DNA of 54,712 nt from Oscillospiraceae bacterium (GTDB lineage Bacteria; Bacillota; Clostridia; Oscillospirales; Acutalibacteraceae): NCBI GenBank assembly GCA_902802375.1, contig CADCLS010000011.1, positions 1-54,712 of the forward strand, written 5' to 3'. The notes under the pieces are model-generated. The model was not told the origin of the DNA and made no database searches. It worked only from the letters and a program-made list of their open reading frames with translations. The number at the start of each line of letters is the position of its first letter. Positions within the stretch are counted from its first letter, which is position 1. A program made the translations under genes and the position numbers. Below are positions 1 to 54,712 of this stretch, in pieces.

Positions 1-1292
1 GAAAAAGGATTATTGTTTTCGTCTTTATCAAACTGCATTAGTATCGGTGTGTCTTCCGTAAGAGTATACTCTAATATTTTACGGTAATTGTCTTGTTTCA
101 ACGCAACCGCTTCGGCTAATGCTACACCGCTTTGAGCATTGGCACTTTGAGGACTATAGTGTTCGTCAATATCACTTGATTGTAATGCGGTATCGGCTTT
201 TTCTAAACTTGTCTGCACGCTACTTGCAAGGTCGGTTTTAGGTATCCCTGTTTCAGGTTTTTCATATTTTGTATCATCATGATAATCATATATATCCTGT
301 TTAACAGCCGGGGATTGGTTATAGTGAATAGTGGCATTAGTTAATGCCATTCTATCGATACCATATATATTTTCCCATTGTGTCTTGGAACCCAAGTAGT
401 AAACATCCATAGGTCCCGTGCAACCTTGGAAAGCATTACCACCAATTCTAATTACCGAATCAGGTATTACTATTGATTTAAGCGCAGTACAGTTTCTAAA
501 AACGCCAGAACCTATTTCAGCAACAGAGTCAGGTATTACTATTGATTCAAGAGCAACACAAGCATTAAAAGCATCATCACCAATTACAGTAACTGAATTA
601 GATATATTAATTGATTTAAGTTTAGAGCAATCCCAAAACGCACCCGTGCCAATCATTTTTACAGAGTTTGGCATAAAAATTCCTGTAAGTTCAGAACAAT
701 GGGTTAACGACCAGCTATTAAATCCATTTACTATCTGACCGTCTATTTTTTCAGGTATTGTAAAGTCACCTGCTATCTCTGTTTTTGATACACCTGATTT
801 TACACCTTCAATTAAAAGCCCAGAACTACTATATACCGTATAGCTTATATACCGCAGTATAGGATTTATAGCTTCGGCTACTGCTTTACCGCTTTGAGCA
901 TTGGCGCTTTGAGGACTATAGTGTTCGTCGGTCACAGCATCCGCGCCCGGGTCGCCCTTGTCACCCTTCGGTCCTGTTGCTCCCGTATCGCCTTTATCTC
1001 CCTTTTCACCCTGAACGCCCTGTGGGCCTTGGATGCCTTGTGGTCCGGTAGCGCCGGTGTCGCCTTTATCACCCTTGTCACCTTTATCGCCTTTAGGTCC
1101 CATAATCCACTTAAGTTCATTCCAGGTATGAACACCGTCGCCTATCTTTAACGCTTCTATACGGTTTTCATCCGTATCGCTCGGGACCACACCCCATTCC
1201 CCTTTAAGTAAAATCGGGTTTTCGCTCGCCCAGTTTTCCGCTGTATCTGACCGGATACAGAATCTCGCCGAAACATGAATTTCTTTGCTCAT
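1..1292 (-). CDS. Phage tail fibre, partial: Mtd-like N-terminus, collagen-like stalk, leucine-rich repeats
   Basis: This frame is open from an ATG at 1292 to the window edge, so the C-terminus is missing. A GGAGG ribosome binding site lies just upstream, and the start directly follows the stop codon of the neighbouring baseplate gene. Residues 1-64 resemble the Mtd N-terminal attachment domain ([11 protein letters not shown], then [14 protein letters not shown]). Residues 65-118 are 18 Gly-X-Y triplets of collagen type. Residues about 200-290 contain BspA-type repeats (LRR_5) with units such as [13 protein letters not shown] segment with [11 protein letters not shown] occurs twice. It is probably the receptor-binding fibre. 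The function is inferred from architecture and position. Confidence 0.82.
109..168. repeat. Direct repeat inside tail fibre gene, copy 2
   Basis: A 60-bp segment nearly identical to 871-930. Both encode [14 protein letters not shown] followed by a short alanine-rich helix. They bracket the leucine-rich repeat section, so they may be linkers or recombination points for swapping fibre modules. Confidence 0.8.
871..930. repeat. Direct repeat inside tail fibre gene, copy 1
   Basis: Partner of 109-168, with a handful of differences over 60 bp. It lies directly after the collagen-like stalk in the protein. Confidence 0.8.
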
Positions 1293-2435
1293 TTAACTCA
1301 CTCTCCTCCAAATGTTTACCGCAAGGAACGGCGGTATATTATTGTGTGCCGCGCCGCCGCCGGCAGAACCGGTAACAGCTGTACTTATACCGGCATTATT
1401 GATAAAGCCATAAACACTACCACTCGAACCCGGATTTCCGACAGGCTGCAGATTTGCATTATCTGCCCTAAGGTGACTGTGTGCCGGAATTTCATCTGTT
1501 GTAAGTGTAACCTTGGCTTCACCGCCGGACTCGCCGACTACAAATGTCATACCGTCTAAGGTGCCGGCGTCAATGAGCGTTTTGCCGGCACCGATTTTCG
1601 CCCAGGTAGTACCGGTTATAACTTCGTTTGGGTCATAATCACTGTCAGCTGAGAATAAAAAACTGCCAACGGGATGATATTTTTCCATAAAATCACTTAA
1701 CCAAAGCTGTGCAGCAGATGCCATTGCTTCTCCAATAGCAGAATTAATTGCGGACCTCATATCCATTTCAAATAGCAAGAACTTTGCCGCAATAGCTCTT
1801 GAAGTAACAGGATTTAAGCTAAAATCGCTAATCACATCATCAATTGCGTGATGAATAGGTATTTTTGTTTCTGCATCGCCGCCCTCAAAAATAAATACGG
1901 TGCCCGCCTCGAGCGCTGCGCGTGCCGCTTCGGTTGCCGCCTGAGCTTCGATACATATTTCTTTTGCGGCATTTGCCGCACTTGCCGCTTCCCTGGCTGA
2001 TACTTCAAGCGATGATAGTGATTTGCGATCTTTCTGATAATCCGTATCTTCCTCCGGAGTCGCTTTGACATTCAAAACAATTATGCCGAGCCGCTTTTCA
2101 TATATTGCAATATCGTTATGTACCGAGGTTACTATCGGTATGATACGCACCGTACCGCTAATGCGACAATCCTGCTTAGTAAGCTCGTATTCGATAGGCG
2201 TGCTGTCGAGTGTATCCGTCGCCGTTCGGCAGTAATCCCCGGCAGCGTTATACACATCAAATCGATACACAAGGTCTCCCTCGCCCTTGCCGGCATTAAG
2301 CAGTGCTAACAGCTCAGCTGTCAGAGTGACTTTAATACCGTACGCGGCAACATCAAGCTTATATCCGCTTTCCTGTCTCGTTGCCGGATGCACTCCGGCA
2401 CGGTCGGCAATATATTCTATTTTTTCTATTGCCAT
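1293..2435 (-). CDS. Phage baseplate or tail-fibre protein with collar-like C-terminus
   Basis: A 380-residue protein between the giant polyvalent protein and the tail fibre. The N-terminal ~130 residues resemble BppU-type baseplate upper proteins of Gram-positive phages. An alanine-rich helical segment (about 145-185) follows. The C-terminal ~130 residues carry the familiar pattern HPVGSFLFS, then TTWAKIGAGKTL, then EIPAHSH, ending in HNNIPPFLAVNIWRR, which is typical of phage tail-collar or baseplate wedge tips. AAGGAGG precedes the ATG. Its TAA stop directly abuts the fibre ATG, so the two are probably co-translated. It likely forms part of the adsorption apparatus. Confidence 0.8.
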   Translation of the reverse strand: MAIEKIEYIADRAGVHPATRQESGYKLDVAAYGIKVTLTAELLALLNAGKGEGDLVYRFDVYNAAGDYCRTATDTLDSTPIEYELTKQDCRISGTVRIIPIVTSVHNDIAIYEKRLGIIVLNVKATPEEDTDYQKDRKSLSSLEVSAREAASAANAAKEICIEAQAATEAARAALEAGTVFIFEGGDAETKIPIHHAIDDVISDFSLNPVTSRAIAAKFLLFEMDMRSAINSAIGEAMASAAQLWLSDFMEKYHPVGSFLFSADSDYDPNEVITGTTWAKIGAGKTLIDAGTLDGMTFVVGESGGEAKVTLTTDEIPAHSHLRADNANLQPVGNPGSSGSVYGFINNAGISTAVTGSAGGGAAHNNIPPFLAVNIWRRVS

Positions 2436-2455
2436 TTTTTTACCTCCTTATAACT

Positions 2456-2481
2456 GAGGCACCGGGGTTTCCCGATGCCTC
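2456..2481 (-). terminator. Hairpin between polyvalent protein gene and baseplate gene
   Basis: GAGGCA pairs with TGCCTC around an inner CGGG/CCCG stem with a four-base loop. It lies in the short gap after the 2845-codon gene. There is no strong U tract, so it could be an attenuator or a processing hairpin and not a full terminator. Confidence 0.4.
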
Positions 2482-2486
2482 TTTAA

Positions 2487-5400
2487 TTACTTCATGTTTT
2501 CCCACAACGCATCTTTGTCTTTTGCGCTGAAGTCCATTTTTTGAATTGCCTTATATTTTTCTGCGTTTTTCTTTGCGTTTTCTTCGCTCAAGGCTCTTTT
2601 GGCTGTGAACCACTCGGCTACTGTTATACCTTGCTCTTTAAGAAGCTTGAACTTTTCCACCTCAAGACCAATATCAATTTCGTTATCCGAAAAACCGTCT
2701 TTCAACATTTCTTTTTTGAGCTTTTCAAAATCGGTTTTGTCTCTGTACTTTGAGTATTCATAAAGCTGCTTAAACTTCTTACTGCTGCTTCTCTTGACAG
2801 AAAGAAGCTTTTCATTTGCAATGGCGTCGCGGATATCTTTTTCAACTTCCTCTTTACCATCATCACTAAGGCTCTTGTAAACCTTTTTGGATTTAACATC
2901 ACTGAGTGCCTTATCCGCTTCCGATTTAACAGTTTCGCTTGCCTTAAGCGCCTTTTTTATATCCGATAGGGTATCTTTATCAGGCTTTGTGCTGTCAAGC
3001 AACCGCTTTAGCGTGGATTCGTACTTTTCTTTGTCATCATTTATAACCGCTTCGGCAAGGATGTGGTAGTATTGGGTATTTGTTCTTGATTTTGCGCCGA
3101 CAATTCGATTATAGGCGTTATTATCGACCGCCGCCTCAAAACTGAACACCTCGCCGTTTATCGCATCCATAGCGCTATGTACGATACCGGAAATTAAATC
3201 TTTTACATTCTTAATCGGTACGCCGGCGAACGGCTGAATAGCCTTTATAAATGTGTCAAGCGTATGCGCGGTAAGTTCCTCAGCAAATTCGCCTGCGGTA
3301 ATATTATTTTCTTTAATTTTTTTAACTGTATTGCCTACCCACTCACCGTCGTTGATAAACGAATTTATAATATCATTTATTGTTTCAACTGCCGGTACCT
3401 GAATTCCGTAATACTGCCCTGTTGCCGCACCAACGCCGAGTTTTACAGCATCATATATTTCGCTACCGAACACAACCGTTCCGAATAATGTTTCGAGGCA
3501 ACCGTCTCCAAGCCCCTTAAAGATTTCCGAGGCAGTCACTTCGTCTGTATCTTTATCCCGGTACGGTTTCATCTGGCTCAGTGCTGCTCTTATAGCGAGC
3601 TCCATTACATTGAGAAGTACAATTGATACCGCTTGTGAACTTATTGCATGGGCGACTTTACTTATTGCCTCCTTAAGTTCTGCTCGCGCCGTATCTTTTC
3701 CGGTAGCGTTCGCATTTTTATATGCATCCTTCTTTGTGCCAAGTTCCATAAATGCATCAAAGAGAATATTTGCATTTTGCAGCCGCTGTGTATAAAACAT
3801 TGTGACTGCGCGAGTCAGCGCATTTGTACTGCGAAGAATCTCAGGCCGCTGCATAACACTGTAATTCGGCTGCGTTTCCTCTATTACTTTTTCAAAGATT
3901 TCAGCAGTTTTTTTGTAAAACTGTGGCGAATTTTTCTCAAGCTTAAAGTTATCTTCAACATAATACTTTGAAGCGTACCATAATCGGCCAACAGTAGCGG
4001 CATCCATTTTGTTTATCCAGCCAAGCAGTGCCGGCATTTTCTTTGCAAGTTTGTCGCCGGGGCTGCCTGCCTCTTTAAGGGAGCCAAGCTCAACATCCAT
4101 ATTTCCGCGCATACGGTACCACAAAAGCGGCGAATACTTTGCAATTTCGTCAAGTTCTGCCCTGGCAAATATAAACTTTTTGTCACCGTTTTTGTCTTCT
4201 ACTACTGCCAGTGCTTTAAGCAGCGGTTTCCAACCTATTACCGCGGCAGCGGTGGGATATGATGCCGTTTGCTTGACAGCCACTCTCGGGTTGAGCATTA
4301 AAACGGCTCCGGCGTATTTCCCCCTTAAGCGGTCAAATATGCTAACTTCTCTTTTCCTTGCACCGTTCAGGTCCGCGATAAGTTTTTTTATATAATCTGT
4401 TACAGCTCCGCCCGAATACTTGTCATCTATCGCTTCCTTAACACTTGTCCCCCACGATGATGTGTCAAAATCATACTGCGCATAATTATAAACTTTACTA
4501 AAATTAGATAACGGTATAACTAGACCGTAATAATTAGCGTGATTATCAATATCGTTCTGCAACTGGTCTATGGCATCCATAAGGAATATCGGATTTTTAG
4601 CATTCTTTCTTTTTTCAAGATATCCCGCGTGTTCGAGAAGAGCATCGTGAACAACAGTATCAACCGGTTTATCAAGAAAATGTTCAGTTCTTACAATTCT
4701 CCAATAGTTTTTAACCGTAGCTTTCTTGAAACCGTAAACCTGCATCGTTATCTCATTAAGTGCCGGCGCAGAAACTTCCGAGTAATATTTATCGAAAACC
4801 TCAATCCATTTCTTTTCTATATCCGATAAAGATGAATCAAGCTTTGTAAACCACTGTAGCGCATCCGTAGGAACGACAGCTTTGAAAGTATCACTTTTGG
4901 ATTTTGCCGCACCATTTTTATAATAGCTCTTAAGGTCTTTAGGTATTTCTACGCCGCCCATTACTGCATTACGGTTTTGCTCATTTCTGCCGTGCATTAT
5001 AAGTGAGAGGCGCATACCTCTCGTTATCATAACCTTATTACCTTTTTCATCCACAAGTCCGCTATCAACAAGGTCGCTTTCTTTTGTGCTGAACATTTTT
5101 TTGGTTTCTCGAAATAAATCTTTATCACCGAGAATTTCACGCTTCAGCATTTCTTCGGCTTTCATTGTATATTCGATACTTATTTTCTGGCCTTTATCAA
5201 GCTCATCAGCAATAGTTTCAGCCTGAGAGCCCGTCTCATAATTACCAAGCATTCTGAATAAACGCATTGGCGACATTTGCGCAAACATTGCTTTGCTCAA
5301 AAGCTTAAAATTGCCGTGTGACCGCTTTATTTCATCAATAAATCCGTTAGCCACTTCGGCAACCTCTATACGCTCTTCGGCCCGTATCAGTTTGTTATAA

Positions 5401-8400
5401 TCGCTTATGTGTTTTTCAAGCGCGGCAAACACTTCGGATATAATTCTCAACTGATGCTCGTTATAGTTATAAGCTTCGGTATCACCAAGCTCACGGGAGA
5501 GCACCTCGAGCATTTGCGAAATGTTTTCGTCATACATTTGTGTTCGCTCATAGAATAGCTTATCATCGCCGGCATCCTTATAGGTCGCCTCATAAGCATC
5601 TTCACTCTTAAGCGCATCAAACATTTTTTTGATTTCGGTAACCTTATCGGCGGCATTTGTCGCGATTCTGAAAAGACGGTCGTATTTGTCTTTCAGCGCT
5701 TCTCTGACGGTATCGTTTGAGGCGTTCTGTATTTCCTGATTTAGCTTTTCAAGCCTTGCATAATACTTACCGCCGATTTTACTGTCGTCATAATCTATCG
5801 GGTTATCGTAAATAATATCAAGGGCGTCGACAACGGCTCTGATAAACGGCTGAGGAACATAACTGCCTTTTTTCGGGTTTCCAAGTTTTTTAGTGAATTT
5901 ATCCCTGAGTTTCAGAGCCTTTTCCCGATATTCGCGTTTTCTCTTCGATACCGCTTCGTTATATTTGCGTTCACTCTCTTTCCGGCGGTACTCTTCAAAC
6001 TTCTTATCCCCTCTCGCACGCTCTTTTTCGGTTGCCTTCTTTGCCGCTTCGTTTGCCGCCTGTGCTATTTCTCTGTTTCGCGCTCTCGTGCCGGTGTTAT
6101 CGAGTATGTCTTTTATTTCTTTTGCAATATACTCTGCAGCACCGTCTTCATCAAACTCTTCTACTGCATTTTCAAGCGAATTAACTATTCTGTTGAATTC
6201 TTCCGGCATATCTACCGAGTTAGTATCGGCGCTGAAATACTCCGGATAAGCCGCCGCCCACTCTTGCCACATCGAATCAAGGGATATACTGGCATTGGGG
6301 GATATTTTCAGTTTACTGCTCTTTCTGAAATTTGTTAGCGTGCCGTAATGATATAAGATTTCCTTTCGCTGAATATCATCGATATACACCGTAGTATTTC
6401 TTATAAGTTTAAGCGCTTCTTGAGCCTCAGGATATATTTGCGGTTTTATATATCCTGCCAAATCTTTTGATAGCTCGTCTATAAGGGAATCTAACACCGG
6501 AACCTTTACAATTTCACCATCGGAATTATAATCCCATTCTTTTCCGCCTTTATTGTGCTTAGCAACCAACTCGCGAAGCTTCCCTGCCAGCTCTTCCACT
6601 TCAACATTTTTTATTGCAAATTTGTTGATGAGCCGCTTTGCAAACATTGTAGGATTGTATCTTAATTCCTCAAGCCTATCACCGCGGAGGGAAAAGCGGA
6701 TGTCGGGGTTATACGAATTGAACCTTTCTGAAAGCGGTATAATATTGCCGTTATCGTCATAGGTGACCAGGTCGGCAGATTTGATTTGTTCGGGTTCGAA
6801 GACTACATAGTTTTTATCACTCGTATTGTTTTCATAATTAAAAGAGGTATATACAATAGAATCATATCCTTGTGATATTAAGTATTCAGAAAAGCCTTTC
6901 CCGTCCCCTACTACCCTGCTTATTAGTGAGCCCGTTCTCTTGTTCGCATCAACAAAACTTTCGAGACCGGAGAGTTTTTCTTTTCCTATTTTTTCGGCAT
7001 ACTCATTTAAGATTCCTATTTTGTCCATATCCTTAATACTTGTAAATATGAATGGTTTGTTTAATTTTAGATAAACATGATATGTGTTGTTGCCATCTCC
7101 GTATTTATTAGCAACAGCTTTATTGTCTGTAAAATAGAAACCGTCACCCATATTTCCGTAAAGAGTAGCTCCACTCCTAATTTTTGCTTTTTCGAAAGAT
7201 GTAAATCCACCCGATTTTGTCCCATGCCAACCTTCAAATGTATATCCACTTTCTTTTGCCGCTTCATCAACCATTTCCCTTAACTTCGCCTCGTTCTTTT
7301 CGGGATTTTTGGCAAGATTGAGATATTCGCTATCCGTTTCGGAAACTTTTTCTTGACTTTTTTGTGGATTTTCGGATATACTATTAGTGGTAGGGTTTGC
7401 GTCCGACTTTCCGGACCGCCCTACTTTTATTATTGTGCTAATGTCATACAATATTTTTTCGCCACTTTTTGTGTTTGCAATATGTAATGTTGCCTGCCAA
7501 ATAGATTTGTTTTTATCTTGTATGAAAGTCGTCCATTTATCCCAATAATTATTTCCGTTATCGTCAAGCCATCCGTGCGGATATTTTGAAGGTTCGGAAC
7601 TTTCCTGTCTTGCAGTCGCAATCAACTCATCTAAAAGAACAACAGATTCTTGTTTGACAGTATTTTTATTATATTTCGTTGTTAAATCTTTATTTACTGG
7701 AACAATTTTGCCACTTTTGTTTTTGAATTTTTCGTTAGACTTTGCAATTCTAATCTGTATTGGTTTTCCATTCTTGTCAAAAGCCGTAAATACTTTTCCG
7801 CTGATTGCTATTACATATTCTTTTACCTTCTTAATGCGTTCTTTTTCAGATAAATTGCTAAGCAATTCAGAATCAAGGAATACTCCTATACCGTAATCAT
7901 TGCCTTCGCTATCAAAAATATTTTTTATAGACCACTTCACCCCACCGTCTTCGGTGGGTTTTTTTGTTTCTGCGCTTTCATATACATCCTGAAGCTTGCG
8001 TTCGAGGCGTGCAAGGTCGGCTTCAAGCTTTCTTGTGGTTTTATTCCCCTTTATGTTGCTTATAAACCGCTTCACGGCTTCAATAATGTGGTGGAAAAGG
8101 TTTTTATCCTTGTGTGCTATTTCTTCAAGCGCGGAAAGAGAAGTTTCATAGCTCCCCTCAGGTAGCTCATTATCATACTTAAGAGCGGTGGCTATCTCGC
8201 TTCGATACTCTTTACCCTTAAAGAGAACATCAGCAAAGAAATCCGCCGCCGCTTCACGCTTGGCGTCTTCAAGCGTAAACGCTTTTCGGGCTACCGGCAT
8301 AATTCTCTCGTCGGTGGTGTATATCTCATAATATAAATCGAATAACGCTTTAACCGCGCCGGCATTACCGCCTTTATACTCTATGTCGTTTTCTTTAAGT

Positions 8401-11024
8401 ACATTTTTTGCGTACTGAACGAACGCGACGCTTTTATTTTCAAGGAACTTTAAAAATTTATCGTATCCGCCCCGGAGCTCAAGGTCATGCATAAACTCAT
8501 GTTTAAATATTTCCACATACGCTTCGGCGGCGGTAAGATCAGCCCTGAGTGTTAAAACCTTGCTGTAAGGGTTAAAAGAGCCGTGCTTATCAAGATACGG
8601 GTCCCACTTGATTTTTATATCCGGGTCAAGCTTTTTGGCCGTCTCTTCGATATGTTCTTGCACAATGTTAAGACCGCGACCGTTTATCATATTTTCGTTT
8701 ATCTCGCGCTTATCCGGCTCGGTGAAGATGTTCTCTTCTGATTCGGTACCGCCAACCTCGTCACCGTCATATGCTTCGGCACCTGAATCATCCCCGGCAT
8801 TGTCGCTCTCAGTCACCTCATCAAAACCGTTATCCGCTTCGCTGTCGGTTGCCGATTCTTGCGCTTCTTCCTGTGCTGTAGCATTTTTTGCATTGTCGGC
8901 AAAAAGAACTGCGTCTGCAACGGCAGAGGCGGTTTTTTCATCGAATTCGAACTCCTGAACCTTTTCGATAAACTGAGGAACGGCAATGCCTCTTGTAATA
9001 GCGTATGTATCGTTATTAATACCCTCTTGCCTCGCTATTGACTGTAGCCCCTCCACAGCGCTTTCTATGTTGCCGACTTTGTTTATAGCCGTTTCAACAT
9101 CTCTTGTAATATACGAATACAATTCACCTATAGTCTTCGAATCGTGCGTTTCATTTGCGGTTTGTGCAAGGTCGGAATAAATGTCGCTTCCAAGAGCATA
9201 TTTGATTATGTTATCCGCCTGACCTGCATTTATAGCCAATTGACCTATAGCTTTGTATTCCTTGACCGTCTTTGCGTTTTTAATATAACTGAAGGTCATT
9301 TGACCTCCGCCCATGACAGCGCCGCCTAAAACACCCATAGCGCCCTCGTAGAGGCTTTCTCTTGCCCAGTCCGTCATTCCTTCCAGCGTTACAGGTGAAC
9401 GGTCATACATAAGCCTTGAAAATAGCTTTGATACTGTGCCTTGTAATATTTCCTCGCCGCCTTCTTCAAGTGAAGTGGTGATGAACTCTTTAAGCATTTC
9501 GCCGCCACTTTTGAGGCCTATAAGGTCCTTAGGTAGTGTTTCAACACCACCGCCTATTTCTATGTAAGCGTTAAGCCCCGAAGCCGCCAACGCATAGAGC
9601 ATAGCAATATTAGGATTTGCGCCGTTTGCAAGCGCCTCTTCATAATCATTCCCGGCAGTAGTAGCAAAGCTCATCCAGTATAAAGGATTTTGAGCTAAAC
9701 TCTTTAGCGCAACGCCGATTTTTTCTAATGCACCTGCTTTACCTCTAAGTGATGCGGCTTTATCTACAAGGTTAACAGCTTCACTTCCTCCGGCGGTAGC
9801 AAACGCCAAAACCATATTAGGTATATTCTGAATAACATTCTGTATCAGTTGACCGCCGATGTTTCTATCATCGCCAACCGCTTGAGCCGCTTCGTTTGCT
9901 CTTTTGTTGAATTCGTTTGTCAGCGCATCGCGCGCCGATTTGCCGGATATAATGTTAGGGTCACCGCCCGACATTTCTATTGCAAATTTAATAGGTGTGC
10001 CGAAAATGAATTCGCCTGTAGCACTTAAACCGGTAGCCAGGTTTACTGCACCAGCTTTAACATTTTCGCCTATGTAACTCGCATAGTTATCAAATCTGAC
10101 AGTCCTTTTTAGCGCAGCCGCAACTTCTCTTTCCTCTCTTATTGCCGTTTCGGGTTTTATTCCGAGTGCCTTTAAGGCGGCGCTTTTTTGCCATGCAAAA
10201 GACATTGGCGCAGTGGCTTGCTTGAGCAGTTCGTGTCTCTGTTCAAGTGCCTGCTTTCCCCCATAAAGAACACTGTAATATTTTGCAGCGGCTTTTTCCC
10301 ACGCCTCACGCTTTTGTGTTTCTTCGAGACTTTCGGTGTTTTTACTTCCGCCGATATAACGGTCAACAGCTTTTGAGACAACCCCGACTTTAGCTTTCTG
10401 ATAGCTTTTATACGCTTTATCCATATCCGATTTTAATTTTGACATAGCTTCAGAATTTTGCCGGGTTTGATTGTAGTCTTGGAAATTCTTAAATCCTATT
10501 TCCTTGATTCCTTTAAGCGCTTTAAGAAAATCTACCGTCTTTTTGGTTTCGGCGTCGTTAGTGCTTCTGTGCCATTTTGCGGAAATAACCTTGTCAATCT
10601 GTTCGGGCGTATAATCATCATATTTAGTCTTGCCGGCATCCGCATCCTGAGCAGACTTTACCGCCTTTTTACCTTCATCTGTTAGATTTTCAGGTGTTAT
10701 GACGGTTTGGGGATTTTTCAGTGCGGCATAGCCGCTTTCCATATACTTCTTACCGCCGGTAACGGCATAGAGATTTGAATTATTTTTTGCATACGCCGCT
10801 TCATCAGCTACAGAATTAAAGCCGCGAGAAATCGCGGCTTCTTGCTTTTGTGCATCTGTTAAATGCATCTGCATTGATACCGGCATACCGGGAAGAACTA
10901 ATGGTTCAACTGTGATTTTCCGATTTCCGACAGGCTCACCGATTCTTCCGGAATTGGTTGCAGATTTATTTATATTTTTTGAGCCTACCGGCTCACCGAT
11001 TCTACCGTTCTTGCCATTTATCAT
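2487..11024 (-). CDS. Giant phage polyvalent protein (zincin-like protease, ADP-ribosyltransferase-like and LPD domains)
   Basis: At 2845 residues this is the largest gene in the window. GRIGEPVG occurs twice near the N-terminus (about 7 and 26). Hydrophobic or amphipathic helices span about 380-600. A zincin motif HEFMH at 842-846 is followed by an EAAADFFAD helix, matching metallopeptidase domains of phage polyvalent proteins. Residues about 1026-1206 look like a large-polyvalent-protein-associated domain (LPD3-like, tentative). Residues about 1255-1445 match an ART-PolyVal ADP-ribosyltransferase (WHGTKSGGF, later GYDSIVYTS and NPDIRFSLR). Long coiled coils follow from about 1560, then a C-terminal helical region like LPD38. 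In this position, after the tail hub, it is probably injected with the DNA to modify host targets. Each enzymatic activity is inferred from motifs. Confidence 0.85.
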   Translation of the reverse strand: MINGKNGRIGEPVGSKNINKSATNSGRIGEPVGNRKITVEPLVLPGMPVSMQMHLTDAQKQEAAISRGFNSVADEAAYAKNNSNLYAVTGGKKYMESGYAALKNPQTVITPENLTDEGKKAVKSAQDADAGKTKYDDYTPEQIDKVISAKWHRSTNDAETKKTVDFLKALKGIKEIGFKNFQDYNQTRQNSEAMSKLKSDMDKAYKSYQKAKVGVVSKAVDRYIGGSKNTESLEETQKREAWEKAAAKYYSVLYGGKQALEQRHELLKQATAPMSFAWQKSAALKALGIKPETAIREEREVAAALKRTVRFDNYASYIGENVKAGAVNLATGLSATGEFIFGTPIKFAIEMSGGDPNIISGKSARDALTNEFNKRANEAAQAVGDDRNIGGQLIQNVIQNIPNMVLAFATAGGSEAVNLVDKAASLRGKAGALEKIGVALKSLAQNPLYWMSFATTAGNDYEEALANGANPNIAMLYALAASGLNAYIEIGGGVETLPKDLIGLKSGGEMLKEFITTSLEEGGEEILQGTVSKLFSRLMYDRSPVTLEGMTDWARESLYEGAMGVLGGAVMGGGQMTFSYIKNAKTVKEYKAIGQLAINAGQADNIIKYALGSDIYSDLAQTANETHDSKTIGELYSYITRDVETAINKVGNIESAVEGLQSIARQEGINNDTYAITRGIAVPQFIEKVQEFEFDEKTASAVADAVLFADNAKNATAQEEAQESATDSEADNGFDEVTESDNAGDDSGAEAYDGDEVGGTESEENIFTEPDKREINENMINGRGLNIVQEHIEETAKKLDPDIKIKWDPYLDKHGSFNPYSKVLTLRADLTAAEAYVEIFKHEFMHDLELRGGYDKFLKFLENKSVAFVQYAKNVLKENDIEYKGGNAGAVKALFDLYYEIYTTDERIMPVARKAFTLEDAKREAAADFFADVLFKGKEYRSEIATALKYDNELPEGSYETSLSALEEIAHKDKNLFHHIIEAVKRFISNIKGNKTTRKLEADLARLERKLQDVYESAETKKPTEDGGVKWSIKNIFDSEGNDYGIGVFLDSELLSNLSEKERIKKVKEYVIAISGKVFTAFDKNGKPIQIRIAKSNEKFKNKSGKIVPVNKDLTTKYNKNTVKQESVVLLDELIATARQESSEPSKYPHGWLDDNGNNYWDKWTTFIQDKNKSIWQATLHIANTKSGEKILYDISTIIKVGRSGKSDANPTTNSISENPQKSQEKVSETDSEYLNLAKNPEKNEAKLREMVDEAAKESGYTFEGWHGTKSGGFTSFEKAKIRSGATLYGNMGDGFYFTDNKAVANKYGDGNNTYHVYLKLNKPFIFTSIKDMDKIGILNEYAEKIGKEKLSGLESFVDANKRTGSLISRVVGDGKGFSEYLISQGYDSIVYTSFNYENNTSDKNYVVFEPEQIKSADLVTYDDNGNIIPLSERFNSYNPDIRFSLRGDRLEELRYNPTMFAKRLINKFAIKNVEVEELAGKLRELVAKHNKGGKEWDYNSDGEIVKVPVLDSLIDELSKDLAGYIKPQIYPEAQEALKLIRNTTVYIDDIQRKEILYHYGTLTNFRKSSKLKISPNASISLDSMWQEWAAAYPEYFSADTNSVDMPEEFNRIVNSLENAVEEFDEDGAAEYIAKEIKDILDNTGTRARNREIAQAANEAAKKATEKERARGDKKFEEYRRKESERKYNEAVSKRKREYREKALKLRDKFTKKLGNPKKGSYVPQPFIRAVVDALDIIYDNPIDYDDSKIGGKYYARLEKLNQEIQNASNDTVREALKDKYDRLFRIATNAADKVTEIKKMFDALKSEDAYEATYKDAGDDKLFYERTQMYDENISQMLEVLSRELGDTEAYNYNEHQLRIISEVFAALEKHISDYNKLIRAEERIEVAEVANGFIDEIKRSHGNFKLLSKAMFAQMSPMRLFRMLGNYETGSQAETIADELDKGQKISIEYTMKAEEMLKREILGDKDLFRETKKMFSTKESDLVDSGLVDEKGNKVMITRGMRLSLIMHGRNEQNRNAVMGGVEIPKDLKSYYKNGAAKSKSDTFKAVVPTDALQWFTKLDSSLSDIEKKWIEVFDKYYSEVSAPALNEITMQVYGFKKATVKNYWRIVRTEHFLDKPVDTVVHDALLEHAGYLEKRKNAKNPIFLMDAIDQLQNDIDNHANYYGLVIPLSNFSKVYNYAQYDFDTSSWGTSVKEAIDDKYSGGAVTDYIKKLIADLNGARKREVSIFDRLRGKYAGAVLMLNPRVAVKQTASYPTAAAVIGWKPLLKALAVVEDKNGDKKFIFARAELDEIAKYSPLLWYRMRGNMDVELGSLKEAGSPGDKLAKKMPALLGWINKMDAATVGRLWYASKYYVEDNFKLEKNSPQFYKKTAEIFEKVIEETQPNYSVMQRPEILRSTNALTRAVTMFYTQRLQNANILFDAFMELGTKKDAYKNANATGKDTARAELKEAISKVAHAISSQAVSIVLLNVMELAIRAALSQMKPYRDKDTDEVTASEIFKGLGDGCLETLFGTVVFGSEIYDAVKLGVGAATGQYYGIQVPAVETINDIINSFINDGEWVGNTVKKIKENNITAGEFAEELTAHTLDTFIKAIQPFAGVPIKNVKDLISGIVHSAMDAINGEVFSFEAAVDNNAYNRIVGAKSRTNTQYYHILAEAVINDDKEKYESTLKRLLDSTKPDKDTLSDIKKALKASETVKSEADKALSDVKSKKVYKSLSDDGKEEVEKDIRDAIANEKLLSVKRSSSKKFKQLYEYSKYRDKTDFEKLKKEMLKDGFSDNEIDIGLEVEKFKLLKEQGITVAEWFTAKRALSEENAKKNAEKYKAIQKMDFSAKDKDALWENMK

Positions 11025-11063
11025 ATTTCTACATCCTAATCAAAATATTGTTGCGATAATAGT

Positions 11064-12071
11064 TTATTTTGTCATTTTCTTCACAGTTAACGCAGAAGAT
11101 TTAGCCTTTGTGGTGTTGGGATAGTAGCCCCTGTAATCATTAATACTTCCGTCCCAAATGTAATACTTGCCACCATAGGTGAAAACTCTTTGTATTTGAC
11201 CGTTCATTTCATCAGTCATTCCGGAATCTTTAAGTTTCATTATTTCTCCGTTTTCGTCTTTGCCTAAATTGTTCGGCTGATAACCGTTGCTATAAGTACC
11301 ATATTTGACATTTTGGTGTGTTGTGCCTTTATACGGATTTACGCCTTTCGGGAAACTTGTCTTTTTGCCCGTAATACGGTCAATATAATCATAGTTCCCT
11401 GTACTCGGATTATATGTAACAGTTACGCCGTTTTCTGACAAACTGCCGGTGAAGTTCCTCGATACTAAACCATTAGTTGTGTTTATAAGATTTGTTTTTG
11501 TGCTCGAACCTGTAGACTTGCTTGAAGCTTTTATAAGCGACTTTTGAATTTCCTGCTGATATTTAAGTAGAGCTTTTTGCCTTTCTGTCTCCGCCTCAAC
11601 ATTCGCCTTGTATTCCGATGAGGCATTGTTCGCGGCTAATTGCTCATAACTCTGCTCGATATTTCCTCGCGCCGCAGACTTATTGATTTGTATTGTAGAA
11701 ACCGCTTCGGCAAGCTTTTGAGAAAGGCTGTCAGTGGTCTTTTTTCTCGCCAAATCTATTTTTCCGCGCTGATTATTGTGAGATAGCTCAAGGGCGGTCT
11801 GTTGAGTTAAATTAAGCCCTGAATCTCTAAGTCCTAAATTTGCATTATGCTCGGCGATTTTCTTTTCGAGTATCTGCCTGTTTACGGCATTCCTCTGATA
11901 TTCGTCCTCAAATTCAGTTTTTGCCTGGTCTATTGCTTTATTATAGGTCCCGGTGACATCCGTTATCTGAGTATCATAAATCTTGTCAGAATCGCCGAGA
12001 GCCTTGTTTTTTTGGTCTTTAAGCAATTCCCGGTTGCGTTTTAATAATTCTTCATAGGTTGGTAGACTCAT
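11064..12071 (-). CDS. Probable internal virion or structural protein, coiled coil
   Basis: A 335-residue protein with no family I can name. Residues 1-185 are strongly helical and rich in Gln, Lys, Glu and Ala, as in an extended coiled coil. Residues about 190-320 are rich in Gly, Asn, Tyr and Thr with short beta-like segments such as VTVTYNPSTGNYDYID. It starts with an ATGA overlap on the upstream tail-hub gene and precedes the polyvalent protein. This is where T7-like and related phages place internal core or ejection proteins. A virion role is likely from context; the exact function is unknown. Confidence 0.65.
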   Translation of the reverse strand: MSLPTYEELLKRNRELLKDQKNKALGDSDKIYDTQITDVTGTYNKAIDQAKTEFEDEYQRNAVNRQILEKKIAEHNANLGLRDSGLNLTQQTALELSHNNQRGKIDLARKKTTDSLSQKLAEAVSTIQINKSAARGNIEQSYEQLAANNASSEYKANVEAETERQKALLKYQQEIQKSLIKASSKSTGSSTKTNLINTTNGLVSRNFTGSLSENGVTVTYNPSTGNYDYIDRITGKKTSFPKGVNPYKGTTHQNVKYGTYSNGYQPNNLGKDENGEIMKLKDSGMTDEMNGQIQRVFTYGGKYYIWDGSINDYRGYYPNTTKAKSSALTVKKMTK

Positions 12072-14260
12072 TTCGCTCCTCCAAGTATTCTATAAACAAC
12101 AGATGCATCAGATACTCCGATAGCACCTTTTGAGCTTATCCGTATGCATATTTTTCTTGCGCACGGTACCACCGCGCGAAATGTACGATTCCTTGTATAA
12201 CCGAGTGAACGCCTTTGCGGTTCGGTAGTGACATTGCAAAAGCTTTTGCTATATACCGTTCCTCTATCGGTCATAATCTCAAGGGCCATATCTCTGCCGC
12301 CGTTGTCGGCAAATGATATATTAATTTCAGTAACGCTTTTGTTTCTTGACGGTATTCCAAAATCAAAGTGTTTACTTTCGATAAAAGACGGTATCTCGGT
12401 GGTTTTAATTTCTGCGCCACTTTCTTTCAGTATGTAAAAAGAATCAGTATCCGCTTCACTGTCTTTATTCATAGCCGATATAACAACCCTTGCCGCTTCG
12501 CTTCCGGGTTTCTGCAGTAATGCCGCTACGCCTAATGATTTACCGAAAGAAAAGTACAACCCGGCTTCAGGAAGCTCCCATATATACCACGGTATTTTTG
12601 CGTTGGCATCACCCGATTTTGAAAAAGAGCCAATATACTTAAAGCCTGTATTGCCATAATCGCACACATACGCCCTGTGACCTATAATTAAAGCATAATA
12701 ACCGTCAAGCTCTGCAGCTACCGAAGACTGTATATCGGCGCGCTCTTTTGGAAAATCGCTTTCTATCATTTCGGATATCTGATATATCCGCAGTGCCGTA
12801 TTGTAGCTGTTGATGTAAGCAAGAGTGTAAATATGCCCGATACTGTCAGCCCAAACAAGACGGCCGCCGCAATTTGCCACACTATTCGGCGCATCACACC
12901 CGATAGAGCCGGAGAGCGTAACAAGTGGAAAGAGTGTTGCATTTGCATCGTAATCAATTACTTCCTGATTTATGAGATTATCCGCGGTAATTTCAGCGCC
13001 TTCAGCGTAATATGTATAGTAAATCTCGTCCGGCTTGAAAATAACAAGCTTCTCTCCCTGCTTGCCAAATGCAGTTATTTCTTTTTCACGATTTCCGACA
13101 TACGAATAACAGTTTTCACTAAAATAAAGGGGATTATTAAGTCCACTCCATATAAGCCGTGCTTTTTCCGTCTCCTTTGTGTTACCGCCTAAAAACAGCC
13201 TCGTACCGCCTCGTTTTCCGGCAACGGCTCCTCCGAACCAAGTCGCAAGTGTGCTTTTACATACCAAGTCTCGGCTTTCAGAACTAAGCTCATACGGTAT
13301 TGTAAAAATAATATTATCTTCAACATAATCTTCTTCCGTGAGATAATGGTCCTGATTATTGCTGTTTCTGAAAGTAACCGACCACCCGGTCGTAACTAAT
13401 AGACGAAGTCCATCATTACGCGGCTCGCTCTCTTCGCCGAAACCGTTTGAAAGAACAACTTCATGCTTTGTTGTCACACCGTTCTTATCTGTCACCTCTG
13501 CGGTAAATACTTTTCCGGTAGCCATTTTCATACCTTTAGGGAATGCCGGAAGCCTGTAATACATTCTTATCCTGTGATTATTATCGTCCGTGAGTAATTC
13601 GCGGTTAACCGATGTGTATATTGCCTTGTAATACCCGCATATAAGATTGTAGCCTTCAAACTGCACTGCCGAATAGCTACCGGTCCAGTTATCTACAATT
13701 GTTTGCTTGCCATGTAAAAAGGCAGTTGGTATATATAGTTCTTCTTCAAGCACAGTTTCAAAATTTGCATTCCAAGCACTTTTTAGGCGTTTTTTATGTA
13801 TGACGCCGTTGCCGTTAAATACATATATTTTTTCTTTGTCTTCAAAGGTAAAAAAATCAATTATATCTTTGTCAGATGTCAAATTATTTGCCGGCGTTGA
13901 TGCGCTCATATCTGAGCATCCGTCTGCGCCTATCCAAAAGAAATATACTATTTCACTCCAGAATAGATTTTGATTTTGCGACATTGTAATAAGCGCGCAT
14001 AGCATTCTGCCCTCGCTTACGATTTCCGGGAAAGTTTTGACCTTTTTTGCATTCTTTGTGACATCTGATATAATATCTTGATTTTTAATCACTGCAAGAC
14101 CCGGACGAGTTTTTATTATTCCGTCCTTAAACCATACATTGAGCGCGTCGCTGAGCTGATTATCCGCTATTATTTCACCGTCACGGTAGTTAATTCCGCC
14201 GGAAAGTGGCGGCAGATTCACAGCCCTTATTCCGCCGCCTGATAAACTTGTATATTTCAT
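12068..14260 (-). CDS. Tail hub or DNA-stabilisation protein (P22 gp10 / T7 gp12-like)
   Basis: A 730-residue beta-rich protein. The N-terminus contains GINYRDGEIIADNQLSDALN and then IIKTRPGL. That layout, a list of sites followed by an RPGL segment, is typical of short-tailed phage hub proteins that close the portal channel. Repeated short beta segments with Trp and Tyr fit a propeller-like fold. It lies directly after the small connector gene, in the expected order portal, connector, hub. The family assignment is by pattern only; a general virion structural protein is the alternative. Confidence 0.65.
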   Translation of the reverse strand: MKYTSLSGGGIRAVNLPPLSGGINYRDGEIIADNQLSDALNVWFKDGIIKTRPGLAVIKNQDIISDVTKNAKKVKTFPEIVSEGRMLCALITMSQNQNLFWSEIVYFFWIGADGCSDMSASTPANNLTSDKDIIDFFTFEDKEKIYVFNGNGVIHKKRLKSAWNANFETVLEEELYIPTAFLHGKQTIVDNWTGSYSAVQFEGYNLICGYYKAIYTSVNRELLTDDNNHRIRMYYRLPAFPKGMKMATGKVFTAEVTDKNGVTTKHEVVLSNGFGEESEPRNDGLRLLVTTGWSVTFRNSNNQDHYLTEEDYVEDNIIFTIPYELSSESRDLVCKSTLATWFGGAVAGKRGGTRLFLGGNTKETEKARLIWSGLNNPLYFSENCYSYVGNREKEITAFGKQGEKLVIFKPDEIYYTYYAEGAEITADNLINQEVIDYDANATLFPLVTLSGSIGCDAPNSVANCGGRLVWADSIGHIYTLAYINSYNTALRIYQISEMIESDFPKERADIQSSVAAELDGYYALIIGHRAYVCDYGNTGFKYIGSFSKSGDANAKIPWYIWELPEAGLYFSFGKSLGVAALLQKPGSEAARVVISAMNKDSEADTDSFYILKESGAEIKTTEIPSFIESKHFDFGIPSRNKSVTEINISFADNGGRDMALEIMTDRGTVYSKSFCNVTTEPQRRSLGYTRNRTFRAVVPCARKICIRISSKGAIGVSDASVVYRILGGAK

Positions 14261-14264
14261 CTTC

Positions 14265-14627
14265 TCACCCTTCAGGATTTGGCGTTATATCGCGAATCCT
14301 ATCTGTGTGCGATAATGCCGTGCGCTTGGCGTTGTATAAATGTGAAAACATTGTCTGCTTTTCTCCGTCTCCAACACCGAACGCTATCCACATACACACA
14401 CCGTATACCAACGCGCTTGTTTCAAAAACGCTTAAATCAGATATGTTGCCGTCTAAGCTTTCTATCGGCTGATATTCCTTTCCACTTATAGTGCAAATAT
14501 CCAAAAGTGTTTGATTGATATACTCAATTGAGCTTTTCCGAGCAGTAGCCTCTAAATCGCTATCACCAATTGCGTCATGATACCCTAAGAGGTCAACACA
14601 ACGCTTTGCAATCTCATACCCCGTCAT
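14265..14627 (-). CDS. Head-tail connector protein
   Basis: A 120-residue mostly helical protein starting MTGYEIAKRCVDLLGY. Small helical proteins directly after the portal gene are usually gp4/gp6-type adaptors that extend the portal ring. Its ATG lies inside the last codons of the portal gene (14-nt overlap in another frame), which suggests translational coupling. Assignment rests on size, fold type and position. Confidence 0.65.
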   Translation of the reverse strand: MTGYEIAKRCVDLLGYHDAIGDSDLEATARKSSIEYINQTLLDICTISGKEYQPIESLDGNISDLSVFETSALVYGVCMWIAFGVGDGEKQTMFSHLYNAKRTALSHTDRIRDITPNPEG

Positions 14628-16452
14628 ATCCGTTATTTCCTCTCATCATACTAAGTGCCTGAGCGCGTTTCTCATCATCAAGCGCCATATAATTTTCATA
14701 TGCCTCCGGGTTTTGTTCTCTCAGCGCCTCAATTATTTCCTCATCCGGGATATCGTCCTCGGTAACCTCTTCGCCGTTTTCGCCCCTATCGGGTATAATT
14801 CCCGTCTGCTGCACTCTTCTCGACGCCAAGAGACCGTTAACATCCGGTATAAGACCCTTAGGAACTCTTTCAAGATACTCTTCAAAGGTTATAAACTTAT
14901 TCGTTAGTAAATTCCCGAGGTTAGATATAGCTACAGCTTCACTGTAAAGTGTAGATGCGCCTACATCAATTTTGGCGGTGATAACAAGGTTTTTATATCT
15001 CTCCGCATCAAACATTAAATATCGGGTACCGGCGCTATCCTTAACCTTAATAGCTCTCTTGCCGTACATCGTAATCCAAAAGTCCGCCCATATCCGCGCA
15101 ATATCCTCAATGGCGGAATAATAGCGGTTTTGATATACCTGCATCGGTGCCGTTGCCGCTTCACGCGCCTGAACTATTGCCGCGGCATTGTCCGGTCTTA
15201 TCTGACCGAGTGCGGCATCGGTAGCGCCGGCATCGGTTAAGATGTTTGTTGCAAAGTTTTGTGTAAATGTTTCGAACATAGTCCCGAAGTTAGGCGGCAC
15301 AACATAATGCATAGCGCCTCTTACATCTTCTGAACCACCGAAAACCTTGATTATCTCGCCCGGGTCATTGCTTACATCCCCAGGTACAATGTCACCGTTT
15401 ACTATGAGCTTAGGCATACCGGCAAGCTGTCTTGCCCAAACGCTGATAGCGTGTGATTTATTAAGAGCTATCTGATTGGGTATCTGATATGTAATCTCAC
15501 TGTCACCGTAAGCACAGCTCCTGCGTTGCTCCCAACAGAATTTTGCTATCGGGTACCGGTGAATTCTCAAATCCCATTCAGGGCGAATAATAACATTCTT
15601 TGTCGCCATTATTCCGTGAACGGTCTCTACGCCGTTACCGTCAGAGACCTTAAAGAACTTTGTAATCACAGTTACCCTGCGTGAGTTTTCAGGTTCCTTT
15701 TCGCCTATATCACCGCTATTTTTGTAGTATTCGCCTACCTCGTCAGGCTTAATATCACCTTTAGCCTTATTTTCCTCGGCTATTGCAATAACCTTGTCTA
15801 TATCGAGCCTTCGGGCAATAATAATATACGGTTGGTCCTCAACCTCATCACCGTTTGCATCACCAAACACAACATTTTCTATATCTAAAATCTCACCGTC
15901 TATATCGCCTCTAATGACTTTTTGTCTGTTCTCATCTGCATAAAGACCGGTGAGAATTTTATCGTTCCAATATGTATAAAAGACACCGGTCCCGGAAATG
16001 TATGCATTCCTGAGAAATCGGTCTAATTTAGTCTCAAATTTAATTCTTTCGGCAGTGGTGGAAAAATAATCACTGAGTGCATTCATCACAACCGATATTT
16101 CGGCATTATCTGCCGGCGACTGCGGCACATTACCCGCAATAAAATCTTCTCTTATAGCTTTTTTCTCTTCTTCAAGGTCGGTAGTATCAGGTACACCGTC
16201 GGCCGAATAATTTACAGCCTTTGGTGCTGCGTTTACTGCCGATATTTTATACTCACCTATGCGCTTAATTATATTTCTGCGTGTAAGAGGCTTATCATTG
16301 CCGGCATTAACTCCGCGCCACTGGTCGCCCACAAAAAAGCGTTCGTTCATCTTGGCTTGCTCGTGTATGCCTTTATCGCCTATACCCTCTTTATAGGTTT
16401 GTCCTTTTCGAAATTCATCCCATATCCTTTCAAGTATTGATTTATTATCCAT
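14614..16452 (-). CDS. Phage portal protein
   Basis: A 612-residue protein. The N-terminus shows the portal-like stretch NERFFVGDQWRG, then RRNIIKRIGEYKISAVNAAP. The middle has RNAYISGTGVFYTYW, and GQIRPDNAAAIVQAREAA is followed by the helical region that lines the channel. The C-terminus is acidic with an EEIIEAL-type helix. Length and pattern fit the large portals of short-tailed Gram-positive phages. It forms the dodecameric vertex through which DNA is packaged and ejected. It lies downstream of the capsid gene, not before the scaffold as usual. Confidence 0.85.
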   Translation of the reverse strand: MDNKSILERIWDEFRKGQTYKEGIGDKGIHEQAKMNERFFVGDQWRGVNAGNDKPLTRRNIIKRIGEYKISAVNAAPKAVNYSADGVPDTTDLEEEKKAIREDFIAGNVPQSPADNAEISVVMNALSDYFSTTAERIKFETKLDRFLRNAYISGTGVFYTYWNDKILTGLYADENRQKVIRGDIDGEILDIENVVFGDANGDEVEDQPYIIIARRLDIDKVIAIAEENKAKGDIKPDEVGEYYKNSGDIGEKEPENSRRVTVITKFFKVSDGNGVETVHGIMATKNVIIRPEWDLRIHRYPIAKFCWEQRRSCAYGDSEITYQIPNQIALNKSHAISVWARQLAGMPKLIVNGDIVPGDVSNDPGEIIKVFGGSEDVRGAMHYVVPPNFGTMFETFTQNFATNILTDAGATDAALGQIRPDNAAAIVQAREAATAPMQVYQNRYYSAIEDIARIWADFWITMYGKRAIKVKDSAGTRYLMFDAERYKNLVITAKIDVGASTLYSEAVAISNLGNLLTNKFITFEEYLERVPKGLIPDVNGLLASRRVQQTGIIPDRGENGEEVTEDDIPDEEIIEALREQNPEAYENYMALDDEKRAQALSMMRGNNGYDGV

Positions 16453-16462
16453 TAATCACGCC

Positions 16463-16609
16463 TCACTTCTTTGAGGTTTTTTTCTTTGGTTTCTGAGCTA
16501 CAGGAGCAGTTATTTCCGCATACGGCTTCCAACCATTATCTTTAAGCTCTTCTGCTCTGCGCGAGTTGACATCTAAAATACAGCTTTTCTCGGGGTTAAT
16601 CATTTTCAT
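16463..16609 (-). CDS. Small basic phage protein, 48 residues
   Basis: A short open frame in the gap between portal and capsid genes, with a good AAGGAG site 8-9 nt before the ATG. The protein begins MKMINPEKSCILDVNSRRAE and ends in a lysine-rich tail. An in-frame second ATG follows two codons later. The N-terminal pattern, with a short hydrophobic strand followed by a helix and GWKPY, resembles small head-associated proteins found beside capsid genes in many Firmicutes phages. Function unknown. Confidence 0.65.
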   Translation of the reverse strand: MKMINPEKSCILDVNSRRAEELKDNGWKPYAEITAPVAQKPKKKTSKK

Positions 16610-16633
16610 TTTGCTATCTCCTTAAAACAGCCC

Positions 16634-16658
16634 GAAAGGGCGGAAGAACCGCCCTTTC
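16634..16658 (-). terminator. Hairpin after major capsid gene
   Basis: A 10-bp perfect stem (GAAAGGGCGG with its complement) and a five-base loop, 15 nt after the capsid stop codon. On the minus strand only a weak T tract follows (GCTGTTTT). On the plus strand it is followed by six T. It may limit transcription past the capsid gene or block antisense reads. Confidence 0.5.
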
Positions 16659-16672
16659 AGTTTTTTCACATA

Positions 16673-17857
16673 TTATGCCGCGGCAACGGTGATTGTCGCA
16701 ACAGTTGTCTCTACTGCAGGAATGCCGTCAACAGACAGTTTGCAGAAGTAATAATACGCACCGGCCTCAAGGTCGGTAGGTATTGTCATACTGGCACTCG
16801 TAGCCCCGGCAATCCTCTTAGCACCACTCTTATCGGTGCCGTCAGCTTCATACCACTGATAAGAAAGTGTACCTGAAGCCGCGCTCGCGGTAACGCTTAC
16901 GCTGCCGGAAATAGAGCCTTCAGTCTTAGAAGCATCAGCGGGCTGCGCACTTATAGTAACTGCAGGCGATACCCACGCCCACACCGCATTCATACCACTC
17001 TTCTTTACAAATACATCGTAATAGATGCGGTAATCAAACTTATATGCATCTGCATCAATGTTATTTTCCGGGGTAAATATTCTCATCTGTTCGGTTTTCT
17101 TTACAAGATGAGCGCCGTTTTTCGGCATAACAAGCATATAAATGCTCTTTGCATTTGCCGCCGGTGTAAAGCCGCCGTTGCCGGTGGTGTTGAATGTATA
17201 CGCGGTTTTCATTCTTTCGCTTACAACCGGAATGAGACTAACGCCGTTAAGCGAATTAACACGGAGATTTACATCACCCTGTTTGAAGTCGCTGACGGTA
17301 ATCATACGGGTAATCTCGGTTGAATTCATAAACTTTGCATAAATACGGCTGTCAAGGAAAGCTACAAGCTCTTCATCGAAGCCAACATTGGTGCGTACTT
17401 CATTTATAAGGTTATTGAGAGCCTCAAACGGCTTTGAAACATCGCCGTCAATGAGCTGACCTTTAAGATTTGCCACACCCGCAAGTTTTGAAAGAACATA
17501 AGCGTCGCACTCGGGTACTACTTTTGTTCTTACATACTCACCGAGAATTTTACCTGCAAGAGAGGCAATACCGGTCTCGTCCATATCCTCACGGTCTATC
17601 TGCACCGAGCGAGCACGGTCCATCTGCATGGTATAAGATGTATTGCTGACTGTTATAGCGCCCCTTGTAAAGCCCGTATCACGGTCGTAGTCTACAAGAC
17701 CTTGGAAATCAATGTCCGGTACTATAACCGTTTTTGCGCCCACAAATTTAGTGCGGAAATTGTTGTCAACAAAAAAGCCTGTTACGCTTTTCTGTTCAAA
17801 CATTTTATCGAGTTCCCCCGAATATCTAACTGCATTTTCAAGTGAATTGATAGGCAT
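16673..17857 (-). CDS. Major capsid protein (HK97-fold) with C-terminal Ig-like domain
   Basis: A 394-residue protein. Residues 1-295 match the layout of Gram-positive phage coat proteins: MPINSLENAVRYSGELDKMF, a beta section TSYTMQMDRARSVQIDRED, the spine helix LAGKILGEYVRTKVVPECDAY, and a C-terminal strand FDYRIYYDVFVKK. Residues about 296-394 form an Ig-like domain (SYQWYEADG, then ASMTIP and GAYYYFCKLSVDG). Such domains decorate the capsid surface and can bind mucus or sugars. The scaffold gene lies upstream, as expected. The capsid role is well supported; the purpose of the Ig domain is inferred. Confidence 0.88.
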   Translation of the reverse strand: MPINSLENAVRYSGELDKMFEQKSVTGFFVDNNFRTKFVGAKTVIVPDIDFQGLVDYDRDTGFTRGAITVSNTSYTMQMDRARSVQIDREDMDETGIASLAGKILGEYVRTKVVPECDAYVLSKLAGVANLKGQLIDGDVSKPFEALNNLINEVRTNVGFDEELVAFLDSRIYAKFMNSTEITRMITVSDFKQGDVNLRVNSLNGVSLIPVVSERMKTAYTFNTTGNGGFTPAANAKSIYMLVMPKNGAHLVKKTEQMRIFTPENNIDADAYKFDYRIYYDVFVKKSGMNAVWAWVSPAVTISAQPADASKTEGSISGSVSVTASAASGTLSYQWYEADGTDKSGAKRIAGATSASMTIPTDLEAGAYYYFCKLSVDGIPAVETTVATITVAAA

Positions 17858-17882
17858 TTTTTATTCCTCCTTAAATTTTAAC

Positions 17883-18713
17883 CTATTTCCCCCACACACC
17901 GGCGCTGAATACATCCCCGAGAGCGTTACTGTTATTCTCTTGGGTCTTCATCTGTCCGGCACTGGCGGTGCTTGCCGCTTCCTCTATTTTTTTTGCGGCA
18001 TCAATCTGTTTTTCTTGTTTTCTTAGCCACAAAAGGTACGCAGAGAGCAAATCTCTTTTACCGCTTGCGGCGTCGCGGATAACGCTGTCGGGTAGCTTTT
18101 CATATTCCGGTACTTCGGGTATTTCCGCTTTAAGCGAGATATACTCGTCAGCAAGACGCGAGCTTATTTTTTCTTTATTCTGCTCTTCAGCCTTTTTAGC
18201 TTCATCAGCACGGGCGTCAAGCACCTTCTGATAATCCGCCTGTTGCTTTTCCCGGTATATGCGCATACCGATTTCAACGCTTTCTTCATCGTCACCGTAC
18301 ATTTCCATGAGCTTTTCACGCTGCTCTTTTTCAGGAATTGAAATCATTTCCTCAACGAGCTTATCAACGCTAACACCTTTAAGCGCTGCCGCATAATCGA
18401 GCTTGCTGAAAATTCCTTTTTTGGTATTCTCATACTGTATCCCGATTTGTGCAAACTGCCGCGCCTCGTCTTCGCTCAGAGCGCGGTCCTCATGGTTGTA
18501 TCTGACTGTCATAAACGGCGCGGCAGTTTCCCCGGTATCGGTATGGTTGCCGTCGCCTTCGTTTTCTGCCGCTTCGGTGTTTTCACCTTCCGTTTCATTG
18601 CCTTCCGCTTCAGAGCTATCATTTTGATTTTCCCCTTCGGTTTCCGGCTGTTGTTCGGTATCGGGCGTGGTGGGCTCGCTACCTTCGGTTAAGACCTCAT
18701 TAGTCTCTTCCAT
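17883..18713 (-). CDS. Probable capsid scaffold protein
   Basis: A 276-residue protein. Residues 1-65 are extremely acidic (Glu, Asp, Asn, Thr), and the rest is charged and helical with long coiled-coil stretches. It sits immediately upstream of the major capsid gene, the usual scaffold position. The C-terminal NALGDVFSAGVWGK is a possible capsid-binding tail. No protease domain is visible. Assignment is by composition and context. Confidence 0.7.
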   Translation of the reverse strand: MEETNEVLTEGSEPTTPDTEQQPETEGENQNDSSEAEGNETEGENTEAAENEGDGNHTDTGETAAPFMTVRYNHEDRALSEDEARQFAQIGIQYENTKKGIFSKLDYAAALKGVSVDKLVEEMISIPEKEQREKLMEMYGDDEESVEIGMRIYREKQQADYQKVLDARADEAKKAEEQNKEKISSRLADEYISLKAEIPEVPEYEKLPDSVIRDAASGKRDLLSAYLLWLRKQEKQIDAAKKIEEAASTASAGQMKTQENNSNALGDVFSAGVWGK

Positions 18714-18774
18714 ATTTCACTTCTCCTTTCCCATGGTGAGGGAATTATTTATTAAACGCTAAATGCGGTTAATA

Positions 18775-19077
18775 CTATTCGTTCTTTTCCTGCACTTGAC
18801 CGTTATAGGTCAAAAAATTCTTAAGCTGGCGTTCCTTTAGCTTTCGCGTTTTTTCTGTATCATCATCGGCCCCTGTCTCGCGCTTACTTTCTCGCTCAAA
18901 ATATGCAGATTTTTTTACAAATATCATATCTTGTGTGCCTCTTAAAAGAGTTATCGTATCGGCAATATCTGCCGAAATATTATTAAGCTTCTGCTCAGTT
19001 TTCTCGGCTTTATATAAAAGCAAAACGATAATCACAAAAAGCAAAATAATAATTATCGCTAATGTTAAGTTAACCAT
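18775..19077 (-). CDS. Small membrane-anchored phage protein
   Basis: A 100-residue protein. Residues 4-23 form one hydrophobic helix, followed by a charged coiled coil and a Lys/Glu-rich tail. Its ATG overlaps the terminase stop codon in a TGATG arrangement. A membrane-anchored coiled coil between terminase and scaffold is not a standard head protein. It might be an accessory packaging or assembly factor. Holin is less likely with a single helix at this location. Function unknown. Confidence 0.55.
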   Translation of the reverse strand: MVNLTLAIIIILLFVIIVLLLYKAEKTEQKLNNISADIADTITLLRGTQDMIFVKKSAYFERESKRETGADDDTEKTRKLKERQLKNFLTYNGQVQEKNE

Positions 19078-20405
19078 CAGAAATATCCTCCTTTGAAATC
19101 TTCGGCGCTAAGACCGTGCGCCTTTTCGTAATATTGCTCGGCGGTCGGCCGGCGTTTGATATTCGGGTCCTGAGGCTTAAAGAATTTAACATCCTCAAAT
19201 GCATAACGCATGGCATCCATTAAGTGATTATCCCTGTCTACCGGCAGAGCTTTGCCGCCGAATTGCCGCTTCTCGTCATAGGTATAGGTTGATAATTCTG
19301 CTATGGTAGCCGTGCAAGTAGGATTTATAAACATTTTGTATTCCTGAATTTCCGAAATACCGTGTAATATGCTGTCGCGACCTTTAACACTCGGCGCAAT
19401 CCTTGATATTCCAAGCCGCCTCAAATCATCATTTGATTTAGGCTCTGCGCTGTCGGCTCTGATGCGCTCTTTGCTAAAACCCTTGCGAATAATCATATTT
19501 GCAATATCAGAGTTAAGCATCCTTGTTTTGCAACTTTCTTCATACACATATAAAATTTTGTCTATCGGATTTACCGTTAAAGCGATAAAGGCGGTCGGGT
19601 CGTTTGTATAACCGTAGTCAAGCCCGAAGAAGCTTTTCCACTTCCATTTTTCCGCTTCAGGTATATCGAGCGCCTTGATTTCCCAGTTATCATATACAAG
19701 CCCTTCGGCTATACCCCAGTTACCAAGACCGGCAACATCATATTTGCGCGGATTTGTATCTTTCATCCGCTTAAATGTTTCGCGGTCGGTATCGTCAATA
19801 AACTCGTTTATGAGATAATTTGTTGTAAATGTCTGAACGGCACTGCTCGTCTTATCAAAAAAGCGGCTTTTTAGCCAGTGCTTATCACTCCAAGGGTTAA
19901 ATGTGAGCGTTGTCTGCTTAAACAGTGTCTCGGGTATATAACCGCGCGGCATGGATAAATCCAACTTATCAAAATCCGCTTCACTGCCTATTTCAAAAGC
20001 TTCCTCTATCCACACAAAGCAAAGATAACCTTTTGATACTGTTGTTGATGCAAGCTTGTTTACATCATCAAAGCCCCGGAACAATATCTTTTGCCCAGTA
20101 GGAATGTATGTCATTTCAACCGGCGAAACCTTATTTTCCCACAGCTGCGCAACTCCAAGCCTCTCTTGCGCCCAGGATAACTGCGCAAATGTACTGTCCC
20201 GGTGTGTGTTCATTGTCCGGCGCACCACAAGCAGATTACTGTCCGGATACTTCATAAGCCGATAGATGAAGTTGAGCGCCGTTGTAGCGCTTTTTTTAGA
20301 AGCCTTACCGCCTTTTAACACACGGTACCGCGCTTTACAATTCCAATAATCTTTATATCCTTTGCCGACGATATCCGGTAAATATATACGATTGGCGCTA
20401 TTCAA
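19077..20405 (-). CDS. Terminase large subunit
   Basis: The motor ATPase and nuclease of DNA packaging. The Walker A-like segment GGKASKKSATT is near the N-terminus, and Walker B FVWIEEAFEIG follows. The RNase H-like nuclease domain contains FGLDYGYTNDPTAF, then IRADSAEPKSNDDLRRLG and DNHLMDAMRYAF. This is the PBSX/Terminase_3 type. The frame is open to an ATG at 20450, but that start lies deep in the small-terminase gene. A TTG at 20405 has GAAGGTG upstream and overlaps the small-subunit stop as TTGAATAG, so I prefer it. About 442 residues, a normal length. Confidence 0.92.
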   Translation of the reverse strand: MNSANRIYLPDIVGKGYKDYWNCKARYRVLKGGKASKKSATTALNFIYRLMKYPDSNLLVVRRTMNTHRDSTFAQLSWAQERLGVAQLWENKVSPVEMTYIPTGQKILFRGFDDVNKLASTTVSKGYLCFVWIEEAFEIGSEADFDKLDLSMPRGYIPETLFKQTTLTFNPWSDKHWLKSRFFDKTSSAVQTFTTNYLINEFIDDTDRETFKRMKDTNPRKYDVAGLGNWGIAEGLVYDNWEIKALDIPEAEKWKWKSFFGLDYGYTNDPTAFIALTVNPIDKILYVYEESCKTRMLNSDIANMIIRKGFSKERIRADSAEPKSNDDLRRLGISRIAPSVKGRDSILHGISEIQEYKMFINPTCTATIAELSTYTYDEKRQFGGKALPVDRDNHLMDAMRYAFEDVKFFKPQDPNIKRRPTAEQYYEKAHGLSAEDFKGGYF

Positions 20406-20784
20406 GTTTGTTTTCACCTTCGATAAATACAACCGCACCGCCCAGGTCAACTTTTTGCTTATATAAGCCTTTCAGCTCAAAGAAAAGCTTTTGAGCACTC
20501 GTATCGCCTTTTTTTGCTCGACTTATCGTCGCGCGCCATACATTTGCAGTCTCGCTGTCTGTGTATTCTTTGATGAGATAAGCGACAAAATCGAGATAAT
20601 CGCTATCCTCCTGCCACCGGTAATATGTGGCGCGTGACACCCCGATTTCTTCACAAGCTTTTGTAATATTTCCGTCATATTCCGGCGAAGTAATATATAA
20701 AGCCATTTGGCGCTTTTTGCCCTTTACCGCCGGGAAATAACCTCTTTTATCGTTTTTGTCACATTTTGTCTCGATTTTGTTCAC
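20398..20784 (-). CDS. Terminase small subunit
   Basis: The DNA-recognition subunit of the packaging motor. The core is a helix-turn-helix, NITKACEEIGVSRATYYRW, followed by a helical oligomerisation region (ETANVWRATISRAKKGDTSA). It is directly upstream of the large subunit. The start is uncertain. The frame extends to 20922, but that part contains a terminator hairpin and is unlikely to be translated. GTG at 20784 is used here, and ATG at 20706 is the shortest choice. Neither has an ideal ribosome binding site. Confidence 0.78.
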   Translation of the reverse strand: MNKIETKCDKNDKRGYFPAVKGKKRQMALYITSPEYDGNITKACEEIGVSRATYYRWQEDSDYLDFVAYLIKEYTDSETANVWRATISRAKKGDTSAQKLFFELKGLYKQKVDLGGAVVFIEGENKLE

Positions 20785-20861
20785 CGCCTTTTTATGTGTT
20801 TTGCGCGCGGGCGTATATTTGTACCTGCGCGCACACGAACCCAAAAAAACCGCATGAAAAA

Positions 20862-20884
20862 AGCAACCCGAAAAATAGGTTGCT
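20862..20884 (-). terminator. Rho-independent terminator ahead of late genes
   Basis: AGCAACC and its complement form a 7-bp stem around an 8-base loop, followed on the minus strand by TTTTTT. It separates the early regulator gene (20946) from the terminase genes. Late transcription must therefore start after it or read through it by antitermination. Confidence 0.75.
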
Positions 20885-20945
20885 CTTTTCACTATACTAA
20901 TTTTACCACAAATTACTGACAAAAAAATGACATGTTTTTTTCTGA

Positions 20946-21362
20946 TTAAAGCTCTATCTTTTCAAGAGCTTTTTTATGTATTCGGTAAATGTGCCGAAGA
21001 CTATAATTAATTTTTAAGGATAATTCTTCAATATCCGCTTCACTACCTGAAAGATATATTTCCTTCATTACATCACGCGCTTGCGGACTTTTTAGTTTGT
21101 CAATCGCCGCTTCAATTTTTTCTTTTAATCGGATGCGCTCGGCATTAAGCTTTTTAATATCCGCTTCGAGCTTATCCATTTTTTCAACAAATCTTTCGGT
21201 TTTGGTTCCGTCCGGCGCACCGGAAGGCGTTTTGTCAGTGCAAGGCAATGAAGCAATCGAGCCGAGCCACATTTCAGCCCTGCGCTCTTCAAGCAGATTT
21301 ATCTTTTTGCATAGGGTGTTATATTTTCTTAATTCTTTTTTCTTTTCTTTTACCGTTTTCAT
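20946..21362 (-). CDS. Phage late-gene regulator, DUF1492/ArpU/RinA-like
   Basis: A 138-residue helical protein. A long coiled coil (about 20-95) is followed by a sigma-region-4-like helix-turn-helix, YSLRHIYRIHKKALEKIEL, at the C-terminus. This build is typical of DUF1492 and of RinA/ArpU-type activators that turn on packaging and structural genes in Firmicutes phages. It is the last gene before the terminator and the terminase operon, the usual place for such an activator. It may bind in the 20785-20945 gap. Confidence 0.75.
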   Translation of the reverse strand: MKTVKEKKKELRKYNTLCKKINLLEERRAEMWLGSIASLPCTDKTPSGAPDGTKTERFVEKMDKLEADIKKLNAERIRLKEKIEAAIDKLKSPQARDVMKEIYLSGSEADIEELSLKINYSLRHIYRIHKKALEKIEL

Positions 21363-21579
21363 ATGCCTGCCTCTTTGCCTCCACCATATAACATAAATTT
21401 ATAAACTGCCCGTATGTAAACCGGCAGCGGTGCCGGGAATTGTACAGTTCCACAAACCGCACCACTGTTCGAGTGCTTTTTGACCTGACAAGAACTCGGA
21501 GTGTTTCACACTCGTCACATAGCAGTCGCCGACCGTCCGTCTGAGCTTCACAGAAAATACATGCCTTTTTTGTCTTCAT
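21319..21579 (-). CDS. Small zinc-binding phage protein
   Basis: An 86-residue protein with CIFC near residue 7 and CDEC near residue 20, a likely treble-clef or zinc-ribbon site. A basic helical C-terminus ends in KRKEKRIKKI. It overlaps the following regulator gene by 44 nt in another frame. Function unknown; a nucleic-acid or protein adaptor is plausible. Confidence 0.6.
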   Translation of the reverse strand: MKTKKACIFCEAQTDGRRLLCDECETLRVLVRSKSTRTVVRFVELYNSRHRCRFTYGQFINLCYMVEAKRQAYENGKRKEKRIKKI

Positions 21580-21584
21580 AATCT

Positions 21585-21974
21585 TTAACTTCCTATCTCG
21601 CGTTTACGCTTAATACTTAAACTCCGTTGAATTGATATTTTGCCGGAAGATGATATCTTGATATCAACATTCCCGGAGGAAGTTCCCACGCTGATTTTAT
21701 GTACCTCACCGCCCGGCATAAGGTCAATAGCTCGCGATAGTATATCAACAACTCGATTATCAATTTGTTTTAGCTTTTCGTCTTCGCTGTTCTCACATAT
21801 ATCCGCAAGCTCTAATTTTGCCGCGGCAGCGTGCTCTAAAAGCACTTGTAGTTTTCTTGCCCGATAACAATTACATGCTTTTGTACCTTCACTTAATAAC
21901 ACTTCTTCGGGTGTATCATCCGGGAAAGTTTCCATACTCACGCTACCGCAAAACTTACAAACCGCATTCTTCAT
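21585..21974 (-). CDS. Hypothetical phage protein with Cys-rich N-terminus
   Basis: A 129-residue protein with CKFCG at residues 6-10 and CNCY near 34, a plausible zinc site. A helical middle follows, then a C-terminal beta strand region (VDIKISSSGKISIQ). A strong GGGAGGTG site precedes the ATG, which overlaps the ParB stop in TAATG. No family is recognised. Confidence 0.6.
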   Translation of the reverse strand: MKNAVCKFCGSVSMETFPDDTPEEVLLSEGTKACNCYRARKLQVLLEHAAAAKLELADICENSEDEKLKQIDNRVVDILSRAIDLMPGGEVHKISVGTSSGNVDIKISSSGKISIQRSLSIKRKREIGS

Positions 21975-23305
21975 TACGCTTCACCTCCCTTATACGCCGG
22001 ATGCGTTCCGTCAAGCAACTGCTTTTCCATATCGGAGGTTTTATATCCGATGCTTTCAAGTCTTTTGTATATTTGGCAAATACGACTATTTTCATCTTTG
22101 GCGGTCGGCATATCTTCATAATAGCCACGGTTAAACATATCACATTTGGAACAATCACCCGAGCGATTCAAAAGCACCGCCAGCAGAACACGCCCCGGCT
22201 CGTTTTCTTTTGCTTTTTCAAAGTCGTTTCTATCGACATAGTAACTGTATTTTTCGGAGCTTGCTTCTAAAAACTCGTGTGTTTTATCAGCCCCGGCGGC
22301 ATAACCGTCTCCGGTTACCTGGTTAAATAGTATTTCAACCGCCCAGTCGCTCAACTCTTTTTCATAAAGCTTAACAGAATTGAAGCTTTTAACAAACTCA
22401 CACCGTAGCTCGAACGCTTGCTTTGATAGGCGTGTAAGCTCCCCGTTTGCTTTTCTGACCGCTTTTTCCTTTTTTGATAATTTCGGACCGTCTGCCTTTT
22501 GTTTTTGCTCTTTTTTGAAGATATAAAGGCTATTATATCTGACATTCCAATACAAATCTGTTTCCGGCAGACTATTTAATTTCTTTTCTGAAAAATCCTC
22601 GATGTCGCATTCCGAAACCTGTTCGTATCCGGACGACCATGAATATATATCTTTTTTCTCTACGGCGCCGAGTTGTTTCATTGCTTTTTTAATTATCGGC
22701 ATTTTTTCCTTTTCAACTTGCTTATCCTTAGCGTTACGAAGCTCATATTCAAAATTGTTTGTGCCGATTTTGTCAAGCAATTTATCTCGGGTCTTTTCGT
22801 CTTTGATTTCGGACACTTTCAGATAATCGTCAATAGTTCCGCCACGGCTCTCAGCGCCTTTCAGTTTCTCGCCGTTAAGCTTAGCAATTTTAAGCCGGCG
22901 GGAAACGGTAGAAATCGAAAGTCCGGTCTTTTCAGATATTGCCGCTTCGGTTTCGCCTAAATCAAACATCATCTGCATGCCTTGAGCTTGTTCAGATACT
23001 GTAAGGTCGCTTCGTTGCATATTTTCAAGCAGCATAGTAGCAATTTGGTCTTTCTCGCTCATTTCTACAACAGTGCACGGTACCACTGAAAGCCCTGCCT
23101 GTTTTGCCGCGGCAAGTCTGCGGTGGCCGATTATAACCGTGTATCCGTCTTCACCCGACGGCACACCTTTACCGCCTTCGATAACCGTCAGATTTTGCAT
23201 AATACCGTTTGCTTTAATGCTTGCAGCAAGCTCCGTAACACCCCCTACATCCCGCCTCGGATTATCCGGATGCGGATATATTTTTGATATTTCAATATTT
23301 TTCAT
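21974..23305 (-). CDS. ParB/Srx-fold DNA-binding protein
   Basis: The ParB N-terminal domain is clear: IYPHPDNPRRD, then IKANGIMQNLTVIEGG and IIGHRRLAAAKQAG, with ENMQRSDLTVSEQAQG and a helix-turn-helix (ISEKTGLSISTVSRRLKIA). These are the CTP-binding and DNA-recognition segments of ParB/Spo0J proteins. The start at 23305 follows AAAGGG and fits the domain better than the upstream in-frame ATG. The ~250-residue C-terminal part is phage-specific, with a CSKC segment near the end. No ParA partner is nearby, so a role in replication or transcription is as likely as partition. Confidence 0.8.
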   Translation of the reverse strand: MKNIEISKIYPHPDNPRRDVGGVTELAASIKANGIMQNLTVIEGGKGVPSGEDGYTVIIGHRRLAAAKQAGLSVVPCTVVEMSEKDQIATMLLENMQRSDLTVSEQAQGMQMMFDLGETEAAISEKTGLSISTVSRRLKIAKLNGEKLKGAESRGGTIDDYLKVSEIKDEKTRDKLLDKIGTNNFEYELRNAKDKQVEKEKMPIIKKAMKQLGAVEKKDIYSWSSGYEQVSECDIEDFSEKKLNSLPETDLYWNVRYNSLYIFKKEQKQKADGPKLSKKEKAVRKANGELTRLSKQAFELRCEFVKSFNSVKLYEKELSDWAVEILFNQVTGDGYAAGADKTHEFLEASSEKYSYYVDRNDFEKAKENEPGRVLLAVLLNRSGDCSKCDMFNRGYYEDMPTAKDENSRICQIYKRLESIGYKTSDMEKQLLDGTHPAYKGGEA

Positions 23306-23321
23306 AGTCTTTTCCCTTTCT

Positions 23322-23408
23322 TTATTTGTTTGCTGATAATAGCGCCGCAATCAAAAATCCCAAAACCGCCCCGATAACCATACCGAGTAAAAAAGTTAAA
23401 ATTTTCAT
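23322..23408 (-). CDS. Tiny membrane peptide, 28 residues
   Basis: One hydrophobic helix, LGMVIGAVLGFLIAALL, after a short start. Its ATG overlaps the stop of the preceding zinc-ribbon gene as ATGA, which points to translational coupling. It ends just before the ParB ribosome binding site. Function unknown. Confidence 0.5.
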   Translation of the reverse strand: MKILTFLLGMVIGAVLGFLIAALLSANK

Positions 23409-23623
23409 ACCTTGTGCCCCCAATCCAACTTTTGGCCACAAAACAAACAATACAAATACTCTACTCTTCCTCCGCAATTTGGACAGATGTATATTGGTTT
23501 TGTTATTACTTTTTTTGGTATCTGCTTTTCTACTGCCTCATCAATTAACTTTGCAAGCGCTCTGCTATCAACCGCTTCAGCAGTAGTTCTTTCTCTTATC
23601 CGCTTCACATCTTCGTATGTCAT
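23405..23623 (-). CDS. Small zinc-ribbon phage protein
   Basis: A 72-residue protein. An N-terminal helix is followed by ICPNCGGRVEYLYCLFCGQK, a four-cysteine zinc ribbon. It sits in a run of very small early genes with stop-start overlaps. The function is unknown; nucleic-acid binding or recruitment is typical for such ribbons. Confidence 0.65.
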   Translation of the reverse strand: MTYEDVKRIRERTTAEAVDSRALAKLIDEAVEKQIPKKVITKPIYICPNCGGRVEYLYCLFCGQKLDWGHKV

Positions 23624-23627
23624 AATT

Positions 23628-23747
23628 TCAAAACCACCTTTCCCACATCCACTTCATAAACTTATAACCAAGTCCAAAAAGAAAAAGTACAATTATTCCT
23701 GATATTGTTCCAACCGCCACGCAAAATATAAACTTCAAAAAGGCCAT
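23628..23747 (-). CDS. Small membrane protein, 39 residues
   Basis: A short frame with an excellent GGAGG site. Its ATG overlaps the stop of the ASCH gene in a TGATG junction. The protein has one hydrophobic helix (FIFCVAVGTISGIIVLFLFG) and a Trp/Arg-rich end (MKWMWERW). Position and coupling support a real gene; the function is unknown. Confidence 0.55.
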   Translation of the reverse strand: MAFLKFIFCVAVGTISGIIVLFLFGLGYKFMKWMWERWF

Positions 23748-24286
23748 CACAATTCCTCCACATAACACCACGACTGCGGCGGGTATATGAGTTTAAAAAC
23801 ATTTTTATAACTTTCATAAGAAGACCTTGAACCGCCTTTACCGTTATATATGCCGTAAAGCCAATCGTCATACGATAAACTGCCGTATCGGTAAAACTCG
23901 CCCAACTCTTTTGGCTTGTCATAGATCAAAAGATTATATATCCGAATTTCTGTAACAGTTTTTTTACCGCCGGCGGTATATTTCATCAGTTCGCCATTCG
24001 ATATGCACGCACGGCGCAGTAAGTCGAGCGGAACGCCCACATCAAGTTGTCCGTATCCCGTAATATTTCTTGCAATAAACTTGCCGATAACCTTGCCGCA
24101 GCCGCCATTCCTTTTGGTCTCGTAAATATAAGCACAGTAATTTCCATACACCGTAGGTGCCCTTAATCTCAACTCGCTTTTCTTAAACCCGGATTTGATA
24201 TTGTCTGTATGCGGCTTGTTTATCGAAAACATAACACATCTGCTATCTGATATCTGCAATCTGCCGTCTGATTTATCCTCCGTCAT
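23747..24286 (-). CDS. ASCH-domain protein
   Basis: A 179-residue protein. From about residue 18 it follows the ASCH/PUA-like layout: VMFSINKPHTDNIKSGFKKS, then RLRAPTVYG and a CAYIYETK strand, KVIGKFIARNI, and later EIRIYNLLIYDKP. ASCH domains bind RNA or modified nucleotides. Residues 1-17 come from a low-complexity ATCTG-periodic stretch and may not be part of the native protein; a start near VMFS is possible. It overlaps the replication gene by 14 nt. The biological role in the phage is unknown. Confidence 0.72.
   Translation of the reverse strand: MTEDKSDGRLQISDSRCVMFSINKPHTDNIKSGFKKSELRLRAPTVYGNYCAYIYETKRNGGCGKVIGKFIARNITGYGQLDVGVPLDLLRRACISNGELMKYTAGGKKTVTEIRIYNLLIYDKPKELGEFYRYGSLSYDDWLYGIYNGKGGSRSSYESYKNVFKLIYPPQSWCYVEEL
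24237..24271. repeat. Short ATCTG-periodic repeat
   Basis: About four units of the type ATCTG(N)3, in the overlap of two genes and the N-terminal part of the ASCH frame. It resembles the repeat at 27551-27586 in base pattern. Confidence 0.55.
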
Positions 24287-25187
24287 AAAATATCACCTCC
24301 CCCTCGGGTGAAATAGTAATCCAGTTATCCCGGATAAAATTCTTATTCTTATCCCTGAAGTACTCAACCGCTTTAGCTCCTCGCAGAAGTTTGCCGTTAT
24401 CGTCACGGCATGTGAAACCGTCCTCAATTTTAACCATACGGTAAAAGAGATACGGTCTTCCCGTTATCTCATTCGTGCCGGCTTCGATACTGCTTGTATC
24501 TATGTAGTATCCTTCTTCCGCTTCAGGAGGCTCTTGCCACTTAATTTCAGAAATATCCTGTGGAGCACTGTATTCGGGTTTTTTGAGATTCCGGGTAGCA
24601 GTCCACTTGCGCTCAAACAGCTCGCCTTCTTCAACCTCGATTTGGTCAACTAAATATGATGCAAGACTTGAAAACTCGCCTTCGGGATATAGCGGCACAT
24701 AGTACGGAGGATGCGCATACTCCGAACCGCCCGACACTTCACGCCATATAGTTGTAATTTGTCTGGTAGGTACACCCTGGTTTACTATCACATGATGATG
24801 CAGCGCACCGCGCTCACCGCGCGCCGTCGCCTTAACCGCTTTAAGCTCAAGCCCTGATTTTCGGTACTCATACCGAAGCCGGCGAATAAACTTTTGTAGA
24901 ATTTCTTTTGCCGCTTCACGGCTCTCGGGTCGGTTATCTCTTTCATATGTGAGCGTTATCCACAGGTCGTCAGCTACGAAGTTAGCATTTATAATCCGTG
25001 TCAGCCTTCGCTTTGCAAGCTTGCGGTTATACAGCTTTACTGCTTCCGGTGTACCCTTGCCGCCTTTCCTACCTTCACGGCGCATATTATCACCGAACTG
25101 TGTGGGGTATGTTTCTACTATTTCCTTGGTAGGTCCGGCAACAATGACCGTGCGCCGATACATTACTTTTTTCATTACTTTTATCAC
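24273..25187 (-). CDS. HUH-type replication initiator (rolling-circle Rep)
   Basis: A 304-residue protein with the HUH metal-binding motif in RGALHHHVIVNQG. A preceding conserved strand, LWITLTYERDNRPES, matches Rep motif 1. A candidate catalytic tyrosine is in SSLASYLVDQ. The layout resembles Microviridae VP4-like and Firmicutes phage replication endonucleases. It would nick an origin and start rolling-circle or strand-displacement replication. No DNA polymerase or helicase loader of the usual type is seen, only a DnaD-like fusion nearby. An upstream hairpin and a possible antisense RNA (25328-25400) may control it. The start used has a weak ribosome binding site. Confidence 0.8.
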   Translation of the reverse strand: MIKVMKKVMYRRTVIVAGPTKEIVETYPTQFGDNMRREGRKGGKGTPEAVKLYNRKLAKRRLTRIINANFVADDLWITLTYERDNRPESREAAKEILQKFIRRLRYEYRKSGLELKAVKATARGERGALHHHVIVNQGVPTRQITTIWREVSGGSEYAHPPYYVPLYPEGEFSSLASYLVDQIEVEEGELFERKWTATRNLKKPEYSAPQDISEIKWQEPPEAEEGYYIDTSSIEAGTNEITGRPYLFYRMVKIEDGFTCRDDNGKLLRGAKAVEYFRDKNKNFIRDNWITISPEGEVIFYDGG

Positions 25188-25227
25188 ATCTTTTCTGTCC
25201 GTTAGTTAATACACTTATCAAGCCCCG

Positions 25228-25248
25228 AAATCGGTATATAACCGATTT
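25228..25248. other. Palindrome upstream of rep
   Basis: AAATCGGT and ACCGATTT form a perfect 8-bp inverted repeat around ATATA, 40 nt before the rep start. It may be a Rep binding or nicking site, an operator, or a leader hairpin. Confidence 0.5.
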
Positions 25249-25292
25249 TTCAAAATTCTTATTTTCAGAAAGTTATCCCGATTTCGTTGCTA

Positions 25293-25321
25293 TTGATTTT
25301 TGTTTTAAGATGTGATATAAT
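25293..25321 (+). promoter_or_regulatory. Plus-strand sigma-A promoter, antisense to rep leader
   Basis: TTGATT at 25293-25298 and TATAAT at 25316-25321 with a 17-bp spacer. It faces away from rep, into a stretch with no plus-strand gene. Confidence 0.6.
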
Positions 25322-25327
25322 ATTTTT

Positions 25328-25400
25328 GCAATTTCTTAAGTGGCAGTTGCATTTTAACCGTCTGCATGGCGCCCACCGTGTAGGCGGTTTTCTTTTTATT
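25328..25400 (+). ncRNA. Candidate antisense RNA upstream of rep
   Basis: The predicted transcript starts about 7 nt after the plus-strand TATAAT. It ends at a strong two-part hairpin (25356-25389, AACCGTCT pairing with AGGCGGTT with wobble, inner CATGG/CCGTG), followed by TTTTCTTTTT. It is about 70 nt long and carries no good gene. It would be complementary to minus-strand mRNA reading from the DnaD-fusion gene into rep, like the countertranscribed RNAs of rolling-circle plasmids. The transcript is predicted only from sequence. Confidence 0.5.
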
Positions 25401-25401
25401 C

Positions 25402-26052
25402 CTAATCACTGTTAAGTTTCCTCTCAAATTCTTCTAAATCAAATCCGGCAAAATCGCCGGGTTTTTGTTTTTTCTGTAAGCTTTCGCGATAGTGTTCAAG
25501 TGTTGTGATACCCTTTGTCCTGCAAGCATTAAGTATTGTCGCTGCATATTTCCACTGAGCACCCTTCCTGTACGCCTTGTCAACCGCTTCGATTATTAAA
25601 TCTGCCTCAATACCGCAATCAATATATTTAATCATCTCGTCAGCTGTAAACCTTCCGATAGTCAAATAGCGCTTTTCATATTCGAAGATACACTTTTTTA
25701 TATTAGTGGTTCGCTCGTCGGTGCTCATCACTGCGCCGGGGCTTATGTACCTGACAGGCTTTCCTATATTACCGGCAAATATGATTTCGCCGTGCATACC
25801 GTCACTTGCCGTCTCGTAGTCGCCAAAAACCCAAACCTCGTCACACTCATTAAGTAGCTTCTTGCCGAGCATCAACGCCGCTGCACGGTGCTCGGGGTTT
25901 TTGTCGTCTGCTATACCGTGAAGCATTGTGTGCGGTATCACCGGTATGCCACCCTCACGCAAAACATATTTACCGTATGCCTTAGCCGCTTCATAATTGG
26001 TATCAACGCCGCCGTAAGGAGAACAAACATATATGTATTTATCCTGCTTCAC
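25402..26052 (-). CDS. DUF4406 (deoxyribosyltransferase-like) fused to DnaD-like domain
   Basis: A 216-residue protein. Residues 1-105 match DUF4406, a nucleoside 2-deoxyribosyltransferase-like fold: YVCSPYGG at 8-15, IPVIPHTMLHG, and DEVWVFGDYETASDGMHGE at 71-89. Residues about 122-192 match a DnaD/DnaB_2 helical domain (RYLTIGRFTADEMIKYID, then WKYAATILNACRTKGITTLE), which binds DNA in replication restart. It is immediately upstream of rep. The fusion joins a nucleotide-metabolism fold to a replication-initiation domain. The enzymatic activity is not established. Confidence 0.8.
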   Translation of the reverse strand: MKQDKYIYVCSPYGGVDTNYEAAKAYGKYVLREGGIPVIPHTMLHGIADDKNPEHRAAALMLGKKLLNECDEVWVFGDYETASDGMHGEIIFAGNIGKPVRYISPGAVMSTDERTTNIKKCIFEYEKRYLTIGRFTADEMIKYIDCGIEADLIIEAVDKAYRKGAQWKYAATILNACRTKGITTLEHYRESLQKKQKPGDFAGFDLEEFERKLNSD

Positions 26053-26509
26053 ACTTTTTCAACTCCTTCAGGTTGTTCATAATCTCGAATAAATGACGGT
26101 TTATATCACTTTTCTGAATGCGGTCGTATAAAATCTGCCGAATCGCTTCAAGCTCTACGCGCGCCTTTGCCTGCGCTTTTGGCTCGGTATAGGTCCTGTA
26201 TATTCTCGTCTTTGCTGCGAGTATTTCAAACAAATCACCTGATAAAACATTTTCGTAATTCTTCCGCGCTTTTTTCACAGCTGACGGCGGCGCCGGTATG
26301 TTCATGGCGATTAAGCGGTATTTGAAATATTCCTCTTCGAAAGCCGACATACAGTGAGTACCATTCGGTAGCATATACTGTCGATAGTTTTTACAAGCCT
26401 TCTCGCACGCCTGGCACAAAACCTTGCCGCATCCGGTTACTTCGATATGGTTGTGTTTACTCCATTCGGCGCCACACTGCGAACATTTAAGGTTTTCAAG
26501 CTCCGCCAT
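26039..26509 (-). CDS. Zinc-binding phage protein, unknown function
   Basis: A 156-residue protein. The N-terminus holds CSQCGAEW, later CGKVLCQACEKAC, a likely zinc module. The rest is helical and charged. It overlaps both neighbours by 14 nt in a compact early operon. No family is recognised; DNA or protein binding is plausible. Confidence 0.6.
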   Translation of the reverse strand: MAELENLKCSQCGAEWSKHNHIEVTGCGKVLCQACEKACKNYRQYMLPNGTHCMSAFEEEYFKYRLIAMNIPAPPSAVKKARKNYENVLSGDLFEILAAKTRIYRTYTEPKAQAKARVELEAIRQILYDRIQKSDINRHLFEIMNNLKELKKCEAG

Positions 26510-26807
26510 GTGCCGCCTCCGGCTCTGCGATAGTTTTTTTCTTTTGCTCTTCTCTGATAAGAGCTATAAGCATTTCATTTTGTTTTGAAACTGTTGCCGC
26601 CTCCGATTTAATTGCCGCAACTTCTTTTTTATGCTCTTCTTTCATCATTTTGATGATAAAATCTTTTCTGCTTATTTCCATTCCGGTTTCAAATGTCTTT
26701 TCGATAGCATCCTCAAGCATATCTTTAAGGTCGGTGACGCGGCTTACCAACATACAAAGCATAATGCCTAAAATCGTAAATAGTATAAATAATAATATCG
26801 GGTTCAT
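26496..26807 (-). CDS. Membrane-anchored coiled-coil phage protein
   Basis: 103 residues from the ATG at 26807, which has GGAGAG upstream; the frame extends further upstream without a good signal. One N-terminal hydrophobic helix (ILLFILFTILGIMLCMLVS) is followed by a long coiled coil (about 25-90) and an Ala/Glu tail. The function is unknown. It resembles small inner-membrane accessory proteins of phage early regions. Confidence 0.55.
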   Translation of the reverse strand: MNPILLFILFTILGIMLCMLVSRVTDLKDMLEDAIEKTFETGMEISRKDFIIKMMKEEHKKEVAAIKSEAATVSKQNEMLIALIREEQKKKTIAEPEAAHGGA

Positions 26808-26821
26808 AATTAAACTCTCCT

Positions 26822-27124
26822 TTATAAATAATTCTTTCCGAACTCTGCCCGGAAATCTTCCACGGTCCAACCGTATTTTTTCATTGCTGCGCGTTGAGCA
26901 TCGGCCTGTAATTTTCTGCAAATCTCGGCATTGTTATGTACCGCTTCAGGCTCGAAAATATGACATTTGCTGTGATGCAGATAAACCGTAAGTCCATAAT
27001 GCTCACTTTTCTTGCGTAAAGCTCCACCAAAAATATGATGCTTGTCCAGTGGGTCGTTGTAGTTCGCCGGCTCCCTGCAAAGATAACAAACACATTTATC
27101 CGTCTGCATTATGCTTTTTGCCAT
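26822..27124 (-). CDS. HNH-like zinc-binding protein
   Basis: 100 residues from ATG 27124, placed 9 nt after AAGGAGG; an ATG inside that spacer is too close. CYLC near residue 13 and DKHHIFGGALR form an HNH-like motif, followed by LHHSKCHI. The C-terminal helix (WTVEDFRAEFGKNYL) is common in phage proteins of this kind. It may be a nuclease or a recombination factor of the Ref type. The catalytic assignment is tentative. Confidence 0.62.
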   Translation of the reverse strand: MAKSIMQTDKCVCYLCREPANYNDPLDKHHIFGGALRKKSEHYGLTVYLHHSKCHIFEPEAVHNNAEICRKLQADAQRAAMKKYGWTVEDFRAEFGKNYL

Positions 27125-27129
27125 TTTCT

Positions 27130-27399
27130 TCATCCTCCTTCCGCGACTACATTCAGCTTCAGCCCGGCCGCAAAGCATATTCGCCTTAACATATCTACCT
27201 GCAAGCCCCCGGGCTCGTTAAACGCTTTACACACCGTAACACAGCTAACACCGGCACGGCGCGCTATTTCCCGGTAATCAAGTCCGTTTTCCTTTTTGCT
27301 TTCCCGAAGGTCGCTCATAAGTAGCTTGTATTCCTGTCGGGTTTTGGCTTCGTAGTCCGCCTGTTTTCGCTCTTCAGCAGTTAAATATACCTTTGGCAT
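27130..27399 (-). CDS. XRE-type DNA-binding protein
   Basis: An 89-residue protein with a helix-turn-helix, YREIARRAGVSCVTVCKAF, followed by a short dimerisation-like tail (MLRRICFAAGLKLNVV). Its 3' end contains the ribosome binding site of the HNH-like gene. It is probably an early phage regulator, but its target is unknown. Confidence 0.7.
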   Translation of the reverse strand: MPKVYLTAEERKQADYEAKTRQEYKLLMSDLRESKKENGLDYREIARRAGVSCVTVCKAFNEPGGLQVDMLRRICFAAGLKLNVVAEGG

Positions 27400-27427
27400 C
27401 TTTAGCCCTCCTTTCCTTATTTTTCGC

Positions 27428-27609
27428 TGTAGCCACTCTTCCGACCTGCGATGCCATTATTTTGTAAAATATGGGGGTGTTGTAATTTATTTAGGAAATA
27501 ATAAAAACAGAATAAGTTTTGAAGAATTTGATTAATGAAGAATAAGTCTACCTGACATCCGATGTCCGACATCTGGTATCTGACATCACAAGCCGGAAGA
27601 GTGACTACA
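27428..27609. repeat. 182-bp element bounded by a 28-bp imperfect inverted repeat
   Basis: The ends 27428-27455 and 27582-27609 match as inverted copies at 23 of 28 positions. All five differences are transitions, so in RNA they would still pair through G-U. The interior is AT-rich and has no credible gene. It could be a MITE-like insertion or a structured untranslated RNA between two regulator genes. Confidence 0.6.
27551..27586. repeat. 7-8-bp periodic GACATC/GATGTC repeat
   Basis: Five adjacent units of the types TGACATC, CGATGTC, CGACATC, TGGTATC and TGACATC, inside the right half of the inverted-repeat element. Similar in style to 24237-24271. Confidence 0.55.
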
Positions 27610-27617
27610 AGACACCC

Positions 27618-27633
27618 GTTTCTTTTAAGAAAC
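27618..27633. promoter_or_regulatory. Operator-like palindrome O1
   Basis: GTTTCTT-TT-AAGAAAC, a perfect 7-bp inverted repeat, at the 3' end of the minus-strand repressor gene. It matches the site at 27854-27869. Confidence 0.6.
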
Positions 27634-27834
27634 TTTTTGCGTAAAAAAAATAGAAAGCATCTGCTGATTATCAAGTGACAGAATATTTGAAATCTTTACA
27701 ATTTCATTTTGCGTGAACGATGTATCACCACGAAGTCTGGAATAAAGTGTCTTCTTACTTATTCCAATTTGCTCTGCCAACTTGGGAACAGATACTTCCC
27801 TTCTGACCATTTCCATTTTAAGACCGCCAAACAT
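27625..27834 (-). CDS. XRE-family phage regulator (Cro-like side of the switch)
   Basis: 69 residues from the ATG at 27834, with GCGAGGTG upstream; the open frame continues to 28038 but would cover the promoters and operators. The helix-turn-helix is SVPKLAEQIGISKKTLYSRL. It is transcribed divergently from the 27999 repressor and is the first gene of the lytic early operon. By position it is the Cro-like or early regulator; the roles of the two regulators could be reversed. Confidence 0.75.
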   Translation of the reverse strand: MFGGLKMEMVRREVSVPKLAEQIGISKKTLYSRLRGDTSFTQNEIVKISNILSLDNQQMLSIFFTQKVS

Positions 27835-27853
27835 TAATTTCACCTCGCAATTT

Positions 27854-27869
27854 GTTTCTTTTAGGAAAC
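27854..27869. promoter_or_regulatory. Operator-like palindrome O2
   Basis: GTTTCTT-TT-AGGAAAC, one mismatch from a perfect palindrome. It lies between the minus-strand -10 box and the gene start, so binding there would block the early promoter. Half sites TTTTGGAAAC also occur at 27915-27924 and 27956-27965. Confidence 0.65.
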
Positions 27870-27880
27870 TTTGTATTTTG

Positions 27881-27909
27881 ATAATATCACAGCAGTCATA
27901 ATTTGTCAA
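27881..27909 (-). promoter_or_regulatory. Early lytic promoter (minus strand)
   Basis: TTGACA (27904-27909) and TATTAT (27881-27886) with a 17-bp spacer, reading toward the 27834 gene. It is flanked by operator sites on both sides. Confidence 0.8.
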
Positions 27910-27950
27910 TATCTTTTTGGAAACTTTTTTTTCATTTTTTTCTTTTTCCG

Positions 27951-27978
27951 TTGCATTTTGGAAACTTTGCGCTATAAT
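27951..27978 (+). promoter_or_regulatory. Repressor promoter (plus strand)
   Basis: TTGCAT (27951-27956) and TATAAT (27973-27978), 16-bp spacer, reading toward the 27999 repressor. A TTTTGGAAAC half operator (27956-27965) lies at the -35 end and in the spacer, so the promoter is probably autoregulated. Confidence 0.72.
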
Positions 27979-27998
27979 ATAATCAAGGAAGTGATGAT

Positions 27999-28346
27999 AT
28001 GACAGTAGGTGAAATAATATATAATCGGCGTAAGGCACTCGGCCTCACCTTTGAAGAGGTCGGAAAATATGTCGGCGTTGGTAAATCTACGGTTAAAAAA
28101 TGGGAAAGCGGTTTAATCGCAAATATGCGACAGGATAAAATCATACTGCTGTCAGAAATACTGCAAATAAATCCAGTATCTTTAATTACCGGCGAAATTA
28201 TTCTTACCGTGCCAGAAGTGCCGAGTGATTATATAAAAAAGTATTCTGCTCTTGATTCCGAAGACCGCGCTACTGTTGACGGTCTTATTGACACATTATT
28301 AAGCAAAGAAAAATACATTAAAAAACCCGACCAAAATGTCGGGTAA
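27999..28346 (+). CDS. XRE-family phage repressor (CI-like, no peptidase domain)
   Basis: A 115-residue protein. The helix-turn-helix covers about residues 5-40 (LTFEEVGKYVGVGKSTVKKW), followed by a linker and a short helical C-terminus (LDSEDRATVDGLIDTLLS). It lacks the S24 autocleavage domain of LexA-like repressors, so induction must use another route. AAGGAAG precedes the ATG. It heads the plus-strand lysogeny module. Confidence 0.8.
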   Translation: MTVGEIIYNRRKALGLTFEEVGKYVGVGKSTVKKWESGLIANMRQDKIILLSEILQINPVSLITGEIILTVPEVPSDYIKKYSALDSEDRATVDGLIDTLLSKEKYIKKPDQNVG

Positions 28347-28359
28347 TAAGATTTAGGAG
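28333..28359 (+). repeat. Duplicated leader, copy 1
   Basis: A 27-bp segment that includes the last codons of the repressor and the ribosome binding site (TTTAGGAG) of the following membrane gene. It is 25/27 identical to 29409-29435. A small hairpin CCCGAC/GTCGGG overlaps it. Confidence 0.75.
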
Positions 28360-28369
28360 CTCCTGACTG

Positions 28370-29338
28370 ATGTGGAAAATAAATGTCTCATGGATTCTTT
28401 TTTGTGCACTCGGCTTTTTAATACTCATTGAATATCATTTGCACTATAGTCGTTACTTCGTTATCTGGTTACTTATTGTTATTTGTTATAATTTACTTGC
28501 TCTAATTGCAATAAGTATTTGCGCAGACAGACCTGAAATCCATAAAAACAATAACCAGAATGTAAACTTCCATCTAAATAAAATTTGTATTAGCGATTAC
28601 TTAAACTACAATAACGAGCTTCGCATATCCTCGTGCGATTTTGACGAACAATTAAAAGTACAAACCAGATATTATGATATCATTGATTATTTATATGAAC
28701 TCGACCGCAAGTGCAATTTTATTGTTTACATATTGTACGGTTTCTTACTGCTGTTAGATGCATTTTTTATTTCACTTAAAATATACACGAGCAAATCAGA
28801 TATCATTGGCTATACGGTTTGTATTACAGCTATAGCTTATATTCCACTGTTGGTTTTGTTTTTTTTAATTCGGCGTTTAACTTTAAATTTTTTATACAAA
28901 CACAAAGGCATCTTTCTTTTTGGAAAAATAAACGATTTTTTTACTAAAAAAGAATCGTTTAAAACTTACGATGAGTATGTGGATTATACTAAGAATTACA
29001 TTTATGATGGAGTAAACGCAGATGATATTAAGGAATATCAAAATTCCCCTGAAAAATATGAAAACGAGATAAAATCACTTAAAAACCACATAGAAAACAC
29101 CAATGATATCGAAGCGTATAAGGCTATGCAGGAACATATGCAACAGCTTTTGAGTAAGCATCCCCGGAAACAGTTATCTTGGAATAAAACACAACAAACA
29201 TATGATTACATCCGGCGTCATTATGATTACCTGTGTAAAGTTAAAAAAAGTATCAGAGAAACATATACTTTTGGTATTGTAATAACTGTGTTGTTTCTAA
29301 TAACATTTTCGATTATGATAACTCAGTTTTTAGTTTGA
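28370..29338 (+). CDS. Multi-pass membrane protein of the lysogeny module
   Basis: A 322-residue protein. Two N-terminal hydrophobic helices (about 5-45), two central ones (about 110-165) and one at the C-terminus (about 300-320) enclose a charged cytoplasmic-type segment with coiled-coil character. No family is recognised. It lies between repressor and integrase, where prophages carry superinfection-exclusion or other host-altering genes, and is more AT-rich than its surroundings. The next gene has the same layout and the same leader, so the pair may have arisen by duplication. An exclusion or defence role is only an inference. Confidence 0.6.
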   Translation: MWKINVSWILFCALGFLILIEYHLHYSRYFVIWLLIVICYNLLALIAISICADRPEIHKNNNQNVNFHLNKICISDYLNYNNELRISSCDFDEQLKVQTRYYDIIDYLYELDRKCNFIVYILYGFLLLLDAFFISLKIYTSKSDIIGYTVCITAIAYIPLLVLFFLIRRLTLNFLYKHKGIFLFGKINDFFTKKESFKTYDEYVDYTKNYIYDGVNADDIKEYQNSPEKYENEIKSLKNHIENTNDIEAYKAMQEHMQQLLSKHPRKQLSWNKTQQTYDYIRRHYDYLCKVKKSIRETYTFGIVITVLFLITFSIMITQFLV

Positions 29339-29408
29339 TGCTCAGGCAACATTAAAAAAATAATATTTTAGTATGTAAAAAATATTTACTTTACCGGAAA
29401 AATTACAT

Positions 29409-29435
29409 AAAATGCCGGATAATAAGATTTAGGAG
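29409..29435 (+). repeat. Duplicated leader, copy 2
   Basis: Copy of 28333-28359, including TAATAAGATTTAGGAG. Outside the second membrane gene it has no coding role, so it looks like a remnant of the repressor 3' end carried along in a duplication. Confidence 0.75.
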
Positions 29436-29443
29436 TCTCTAAA

Positions 29444-30232
29444 ATGGGCTATTTGTTATGCATAATTTTTATTTCTTTCTTTGTGTGCTTGCTCAACAAC
29501 TATTGCTCCGACATACCTATGTTATACAATAATAAAAATGGTCACGAATTTAGTATTAACGAGCCGGATGTTAACGACTACATCACAACTAATCAATTAA
29601 AATATTACAAAGACGATTTAAGAAAATTTATTACATATGAAGAACGCTTAGAAAATGCGAAAAGGCTTTGTGACCAAATATCAGAAAATTGGCTTTTCCG
29701 TTGCATTTTCTATATAATCATGTTAAGTTCGCTAAGCTATGCAGTTATAAAAATTATTAAAAACTTGAGTGTATCACTCCCTGTGTTTGTTGTGGTTGCA
29801 ATCGCATTTTTGTCCGCAATAATTCTTATTGTTATTTTATCGGTACTTGCTAAATTAATTTACCGAAAGCACAAGCTTCCAAATTTCGAACGCACGGAAG
29901 ATGAAATAAAAGAAGAGTTTGCAGAACATCTATGCCGAATAGCATATTCAAAGTACTGTGAAGGGAAAACTCCAAAACCTTCGGTTTCCAAATTTGAGTT
30001 AGACTATAAGAATAACGAATCGTATTATCTTTCTATTATATATGAAACAACTCTGGAAGCGGCAGTATGTTTCAAAGCAATAGAATACACCATTAAAAAA
30101 ATCAGAATCCACGATTCATATTTGAATCACATAATAAATTCCTTGCACCGAAGATATTTTGTATCAAAAGTGTATGCTTGGGTGGCTTTTATACTCTATC
30201 TTGCCACCTTCGGTTTACCGAATATCTTATAG
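29444..30232 (+). CDS. Second membrane protein of the lysogeny module
   Basis: A 262-residue protein. One hydrophobic helix at the N-terminus (about 2-18), two in the middle (about 85-145) and one at the end (about 240-260) give the same arrangement as the upstream gene. KHK follows the central helices in both. It is preceded by the duplicated TTTAGGAG leader. Weak sequence likeness suggests a diverged paralogue, but this needs a proper alignment. Function unknown. Confidence 0.6.
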   Translation: MGYLLCIIFISFFVCLLNNYCSDIPMLYNNKNGHEFSINEPDVNDYITTNQLKYYKDDLRKFITYEERLENAKRLCDQISENWLFRCIFYIIMLSSLSYAVIKIIKNLSVSLPVFVVVAIAFLSAIILIVILSVLAKLIYRKHKLPNFERTEDEIKEEFAEHLCRIAYSKYCEGKTPKPSVSKFELDYKNNESYYLSIIYETTLEAAVCFKAIEYTIKKIRIHDSYLNHIINSLHRRYFVSKVYAWVAFILYLATFGLPNIL

Positions 30233-30263
30233 TTTTATTTTAAACACATTAAAAGGTGATACT

Positions 30264-31256
30264 ATGGCAAAAGCACACAAGCTTCCCTCCGGCTCCTGGC
30301 GAGTACAGGCAAAAGCCGCCGGGCAAGTAAAATCTTTCACGGCACCGACCAAAACCGAAGCCGAGCGCCGCGCTGCGTCCTGGCAGCTCTCCGCCGAACG
30401 CTCGGAAATCATACCGGATAAAATGACTTTAGGCGAAGCGATTGATAAGTATATTAAGATTAAAAGCAATGTGCTCTCGCCTTCTACAATTAGGTCTTAT
30501 GAAAACATCAAGCGAAACGCACTTGCGCCAATATCAAATAAGCCGATTGAAAAGCTTGATAATATCACAATACAGACCGTTATGAACGAATACGCCGCTT
30601 CACATTCTCCCAAATCCGTCCGTAATGCATACGGACTATTAACCGCAGTATTAAAAATGTACCGTCCGGGCTTTACCCCGTCGGCACGCCTACCACAAAA
30701 AAAGAAGGTGGATATATACATACCCACCGAAGAAGAAATTAAAACAATATTGAAATTATCAAAAGATACTCCACTTGAAACGCCTCTGAAGCTTGCCATA
30801 TTCGGAGGCCTCCGTGCCGGCGAAATCTGCGCCCTGACTCCAGCAGATATAAAAGACAATACCGTATCAGTAACAAAATCGCTTGTTTTCGGTACCGACG
30901 ATACATGGTATGCAAAAACACCTAAAAGTTATTCAGGAAACAGAACAGTCGTTTTACCCGAAAAACTAAAGTTACAAATTAACAACGACGGCAGAATCAC
31001 TGATTACAACCCTCATTCACTTTCTCAGGCTTATCATAAATTTTTGAAGGTCAACAGCTTACCGCTTCACCGTTTTCACGATCTACGACACTTTTATATA
31101 TCAACGCTCTTTGATATAGGCGTTCCGGAAAAGTATATAATAGCCCAGGTTGGTCATAGCTCGTCATCCATAACTAAGCGCGTATACGACCATATATCAG
31201 CCGGCAGGCAAAACGATTACACAAATAAAATCTCCGGTTATTTTTCCACATTCTAA
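30264..31256 (+). CDS. int: Tyrosine recombinase (phage integrase)
   Basis: A 330-residue integrase. The N-terminal AP2-like arm-binding part contains KLPSGSWRVQ, followed by a SAM-like core-binding domain (SPSTIRSYENIKRNAL). The catalytic residues are visible: Arg in GGLRAGEICAL, His-x-x-Arg in HRFHDLRHFY, His in QVGHSS and Tyr in KRVYDHIS. The ATG at 30264 follows AAAAGGTGAT; the frame open upstream overlaps the membrane gene. It lies beside the attachment site, as expected for site-specific integration into a tRNA 3' end. Confidence 0.95.
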   Translation: MAKAHKLPSGSWRVQAKAAGQVKSFTAPTKTEAERRAASWQLSAERSEIIPDKMTLGEAIDKYIKIKSNVLSPSTIRSYENIKRNALAPISNKPIEKLDNITIQTVMNEYAASHSPKSVRNAYGLLTAVLKMYRPGFTPSARLPQKKKVDIYIPTEEEIKTILKLSKDTPLETPLKLAIFGGLRAGEICALTPADIKDNTVSVTKSLVFGTDDTWYAKTPKSYSGNRTVVLPEKLKLQINNDGRITDYNPHSLSQAYHKFLKVNSLPLHRFHDLRHFYISTLFDIGVPEKYIIAQVGHSSSSITKRVYDHISAGRQNDYTNKISGYFSTF

Positions 31257-31330
31257 AAACCAAAGTCACACGAAAAGTCACACGGAATTTGCAAAGCCTT
31301 TGTTTATCGGATATTTTCAATATACACCAC

Positions 31331-31356
31331 GGGTTCGAGTCCCTTTCAGCGCGCCA
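31331..31356 (+). other. attR: tRNA 3' fragment at the right attachment site
   Basis: GGGTTCGAGTCCC forms the T-arm centre, followed by an acceptor strand TCAGCGC, discriminator G and CCA. The 5' half, which would begin GCGCTGA, is not present here. The intact tRNA should stand at the left end of the prophage, outside the window. The amino acid identity cannot be given from the fragment. Confidence 0.8.
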
Positions 31357-31415
31357 AATAGCAGAGTTTGACTTTATGTCAGGCTCTGCTATTTTACTTG
31401 TATAAAAGGACTCGA
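31336..31415. repeat. tRNA-3'-end/terminator repeat, copy 1 (attachment core)
   Basis: An 80-bp unit nearly identical to 31506-31586. It holds the tRNA 3' end, a terminator stem AATAGCAGAG/CTCTGCTATT, and an end GGACTCGA that mirrors its start TCGAGTCC. It is the probable right attachment site of the prophage. Confidence 0.85.
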
Positions 31416-31505
31416 AAAGGGCGGTTTTTTCAAAGAAAAAATGCCAACCTTTCTGTGAACGGTTGGCAAGCCCGTGGGCGTGTAGCCGCGACAGTCGCGG
31501 CGTAG

Positions 31506-31586
31506 CGAGTCCCTTTCAGCGCGCCAAATAGCAGAGTTTGACTTTGTGTCAGGCTCTGCTATTTTAGTTGTATAAAAGGGACTCGA
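31506..31586. repeat. tRNA-3'-end/terminator repeat, copy 2
   Basis: Second copy of the unit, 170 bp downstream, with only a few changes. The 90 bp between copies holds two hairpins and no gene. This copy may be the end of an older integration at the same tRNA or a duplication. Confidence 0.85.
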
Positions 31587-31605
31587 CTTTTGCGGATAAA
31601 ATCTA

Positions 31606-32052
31606 TTAGTTAAAAGTTTGCATTAGCCAAAATATTATGCCGTATACAACGCTTGCTAATGTTCCGTATGCAATAACAGGTCCGGCGATTTTGAAAAGAT
31701 TTGCGCCCACACCTAAAATGAAGCCCTCATTTTTGAACTCTATTGCAGGAGCGGCGACGGCGTTTGCAAAACCGGTAATAGGCACCAATGTACCTGCCCC
31801 CGCGTGCTTTGCTATTTTATCAAACACACCTATACCTGTAAGCAACGCCGCAAAAAACACAAGTGTAGACGGCACGAGCATTTTTACTATAGTTTCCTTT
31901 ATGCCCAGGTTTTCGTAAAGTATGAATAAAAGCTGACCGATAGTACAAATAATACCACCCACAAAAAACGCCCACAAAAAGTCTTTGATTTTGGGTGACG
32001 GCGGTGTGACGGCCTTAACATAGTTGTTATAAATCTTATTATCAGGTAACAA
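31606..32052 (-). CDS. spoVAC: Stage V sporulation protein AC
   Basis: SpoVAC is part of the inner-membrane channel that imports and releases dipicolinic acid in spores. The sequence shows FLWAFFVGGIICTIGQ, FFAALLTGIGVFDKIAKHAGAG, VPITGFANAVAAPAIEFKNE and GANLFKIAGPVIAYG, all typical. The TTG at 32052 gives the usual ~148 residues and has AGAGGAAG upstream; the ATG at 32106 would include a terminator hairpin in the coding region. No spoVAD or spoVAE lies next to it, since the tRNA repeats follow directly. A sigma-G-dependent role is known for the family. Confidence 0.92.
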   Translation of the reverse strand: MLPDNKIYNNYVKAVTPPSPKIKDFLWAFFVGGIICTIGQLLFILYENLGIKETIVKMLVPSTLVFFAALLTGIGVFDKIAKHAGAGTLVPITGFANAVAAPAIEFKNEGFILGVGANLFKIAGPVIAYGTLASVVYGIIFWLMQTFN

Positions 32053-32058
32053 AAAAAC

Positions 32059-32076
32059 ACTTCCTCTCAAGGAAGT
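32059..32076. terminator. Bidirectional hairpin upstream of spoVAC
   Basis: ACTTCC/GGAAGT with a six-base loop and T tracts on both sides. On the minus strand it lies between the upstream membrane gene and the spoVAC start. It may separate the two genes or act as a leader element. Confidence 0.55.
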
Positions 32077-32098
32077 ATTTTTTGTGTTTTTTTTACAA

Positions 32099-32659
32099 TT
32101 ATTCAATTATCTGCGGTTCGTATTCATTATTAGCCATTTTAGCAAGTTCACGCTTTATAATAGTTCTTTCTCTGATTATGATTACGGCGAGCCAAATAAA
32201 GGTTACGATAACTATGAGCATAGGTATGCCGTGGCGCCAATAAAACAGTTTTTTAAGGCCTAACAACCCAAAATCAACCTCACTGACATCCGAGCCGTAA
32301 GAATTTTCGCCAACTGCCGTAAGCCTGATAAAGACAGACGCGAGCACGGGAACGGTTATGATATTTGTTATAAAAGCCGCAAGCTTAAACCCAATCGTAA
32401 ATAATATCGGTGAAATAAGCGTAACGATAAATGCCGTAAATGCGGTTATGAAAGTATTATCCCAAAGATTTTTGTTTTCATTTGCAAGCATAAAGCTTCC
32501 AATAACATAAAGCATTACCATAAACATCATATAAAGCCATGCTAAAAATCCGATAAGTAAAAGGCTATTATATAATTTCCCTTTAGTTTTTGCGTAAACT
32601 ATTCCACGCTTTGCTTCATATTTTTGCAGCTTCAGCAAATCGTCAGAACTTAATTTCAT
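32099..32659 (-). CDS. Multi-pass membrane protein, unknown
   Basis: A 186-residue protein with about four hydrophobic helices (about 30-55, 70-110, and one near 155-170) and a short charged N-terminus (DDLLKLQKYEAKRG). It is transcribed toward spoVAC from its own sigma-A-like promoter. No family is recognised. A link to sporulation is possible from position only. Confidence 0.6.
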   Translation of the reverse strand: MKLSSDDLLKLQKYEAKRGIVYAKTKGKLYNSLLLIGFLAWLYMMFMVMLYVIGSFMLANENKNLWDNTFITAFTAFIVTLISPILFTIGFKLAAFITNIITVPVLASVFIRLTAVGENSYGSDVSEVDFGLLGLKKLFYWRHGIPMLIVIVTFIWLAVIIIRERTIIKRELAKMANNEYEPQIIE

Positions 32660-32674
32660 AACATCACCGAAAAT

Positions 32675-32726
32675 ATTATAACCGCAAGTTTAAGTCTTGA
32701 CAAGTACATTTTACAAATAATATAAT
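32675..32726. promoter_or_regulatory. Divergent overlapping promoters
   Basis: On the plus strand TTGACA (32697-32702) and TATAAT (32721-32726) with an 18-bp spacer serve trmL. On the minus strand TTGTCA (32698-32703) and TATAAT (32675-32680) with a 17-bp spacer serve the membrane gene. The two -35 boxes overlap, so the promoters probably compete. Confidence 0.7.
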
Positions 32727-32741
32727 AATTCAGGTGATTTT

Positions 32742-33248
32742 ATGGCAACTATAAATATTGTAATGGTGGAACCGGAAATACCTCAAAATACCGGCAATGT
32801 CGCAAGAACCTGTGCCGCAACTGGTGCAAGACTTCATCTTGTGGGTCCGATGGGCTTTAAGATTGACGATAAGAAGCTCAAGCGTGCAGGCCTTGATTAT
32901 TGGCATTTTCTCGATATCACCTATTATGACAGCTTGGATGATTTCTTTTCTAAAAACAGTGGTGAGTTTTACTATTTTACCACAAAAGGAAGAAGGGCAC
33001 ATTCCGATGTTGCCTACCCTGACAATGTTTATTTGGTTTTCGGAAAAGAGACAAAAGGCTTGCCGGAAGAGCTGCTTATTAATAATCCGGACAAATGTGT
33101 AAGGATACCAATGTCAACGGGTATAAGAAGTCTTAATCTTTCAAACTCAGTTGCTATTGCGGTATACGAAGTGTTAAGGCAGTGGGAATATCCTGAGCTT
33201 GAAAATTTTGGTGAATTGCATAACTACCGCTGGGACGAAGTTCTATAA
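32742..33248 (+). CDS. trmL: tRNA (cytidine/uridine-34-2'-O)-methyltransferase
   Basis: A 168-residue SpoU-family methyltransferase with the trefoil-knot SAM-binding motifs: EPEIPQNTGNVARTCAATGA at the start, VFGKETKGLPEEL in the middle and RIPMSTGIRSLNLSNSVAIA at the end. It methylates the wobble position of tRNA-Leu isoacceptors in the family (TrmL/CspR). An own promoter lies just upstream, and it is transcribed before the glycolytic genes. Confidence 0.93.
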   Translation: MATINIVMVEPEIPQNTGNVARTCAATGARLHLVGPMGFKIDDKKLKRAGLDYWHFLDITYYDSLDDFFSKNSGEFYYFTTKGRRAHSDVAYPDNVYLVFGKETKGLPEELLINNPDKCVRIPMSTGIRSLNLSNSVAIAVYEVLRQWEYPELENFGELHNYRWDEVL

Positions 33249-33265
33249 TTTATTATTAAAATATA

Positions 33266-33293
33266 TTGCAATTTTTTCTAATTGTGATAAAAT
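33266..33293 (+). promoter_or_regulatory. Promoter for the glycolytic genes
   Basis: TTGCAA (33266-33271), 16-bp spacer, TAAAAT (33288-33293), about 45 nt before pgk, whose AAAGGAG site follows. Confidence 0.6.
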
Positions 33294-33337
33294 ATGATTA
33301 GTTTATTTTTTAACAATATTTGTAAAGGAGAATAAAA

Positions 33338-34549
33338 ATGAACGCATTAAACAAAAAAACCGTTGACGATATCAATGTAAAGGGTCAAAAGGTTTTAGTT
33401 CGTTGTGATTTTAATGTTCCGCTTAAAGAGGGCGTTATCACTGATGAAAACCGTATCGTTGCGGCACTTCCGACAATTAAGAAGCTGATTTCTGACGGCG
33501 GCAGAGTTATCCTTTGCTCTCATCTCGGAAAACCGAAGGGTGAGCCAAAGCCGGAGCTTTCTTTAGCACCTGTTGCTAAAAGACTTTCTGAGCTTTTAGG
33601 AAAAGAAGTGGTATTTGCGGCTGACGATAATGTTGTAGGCGAAAACGCTAAGCGTGCAGTTGAAAATATGAAGGACGGCGATGTCGTACTTCTTCAGAAT
33701 ACCCGTTACCGTGCTGAGGAAACAAAGAACGGCGAAGAGTTTTCAAAAGAGCTCGGAAGTCTTGCTGATATATTTGTAAATGATGCTTTCGGTACTGCTC
33801 ACAGAGCGCACTGCTCAACTGTTGGTGTTGTATCTTACGTCAAAGAAGCAGTTGCAGGTTACCTTATCGGCAAAGAGCTTAAGTATCTCGGAAATGCTGT
33901 TGACGCACCTGTTCGTCCGTTTGTAACGATACTCGGCGGTGCAAAGGTTGCGGATAAGCTTTCAGTAATTGAAAATCTTTTGAACAAGGCTGATACCCTT
34001 ATTATCGGTGGCGGTATGGCTTATACTTTCCTTGCGGCTAAGGGCTACGGCGTAGGCAATTCCCTTCTTGATAAAGAAAAAATCGACTATTGCCGTGATA
34101 TGCTTAAAAAAGCCGACGAGAAGGGCGTTAAAATTCTTTTACCGATTGACTGTGTAATTATTAAAGAATTCCCCTCCCCGATTGACGCACCGATTGAAAC
34201 CTCCGTTGTAGATGCTGATAAAATACCTGACGGCTTCGAGGGCGCTGATATTGGTCCTAAAACCGCTGAGCTTTATGCAAACGAGGTTAAGAGTGCTAAG
34301 ACAGTTGTTTGGAACGGTCCTATGGGTGTTTTTGAAAACCCGACACTTGCTAAGGGTACTATTGCAGTGGCAAAGAGCCTTGCAGAAACCGATGCCGTTA
34401 CGGTTATCGGCGGCGGTGACTCTGCAGCGGCTGTAAACAACTTAGGCTTCGGCGATAAGATGACTCACATCTCAACCGGCGGTGGCGCTTCTCTTGAATT
34501 CCTTGAGGGCAAAGAGCTTCCGGGCATTGCCGCACTTAACGATAAATAA
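33338..34549 (+). CDS. pgk: Phosphoglycerate kinase
   Basis: Catalyses 1,3-bisphosphoglycerate + ADP to 3-phosphoglycerate + ATP in the cytosol. The 403-residue length is normal. The N-terminal substrate motif [11 protein letters not shown], the HLGKPKG loop, [13 protein letters not shown] and the C-terminal [11 protein letters not shown] nucleotide loop are all present. A GGAG site precedes the ATG. It is the first gene of a pgk-tpiA-gpmI run without gap or eno. Confidence 0.98.
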
Positions 34550-34559
34550 TTAGACATAA

Positions 34560-34585
34560 GGCGGCTTGTTGTATTTCAAGCCGCC
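34560..34585 (+). other. Intercistronic hairpin between pgk and tpiA
   Basis: GGCGGCTTG and CAAGCCGCC form a perfect 9-bp stem with an 8-base loop. No T tract follows directly, so it more likely adjusts mRNA stability or partial termination than fully stops transcription. Confidence 0.6.
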
Positions 34586-34609
34586 GGCTTATTGAAAAGG
34601 AGAAAAACT

Positions 34610-35377
34610 ATGAAAAAAGCTGTAAGAGAGGCAATTATTGCCGGCAACTGGAAAATGAACAAAACTCCAAGTGAGACAAAGACACTTATAAACGAGATGA
34701 AGCCGCTTGTAGCAGGTGCTGATTGTAAAGTAGTTCTTTGTGTTCCGTTCGTAGATATTGATGCCGCGCTTACTGCCGCACAGGGTTCAAATATAGAAAT
34801 CGGTGCAGAAAACTGTCATTTTGAAAAAAGCGGTGCTTTTACCGGTGAAATCTCCCCTGTTATGCTCAAAGAAATGGGCGTTAAGTATGTTATAATCGGT
34901 CACAGTGAACGCAGGCAGTATTTCGGTGAGACTGATGTTACAGTAAATAAGCGTCTTAAAAGCGCTCTTGAAGAGGGACTTAAGGTTATTCTTTGCGTTG
35001 GAGAAACCCTCCAAGAGCGTGAGCAAGGCATTACTGCAGAGCTTGTAGCACAGCAGACCAAAATTGCGCTTTTAGGCGTATCTAAAGAGGATGCAAAGAA
35101 TGTAATAATCGCTTACGAGCCGGTTTGGGCTATCGGTACCGGCAAAACCGCCACCAGCGACCAGGCTGAAGAGGTTTGTGCTATTATCCGTAATGTAATA
35201 GCCGGTATTTACGATAGCGATACCGCAGAGGGTATGACTATCCAGTATGGCGGTTCAATGAATGCAAAGAATGCCGATGAATTACTCTCAAAGGTCAATG
35301 TTGACGGCGGTCTTATCGGCGGCGCATCACTTAAAGCAGAAGATTTTTCTATAATCGTTAAAGCCGCAAGCAAGTAA
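34610..35377 (+). CDS. tpiA: Triosephosphate isomerase
   Basis: Interconverts dihydroxyacetone phosphate and glyceraldehyde 3-phosphate. The catalytic Lys is in AGNWKMN (about residue 15), the His in [13 protein letters not shown] and the Glu in [14 protein letters not shown]; the phosphate loop is in IQYGGSM and GLIGGASL. The ATG at 34610 follows AAAAGGAG; the TTG at 34592 is not needed. 255 residues, normal. Confidence 0.98.
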
Positions 35378-35390
35378 ACAGGTGATATTT

Positions 35391-36923
35391 ATGAAAAAAC
35401 CGATTGTTTTAACTATAATGGACGGCTTTGGAATAAACCGCGACACAAACGGTAACGCCATTAAAGCCGCAAACACACCCCGTCTTGACGATATTTTTGC
35501 GAACTGCCCAACAACTCAAATAGGCGCCTCAGGTCTTGATGTAGGTCTGCCTGACGGTCAAATGGGCAATAGCGAAGTAGGCCATACGAATATCGGTGCC
35601 GGAAGGGTTGTTTACCAAGAGCTGACCAGAATAACTAAGTCGATAAATGACGGCGATTTCTTCGAAAATGAAGCATTTTTATCGGCAGTTAAAAACTGCA
35701 AAGATAACAATTCTGCCCTTCACCTTATGGGACTTTTGTCAGACGGTGGCGTTCATAGCCATATCGAGCATCTTTACGGTCTTATACACTTAGCAAAAAA
35801 GAACGGACTCGGCAAGGTATATATACACGCACTATTAGACGGTCGTGATGTACCTCCTGCAAGCGCCGCGGATTTTATTGACGAACTAAACGCGAAACTT
35901 AATGAAATCGGTTGCGGTAAGCTCGCTACGGTTATGGGCAGATTTTACGGAATGGACCGAGATAACCGCTGGGAACGCGTAGGCAAAGCTTATGCCGCAT
36001 TAGTTTACGGCGAGGGCATACATACTACAGACGCCGCGGCGGCGGTAAGAAAATCCTATACCGTAAAAGACGAGGAAGGAAAATTAATTACTGACGAGTT
36101 CGTTTTACCGACAGTAGTAAGCGGCACCGAGCGTATAAAATCGGGCGACAGTGTAATTTTCTTTAACTTCCGTCCTGACAGAGCGCGTGAGATTACACGC
36201 ACCTTTGTTGATGATGATTTCAATGGCTTCGAGCGCAAAGGTGGCAGACAAAATGTATTTTATGTTTGTATGACGCAGTATGATGCTTCTATGCCTAATG
36301 TAACTGTGGCATTCAAACCCCAAACGCTTGAAAATACTTTGGGTGAGGTTTTGGCGAAACTTGATATGACGCAGCTTAGAATTGCCGAAACCGAAAAATA
36401 TGCGCATGTAACATTCTTCTTCAACGGCGGCAGAGAGGTTATGTTTGAGGGTGAAGACAGAATACTTGTTGCTTCCCCGAAAGTTCCTACATACGATTTG
36501 CAGCCCGAAATGAGCGCGGTAGAAGTATGTGACAAAGTATGTGACGCTATTGAAAGCGGAAAATACGATGTTGTAATACTTAACTTTGCAAACTGTGATA
36601 TGGTAGGTCATACAGGTATATTTGAGGCGGCGGTAAAGGCTGTTGAGACGGTAGATACCTGCGTTGGCAGAGTAGCGGACAGTACCCTTAAAATGGGCGG
36701 CGTAATGCTTCTGACGGCTGACCACGGCAATGCCGACCGTATGATAGATACCGACGGCTCACCCTTTACGGCACACACCACAAACCCTGTTCCTTTTGCA
36801 GTTATCGGTAAAGAGTGCAAGCTGCGCGAGGGTGGCAGACTTTGCGATATTTCACCTACAATTCTTAAGCTTTTAGGTGTAGCTCAACCTCCCCAGATGA
36901 ATGGTGTCTCGATAATTGAATAA
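35391..36923 (+). CDS. gpmI: 2,3-bisphosphoglycerate-independent phosphoglycerate mutase
   Basis: Converts 3- to 2-phosphoglycerate with two Mn ions. The metal site Asp is at DGFG (about residue 11), the catalytic Ser61 is in MGNSEVGHTNIGAGR, and the C-terminal site is in LTADHGNADRM. VNFA-type and HAH-like metal segments are present (FANCDMVGHTG). The ATG at 35391 has AGGTGAT upstream; a GTG three codons earlier is the alternative. 510 residues, normal. It closes the glycolytic run and ends before two strong hairpins. Confidence 0.98.
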   Translation: MKKPIVLTIMDGFGINRDTNGNAIKAANTPRLDDIFANCPTTQIGASGLDVGLPDGQMGNSEVGHTNIGAGRVVYQELTRITKSINDGDFFENEAFLSAVKNCKDNNSALHLMGLLSDGGVHSHIEHLYGLIHLAKKNGLGKVYIHALLDGRDVPPASAADFIDELNAKLNEIGCGKLATVMGRFYGMDRDNRWERVGKAYAALVYGEGIHTTDAAAAVRKSYTVKDEEGKLITDEFVLPTVVSGTERIKSGDSVIFFNFRPDRAREITRTFVDDDFNGFERKGGRQNVFYVCMTQYDASMPNVTVAFKPQTLENTLGEVLAKLDMTQLRIAETEKYAHVTFFFNGGREVMFEGEDRILVASPKVPTYDLQPEMSAVEVCDKVCDAIESGKYDVVILNFANCDMVGHTGIFEAAVKAVETVDTCVGRVADSTLKMGGVMLLTADHGNADRMIDTDGSPFTAHTTNPVPFAVIGKECKLREGGRLCDISPTILKLLGVAQPPQMNGVSIIE

Positions 36924-36940
36924 AGCATTTGTAAATAATT

Positions 36941-37006
36941 ACACGGACTGCTTCAGCAGTCCGTGTGTTCGTATAACGGGCGTTTGCTATTGCAAACGCC
37001 CGTTAT
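36941..37006. terminator. Two stacked hairpins between convergent genes
   Basis: The first stem is 11 bp with a TTCA loop (36941-36966). The second is 15 bp with a TATT loop (36973-37006). They lie between the gpmI stop and the convergent 38070-37021 gene, so they can stop transcription from both sides. T tracts are weak. Confidence 0.7.
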
Positions 37007-37020
37007 CTATGTATTTTTAT

Positions 37021-38070
37021 TCAGCCTACACTTTGCATATCAATTATCTTTTTATCGTTTTTATCGACAGTAAGATAAATTCTCTTATCAAAAGCATCCT
37101 TATATTGCCTTGCCCCCAGTTTAAGCAGTGGAGTGAATTTTACGCGGCAGCTATATATTTTATCAGAATGCTTTGCAAACTCAGTACACTCAACATCTAT
37201 AAATTCATAACTGTCGTGCGTGATAGCGAAGTTGACAATAGTGTTCTTTACATTCTTATAAAAATCACTTGAGGTATCAAAATACTTTGACAGCGCGCCG
37301 AGACCTAAATCATCCTGCATATGCGCCGCATACACCTGCGCGCCTTTGACTGCAAATTCTTCAATATCACCTTTGAACTCATCAGTAAACTTTTGATTTA
37401 TGGAATAGTTGTTACCGCTGCTTACCACATCAAAATCCTTTGACTCAATTTTAATATCAATACTATCACTAAGCAAATTATCTACTGTAGCCACGCAGCT
37501 ATAAACTACATCCTTATCAAACTCAACATCCTTAATTTTAGGAAGCGGCAGTCTTTTAACATCAGATTCCGCCAATTTTTTTCCGTTGACTGTAAACCTT
37601 GCGTCAGACGGGAAACTGATAACAGCAGTTTTATAAACATCTCTTAAGAGCGTTATTTCACTCACTTTGTATCCGGTTATTCCGAAGCTGCCGCTTTTAT
37701 CTTTCTTCTTCAGCGCAATAGACATAAGGTTTTCATTATCGGATTTAACGATAAAGCAAATGTCGCTGCCCTTTGGTGCTCTCGAAGAATAGTTAAGATT
37801 AATATCTTTGCCTACAAGGCTTTTGAAAGCCTTATTTGCATTTTCTTTAGCTTCATAGTCCGAAATACTAAACGCGTAATCTTCTTTTAGTCCCCAAGCG
37901 TTTCCGGTCTTTACATAATTATCGCAAATATTCTGTGCAATACTCTTAGGCTGTGCCGCCTCATAATTTTTAAGAAAAGAATAGAATACGCAAAGACCCA
38001 CTATTATAAGTACAACAAAACCGATGACAAATCCAATATAATAGTGAAAAAATTTACTCTTGTGTGCCAT
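37021..38070 (-). CDS. Membrane-anchored extracellular protein, unknown
   Basis: A 349-residue protein. One hydrophobic helix at about 10-32 is followed by a long extracellular part with beta segments (AVISFPSDARFTVNGKKL) and an NTF2-like C-terminal region by appearance (HDSYEFIDVECTEF). It is the third gene after the glycosyltransferase and phosphodiester glycosidase. A role in the cell envelope is plausible; the function is not known. Confidence 0.65.
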   Translation of the reverse strand: MAHKSKFFHYYIGFVIGFVVLIIVGLCVFYSFLKNYEAAQPKSIAQNICDNYVKTGNAWGLKEDYAFSISDYEAKENANKAFKSLVGKDINLNYSSRAPKGSDICFIVKSDNENLMSIALKKKDKSGSFGITGYKVSEITLLRDVYKTAVISFPSDARFTVNGKKLAESDVKRLPLPKIKDVEFDKDVVYSCVATVDNLLSDSIDIKIESKDFDVVSSGNNYSINQKFTDEFKGDIEEFAVKGAQVYAAHMQDDLGLGALSKYFDTSSDFYKNVKNTIVNFAITHDSYEFIDVECTEFAKHSDKIYSCRVKFTPLLKLGARQYKDAFDKRIYLTVDKNDKKIIDMQSVG

Positions 38071-38087
38071 ATAAAAGTCCTCTCAAA

Positions 38088-39173
38088 TCAGTCCGTAACA
38101 ATAAAATATGTAGGTATCGTTCTCGGCGATACAAACGCCTTATATTTATTCACAAGACCTCTTAACTGAAATTCGTCAAGCTTGGATTTATCAACATTAT
38201 AAATGTTGAAATAATCTTTGTAATAGAGCATTGCCGAGGAGCCGCCGTCAAGCATACCTGCACTGACTGCACCGTACGATGTCAGAATATCAATCAAATC
38301 ATTTCTTGTAGCACCGATACTGTCAGCCGTTCTGCCGTCGGTCACAAGCATTAAAACAGTGCCGTCCTCACATTGACCGATAGCCGTCCTCTGCGATGTG
38401 CCTGTATTATTATCAGCATAGTAGAGCTTAACTTTACCGTCTTCACTATCTATAAGCACATTTCCGTTCTGGAAAGAAACACCGTCACGAATACCGAGAC
38501 TTTCCGCTTTTTTGGCGCTCATACCCTCGGTGCATATCAATTTGTTGTTATTATCAAATCCAATAAAGGTTCGCTTTAAGCTATCGCTCCAAACCATTTT
38601 GCCCATTGAATAAGTGATACCCATAGGCGTAGCTCCGCTTCCGCGACCGCCTACATCAGAAAACTCACCGCCGTTTATCGCGGCAACGCAATTATACTTA
38701 CCTGCTATATCAAATATCCGCATACCTTTTACGGCGGACTTGAAATTCTCCGACGAAACGCCTACTTTAATTCTGGACGGGTCTTCTACAATCAGCAAAT
38801 ATGCCTTAAATCTCGGTTTGGTGAAAAAAATCAACTTAAGCCCGTTTTTATCGGCGGTAATGGTTTCTGTATTCTCTTCGGATTGATATGCGCTCGCGTC
38901 AACAACGTCAACATTGACTTTTTCGCTTTCCTTCATAATGCTGTCAACTTTAGATTTTGAAAGAAAAAGATAAGGCGCCCATTTGGTTGCACTTGCCTGC
39001 TTTGCCGAAATCACGAGCATATTGCAAATACTTTCACTCGGTCCGTGTGTTATCATCAGCCCTGCCGAATATATTGCAACTATCAGAAGAAACAGAAAAG
39101 TAAAAAATGAAATACAAATCTTTTTGAAAATCCCTGCCGTATGTCTTCTTTTTTTTCTCCTATACTGAGCCAT
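38088..39173 (-). CDS. Phosphodiester glycosidase-like (NAGPA domain) membrane protein
   Basis: A 361-residue protein. A basic N-terminus and one transmembrane helix (about 18-40) place the C-terminal domain outside the cell. The domain shows CVAAINGGEFSD, GITYSMGKMVW, GIRDGVSFQNGNVL, RTAIGQCEDGTVLMLVTDGR and GMLDGGSSAMLYY, characteristic of the NAGPA/phosphodiester glycosidase family, which removes GlcNAc from phosphodiester linkages. In Firmicutes such proteins are linked to envelope polymers. The start overlaps the upstream gene (TAATG). Confidence 0.85.
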   Translation of the reverse strand: MAQYRRKKRRHTAGIFKKICISFFTFLFLLIVAIYSAGLMITHGPSESICNMLVISAKQASATKWAPYLFLSKSKVDSIMKESEKVNVDVVDASAYQSEENTETITADKNGLKLIFFTKPRFKAYLLIVEDPSRIKVGVSSENFKSAVKGMRIFDIAGKYNCVAAINGGEFSDVGGRGSGATPMGITYSMGKMVWSDSLKRTFIGFDNNNKLICTEGMSAKKAESLGIRDGVSFQNGNVLIDSEDGKVKLYYADNNTGTSQRTAIGQCEDGTVLMLVTDGRTADSIGATRNDLIDILTSYGAVSAGMLDGGSSAMLYYKDYFNIYNVDKSKLDEFQLRGLVNKYKAFVSPRTIPTYFIVTD

Positions 39174-40240
39174 TAATCAATATCTCCTTTGAATACCCAA
39201 AGCTTTTGAATTCTGAAGCTTAAAAAGAAAATAAATGTATCTACAAAGATTTTAATTACACTGCTTCCAAGCGACTGTGCTGTGAAAAGATAACTTAACA
39301 GAGTCACTGCGGTAGCTGATACAAGCATTTGCGGTACCGCCAACGCGTAATACTTAAATAGCGTATTTTTGACCTTTGATTTATTATCGAATACCTTTGT
39401 TTTATTTATATAGTAATTAATACCTGATGATATTACGCGCGCACAAACCGTAGCAATTATCGGAACAAGTGGCGAAAGCTGAGAAATTAACGCCGAGAAC
39501 AAGCGACTGAATAGATAAAAAAACGAAATATCAGCCACAAATGATATTAATGAACTGAAAATGTAATTTACCAAAAACTTATATATTCTAAAGGAATCCC
39601 TTATAGGTCTGAAGTGAGTTGATTTATTCTCGTCAATATAAACTGTTTCAATTTTAATTTCTTTTATCGCTACATTATCACCGATACATTTAAGTAACAT
39701 ATTTGTTTCATATTCAAACCTATCACCGCTGATTTCGCACAGATAATCAATAAGGCACATAGGAAAACCGCGAAGACCGGTTTGTGTATCTGAAATTGCC
39801 TTTCCGCAAAGCGTCTTAAAAACGAAGGAGGTTATGCTATTGCCGAATCGGCTCTTTTTCGGAACATCATCACCCGAAAAATCTCTGCAACCGAGAACAA
39901 TTTCCTTTTTATCTTCTATCGCATCGGCACACATTAACACATCCTGCGGGGTATGCTGACCGTCCCCGTCAGCCGTGACTATTCCATAAGCATCGGGATG
40001 ATTGTCTCTAATATACTTAAAAGCCGTTTTTAGCGCGGCGCCCTTTCCTAAATTGACACTGTGCGTAAGAACGGTAATAACATTATTACTTGTGGGAAAA
40101 TTCAATTTGTGTTCGCTGTCACTTCCGTCATCAACAACAATAATGTTTTCAAAACCGATTTCAAGCATACCTTTGATAGTTTTCCCAAGCTTTTCATCCG
40201 GGTTAAGAGACGGTATAACCAAGAATATTTTATTCTGCAT
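39173..40240 (-). CDS. Family 2 glycosyltransferase fused to GtrA-like membrane domain
   Basis: 355 residues from the ATG at 40240, which has AAAGGGTGAC upstream. The GT2 part shows VVDDGSD (about 36-41) and TADGDGQH (about 89-96), the nucleotide-sugar and metal sites, plus LGCRDFSGDD and RFGNS. From about residue 225 four hydrophobic helices form a GtrA-type domain (IINYYINKTKVF-like region near the end, FRIQKLWVF). This layout occurs in dolichol- or undecaprenyl-phosphate sugar transferases. It probably makes a lipid-linked sugar for the envelope. Confidence 0.88.
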   Translation of the reverse strand: MQNKIFLVIPSLNPDEKLGKTIKGMLEIGFENIIVVDDGSDSEHKLNFPTSNNVITVLTHSVNLGKGAALKTAFKYIRDNHPDAYGIVTADGDGQHTPQDVLMCADAIEDKKEIVLGCRDFSGDDVPKKSRFGNSITSFVFKTLCGKAISDTQTGLRGFPMCLIDYLCEISGDRFEYETNMLLKCIGDNVAIKEIKIETVYIDENKSTHFRPIRDSFRIYKFLVNYIFSSLISFVADISFFYLFSRLFSALISQLSPLVPIIATVCARVISSGINYYINKTKVFDNKSKVKNTLFKYYALAVPQMLVSATAVTLLSYLFTAQSLGSSVIKIFVDTFIFFLSFRIQKLWVFKGDID

Positions 40241-40369
40241 TATGTCACCCTTTTCGACACAAAATACCATTGTCATTGTACTATAAATCCGGCTGAAAAT
40301 CAATTCAAAAAAAGATAATAATAATTACATTTTTGTAAAGAATAATATTCTTGAAGGAAGTGTTAATTT

Positions 40370-41038
40370 ATGGGTATTGTAAAGGTGATTTTAACTTCGG
40401 TTTTATCAGCCGTATCACTTTTTGTAATAGCAAAAATTATGGGTCATAAACAAATGTCACAACTTGATTTTTTCGATTATATTACGGGTATTACAATAGG
40501 CTCTATCGCGGCAGAACTTGCAACCGAGCTTGAATCGCCTGAAAAACCGCTTGTTGCAATGCTTATATACGGTATTATCACAATAATTCTGACAACGGTC
40601 ACAAGCAAAATTCCCCGTATGCGAAAAATCATAAACGGTACGCCGACGATTATAATGAACGGCGGTAATATTTACAGAAAAAATATGAAAAAAGCAAAAA
40701 TCGATTTAAGCGAATTCTTAGTTATGTGCCGTCAGGAGGGTTATTTTAATATTTGTGATATCCAAACCGCAATTTTCGAATATAACGGAAGACTCACAAT
40801 ATTGCCGAAAGCAACAAAGCGCCCCATAAATCCAACCGATATGAATTTAGTTCCGCCTGCCGAACATATAAACACTGAAGTTATTATGGACGGCAGAATA
40901 CTCGGTGAAAATCTAAAGCGGTTAAATCTTGACGGAGAGTGGTTAAAGCGCGAGCTTGAACTAAACGGTTATAAAAGTGCAAAAGAAGTGTTTTTGGGTC
41001 TATGCGACAGTGAAAATAAGCTTGTCGCCTTCTCATAA
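40370..41038 (+). CDS. DUF421/YetF-family membrane protein
   Basis: A 222-residue protein. Three N-terminal hydrophobic helices (about 3-75) include KIMGHKQMSQLDFFDYITGI, the family signature. The C-terminal cytoplasmic domain contains GTPTIIMNGGNIY and LSEFLVMCRQEGYFNICDIQ. Related proteins of the 2Duf/YetF group occur in spore membranes of Firmicutes, which fits a host with spoVAC nearby, but a link here is only an inference. Confidence 0.85.
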   Translation: MGIVKVILTSVLSAVSLFVIAKIMGHKQMSQLDFFDYITGITIGSIAAELATELESPEKPLVAMLIYGIITIILTTVTSKIPRMRKIINGTPTIIMNGGNIYRKNMKKAKIDLSEFLVMCRQEGYFNICDIQTAIFEYNGRLTILPKATKRPINPTDMNLVPPAEHINTEVIMDGRILGENLKRLNLDGEWLKRELELNGYKSAKEVFLGLCDSENKLVAFS

Positions 41039-41086
41039 ATTATACTTTCACTGAATAGTATTTATTATCAAAGTCAGGAGTATTAT

Positions 41087-41602
41087 ATGAAAAAGAACAT
41101 TTTACTATGGCAATTTTCAGGTTTTGCGGTAGCGTCGCTTTTAGGAACACTTTTCCACTTCTTATATGAGTGGACTGGTAAAAACAAAGTGGTCGCCATT
41201 TTTTCAGGTATAGATGAATCTACATGGCAACATATGAAGCTATTATACTTTCCGTTATTGATATTTGCAGTAATCCAAAGCTTTTACTTCAAAAACTACA
41301 AAAATTATTGGTGTGTGAAAATGATAGGCTTTATTATCGGACTATCACTAATACCAATAATCTATTACACATATAACGGCATTTTCGGAAAATCTCCTGA
41401 CTGGATAAATATTGCTATTTTCTTTGTTTCTGCCGCAGCAACCTTTGCTATTGAAGCATTACTGTTTATAAAAAGAAAGCCTGACTGTAAATACAAATGG
41501 TTTGCCATTTGTCTAATTATACTCTTTGGTATACTGTTTGTAGTGTTTACATTCAGTCCGCCTGATATACCGATTTTTGAGCCACCTAAAAAAATGACAT
41601 AA
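41087..41602 (+). CDS. DUF6512-like membrane protein
   Basis: A 171-residue protein with about five hydrophobic helices. The segment FSGIDESTWQHMKLLYFPLL resembles the DUF6512 family. No function is known. Its stop directly precedes a strong terminator. Confidence 0.7.
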   Translation: MKKNILLWQFSGFAVASLLGTLFHFLYEWTGKNKVVAIFSGIDESTWQHMKLLYFPLLIFAVIQSFYFKNYKNYWCVKMIGFIIGLSLIPIIYYTYNGIFGKSPDWINIAIFFVSAAATFAIEALLFIKRKPDCKYKWFAICLIILFGILFVVFTFSPPDIPIFEPPKKMT

Positions 41603-41639
41603 CGAATGGGCGGATTTCCCCGCCCATTCGTTTTTTTTT
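41603..41639. terminator. Strong rho-independent terminator
   Basis: An 11-bp stem (CGAATGGGCGG with its complement), a six-base loop and nine T on the plus strand. It also lies downstream of the convergent sigG gene. Confidence 0.92.
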
Positions 41640-41671
41640 ACATCAAGCCAAGCAATTTTGCCGTGCTTTGT

Positions 41672-42436
41672 CTAATTCTTAATCTTGTCCATAGCATTTT
41701 TTTCAAGACGGGAAACCTGCGCTTGTGAAATGCCGATTTCATTTGATACTTCCATTTGAGTTTTCCCCTGCATAAACCTAAGGGAGAGTATTTTCTTTTC
41801 CCTGCCACTGAGATTTTTAATAGCTTCTTTAAGGCAAATCTCATCAAGCCAGTTTTTATCATCGTTATTGTCGCCAATCTGATCGAGCACATAAACCGTA
41901 TCACCCGTATCAGAATATACAGGGTCATAAAGCGACACAGGATCAACTATACTTTCAAGAGCAATAACAACATCCTCGCGAGGCACAGAAAGCCGTTGTG
42001 CAATTTCAGAAATTGTAGGCTCACGGTTTAATTCTGACATCAGTTGCTCCTTGACCTGCATTGCTCTATAAGCCGTATCCTTAATTGACCGACTTACTCT
42101 TACGGGACTGTTATCCCGTAGATGCCGCCTGATTTCGCCTATAATCATAGGTACTGCATATGTGGAGAAACGAACATTTTGATTAACATCAAAATTATCA
42201 ATCGATTTAATAAGTCCTATACACCCGATTTGAAATAAATCATCCGGGTTTTCGCCTCTTCCGGTGAAGCGTTTTACTACGCTTAAAACCAGACGCAAAT
42301 TACCGTTTATCAGCTTTTCGCGTGCCAATTTATCACCTTTGCTGATTTCCTTCAAGAGCGCTCTGATTTCCTGTTCTTTCAGCACAGGCAGCTTTGATGT
42401 ATCAACACCGCATATTGAGACTTTATTTACATACAT
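41672..42436 (-). CDS. sigG: Forespore sigma factor SigG
   Basis: SigG directs late forespore transcription. The N-terminus KVSICGVDTSKLPVL is the classic SigG box, and GNLRLVLSVVKRFTGRGE and DDLFQIGCIGLIKSIDNFD form region 2. The C-terminal region 4 helix is KTQMEVSNEIGISQAQVSRL. The ATG at 42436 gives the family-typical start, and an upstream ATG adds six residues. It stands alone here, not beside sigE and spoIIGA as in many Firmicutes. An RBS-sequestering hairpin lies upstream. Confidence 0.97.
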   Translation of the reverse strand: MYVNKVSICGVDTSKLPVLKEQEIRALLKEISKGDKLAREKLINGNLRLVLSVVKRFTGRGENPDDLFQIGCIGLIKSIDNFDVNQNVRFSTYAVPMIIGEIRRHLRDNSPVRVSRSIKDTAYRAMQVKEQLMSELNREPTISEIAQRLSVPREDVVIALESIVDPVSLYDPVYSDTGDTVYVLDQIGDNNDDKNWLDEICLKEAIKNLSGREKKILSLRFMQGKTQMEVSNEIGISQAQVSRLEKNAMDKIKN

Positions 42437-42444
42437 AAAAAACA

Positions 42445-42481
42445 CCCCCGACAATAATCACAATAAAATTATTGCCTGGGG
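42445..42481 (-). promoter_or_regulatory. sigG leader hairpin and possible sigma-F/G promoter
   Basis: On the minus strand CAATAAT pairs with ATTATTG and CCCC with GGGG. This stem includes the GGGGGTG ribosome binding site region of sigG. A -10-like GGCAATAATT (42467-42476) with GATTA 15 nt upstream resembles the sigma-F/G class. If that promoter is used, only part of the hairpin would be transcribed, so the two readings partly exclude each other. Confidence 0.45.
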
Positions 42482-42546
42482 TACGCCTATATAATCTATA
42501 AATATTTTTAAGTTTTCGACATAAAAGACTTGTATTTTCATCACAA

Positions 42547-43353
42547 TCAAAGTTTATAAACTCTTTTTGCGTTTTCAGAAAAAATCTTTTTATATTCTTC
42601 ATCCGAAAAACCGAGAGATAAAAGTATACTCATTTCGTTTTGCGGAGAATGTAACGGATAATCGGTGCCGAAAAGCACTCTATGAGCGCCGTATCGCCTT
42701 ATTATTTCGGCAGAAATCTTAGGTTCGATATAAGAAAGACTTGATGAACAGTCAACAACCAAATTAGGAATATCGAAAAGCTCTTTTGAAGCCTCTTCCC
42801 AAATTGACCAACCGCCAAAATGTGCGCCCACAACCGTAAGACCGTTATATATCTTCAGAATGGGTATTAACCTATTTGGATTGGAAAAATCGTAGCGGTA
42901 ATCGCCGGTGTGCATAAGGATTGGCATATTATCCCTCTCACAAAGCTCGTATATCTTAAGACAACGATAATCGTCAATCTTAAAGCCTTGAATATCAGGA
43001 TGAAGCTTTACACCGTGAAGCCCTAAAGATTTCAGATGCTCAAAGTCTGCGACAATATCGTCAGACTCAGGGTGCATTGTACCAAGGCCTATTAGTGTGT
43101 CGGGATGCTCGCCTACCTCGCGCGCTATAAACTCGTTTATTTTTCGCACCTGCGCTTTGGTCGTCGCTACCGACTGCACAATAAATTTATCAATACCCGC
43201 TTTTTTACCGTTCTCGGTTAAGTCTGCTATTGTGCCTTTTCCAAAGGGCATTTCGCCGTAAAAATCACCTGTTGCCTTTGCGGCTTTTTCGGCAATTTGT
43301 TCGGGATATACATGGCAATGCGCATCAATTACATAAAACTTATTATTTATCAT
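42547..43353 (-). CDS. Amidohydrolase-2 family metal-dependent hydrolase
   Basis: A 268-residue TIM-barrel protein. The metal motif DAHCHVYP is at 10-17, followed by GLGTMHPES, GLHGVKLHPD, PILMHTGD, TVVGAHFGG and FGTDYPLHSP, as in ACMSD-like amidohydrolases. It is the last gene of the leucine T-box operon and overlaps the upstream AMP-ligase fusion by one base. The substrate is unknown; it may hydrolyse or decarboxylate an intermediate. Confidence 0.82.
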   Translation of the reverse strand: MINNKFYVIDAHCHVYPEQIAEKAAKATGDFYGEMPFGKGTIADLTENGKKAGIDKFIVQSVATTKAQVRKINEFIAREVGEHPDTLIGLGTMHPESDDIVADFEHLKSLGLHGVKLHPDIQGFKIDDYRCLKIYELCERDNMPILMHTGDYRYDFSNPNRLIPILKIYNGLTVVGAHFGGWSIWEEASKELFDIPNLVVDCSSSLSYIEPKISAEIIRRYGAHRVLFGTDYPLHSPQNEMSILLSLGFSDEEYKKIFSENAKRVYKL

Positions 43354-45866
43354 TATGCCGTCACCGTACTGTTTGCCTTTTCAAGATGCAGTTTCTTAAT
43401 AGCGTCCTCGCGCATTTTGTATTTAAGTATCTTCCCTGCTACATTCATAGGAAATTCTTTTACAAAATCAACATAGCGCGGCACCTTATGCTTTGCCATA
43501 TGAGAAAGCACAAACTGTTTCAATTCGTCTTCAGTCATACTCTCGCCGTCTTTAAGAATTACCGCCGCGAATATTTCTTCACCGTACTGCTCATCAGGCA
43601 CGCCTATTACCTGAACATCCTTAACCTTTTCGTGAGTATAAATGAACTCTTCTATCTCTTTTGGATAAATATTTTCACCACCGCGGATAATCATATCCTT
43701 AAGTCTTCCGGTAATTCTGAAATTACCCTCAGGCGTTCTGCAGGCAAGGTCTCCTGTATGAAGCCAACCGTCCTTATCAATGGCAGAAGCAGTAGCTTTA
43801 GGCATCTTATAATAGCCTTTCATTATATTATATCCGCGCGCTACAAACTCACCGGTCACTTCATCCGGGCACTCTTCACCCGTTTCGGGGTCTACTATTT
43901 TACATTCAATTTCAGGAAGCGGTCCGCCAACGGTACCAACACGCACTTCCAAAGAATCGTCCGTAGAACTCATAGTACATCCCGGCGATGCCTCAGTCTG
44001 CCCGTAAACAATCGTGATTTCCTTCATATTCATCTTATCAACAACATCACGCATAACCGAAATCGGGCAAGGACTTCCTGCCATTATTCCCGTTCGCATA
44101 TATGAAAAATCCGTCTTTTTGAAATCGGGATGTTCAAGTAATGCTATAAACATCGTAGGCACGCCGTGAAAAGCAGTTATATGCTCGGAATTTATACAGC
44201 TGAGCGCCGGCTTCGGCGAGAAATACGGAAGCGGACAAAGTGTCACACCGTGAGTCATAGATGCGGTCATAGCAAGCACCATACCGAAGCAATGGAACAT
44301 TGGTACTTGTATCATCATACGGTCAGCGGTGGAAAGATCCATTCTATCCCCTATGCATTTGCCGTTATTCACAACATTATAATGTGTAAGCATTACGCCC
44401 TTCGGAAAACCTGTTGTGCCCGAAGTATACTGCATATTGCATACATCGTCTTTTTCTACCGCTTGAGCCATTTTATATACAGTCTCAACCGGCACAGAAT
44501 CCGCAAGATTTATAGCATCTTCCCATTTAAGGCAGCCTTTTTGCTCGAAACCGACAGTAATTACATTTCTTAAAAACGGCAGTCTACGGCTATAAAGCGG
44601 CTCACTCGGTTTTTTGTTTTCAAGTTCCGGGCAAAGCTCGGCAATAATCTTTGAATAATCGGAATCTTTTGAGCCGTCTATCATAATAAGCGTGTGTGTG
44701 TCGGACTGCTTAAACAGATACTCCGCCTCATGTATCTTATATGCGGTATTAACTGTTACAAGGACAGCTCCGATTTTTGTAGCCGCCCAGAAAGCTATAT
44801 ACCACTGCGGAACATTGCTTGCCCAAACCGCAACATGTGTGCCTTTTTTTACGCCAAGCGCTACTAATGAGCGTGCAAAGGTATCAACATCATCGCGGAA
44901 TTCGCTATATGTTCTCGTGTAATCAAGAGTTGTATACTTAAAAGCATACTGGTCAGGAAATTCTTCAACCATACGGTCAAGCACCTGTGGGAAAGTTTCT
45001 TCGATAAGAAGCTCCTTTTTCCAAACAAAATTACCCGTATGCGCTTTGTTAAAATACAAATTACTTTTTGCCTTTGCAGTATCGCCGAACTGGCGCATAA
45101 AGTTGATGAAATGCGAAAAAATTATTTCCATATCGTCAAGAGCGCTAAGCCACTGAGGGTCCCATTCAAGAGAGATAAAACCGTCATAATTTATTGACTT
45201 CAGCGCCGACATAACATCAGAAATAGGCAATTTGCCCTCGCCTATAAGGCAGTGATTAAGCTCACCGTTTTGAACTATGCCGTCACAAATATGAACATGC
45301 TTTACATAAATGCCAAGATTTTTAATAGTTGATTCAGGTAATTCTTCCGCAAAAAAGCAAGTGGCGGCCACATTCCAAAGTGCCGCAACGCTATCAGTAG
45401 CAAAACAGTTTAAGAAATTACAGAGCTTTTCAGTATCAGCGAATATGCCGCAGGTTTCAATTAAAAGCGTTACCTTGCCGGATTTCGCAAATGGCAAAAC
45501 CTCATCAATTACACTTTTGACTGCGCTGTCGTCTCCATTACCGTCAGTTTTTATACGAACATAAGGTATGCGAAGAGATGAAGCTATGGTTATACAGTTT
45601 TTGATTTCTTTAACGCTGTTGTCAAAATCACCCTTATCGCCCATTCTGCAAATGGCGTCAACGCAAGGGATTTTGAGTTTAATTTCCATAAGACGCCTTG
45701 CGGTTGCGGCAGATTTATAATCATAAAAAGCGCCGCTTTTATCTGTAAAGAGTGGACCGTGAGTGTTATGAAGCTCTATGCCGTCAAATTTCAGCTCTTT
45801 GGCAACAGCTATCATATCCTCAAAGCTCTCGTTATGCCAACCCTTGCTTGAAAAAGCAAACCTCAT
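43353..45866 (-). CDS. TIM-barrel isomerase-like domain fused to acyl-CoA synthetase
   Basis: An 837-residue protein. Residues 1-270 form an AP-endonuclease-2/sugar isomerase TIM barrel (KFDGIELHNTHGPLF, then YVKHVHICDGIV and GFISLEWDP). Residues about 285-835 form a full AMP-forming acyl-CoA ligase: MQYTSGTTGFPKGVMLTH near 477-494, VYGQTEASPG, GWLHTGDL, GRLKDMIIRGGENIYPKEIE and NVAGKILKYKMRE. All ligase motifs are intact. It follows the synthase-like gene by 3 nt. Its acyl substrate is unknown; a branched-chain acid fits the operon. Confidence 0.9.
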   Translation of the reverse strand: MRFAFSSKGWHNESFEDMIAVAKELKFDGIELHNTHGPLFTDKSGAFYDYKSAATARRLMEIKLKIPCVDAICRMGDKGDFDNSVKEIKNCITIASSLRIPYVRIKTDGNGDDSAVKSVIDEVLPFAKSGKVTLLIETCGIFADTEKLCNFLNCFATDSVAALWNVAATCFFAEELPESTIKNLGIYVKHVHICDGIVQNGELNHCLIGEGKLPISDVMSALKSINYDGFISLEWDPQWLSALDDMEIIFSHFINFMRQFGDTAKAKSNLYFNKAHTGNFVWKKELLIEETFPQVLDRMVEEFPDQYAFKYTTLDYTRTYSEFRDDVDTFARSLVALGVKKGTHVAVWASNVPQWYIAFWAATKIGAVLVTVNTAYKIHEAEYLFKQSDTHTLIMIDGSKDSDYSKIIAELCPELENKKPSEPLYSRRLPFLRNVITVGFEQKGCLKWEDAINLADSVPVETVYKMAQAVEKDDVCNMQYTSGTTGFPKGVMLTHYNVVNNGKCIGDRMDLSTADRMMIQVPMFHCFGMVLAMTASMTHGVTLCPLPYFSPKPALSCINSEHITAFHGVPTMFIALLEHPDFKKTDFSYMRTGIMAGSPCPISVMRDVVDKMNMKEITIVYGQTEASPGCTMSSTDDSLEVRVGTVGGPLPEIECKIVDPETGEECPDEVTGEFVARGYNIMKGYYKMPKATASAIDKDGWLHTGDLACRTPEGNFRITGRLKDMIIRGGENIYPKEIEEFIYTHEKVKDVQVIGVPDEQYGEEIFAAVILKDGESMTEDELKQFVLSHMAKHKVPRYVDFVKEFPMNVAGKILKYKMREDAIKKLHLEKANSTVTA

Positions 45867-45869
45867 TTT

Positions 45870-47255
45870 TTACGCCTCCTCGTACAAAATCTTGTTGAGC
45901 GCACTTATATAAGCGCGAATACTCGCACCGATAATATCGGTAGAAAGACCTTTTCCCGAATACGATTTTCCGTTTGAGCGAAGTTTTACAATGGCACTTC
46001 CCATAGCTTCGTGACCCTCAGTTATCGCCTGTATCTCAAAATCGTCGAGTTCAAAATGCCTGCCGGTTATCTGCTCGATTGTGCGGAAAGCCGCGTCTAT
46101 CGGGCCGTCGCCGACAGAAATTCCGGTTACAGTAACGCCGTCCTTCGTCATATTTATCTGTGCAGACGAGGTCATTATATTGCCGGACTGAATAGAATAC
46201 TGCTCAAGCGTATATGTAGGCGGCACCTGGAGTGCAGTAGAGGCAATTATTGCTTCCATTTCCTTTACAGATACACTCTTTTTTGCTGCAATGCGCTTAA
46301 ATTCATTATATACCTTACTGATATCGTCCTCAGATAAATCATATCCGAGCTTAAGCACTGCGGCACTTACTGCTTCGATATCATCGTTGCTGTCAAGCAG
46401 AAAATCGCCATTGTCGCCGTCTTCTGATTTCTCACCGTAATTATCTCTGCCACCGATTATCCATTCTATGCGTGATATAATGCGGCGCGATGAAGTAAAA
46501 TCAATATCAGTTGAAATAGAAGTATGAAATTTGCAATTACGGAATATTTCAATAGCAGTTTTCAGCTCAGTAATACCGCATCCAACACCGGTCTTTACAA
46601 GGTCGGCGCCACACTTTACCACGGTAAACGATGATGCCGCCGCCATACCCGATATATCCGAACAACATATACCCCATTTTATTTCATCAACTAAACCGGA
46701 AAGGGACTTGATTTCCGCAAGAAACTCGGCCATTTCATCAGGAAAGAAAATACCCTCTTTATCGCAGAGCGTAACTGTTTTTGCACCGTTTAAGACCGCC
46801 GATTTAATAATCTCGGCAAGCGTATTCTTATCTGCTCTTGTGGCGTCAAGCGCGCAAAATTCAACATCTTCGCACTCGTTTGCCGCGATACTTATAAGTT
46901 CACCTGCAAACTTTACCATAGCAGGACCCTTTTTATGAAAACCGTATTCCATGCCCACATCGGATGCCGGAAGAGAAATCCTTATTCGACCCTTTTCTGC
47001 ACTTGCCAACGCTTTTTTCGCATTAGTTATCTGTTCGGGCGTACTGCCACCGTCAACCGAAATTATGCTTGATTTCACGAATGAGGAAATTGTTTTAATC
47101 AGTAAAACATCCTTTGTTTCATTAACAACTGCCGGCAACTCAATTATATCAACATTGAGTTTTTCAAGCTGTCTTGCAATTTCTATACTTTCATTAAAAC
47201 CTGAAACTGCCGGATTCAGATGAAGTGTAGTATCTGCAACAATTACCTTTTTCAT
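45870..47255 (-). CDS. 2-isopropylmalate synthase homologue lacking catalytic motifs
   Basis: A 461-residue protein. The N-terminal ~280 residues align with the DRE-TIM barrel of LeuA, and the C-terminal ~130 form the LeuA regulatory dimer domain (GDGPIDAAFRTIEQITGRHF, then STDIIGASIRAYISALNKI). The usual DTTLRDGEQ is DTTLHLNPA, and the metal-binding HCHNDLG is replaced by ICCSDIS. The loop NGIGERAGN reads VGCGITELK. So catalytic Arg, the metal Asp and both His are lost. The T-box leader upstream has a leucine-type specifier. It may be a leucine sensor or a partner protein, or it may have a new activity. Unlikely to make isopropylmalate. Confidence 0.85.
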   Translation of the reverse strand: MKKVIVADTTLHLNPAVSGFNESIEIARQLEKLNVDIIELPAVVNETKDVLLIKTISSFVKSSIISVDGGSTPEQITNAKKALASAEKGRIRISLPASDVGMEYGFHKKGPAMVKFAGELISIAANECEDVEFCALDATRADKNTLAEIIKSAVLNGAKTVTLCDKEGIFFPDEMAEFLAEIKSLSGLVDEIKWGICCSDISGMAAASSFTVVKCGADLVKTGVGCGITELKTAIEIFRNCKFHTSISTDIDFTSSRRIISRIEWIIGGRDNYGEKSEDGDNGDFLLDSNDDIEAVSAAVLKLGYDLSEDDISKVYNEFKRIAAKKSVSVKEMEAIIASTALQVPPTYTLEQYSIQSGNIMTSSAQINMTKDGVTVTGISVGDGPIDAAFRTIEQITGRHFELDDFEIQAITEGHEAMGSAIVKLRSNGKSYSGKGLSTDIIGASIRAYISALNKILYEEA

Positions 47256-47275
47256 AAAATTACCTCACTATAAAA

Positions 47276-47535
47276 CAAAAATAGTCCCCGAAGCCTTTAG
47301 GCTTCGGGGACGAATTAAATTCGCGGTACCACCCCGATTGCAGGAAAAACTGCCACTCGGAAGGCTCAAATAAGCCTTTTGCTTTGATAACGGAGCATGC
47401 CGTAGCCTCTTACTTTTTTCAGAAGCTCTGCTCAGGAATGAGACTTTTCTGCATTTTTGCTATCGGCTTTCACCGCACGCCGACTCTCTGAAAGCAAAAC
47501 TCACAAAAAATAGTTCCTTCATCGCATTTGAACAA
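47276..47535 (-). promoter_or_regulatory. T-box riboswitch, leucine-type
   Basis: The leader contains GGTGGTACCGCG, the tRNA-acceptor-binding bulge, near 47322-47336. A strong terminator hairpin (47284-47311, GTCCCCGAAGCCT and complement) is followed by TATTTTTG. In stem I, after the distal AGAGAG/GGTGAAA features, CTC at 47440-47442 is followed by A and then the TTCC that closes the base stem with GGAA. I read CTC (leucine) as the specifier. The leader precedes the synthase-like gene and is not separated by a terminator from ilvE. Confidence 0.88.
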
Positions 47536-47540
47536 TTGGT

Positions 47541-47569
47541 AGTATATCACATACTTTTATGATTTGCAA
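47541..47569 (-). promoter_or_regulatory. Promoter of the leucine T-box operon
   Basis: TTGCAA (47564-47569), 17-bp spacer, TATACT (47541-47546), just downstream of the ilvE stop codon. Confidence 0.7.
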
Positions 47570-47577
47570 GTATTTTT

Positions 47578-48642
47578 TTAATCAATCGGATAGGTCCAAC
47601 CGTATTTATCCTCGGTTTTACCCCATTGAATGCCGGTAAGGGTATCATAAAGGTTTTGTGTGACATCGCCTATCTTACCTTCGTTTATGATAAACTTTTT
47701 GCCTTTATAGTTGAGTTCGCCTATCGGAGACACAACCGCGGCAGTGCCGCAACCCCAGGCTTCTTCAAGCTTGCCGGATTCGAGCGCCTCCTCAAGCTCG
47801 TCAACGCTGAGTTTTCTCTCCTCAACCTTAAATCCCTTATCTTTCAGCACTTCAATGCATGACTTACGCGTGATACCCGGAAGAATTGAGCCGAGAAGTG
47901 CCGGCGTAACGATAACACCGTCAATTTTGAACATTACATTCATCGCGCCTACTTCTTCGATATACTTGCGCTCTACGCCGTCAAGCCACAAAACCTGTGA
48001 ATATCCCTTATCCTCAGCGCGTTTGCCTGCACGGTTACTCGCGGCATAATTACCTCCGCACTTAGCCTCGCCTGTACCGCCGCGAACCGCACGAACATCT
48101 TCAGACTCAATCATAATGCTTACCGGATTGATACCCTCTTTATAGTAACTGCCTACCGGAGAAGCAATTATAACATATGTGGCATTTTTAACAGAATGAA
48201 CACCCAAAGACTCATCGTTTCCGAACATAAACGGACGAAGATAAAGTGAGGTGCCGGGGGCGGACGGTGTCCAGTCCTTTTCAGTTTCAACAAACTTTGT
48301 GAGCGCTTCAAGAGCGTCATCCTCAGGTATCTGCGGCAAGCACATACGCTCAGCAGACCTGTTCATACGGCGGATATTCTCCATAGGTCTGAACAGTTGA
48401 ACCTTGCCGTCAGCACGACGGTAAGCCTTAAGACCTTCAAATATTTCCGAGCCGTAATGCAAAACGGTAGAAGCCGGATGAATTGAAAGCCTCTGGAAAG
48501 GTACTATACGCGCATCCTTCCAGCCTTCACCCTCAACATAATCCATAATAAACATATGGTCCGTAAAGTATTTACCGAAGCCTAAAACAGAGCTATCCGG
48601 CTTTACTTTCGGTGTATCAGTAAGTTTAACAGTGATATTCAT
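47578..48642 (-). CDS. ilvE: Branched-chain amino acid aminotransferase
   Basis: Interconverts branched-chain 2-oxo acids and valine, leucine or isoleucine with glutamate. A 354-residue fold-type IV PLP enzyme of the long bacterial type: GSEIFEGLKAYR, LYLRPFMFGND, the PLP lysine in GEAKCGGNYAAS (about residue 194), YIEEVGAMNVMF and the C-terminal EAWGCGTAAVVSPIG. It is the last gene of the valine T-box operon, 12 nt after the oxidoreductase gamma subunit. Confidence 0.97.
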   Translation of the reverse strand: MNITVKLTDTPKVKPDSSVLGFGKYFTDHMFIMDYVEGEGWKDARIVPFQRLSIHPASTVLHYGSEIFEGLKAYRRADGKVQLFRPMENIRRMNRSAERMCLPQIPEDDALEALTKFVETEKDWTPSAPGTSLYLRPFMFGNDESLGVHSVKNATYVIIASPVGSYYKEGINPVSIMIESEDVRAVRGGTGEAKCGGNYAASNRAGKRAEDKGYSQVLWLDGVERKYIEEVGAMNVMFKIDGVIVTPALLGSILPGITRKSCIEVLKDKGFKVEERKLSVDELEEALESGKLEEAWGCGTAAVVSPIGELNYKGKKFIINEGKIGDVTQNLYDTLTGIQWGKTEDKYGWTYPID

Positions 48643-48654
48643 AAAACTGCCTCC

Positions 48655-49188
48655 TTAATTCTCAAAGCCGATTTTAATAGCTTTGAGGTTAATATCAAGC
48701 ATATCGGCATGTTTGGCGGAAATAACCTTTTTAAGAGCCGCCATAACGGAATCCTCGTTATACTCGTTCATTTCTTTAAGTATTTTGCCGACAATTATCA
48801 TATTAGCAAGCTTGCCTACACCGTTTTCATCAGCAAGCTTTGTCGCAGGTATATAGAAAACCTTAACATCGTCTCTCTTTACCTTACGCTCTATAAGTGA
48901 TGAATCCGCAAAGATAACACCACCGGGTACCACGCTGTCCTCATACCTGTCAAGTGACGGTAAATTCATAGCGATAAGTACATCAGGGCTTGAGACTATC
49001 GGCGAGCCTACCGGCTCATCACCTATAATAACGCTGCAGCTTGCAGTGCCTCCGCGCATTTCAGGTCCGTAAGACGGAAGCCAGCTTACCTGCTTATCTT
49101 CGATAAGGCCTTTATATGCGGCAAATTTACCTGCGAAAAGTATGCCCTGACCGCCAAAACCTGCAAAAAGATATTGTGTGGTTTTCAT
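48655..49188 (-). CDS. 2-oxoacid:ferredoxin oxidoreductase, gamma subunit
   Basis: A 177-residue protein: [18 protein letters not shown] at the start, [20 protein letters not shown], then [18 protein letters not shown], the standard POR gamma features. It overlaps the beta gene by 4 nt (ATGA type). With alpha, beta and the ferredoxin subunit it makes a four-part VOR/KOR-type enzyme. Confidence 0.95.
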
Positions 49189-49940
49189 ACTAATCTCTCT
49201 CCTTTCGCAGACCTGTCTTTATAAACGCCGAGTGGATAATAGGGTATCATTTTTTCGTCAATCCATTTAAGAGCGTTTTGAGGAGTAAGTCCCCAGTTTG
49301 TAGGACAACTTGAAATAACCTCAATAAGCGAAAAGCCTTTGCCCTCGATTTGATTTTGGAAAGCCTTTTTAATAGCCTTCTTTGCGGCGTTAATATTCTT
49401 TATGTTATTAACAGCAACGCGCTCAATGTACTCGGCGCCGTCAAGCTCAGAGAGCATTTCACATACCTTTACAGGAAATCCGCAAAGCTTTACATCTCTG
49501 CCGTAAGGTGAAGTCTGTGTAACCTGACCGGGAAGAGAAGTCGGCGCCATTTGACCGCCGGTCATACCGTAAATCGCATTGTTAATGAAAATTACGGTAA
49601 TATTCTCATTTCTTGCAGCGGCGTGAACGGTTTCCGCCATACCGATAGATGCGAGGTCTCCGTCACCCTGATATGTAAATACTATCTTACTGGGGTCTGC
49701 GCGTTTAACACCGGTGGCAACCGCCGGTGCTCTGCCGTGAGCCGCCTCAATCATATCGCAGTTAAAATAATCATAAGCCATAACAGAGCAACCAACCGGT
49801 GCAATACCTATGGTCTTACCCTCAATATCAAATTCATCTATTGCCTCAGCAACAAGACGGTGAACTATACCGTGTGTGCAACCGGGACAATAATGAAGCG
49901 GAACATCCGCCAGTGATTTAGGTTTGTCAAATACTACCAT
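49185..49940 (-). CDS. 2-oxoacid:ferredoxin oxidoreductase, beta (TPP) subunit
   Basis: A 251-residue thiamine-diphosphate subunit. YCPGCTHGIVHRLVAEA and GIAPVGCSVMAYDYF bind the cofactor region. The TPP/Mg motif is TYQGDGDLASIG, continued by INNAIYGMTGGQMAPTSLPG. Its start overlaps the alpha stop. Substrate specificity for 2-oxoisovalerate versus 2-oxoglutarate cannot be read with confidence; the operon with ilvE favours branched-chain acids. Confidence 0.95.
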   Translation of the reverse strand: MVVFDKPKSLADVPLHYCPGCTHGIVHRLVAEAIDEFDIEGKTIGIAPVGCSVMAYDYFNCDMIEAAHGRAPAVATGVKRADPSKIVFTYQGDGDLASIGMAETVHAAARNENITVIFINNAIYGMTGGQMAPTSLPGQVTQTSPYGRDVKLCGFPVKVCEMLSELDGAEYIERVAVNNIKNINAAKKAIKKAFQNQIEGKGFSLIEVISSCPTNWGLTPQNALKWIDEKMIPYYPLGVYKDRSAKGERLV

Positions 49941-51007
49941 TACTTATTGCCTCCTTTTGCGGCTTCTTCAATATCTGCTAAAACCTGCTCAGGAAGCGGT
50001 ATCATACCGCCTACACGGTTGCAAAGCTTATAATTTGCCTTGCATTCGGTAGCAAGCTTAACATCCTCAATCATCTGACCCATTGAAAGCTCAACGCTTA
50101 TAAATGTATGTACTTTCTCAGCCGCCTTCTTAAATACATCCTTCGGGAACGGCCAGAGGGTTATAGGTCTAATCATACCTACTTTAATGCCCTTTGCTCT
50201 TGCGGCATTAATAGCGTTTTTTGAAACACGCGCGGCAATACCGAATGCGGCAACGCATATCTCAGCATCGTCCATAAGATATTCCTCAAACATAACTTCA
50301 TTTTTCTCAACTTCTTTGTAGCGCTCATAACGCTCAAAGTTTACCTGCTCTAACTGCTCAGGCTTAAGATAAAGAGAATTGATAATGTTATGCTCGCGCT
50401 TCTTATCTGTACCTGTTGTCGCCCACGGCTTTTCAGGCGCAGGATTAACCTTAAGCGATTCAAGGTCAACAGGCTCCATCATTTGACCCATAGTACCATC
50501 GGCTAAAATCATCGAAGTCATACGGTATTTATCGGCAGTATCGAACGCTTTTACAGTCAGTGCCGCCATTTCCTGAACGGAAGCCGGTGCGTAAACTATC
50601 ATATGATAGTCTCCGTGACCGCCGCCGCGAGTTGCTTGAAAATAATCTGACTGCGAAGGCTGAATACCACCGAGTCCAGGTCCTCCTCTTTGAACATTTA
50701 CAACAAATGCCGGAAGGTCTGCACCTGCAAGATATGAAAGTCCCTCACTTTTCAGTGAAATACCGGGGCTTGACGAAGATGTCATAACCCTTTTACCTGC
50801 GCTTGATACACCGTAAACCATATTAATTGCGGCAATTTCACTTTCCGCCTGTAAAAATGTGCCTCCGATTTTAGGCATTTTTTTAGCCATATATGCGGCA
50901 ACTTCGGTCTGCGGAGTAATCGGATAACCGAAATAGTGACGACAGCCTGCAATTATAGCCGCCTCAGCTATAGCTTCGTTGCCTTTCATAAGTACCTTAT
51001 CAGCCAT
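49940..51007 (-). CDS. 2-oxoacid:ferredoxin oxidoreductase, alpha subunit (VorB-like)
   Basis: A 355-residue subunit: GNEAIAEAAIIAGCRHYFG, GYPITPQTEVAAYMA, TFLQAESEIAAINMVYG, VMTSSSSPGISLKSEGLSYL and QRGGPGLGGIQPSQSDYFQA are typical of VorB/KorA. With beta, gamma and ferredoxin it catalyses 2-oxoacid + CoA + oxidised ferredoxin to acyl-CoA + CO2, and the reverse reductive carboxylation when ferredoxin is reduced. Ten nt separate it from the ferredoxin gene. Confidence 0.95.
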   Translation of the reverse strand: MADKVLMKGNEAIAEAAIIAGCRHYFGYPITPQTEVAAYMAKKMPKIGGTFLQAESEIAAINMVYGVSSAGKRVMTSSSSPGISLKSEGLSYLAGADLPAFVVNVQRGGPGLGGIQPSQSDYFQATRGGGHGDYHMIVYAPASVQEMAALTVKAFDTADKYRMTSMILADGTMGQMMEPVDLESLKVNPAPEKPWATTGTDKKREHNIINSLYLKPEQLEQVNFERYERYKEVEKNEVMFEEYLMDDAEICVAAFGIAARVSKNAINAARAKGIKVGMIRPITLWPFPKDVFKKAAEKVHTFISVELSMGQMIEDVKLATECKANYKLCNRVGGMIPLPEQVLADIEEAAKGGNK

Positions 51008-51016
51008 TTAAGTTCC

Positions 51017-51223
51017 CTACCTTTCTACCTTAATGATACAATCGGGACACATAGTAGCGCAAAAAGCGCAGCCGATACAGTCGTCGGGATTTACCGCCTC
51101 GACCGGATGATGCCCCTTCTTGTTGATTTTTTCTGACGACAGTGCAAGCACTTTCTTCGGGCATACATTTACGCATAACCCACAGCCCTTGCAAAAGTCA
51201 GTTTTGAATGTAAGCTTTGCCAT
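51017..51223 (-). CDS. Two-[4Fe-4S] ferredoxin, delta subunit of the oxidoreductase
   Basis: 68 residues from ATG 51223, with AAGGAG at good spacing; a GTG three codons earlier is the alternative. Two CxxCxxCxxxCP clusters are visible: [17 protein letters not shown] and [18 protein letters not shown]. It passes electrons between the alpha-beta-gamma enzyme and the cell ferredoxin pool. Confidence 0.95.
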
Positions 51224-51235
51224 ATTCAACACTCC

Positions 51236-51901
51236 TTAAATTGTAAGTGAATTTTGCAGTTCTATATAAAATAAATTATCTGTTTTTCCGACAAGCTCAG
51301 CCTTAAGACGCTTATTGGCGGCAGTCGCAATAATCGGTATATTCATAAGCTTCGCCACATCTGCGGCATAACCGAAAGAGTTTATTATATCTTTTGCAGT
51401 AGTATCAGAGCCGAGATTTGAATTGTTTATTATTCCGGTAAAGTTTATACCGCCGGCATATTCAATTTCTCTAAGAACTTCTACGGTAGACGCCGTATCG
51501 CGCGTGAGAGGTCTGTACATATTGATAACGGCTATCATACTGTAATTGTTTTCTTTAACTATCGCAGGGGCAAGTCTTCCGAGAGCTAATGCGCCCCTGT
51601 CATCACCGCCGATATCAAGCACAAAACTCTGTGATTTATTATCTGTTATCGCGTACATTTCATCCGGCAGTGCCGGTATATCAAGATTAGTGCCGGCATA
51701 ATCTGAGCAAATCAGCTTAATTCCGCGATTGTTTAACTCCTCGATACTATCCTTTGTTCTGAAATACGGATTTACTATATCAAGGTCAGCGATAGCAACG
51801 CTTTTACCCTGTTCCTTCTGCTCGTACGCCATATTAAGCGCAACATTAGTCTTGCCGCTTCCGTAATGACCGCAAACAATGGTTATTCGTTTATAGTCCA
51901 T
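51236..51901 (-). CDS. P-loop ATPase (ParA/MinD-like fold)
   Basis: A 221-residue protein. Walker A is VCGHYGSGKTNVALNMA at the N-terminus, ADLDIVNPYFRTKD follows, and VLDIGGDDRGALALGR matches the switch region of SIMIBI-class ATPases. It lies between the AMP-ligase and the oxidoreductase genes and is probably coupled to them. It might help assemble or activate the enzyme complex; this is inferred from context. Confidence 0.8.
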   Translation of the reverse strand: MDYKRITIVCGHYGSGKTNVALNMAYEQKEQGKSVAIADLDIVNPYFRTKDSIEELNNRGIKLICSDYAGTNLDIPALPDEMYAITDNKSQSFVLDIGGDDRGALALGRLAPAIVKENNYSMIAVINMYRPLTRDTASTVEVLREIEYAGGINFTGIINNSNLGSDTTAKDIINSFGYAADVAKLMNIPIIATAANKRLKAELVGKTDNLFYIELQNSLTI

Positions 51902-51915
51902 ATCACATCACCGTT

Positions 51916-52155
51916 TTACAACTCATTACGCTTAATTTTACCGCTTATAGTCTTAGGAAGCTCATCGCGGAACTCAACAATGCGTGGGTACTTATAAGGC
52001 GCAGTCTTAGACTTGACATAATTCTGTATTTCTTTCTTTAGCTCGTCAGTACCTTGAGTACCCTTAACAAGTACAATGCTCGCTTTTACAACCTGACCGC
52101 GTATCGGGTCCGGTGCCGCCGACACACCGCATTCCAAAACATATGGCAGTTCCAT
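51916..52155 (-). pseudogene. Detached C-terminus of the acyl-CoA ligase
   Basis: Encodes [20 protein letters not shown] onward to a stop, the C-terminal lobe of an AMP-forming acyl-CoA ligase, with the A10 lysine in [14 protein letters not shown]. The frame continues upstream to 52183 as GPFEIESVI, which is the normal continuation of the upstream gene. It is therefore the 3' end of 52172-54109, separated by a deletion of about 34 codons with a frame change. It is unlikely to be a gene by itself. Confidence 0.75.
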
Positions 52156-52183
52156 AATAACGCTTTCTATCTCAAACGGTCCT
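51916..52183. repeat. 268-bp direct repeat, copy 1 (ligase 3' end)
   Basis: Repeats 54445-54712 at a constant offset of 2529 bp without gaps, apart from a few substitutions. The match ends exactly at the broken ligase junction. Confidence 0.9.
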
Positions 52184-54109
52184 TAGGCCGTCTTTCCAAG
52201 TCTCGCGTGTTTTTTCCTCATCACCGAAATAACAAACCGCAAGACCGCACGGAAGACCGTTTTTAATATTTATCACTATCTCGCCGGTCTCACCGGTAGG
52301 AACACTGTTTCCGTCCGGGTCAACTATATCTACATCATAAATCGGTGCCGGCTTACCCATTGAACCGATTTTATGCGGCGCGCCTCTGAGGTTACCTATT
52401 ATCATTGTGCTCTCTGTCTGACCGAAGCCTTCAAGTATACTAAGACCTGTCGCCTTCTTAAATTGGCGGTAAACCTCCGGGTTAAGAGCTTCGCCTGCGG
52501 TAGTCATATGCTTAATTGACGACAAATCGTATTTTGAAATATCCTGCTTTACCATCATACGAAGCATTGTAGGCGGTGCGCAAAAAGTAGTGATATTATA
52601 CTTTTTGAACATAGGAAGTATATCCGCCGCGTCAAAGCGGTCAAAATCATAAACAAATGTTGCCGCCTCACATAACCACTGACCGTAGAGCTTACCCCAC
52701 ATCGCCTTTGCCCACCCGGTATCGGAAATAGTAAAGTGCAAACCGTCCGGGTCAACATTATGCCAATACTTTGCAGTATGGAAGTGACCAAGCGGATATT
52801 TATGCGTATGCGTAGCAATTTTCGGATAGCCGCTTGTACCCGAAGTAAAGTACATTAGCATTAAATCGTCCCCACACGGTGAATCCTCGGTGCGTTCAAA
52901 GTGAGAACGGTAAACTTCATATTCAGCGTTGAAATCACGCCAGCCCTCACGGCTGCCGTTTACCATTAACTTATACTCAAGCGTCGGACATTTCGCCGCC
53001 GCAATATCAACTTGATGTGCCGTGTCGCCGTCAGCCGTGCAAACAATAGCTTTTATGCCTGCCGCCTTAAAACGGTACTCAAAATCATGCTCCTGAAGCT
53101 GATTTGTGGCCGGTATCGCAATAGCGCCGAGTTTATTAAGTGCCAACATACAGAACCAGAACTGATAATGCCTTTTGAGAACAAGCATTACCTTGTCGCC
53201 TCTTTTAATACCAAGCGACTTAAAGTAATTTGCACACCGTGCAGACGCCTTTTTCATATCACCGAATGTAAACCTGCGTTCTTCTTTATCCTTTGAAATA
53301 TAAAGCATTGCAAGTTTATCAGGTTGTGTTGTTCCTAATTCATCAACTATATCAAAAGCAAAATTGAATTTTTCGGTGTTTTTGAACTTAATTGAAGTTG
53401 GCGTGCCGTTCTCGTTCTTTTCCACATCTATAAACTTATGATAAATTCTCTGTTTTGTATCGAACTTCACGGGCGCCGCGGCAGTAAGCTCATTAGCACC
53501 TGAAAGCTCAGGTATTGGGTCGCCTGTTGGATTTAATACAATAGCATAAAAATAGCAATCCTCACCGTTTACGGCTATCATACCGTGAGGTGTTGAGCTA
53601 TCATAATAAATTGTATCCCCGGCGCTTAAAATCTCTGTATGATTACCAACCTGAACTTTTAGGTGACCGGATATTACAATATCACATTCCTGACCCTTAT
53701 GAGTTGTAAGCTCAATAGCTTTTGTCTGCGCCTCTTCGCTGTAAACGCTCTTAACATAAAGCGGTTCGGCAATTCTTTTTCTGAAAGCAGGCGCCAAATT
53801 ATAATAGGTCATACCATGGGCATTATCAATGCGCTGACCGGCACCACGGCGTGTTAATGTATATGAACGGAGAGTCGGCGAATGTCCCTCAATTATATCA
53901 GTAACATCAACCCCGAAAGCATTTGCACAACGGTAAATAAACGCAAAGTTCAAATCTGTTTTGCCGTTTTCCGCCTCTATGTATTCGTTTACAGAAACAT
54001 CGGTTTTTTCTGACATTTCCTCAACGCTTAAACCGATTATCTCACGCAACTCTTTAATTCTTGCAGCCATTTCATGAATTTTATAATCAAGGCCGGTCAT
54101 TTTTTCCAT
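52172..54109 (-). CDS. XRE-cupin-acyl-CoA synthetase fusion, interrupted near the C-terminus
   Basis: A 645-residue open frame. Residues 15-70 form an XRE helix-turn-helix ([20 protein letters not shown]). Residues about 120-200 form a cupin sensor ([34 protein letters not shown]). Residues about 280-640 are an AMP-forming acyl-CoA ligase with [17 protein letters not shown] near 420 and [10 protein letters not shown] near 563. The frame then ends at KDGLRTV instead of continuing through the hinge motif (GD, GRxDDxI), which is missing. A strong AGGAGG site precedes the ATG. The join of a regulator with a CoA ligase is unusual. The break may be real or an assembly error. Confidence 0.85.
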
Positions 54110-54129
54110 TTTCTACCCCTCCTGTGGGA

Positions 54130-54402
54130 CAAAATCAAGAAACTCGTCCCAAAGCTAAAATACTTTGAGACGAGTAAAAACATACCCGCGGTACCACTCA
54201 AATTGCGAAATTTCGCCACTCTTAAGGTCTGACAACCTCTATGCCTTTACGCAGCAATCACGGGAAGGTTCTACTAATCATAATCTGACTTTCTTCCTTC
54301 CGGCTGGGAAGTTACAACACAAGGTTTCGCTTACAGACTTGCACCAACCGCCTGTTCTCTTAAAGCAAAATTCCAAGCGCCCTCTTCGTCATCGCCTTTG
54401 AC
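54130..54402 (-). promoter_or_regulatory. T-box riboswitch, valine-type
   Basis: The acceptor-binding sequence GTGGTACCGCGG is near 54187-54198. The terminator stem ACTCGTC...GACGAGT (54142-54175) is followed by TTTCTTGATTTT. In stem I, TTTTGC pairs with GCGAAA and ACAGGC with GTCTGT. The base stem GAAG/CTTC is preceded on the 3' side by GTA plus A, so GTA (54313-54315, valine) is the likely specifier. It controls the ligase fusion and probably the whole oxidoreductase-ilvE operon. Confidence 0.85.
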
Positions 54403-54408
54403 CATAGC

Positions 54409-54437
54409 ATTTTAGCACACATATTTTATTTTGTCAA
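54409..54437 (-). promoter_or_regulatory. Promoter of the valine T-box operon
   Basis: TTGACA (54432-54437), 17-bp spacer, TAAAAT (54409-54414), directly after the end of the upstream ligase copy. Confidence 0.85.
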
Positions 54438-54444
54438 GAGGAAA

Positions 54445-54712
54445 TCAAAGCTTATTACGCTGAATTTTACCGCTTATAGTCTTAGGAAGCTCATCGCGGA
54501 ACTCAACAATGCGTGGGTACTTATAAGGCGCAGTCTTAGACTTGACATAATTTTGTATTTCTTTCTTTAGCTCGTCAGTTCCTTCAGTACCCTTAACAAG
54601 TACAATGCTCGCCTTTACAACCTGACCGCGTATCGGGTCCGGTGCCGCCGACACACCGCATTCCAAAACATATGGCAGTTCCATAATAACGCTTTCTATC
54701 TCAAACGGTCCT
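54445..54712 (-). CDS. Acyl-CoA synthetase C-terminus, partial (window edge)
   Basis: The frame enters from the window edge as [15 protein letters not shown] and ends RNKL. It differs from the 51916-52183 copy by only three residues. It would be the 3' end of a second acyl-CoA ligase gene upstream of the valine T-box, if the assembly is right. The window stops at the exact base where the other copy is broken. Confidence 0.75.

Follow-up and report, generated by a model that had tools for sequence, protein, structure and literature searches.

Within the sequence of this Oscillospiraceae genome, isoleucine, valine and leucine have one T-box each, and there is a predicted AMP-forming acyl-CoA ligase in every T-box unit. 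We consider it likely that the locus makes the three amino acids from gut-derived 2-methylbutyrate, isobutyrate and isovalerate by reductive carboxylation. A first-pass annotation had described two T-box operons and proposed the salvage of branched acids into valine and leucine. That idea is supported and extended, in that the T-box codons correspond to the very products expected of the pathway. The annotation had overlooked the isoleucine arm, the protein fusions, a break in the frame of one ligase and the fact that LeuA catalysis has been lost.

The window, which is the whole stretch of 54,712 nucleotides analysed, comprises one entire contig. All the genes named earlier in its two operons are present on the minus strand, to which every window coordinate given here refers. 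The valine operon had been described as a ligase, an ATPase, a ferredoxin, three oxidoreductase subunits and ilvE under a GTA T-box, and genes, leader and codon are all found. The leader (54163..54401) carries its GTA specifier at 54315-54313, with a promoter-like site (TTGACA-17-TAAAAT, 54409..54437) on its 5' side and a terminator-like hairpin of the intrinsic type (54142..54175). The first gene encodes ligase A (52172..54109). Previously taken for a plain acyl-CoA ligase, it does contain a ligase (AMP-binding) domain, with MbcS as best family, but this is fused to HTH and cupin domains, and the frame is broken. It ends early in this assembly, stopping at 52172 with a deletion near 52190, and comparison with full-length relatives reveals a gap of about 32 codons exactly at the start of a 262-base repeat, whose copies in the 3' part of ligase A and at the contig end are 98% identical. 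The C-terminal part lies in another frame (51916..52200, 98% identical to the contig-end repeat), and the orthologue in the related locus L059 is intact, with 762 aa and 92% identity.

Downstream of ligase A there are genes for a CbiA/ParA-type ATPase (51236..51901), adjoining the ferredoxin gene in relatives, a two-cluster ferredoxin resembling a delta subunit (51017..51223), the alpha-like subunit VorB of a 2-oxoacid:ferredoxin oxidoreductase (49940..51007), and the beta (TPP) (49185..49940) and gamma (48655..49188) subunits. VorB scores 543 bits against NF005507, above the cut-off of 399, and the TPP and gamma subunits and the ferredoxin are adjacent, as expected of this subfamily; NF005507 is a subfamily model only, and the oxidoreductase family does not reveal the direction of the reaction. 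The order ATPase, ferredoxin, VorB, beta, gamma is found in 35 of the 36 named loci that hold both the ATPase and VorB. The unit closes with ilvE, a type II branched-chain aminotransferase (47578..48642), recognized by TIGR01123 (411 bits, cut-off 250) and by PRK13357 (489 bits, cut-off 307).

The isoleucine unit is divided between two contigs. The first base of contig C12 abuts the end of the window, and the reading frame runs on in step across the junction: on C12 it reaches the first base with ...SSGYRIG, and the open frame on the window side begins GPFEIES.... The window thus holds the C-terminal 88 codons of ligase B, an HTH-cupin-MbcS-like protein, cut by the contig end (54445..54711). 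The remainder occupies about positions 1-1955 of C12 on the minus strand, downstream of an ATC-type T-box leader (C12:1994-2237). We considered whether the ligase on C12 might be an unrelated gene, and set this aside on the grounds of the shared frame and of L059 (genome G012), where the same gene order, ligase B and then the valine unit, is uninterrupted. It is this third T-box with its ligase that completes the set of one pair for each branched-chain amino acid.

The leucine operon had been placed under a CTC T-box, and this is confirmed by a leader at 47303..47531, with CTC at 47442-47440, that scores 124.7 bits against RF00230 (gathering score 93). The valine (82.2 bits) and isoleucine (88.1 bits) leaders fall under the gathering score, yet have E values of 1e-16 or less; for valine, searching the genome gave 1.8e-18 and searching the locus gave 1e-16. 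The specifier column was calibrated on five further T-boxes of the same genome, the genes of which were named by NCBIfam, and all five were read correctly (pheS TTC, trpB-like TGG, thrS ACC, asnS AAC and ileS ATC).

Across relatives the T-box codon tracks the ligase type. Leaders of leucine units have a leucine codon in 74 of 74 cases (69 CTC, 5 CTG), those of valine units a valine codon in 25 of 25 (22 GTA, 3 GTC), and those of isoleucine units an isoleucine codon in all 18 readable leaders out of 19; these comprise 72, 24 and 19 distinct leader sequences, respectively. The codons were read by alignment, by which all but one of the 118 leaders were readable. Alignment took the place of a strict-anchor regular expression, with which 67 of 121 leaders could not be read or had no unique reading, and some implausible codons appeared. 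Three of the 121 (L064, L070 and L136) precede ORFs labelled ParA and were excluded from the counts. L064 and L070 read CTC and head a whole gene run; L136 (read as TGG) failed to align with the T-box leaders, and its motif has probably arisen by chance. The ligases were labelled A or B according to which of the two proteins encoded here gave the better BLAST match, and the codons were read independently of these labels. A tree of the ligases splits cleanly into these types (branch support 69/100, present in 200 of 200 bootstrap trees), although the split arises partly by construction because the labels came from that match.

Terminator hairpins lie 3' of all three leaders, with z scores of -3.3 to -4.8. 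The antiterminator stretch of the leucine leader, folded alone, does not stand out (z = -1.65, with 13 of 200 shuffles equally good). The leucine unit has a terminator-like hairpin at 47284..47311 and a promoter-like site at 47541..47569 (TTGCAA-17-TATACT). This site and that of the valine unit are sigma-70-like with TG ahead of the second hexamer, each a consensus match only. Over the whole region promoter-like sites are in no clear excess (27, compared with 24.7 +/- 4.9 in shuffles), and terminator-like sites are in weak excess (16, compared with 11.6 +/- 3.3).

The first gene of the leucine unit (45870..47255) had been called synthase-like. It is related to 2-isopropylmalate synthase (LeuA): the barrel superimposes on 3eeg with an rmsd of 1.7 over 274 columns, and like LeuA it has the LeuA_dimer regulatory domain (PF08502, 110.7 bits), in which the GDGP motif is well kept (Gly in 97/97 homologues, Asp in 94/97). 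However, it is a degenerate LeuA of 461 aa, compared with 498-520 aa for three canonical enzymes, and has lost the catalytic residues of TLRDGEQ, HxHND, GERAGN and AHxxGIH. We take the Arg and Asp of TLRDGEQ and the metal-binding His pair of HxHND, also read off the three canonical relatives, to be catalytic, and neither the first pair nor the second is present together in any of 97 homologues; none of six catalytic residues is kept in 70 of these and one is kept in 27. This pseudo-LeuA is probably no synthase. A catalytic role resembling that of homocitrate or citramalate synthase was likewise rejected, because the residues are lost.

The next gene (43353..45866) had been read as a second acyl-CoA ligase. 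The ligase motifs are indeed intact, and an AP_endonuc_2 TIM barrel is present in addition at the N-terminus; this barrel may or may not act as an isomerase. The ligase belongs to another subfamily than ligases A and B. An accessory amidohydrolase-2 family protein (42547..43353) completes the unit, and has a homologue in 35 of 80 named loci. As a point against the salvage reading, a T-box motif is absent within 520 nt of pseudo-LeuA in 21 of the 80 loci, of which 8 lie directly behind ilvE or VorG, 2 have a contig start too near and 11 fall in neither class.

It is unlikely that the leucine unit is unconnected to isovalerate, with pseudo-LeuA, the TIM barrel and the amidohydrolase performing some other leucine-linked chemistry. 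Such a role would be in keeping with the finding of no characterised isovaleryl-CoA ligase among the nearest relatives of the TIM-barrel ligase, with an amidohydrolase that has no assigned role, and with the barrel residues (E in 81 of 89 aligned rows, D in 50 or N in 33, H in 83 and E in 51), a partly kept pattern that we take to be the metal site of this fold. Against this, barrel and ligase form one protein, in which TSGTTGFPKG is conserved in 89/89 rows and the AGK lysine in 84/89, with gaps in the other five. Moreover, in eight relatives the pseudo-LeuA gene lies only 15-36 bp downstream of ilvE or the VOR gene VorG, and in two of these, L064 and L070, one leucine (CTC) T-box heads a single run of ATPase, ferredoxin, VOR, ilvE, pseudo-LeuA, TIM-barrel ligase and amidohydrolase. 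We infer the action of this ligase on isovalerate from its T-box, its gene order and exclusion.

The substrates suggested for ligases A and B come from the closest characterised relatives found for their ligase domains, MbcS of Staphylococcus aureus and Macs of Methanosarcina acetivorans (PDB 3ETC). MbcS (NF047394) is the best NCBIfam family for both. The intact orthologues of A and B score 442 and 435 bits against it, about half of the cut-off of 850; judged by homology they appear to work like MbcS, and are not filed as members of the family. Their best PDB match is 3etc, with 632 and 634 bits. The Km of MbcS is <10 uM for 2-methylbutyrate and isobutyrate and >500 uM for isovalerate (PMC10026030), and 2-methylbutyrate is the preferred acid of the 3ETC enzyme (PMC10455477). 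The similarity of the isoleucine and valine ligases is to enzymes with 2-methylbutyrate and isobutyrate as substrates, in accord with the proposed use of branched acids. They differ from MbcS and Macs in carrying the N-terminal HTH and cupin fusion, and in occurring as two forms, one linked to valine and one to isoleucine.

MbcS activates branched acids for FabH-primed branched lipids in Staphylococcus aureus (PMC10026030), and the MbcS-like ligases here could serve mainly to prime branched membrane lipids in the same way. We regard this as distinctly unlikely, given that VOR and ilvE lie within the valine unit, that ilvE or VorG is directly 5' of pseudo-LeuA in the eight relatives, and that amino-acid-specific T-boxes are better suited to the supply of amino acids. 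It is possible that the acyl-CoAs are used for both lipids and amino acids.

A complete de novo pathway would argue against salvage, as the first-pass annotation had pointed out, and in a genome that is 99.86% complete (3.29% contamination) a search for ilvB, ilvC, ilvD, leuB, leuC and canonical leuA found none of them. The best score for ilvB was 21.9 bits against a cut-off of 538. For ilvC, the best score of 21 bits is level with the Pfam cut-off (20.6), where true ilvC scores 247-269 bits. One aconitase and one Iso_dh gene lie side by side; the latter scores 228 bits, compared with 447-480 for leuB-like genes. A point on the other side is a further HMGL-family protein (C2:209278) with a putative function only, its best match being homocitrate synthase with 152 of 463 bits.

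In support of salvage, ilvD is present among relatives in 5 of 26 genomes with pseudo-LeuA and in 75 of 121 without. Those five genomes, and one of the same genus (G009) that has both systems, are points against salvage. The other 46 of the 121 lack both pseudo-LeuA and ilvD, so that ilvD can evidently be lost in genomes that have no locus of this kind.

The reactions of VOR and IlvE can go either way, and enzymes of this sort have catabolic roles in other Clostridia. It is nevertheless very improbable that the locus performs a Stickland-like oxidation, in which branched amino acids would be converted to acyl-CoA by IlvE and VOR and then to branched acids by the ligases in reverse, since T-boxes turn genes on at amino acid scarcity and the codons match, AMP-forming ligases consume ATP and so favour activation, and no de novo pathway for making these amino acids was found in the genome.

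In the synthesis from branched acids that we favour, uncharged tRNA-Ile, tRNA-Val or tRNA-Leu would prevent termination at the matching leader. The isoleucine signal would raise ligase B, acting on 2-methylbutyrate, the valine signal ligase A, acting on isobutyrate, and the leucine signal the TIM-barrel ligase, acting on isovalerate. The VOR-type oxidoreductase, running in reverse, would convert acyl-CoA, CO2 and reduced ferredoxin to the 2-oxo acid, which IlvE would then transaminate; the single oxidoreductase and single transaminase, both of the valine unit, would serve all three arms. The least certain part of the proposal, offered tentatively, is that pseudo-LeuA binds leucine and regulates the TIM-barrel ligase as its partner, exerting feedback on the leucine arm. 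It is conceivable, if somewhat doubtful, that LeuA was kept as a non-catalytic leucine sensor once de novo synthesis was lost, binds leucine through the allosteric domain inherited from the synthase and throttles this ligase, and that with the HTH-cupin fusions each arm is doubly controlled, its T-box being joined by a sensor that is either a protein or a domain.

These results provide a candidate gene set and control logic occurring in many uncultured gut Clostridia, so that the acid used by each ligase, and the codon that controls it, can now be addressed gene by gene. Genomes without ilv and leu genes need not be those of gut auxotrophs, and pseudo-LeuA clearly exemplifies the retention of an old biosynthetic enzyme that no longer has its active site. 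In the open-licence PMC literature we found no paper linking T-boxes to these ligases or describing pseudo-LeuA, which is not proof of absence.

The synthesis of leucine, valine and isoleucine from the branched volatile acids ('isoacids') isovalerate, isobutyrate and 2-methylbutyrate in the rumen was described by Allison, Bryant, Robinson and Peel in 1962-1971, as cited in PMC7356843. The precursor-product pairs proposed here are the same three and the type of habitat is the same, 44 of 80 record titles of locus-bearing relatives naming a ruminant host. To that chemistry the locus adds candidate genes, codon-matched T-box control and pseudo-LeuA, and it points to a genetic basis for this long-known conversion. 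Its leaders share the RF00230 match, specifier, T-box sequence and terminator-like hairpin with those of branched-chain amino acid genes. The usual targets of such T-boxes are ilv and leu genes or synthetases, whereas here acyl-CoA ligases and a ferredoxin oxidoreductase lie downstream.

Read along its minus strand, the window shows the gene order proposed in the first-pass annotation: a T-box with a GTA specifier (54401-54163) heads ligase A (starting at 54109), an HTH-cupin-MbcS-like acyl-CoA ligase, followed by an ATPase, a ferredoxin, the three subunits (VorB, beta and gamma/VorG) of a 2-oxoacid:ferredoxin oxidoreductase (VOR) and ilvE. A second T-box after ilvE, with the specifier CTC (47531-47303), precedes genes on the same strand for the expected synthase-like protein, which proves to be IPMS-like (a relative of 2-isopropylmalate synthase, hereafter pseudo-LeuA), a second ligase fused to an AP_endonuc_2 TIM barrel, and an amidohydrolase. 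The ATPase is of the ParA/CbiA type (51236-51901) and adjoins the VOR ferredoxin gene; the order ParA-ferredoxin-VorB-beta-gamma occurs in 35/36 loci that have ParA and VorB among the best 80 loci of our contig scan. Its role might be Fe-S loading or activation. Elsewhere in the window (1293-27000 and 30159-31256) there is a prophage-like region with an integrase gene close by, encoding terminase, ParB-like and Rep-like proteins, and a 2845-aa protein with the ADP-ribosyltransferase domain of polyvalent proteins.

The window spans contig C11 from end to end and begins, on the minus strand, with the 3' end of another ligase gene (54711-54445), cut by the contig end. The minus strand of contig C12 of the same genome (1.68 Mb, 99.86% complete, 3.29% contamination) carries clpX, a T-box and the HTH-cupin ligase B, whose frame runs to the first base of the contig and ends ...SSGYRIG; our contig end starts GPFEIES.... 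These are two parts of one gene, ligase B. In L059, a locus of genome G012 from the same genus, ligase B, ligase A, ATPase, ferredoxin, VOR, ilvE, T-box and pseudo-LeuA run uninterrupted, with proteins 83-97% identical to those of the window (69% for a pseudo-LeuA fragment). There intact ligase A has 762 aa. That of the window has a premature stop at a deletion, precisely where a 262-base repeat begins that is common to the 3' ends of ligases A and B (51914-52200 and 54445-54712, 98% identical). Because the deletion falls exactly at the repeat start, the break is likely an assembly fault, and a genuine break in the strain is conceivable.

The specifier column was set by five other T-boxes of this genome, TTC (pheS), TGG (trpB-like), ACC (thrS), AAC (asnS) and ATC (ileS), each of which suits its gene. 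In the three leaders of this locus the codon is ATC before ligase B, GTA before ligase A and CTC before pseudo-LeuA. We took 118 leaders, each upstream of one of these genes, from the best 80 loci of a contig scan with the pseudo-LeuA alignment, from 19 stretches of 18 relatives, and from the window and C12. Across this set leucine is specified in 74/74 pseudo-LeuA leaders (69 CTC, 5 CTG), valine in all 25 of ligase A (22 GTA, 3 GTC), and ATC in all 18 readable leaders of the 19 of ligase B. Two contigs are present in both sets, which leaves 72, 24 and 19 distinct leaders. All three kinds occur together in 11 loci among the matches listed. In eleven of the best 80 loci pseudo-LeuA has no T-box motif within 520 nt, is not directly behind ilvE or VorG, and has no contig edge close by.

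A search of the genome for ilvB, ilvC, ilvD, leuB and leuC, most of which the first-pass annotation had named for checking, found no true gene. For ilvC there was one 21-bit match, where true genes score 247-269 bits, and for ilvD none; the best ilvB match (21.9 bits, cut-off 538) lies inside an IorA gene. leuB and leuC gave one Iso_dh gene (228 bits; leuB-like 447-480) and one aconitase gene, adjoining each other and an HMGL-family gene at C2:209278, which we take together to be a putative citrate-to-oxoglutarate set. The best match of this HMGL protein is to homocitrate synthase (152 of 463 bits; IPMS at most 148), and the third HMGL protein of the genome is an oxaloacetate decarboxylase subunit. 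Of the 18 relatives searched within the genus, just two, G009 and G010, hold true ilvC and ilvD; G009 has the pseudo-LeuA locus as well, and it was not found in G010 (89% complete). In an order-level survey of 147 genomes, each at least 90% complete and our own counted, pseudo-LeuA is present in 26 (one partial), spanning 11 families. It and ilvD tend to exclude one another, ilvD occurring in 5/26 genomes with pseudo-LeuA vs 75/121 without (Fisher p = 7.5e-5, kinship ignored).

Pseudo-LeuA retains the IPMS barrel and LeuA_dimer domain. The predicted model (pLDDT 86.5, pTM 0.60) has as PDB neighbors methylthioalkylmalate synthase, LeuA (including leucine-bound 3fig) and homocitrate synthases. 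Taken by itself, the barrel superposes well (3eeg, rmsd 1.7); full-length alignments are poor (11-21 Å). We aligned 97 homologues: those of the best 80 loci and 17 more, taken from the window and the genus set, with two contigs present twice. The Arg of TLRDGEQ remains in 21/97 and the Asp in 4/97, the HxH histidines in 0/97 and 2/97, and the Glu of GERAGN and the His of AHxxGIH in none. Of the six catalytic residues, 70/97 rows keep none, 27/97 keep one, and no row keeps two or more. The regulatory domain has conserved its GDGP motif (Gly 97/97, Asp 94/97). Pseudo-LeuA is paired with the TIM-barrel ligase in 79 of the best 80 loci, the remaining one hitting a contig edge, and the gap is at most 60 bp in 74/79 pairs. 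VOR or ilvE lies nearby in 49 of the 80, as far as flanks reach, and in eight pseudo-LeuA starts 15-36 bp after ilvE or VorG without an intervening T-box. Two of these eight (L064, L070) have a CTC T-box leading one tight run of ATPase, ferredoxin, VorB, beta, gamma, ilvE, pseudo-LeuA, TIM-barrel ligase and amidohydrolase, an arrangement which links the leucine unit with the oxidoreductase and transaminase.

Intact orthologues of ligases A and B match MbcS best (442 and 435 bits, below the family cut-off of 850) and, in the PDB, 3etc (632 and 634 bits). According to PMC10026030, MbcS has a Km below 10 μM for 2-methylbutyrate and isobutyrate and above 500 μM for isovalerate; PMC10455477 gives 3ETC as Macs of M. 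acetivorans, preferring 2-methylbutyrate. The leucine-unit ligase sits near PRK12583, has fatty-acyl/feruloyl, malonyl and 4-coumarate ligases as PDB neighbors, and keeps TSGTTGFPKG in 89/89 rows. An MbcS-like pair for the isoleucine and valine arms, with another ligase for leucine, fits the preferences of MbcS and Macs. In a tree of 61 ligases, with A and B labels assigned by similarity beforehand, one branch parts A from B in 200/200 bootstrap trees (branch support 69/100). L096, L098, L109 and L112 have a single Ile-type HTH-cupin ligase (B) directly before the VOR genes and lack ligase A; a single ligase may therefore handle two acids in these loci. In L105, L107, L117 and L118 the HTH-cupin is a separate ORF (~182 aa) beside an unfused ligase, and the A/B fusion thus looks like a regulator joined with its enzyme.

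Elsewhere in this genome (L146, C1:104000-116000), a cluster at 2961-9847 encodes a solute symporter, an acyl-CoA ligase, IorA, IorB and a PaaK-like phenylacetate-CoA ligase; an Rfam search of it gave no match, T-box included. It may be an aromatic counterpart, making aromatic amino acids from arylacetates, or catabolic.

We infer the substrates, direction and regulation of the proposed route, in which branched fatty acids would pass through CoA esters and reductive carboxylation to isoleucine, valine and leucine. A ruminant host is named in the record titles of 44 of the best 80 loci, and matching contigs identify the relatives G009 and G013 as RGIG4127 (roe deer colon) and SIG581. In the rumen, leucine, valine and isoleucine are formed from isovalerate, isobutyrate and 2-methylbutyrate, as stated in PMC7356843, which credits Allison (1962, 1966), Robinson and Allison (1969) and Allison and Peel (1971). 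As far as the literature searched shows, the gene set, the T-box control by one codon per acid, and pseudo-LeuA are new.
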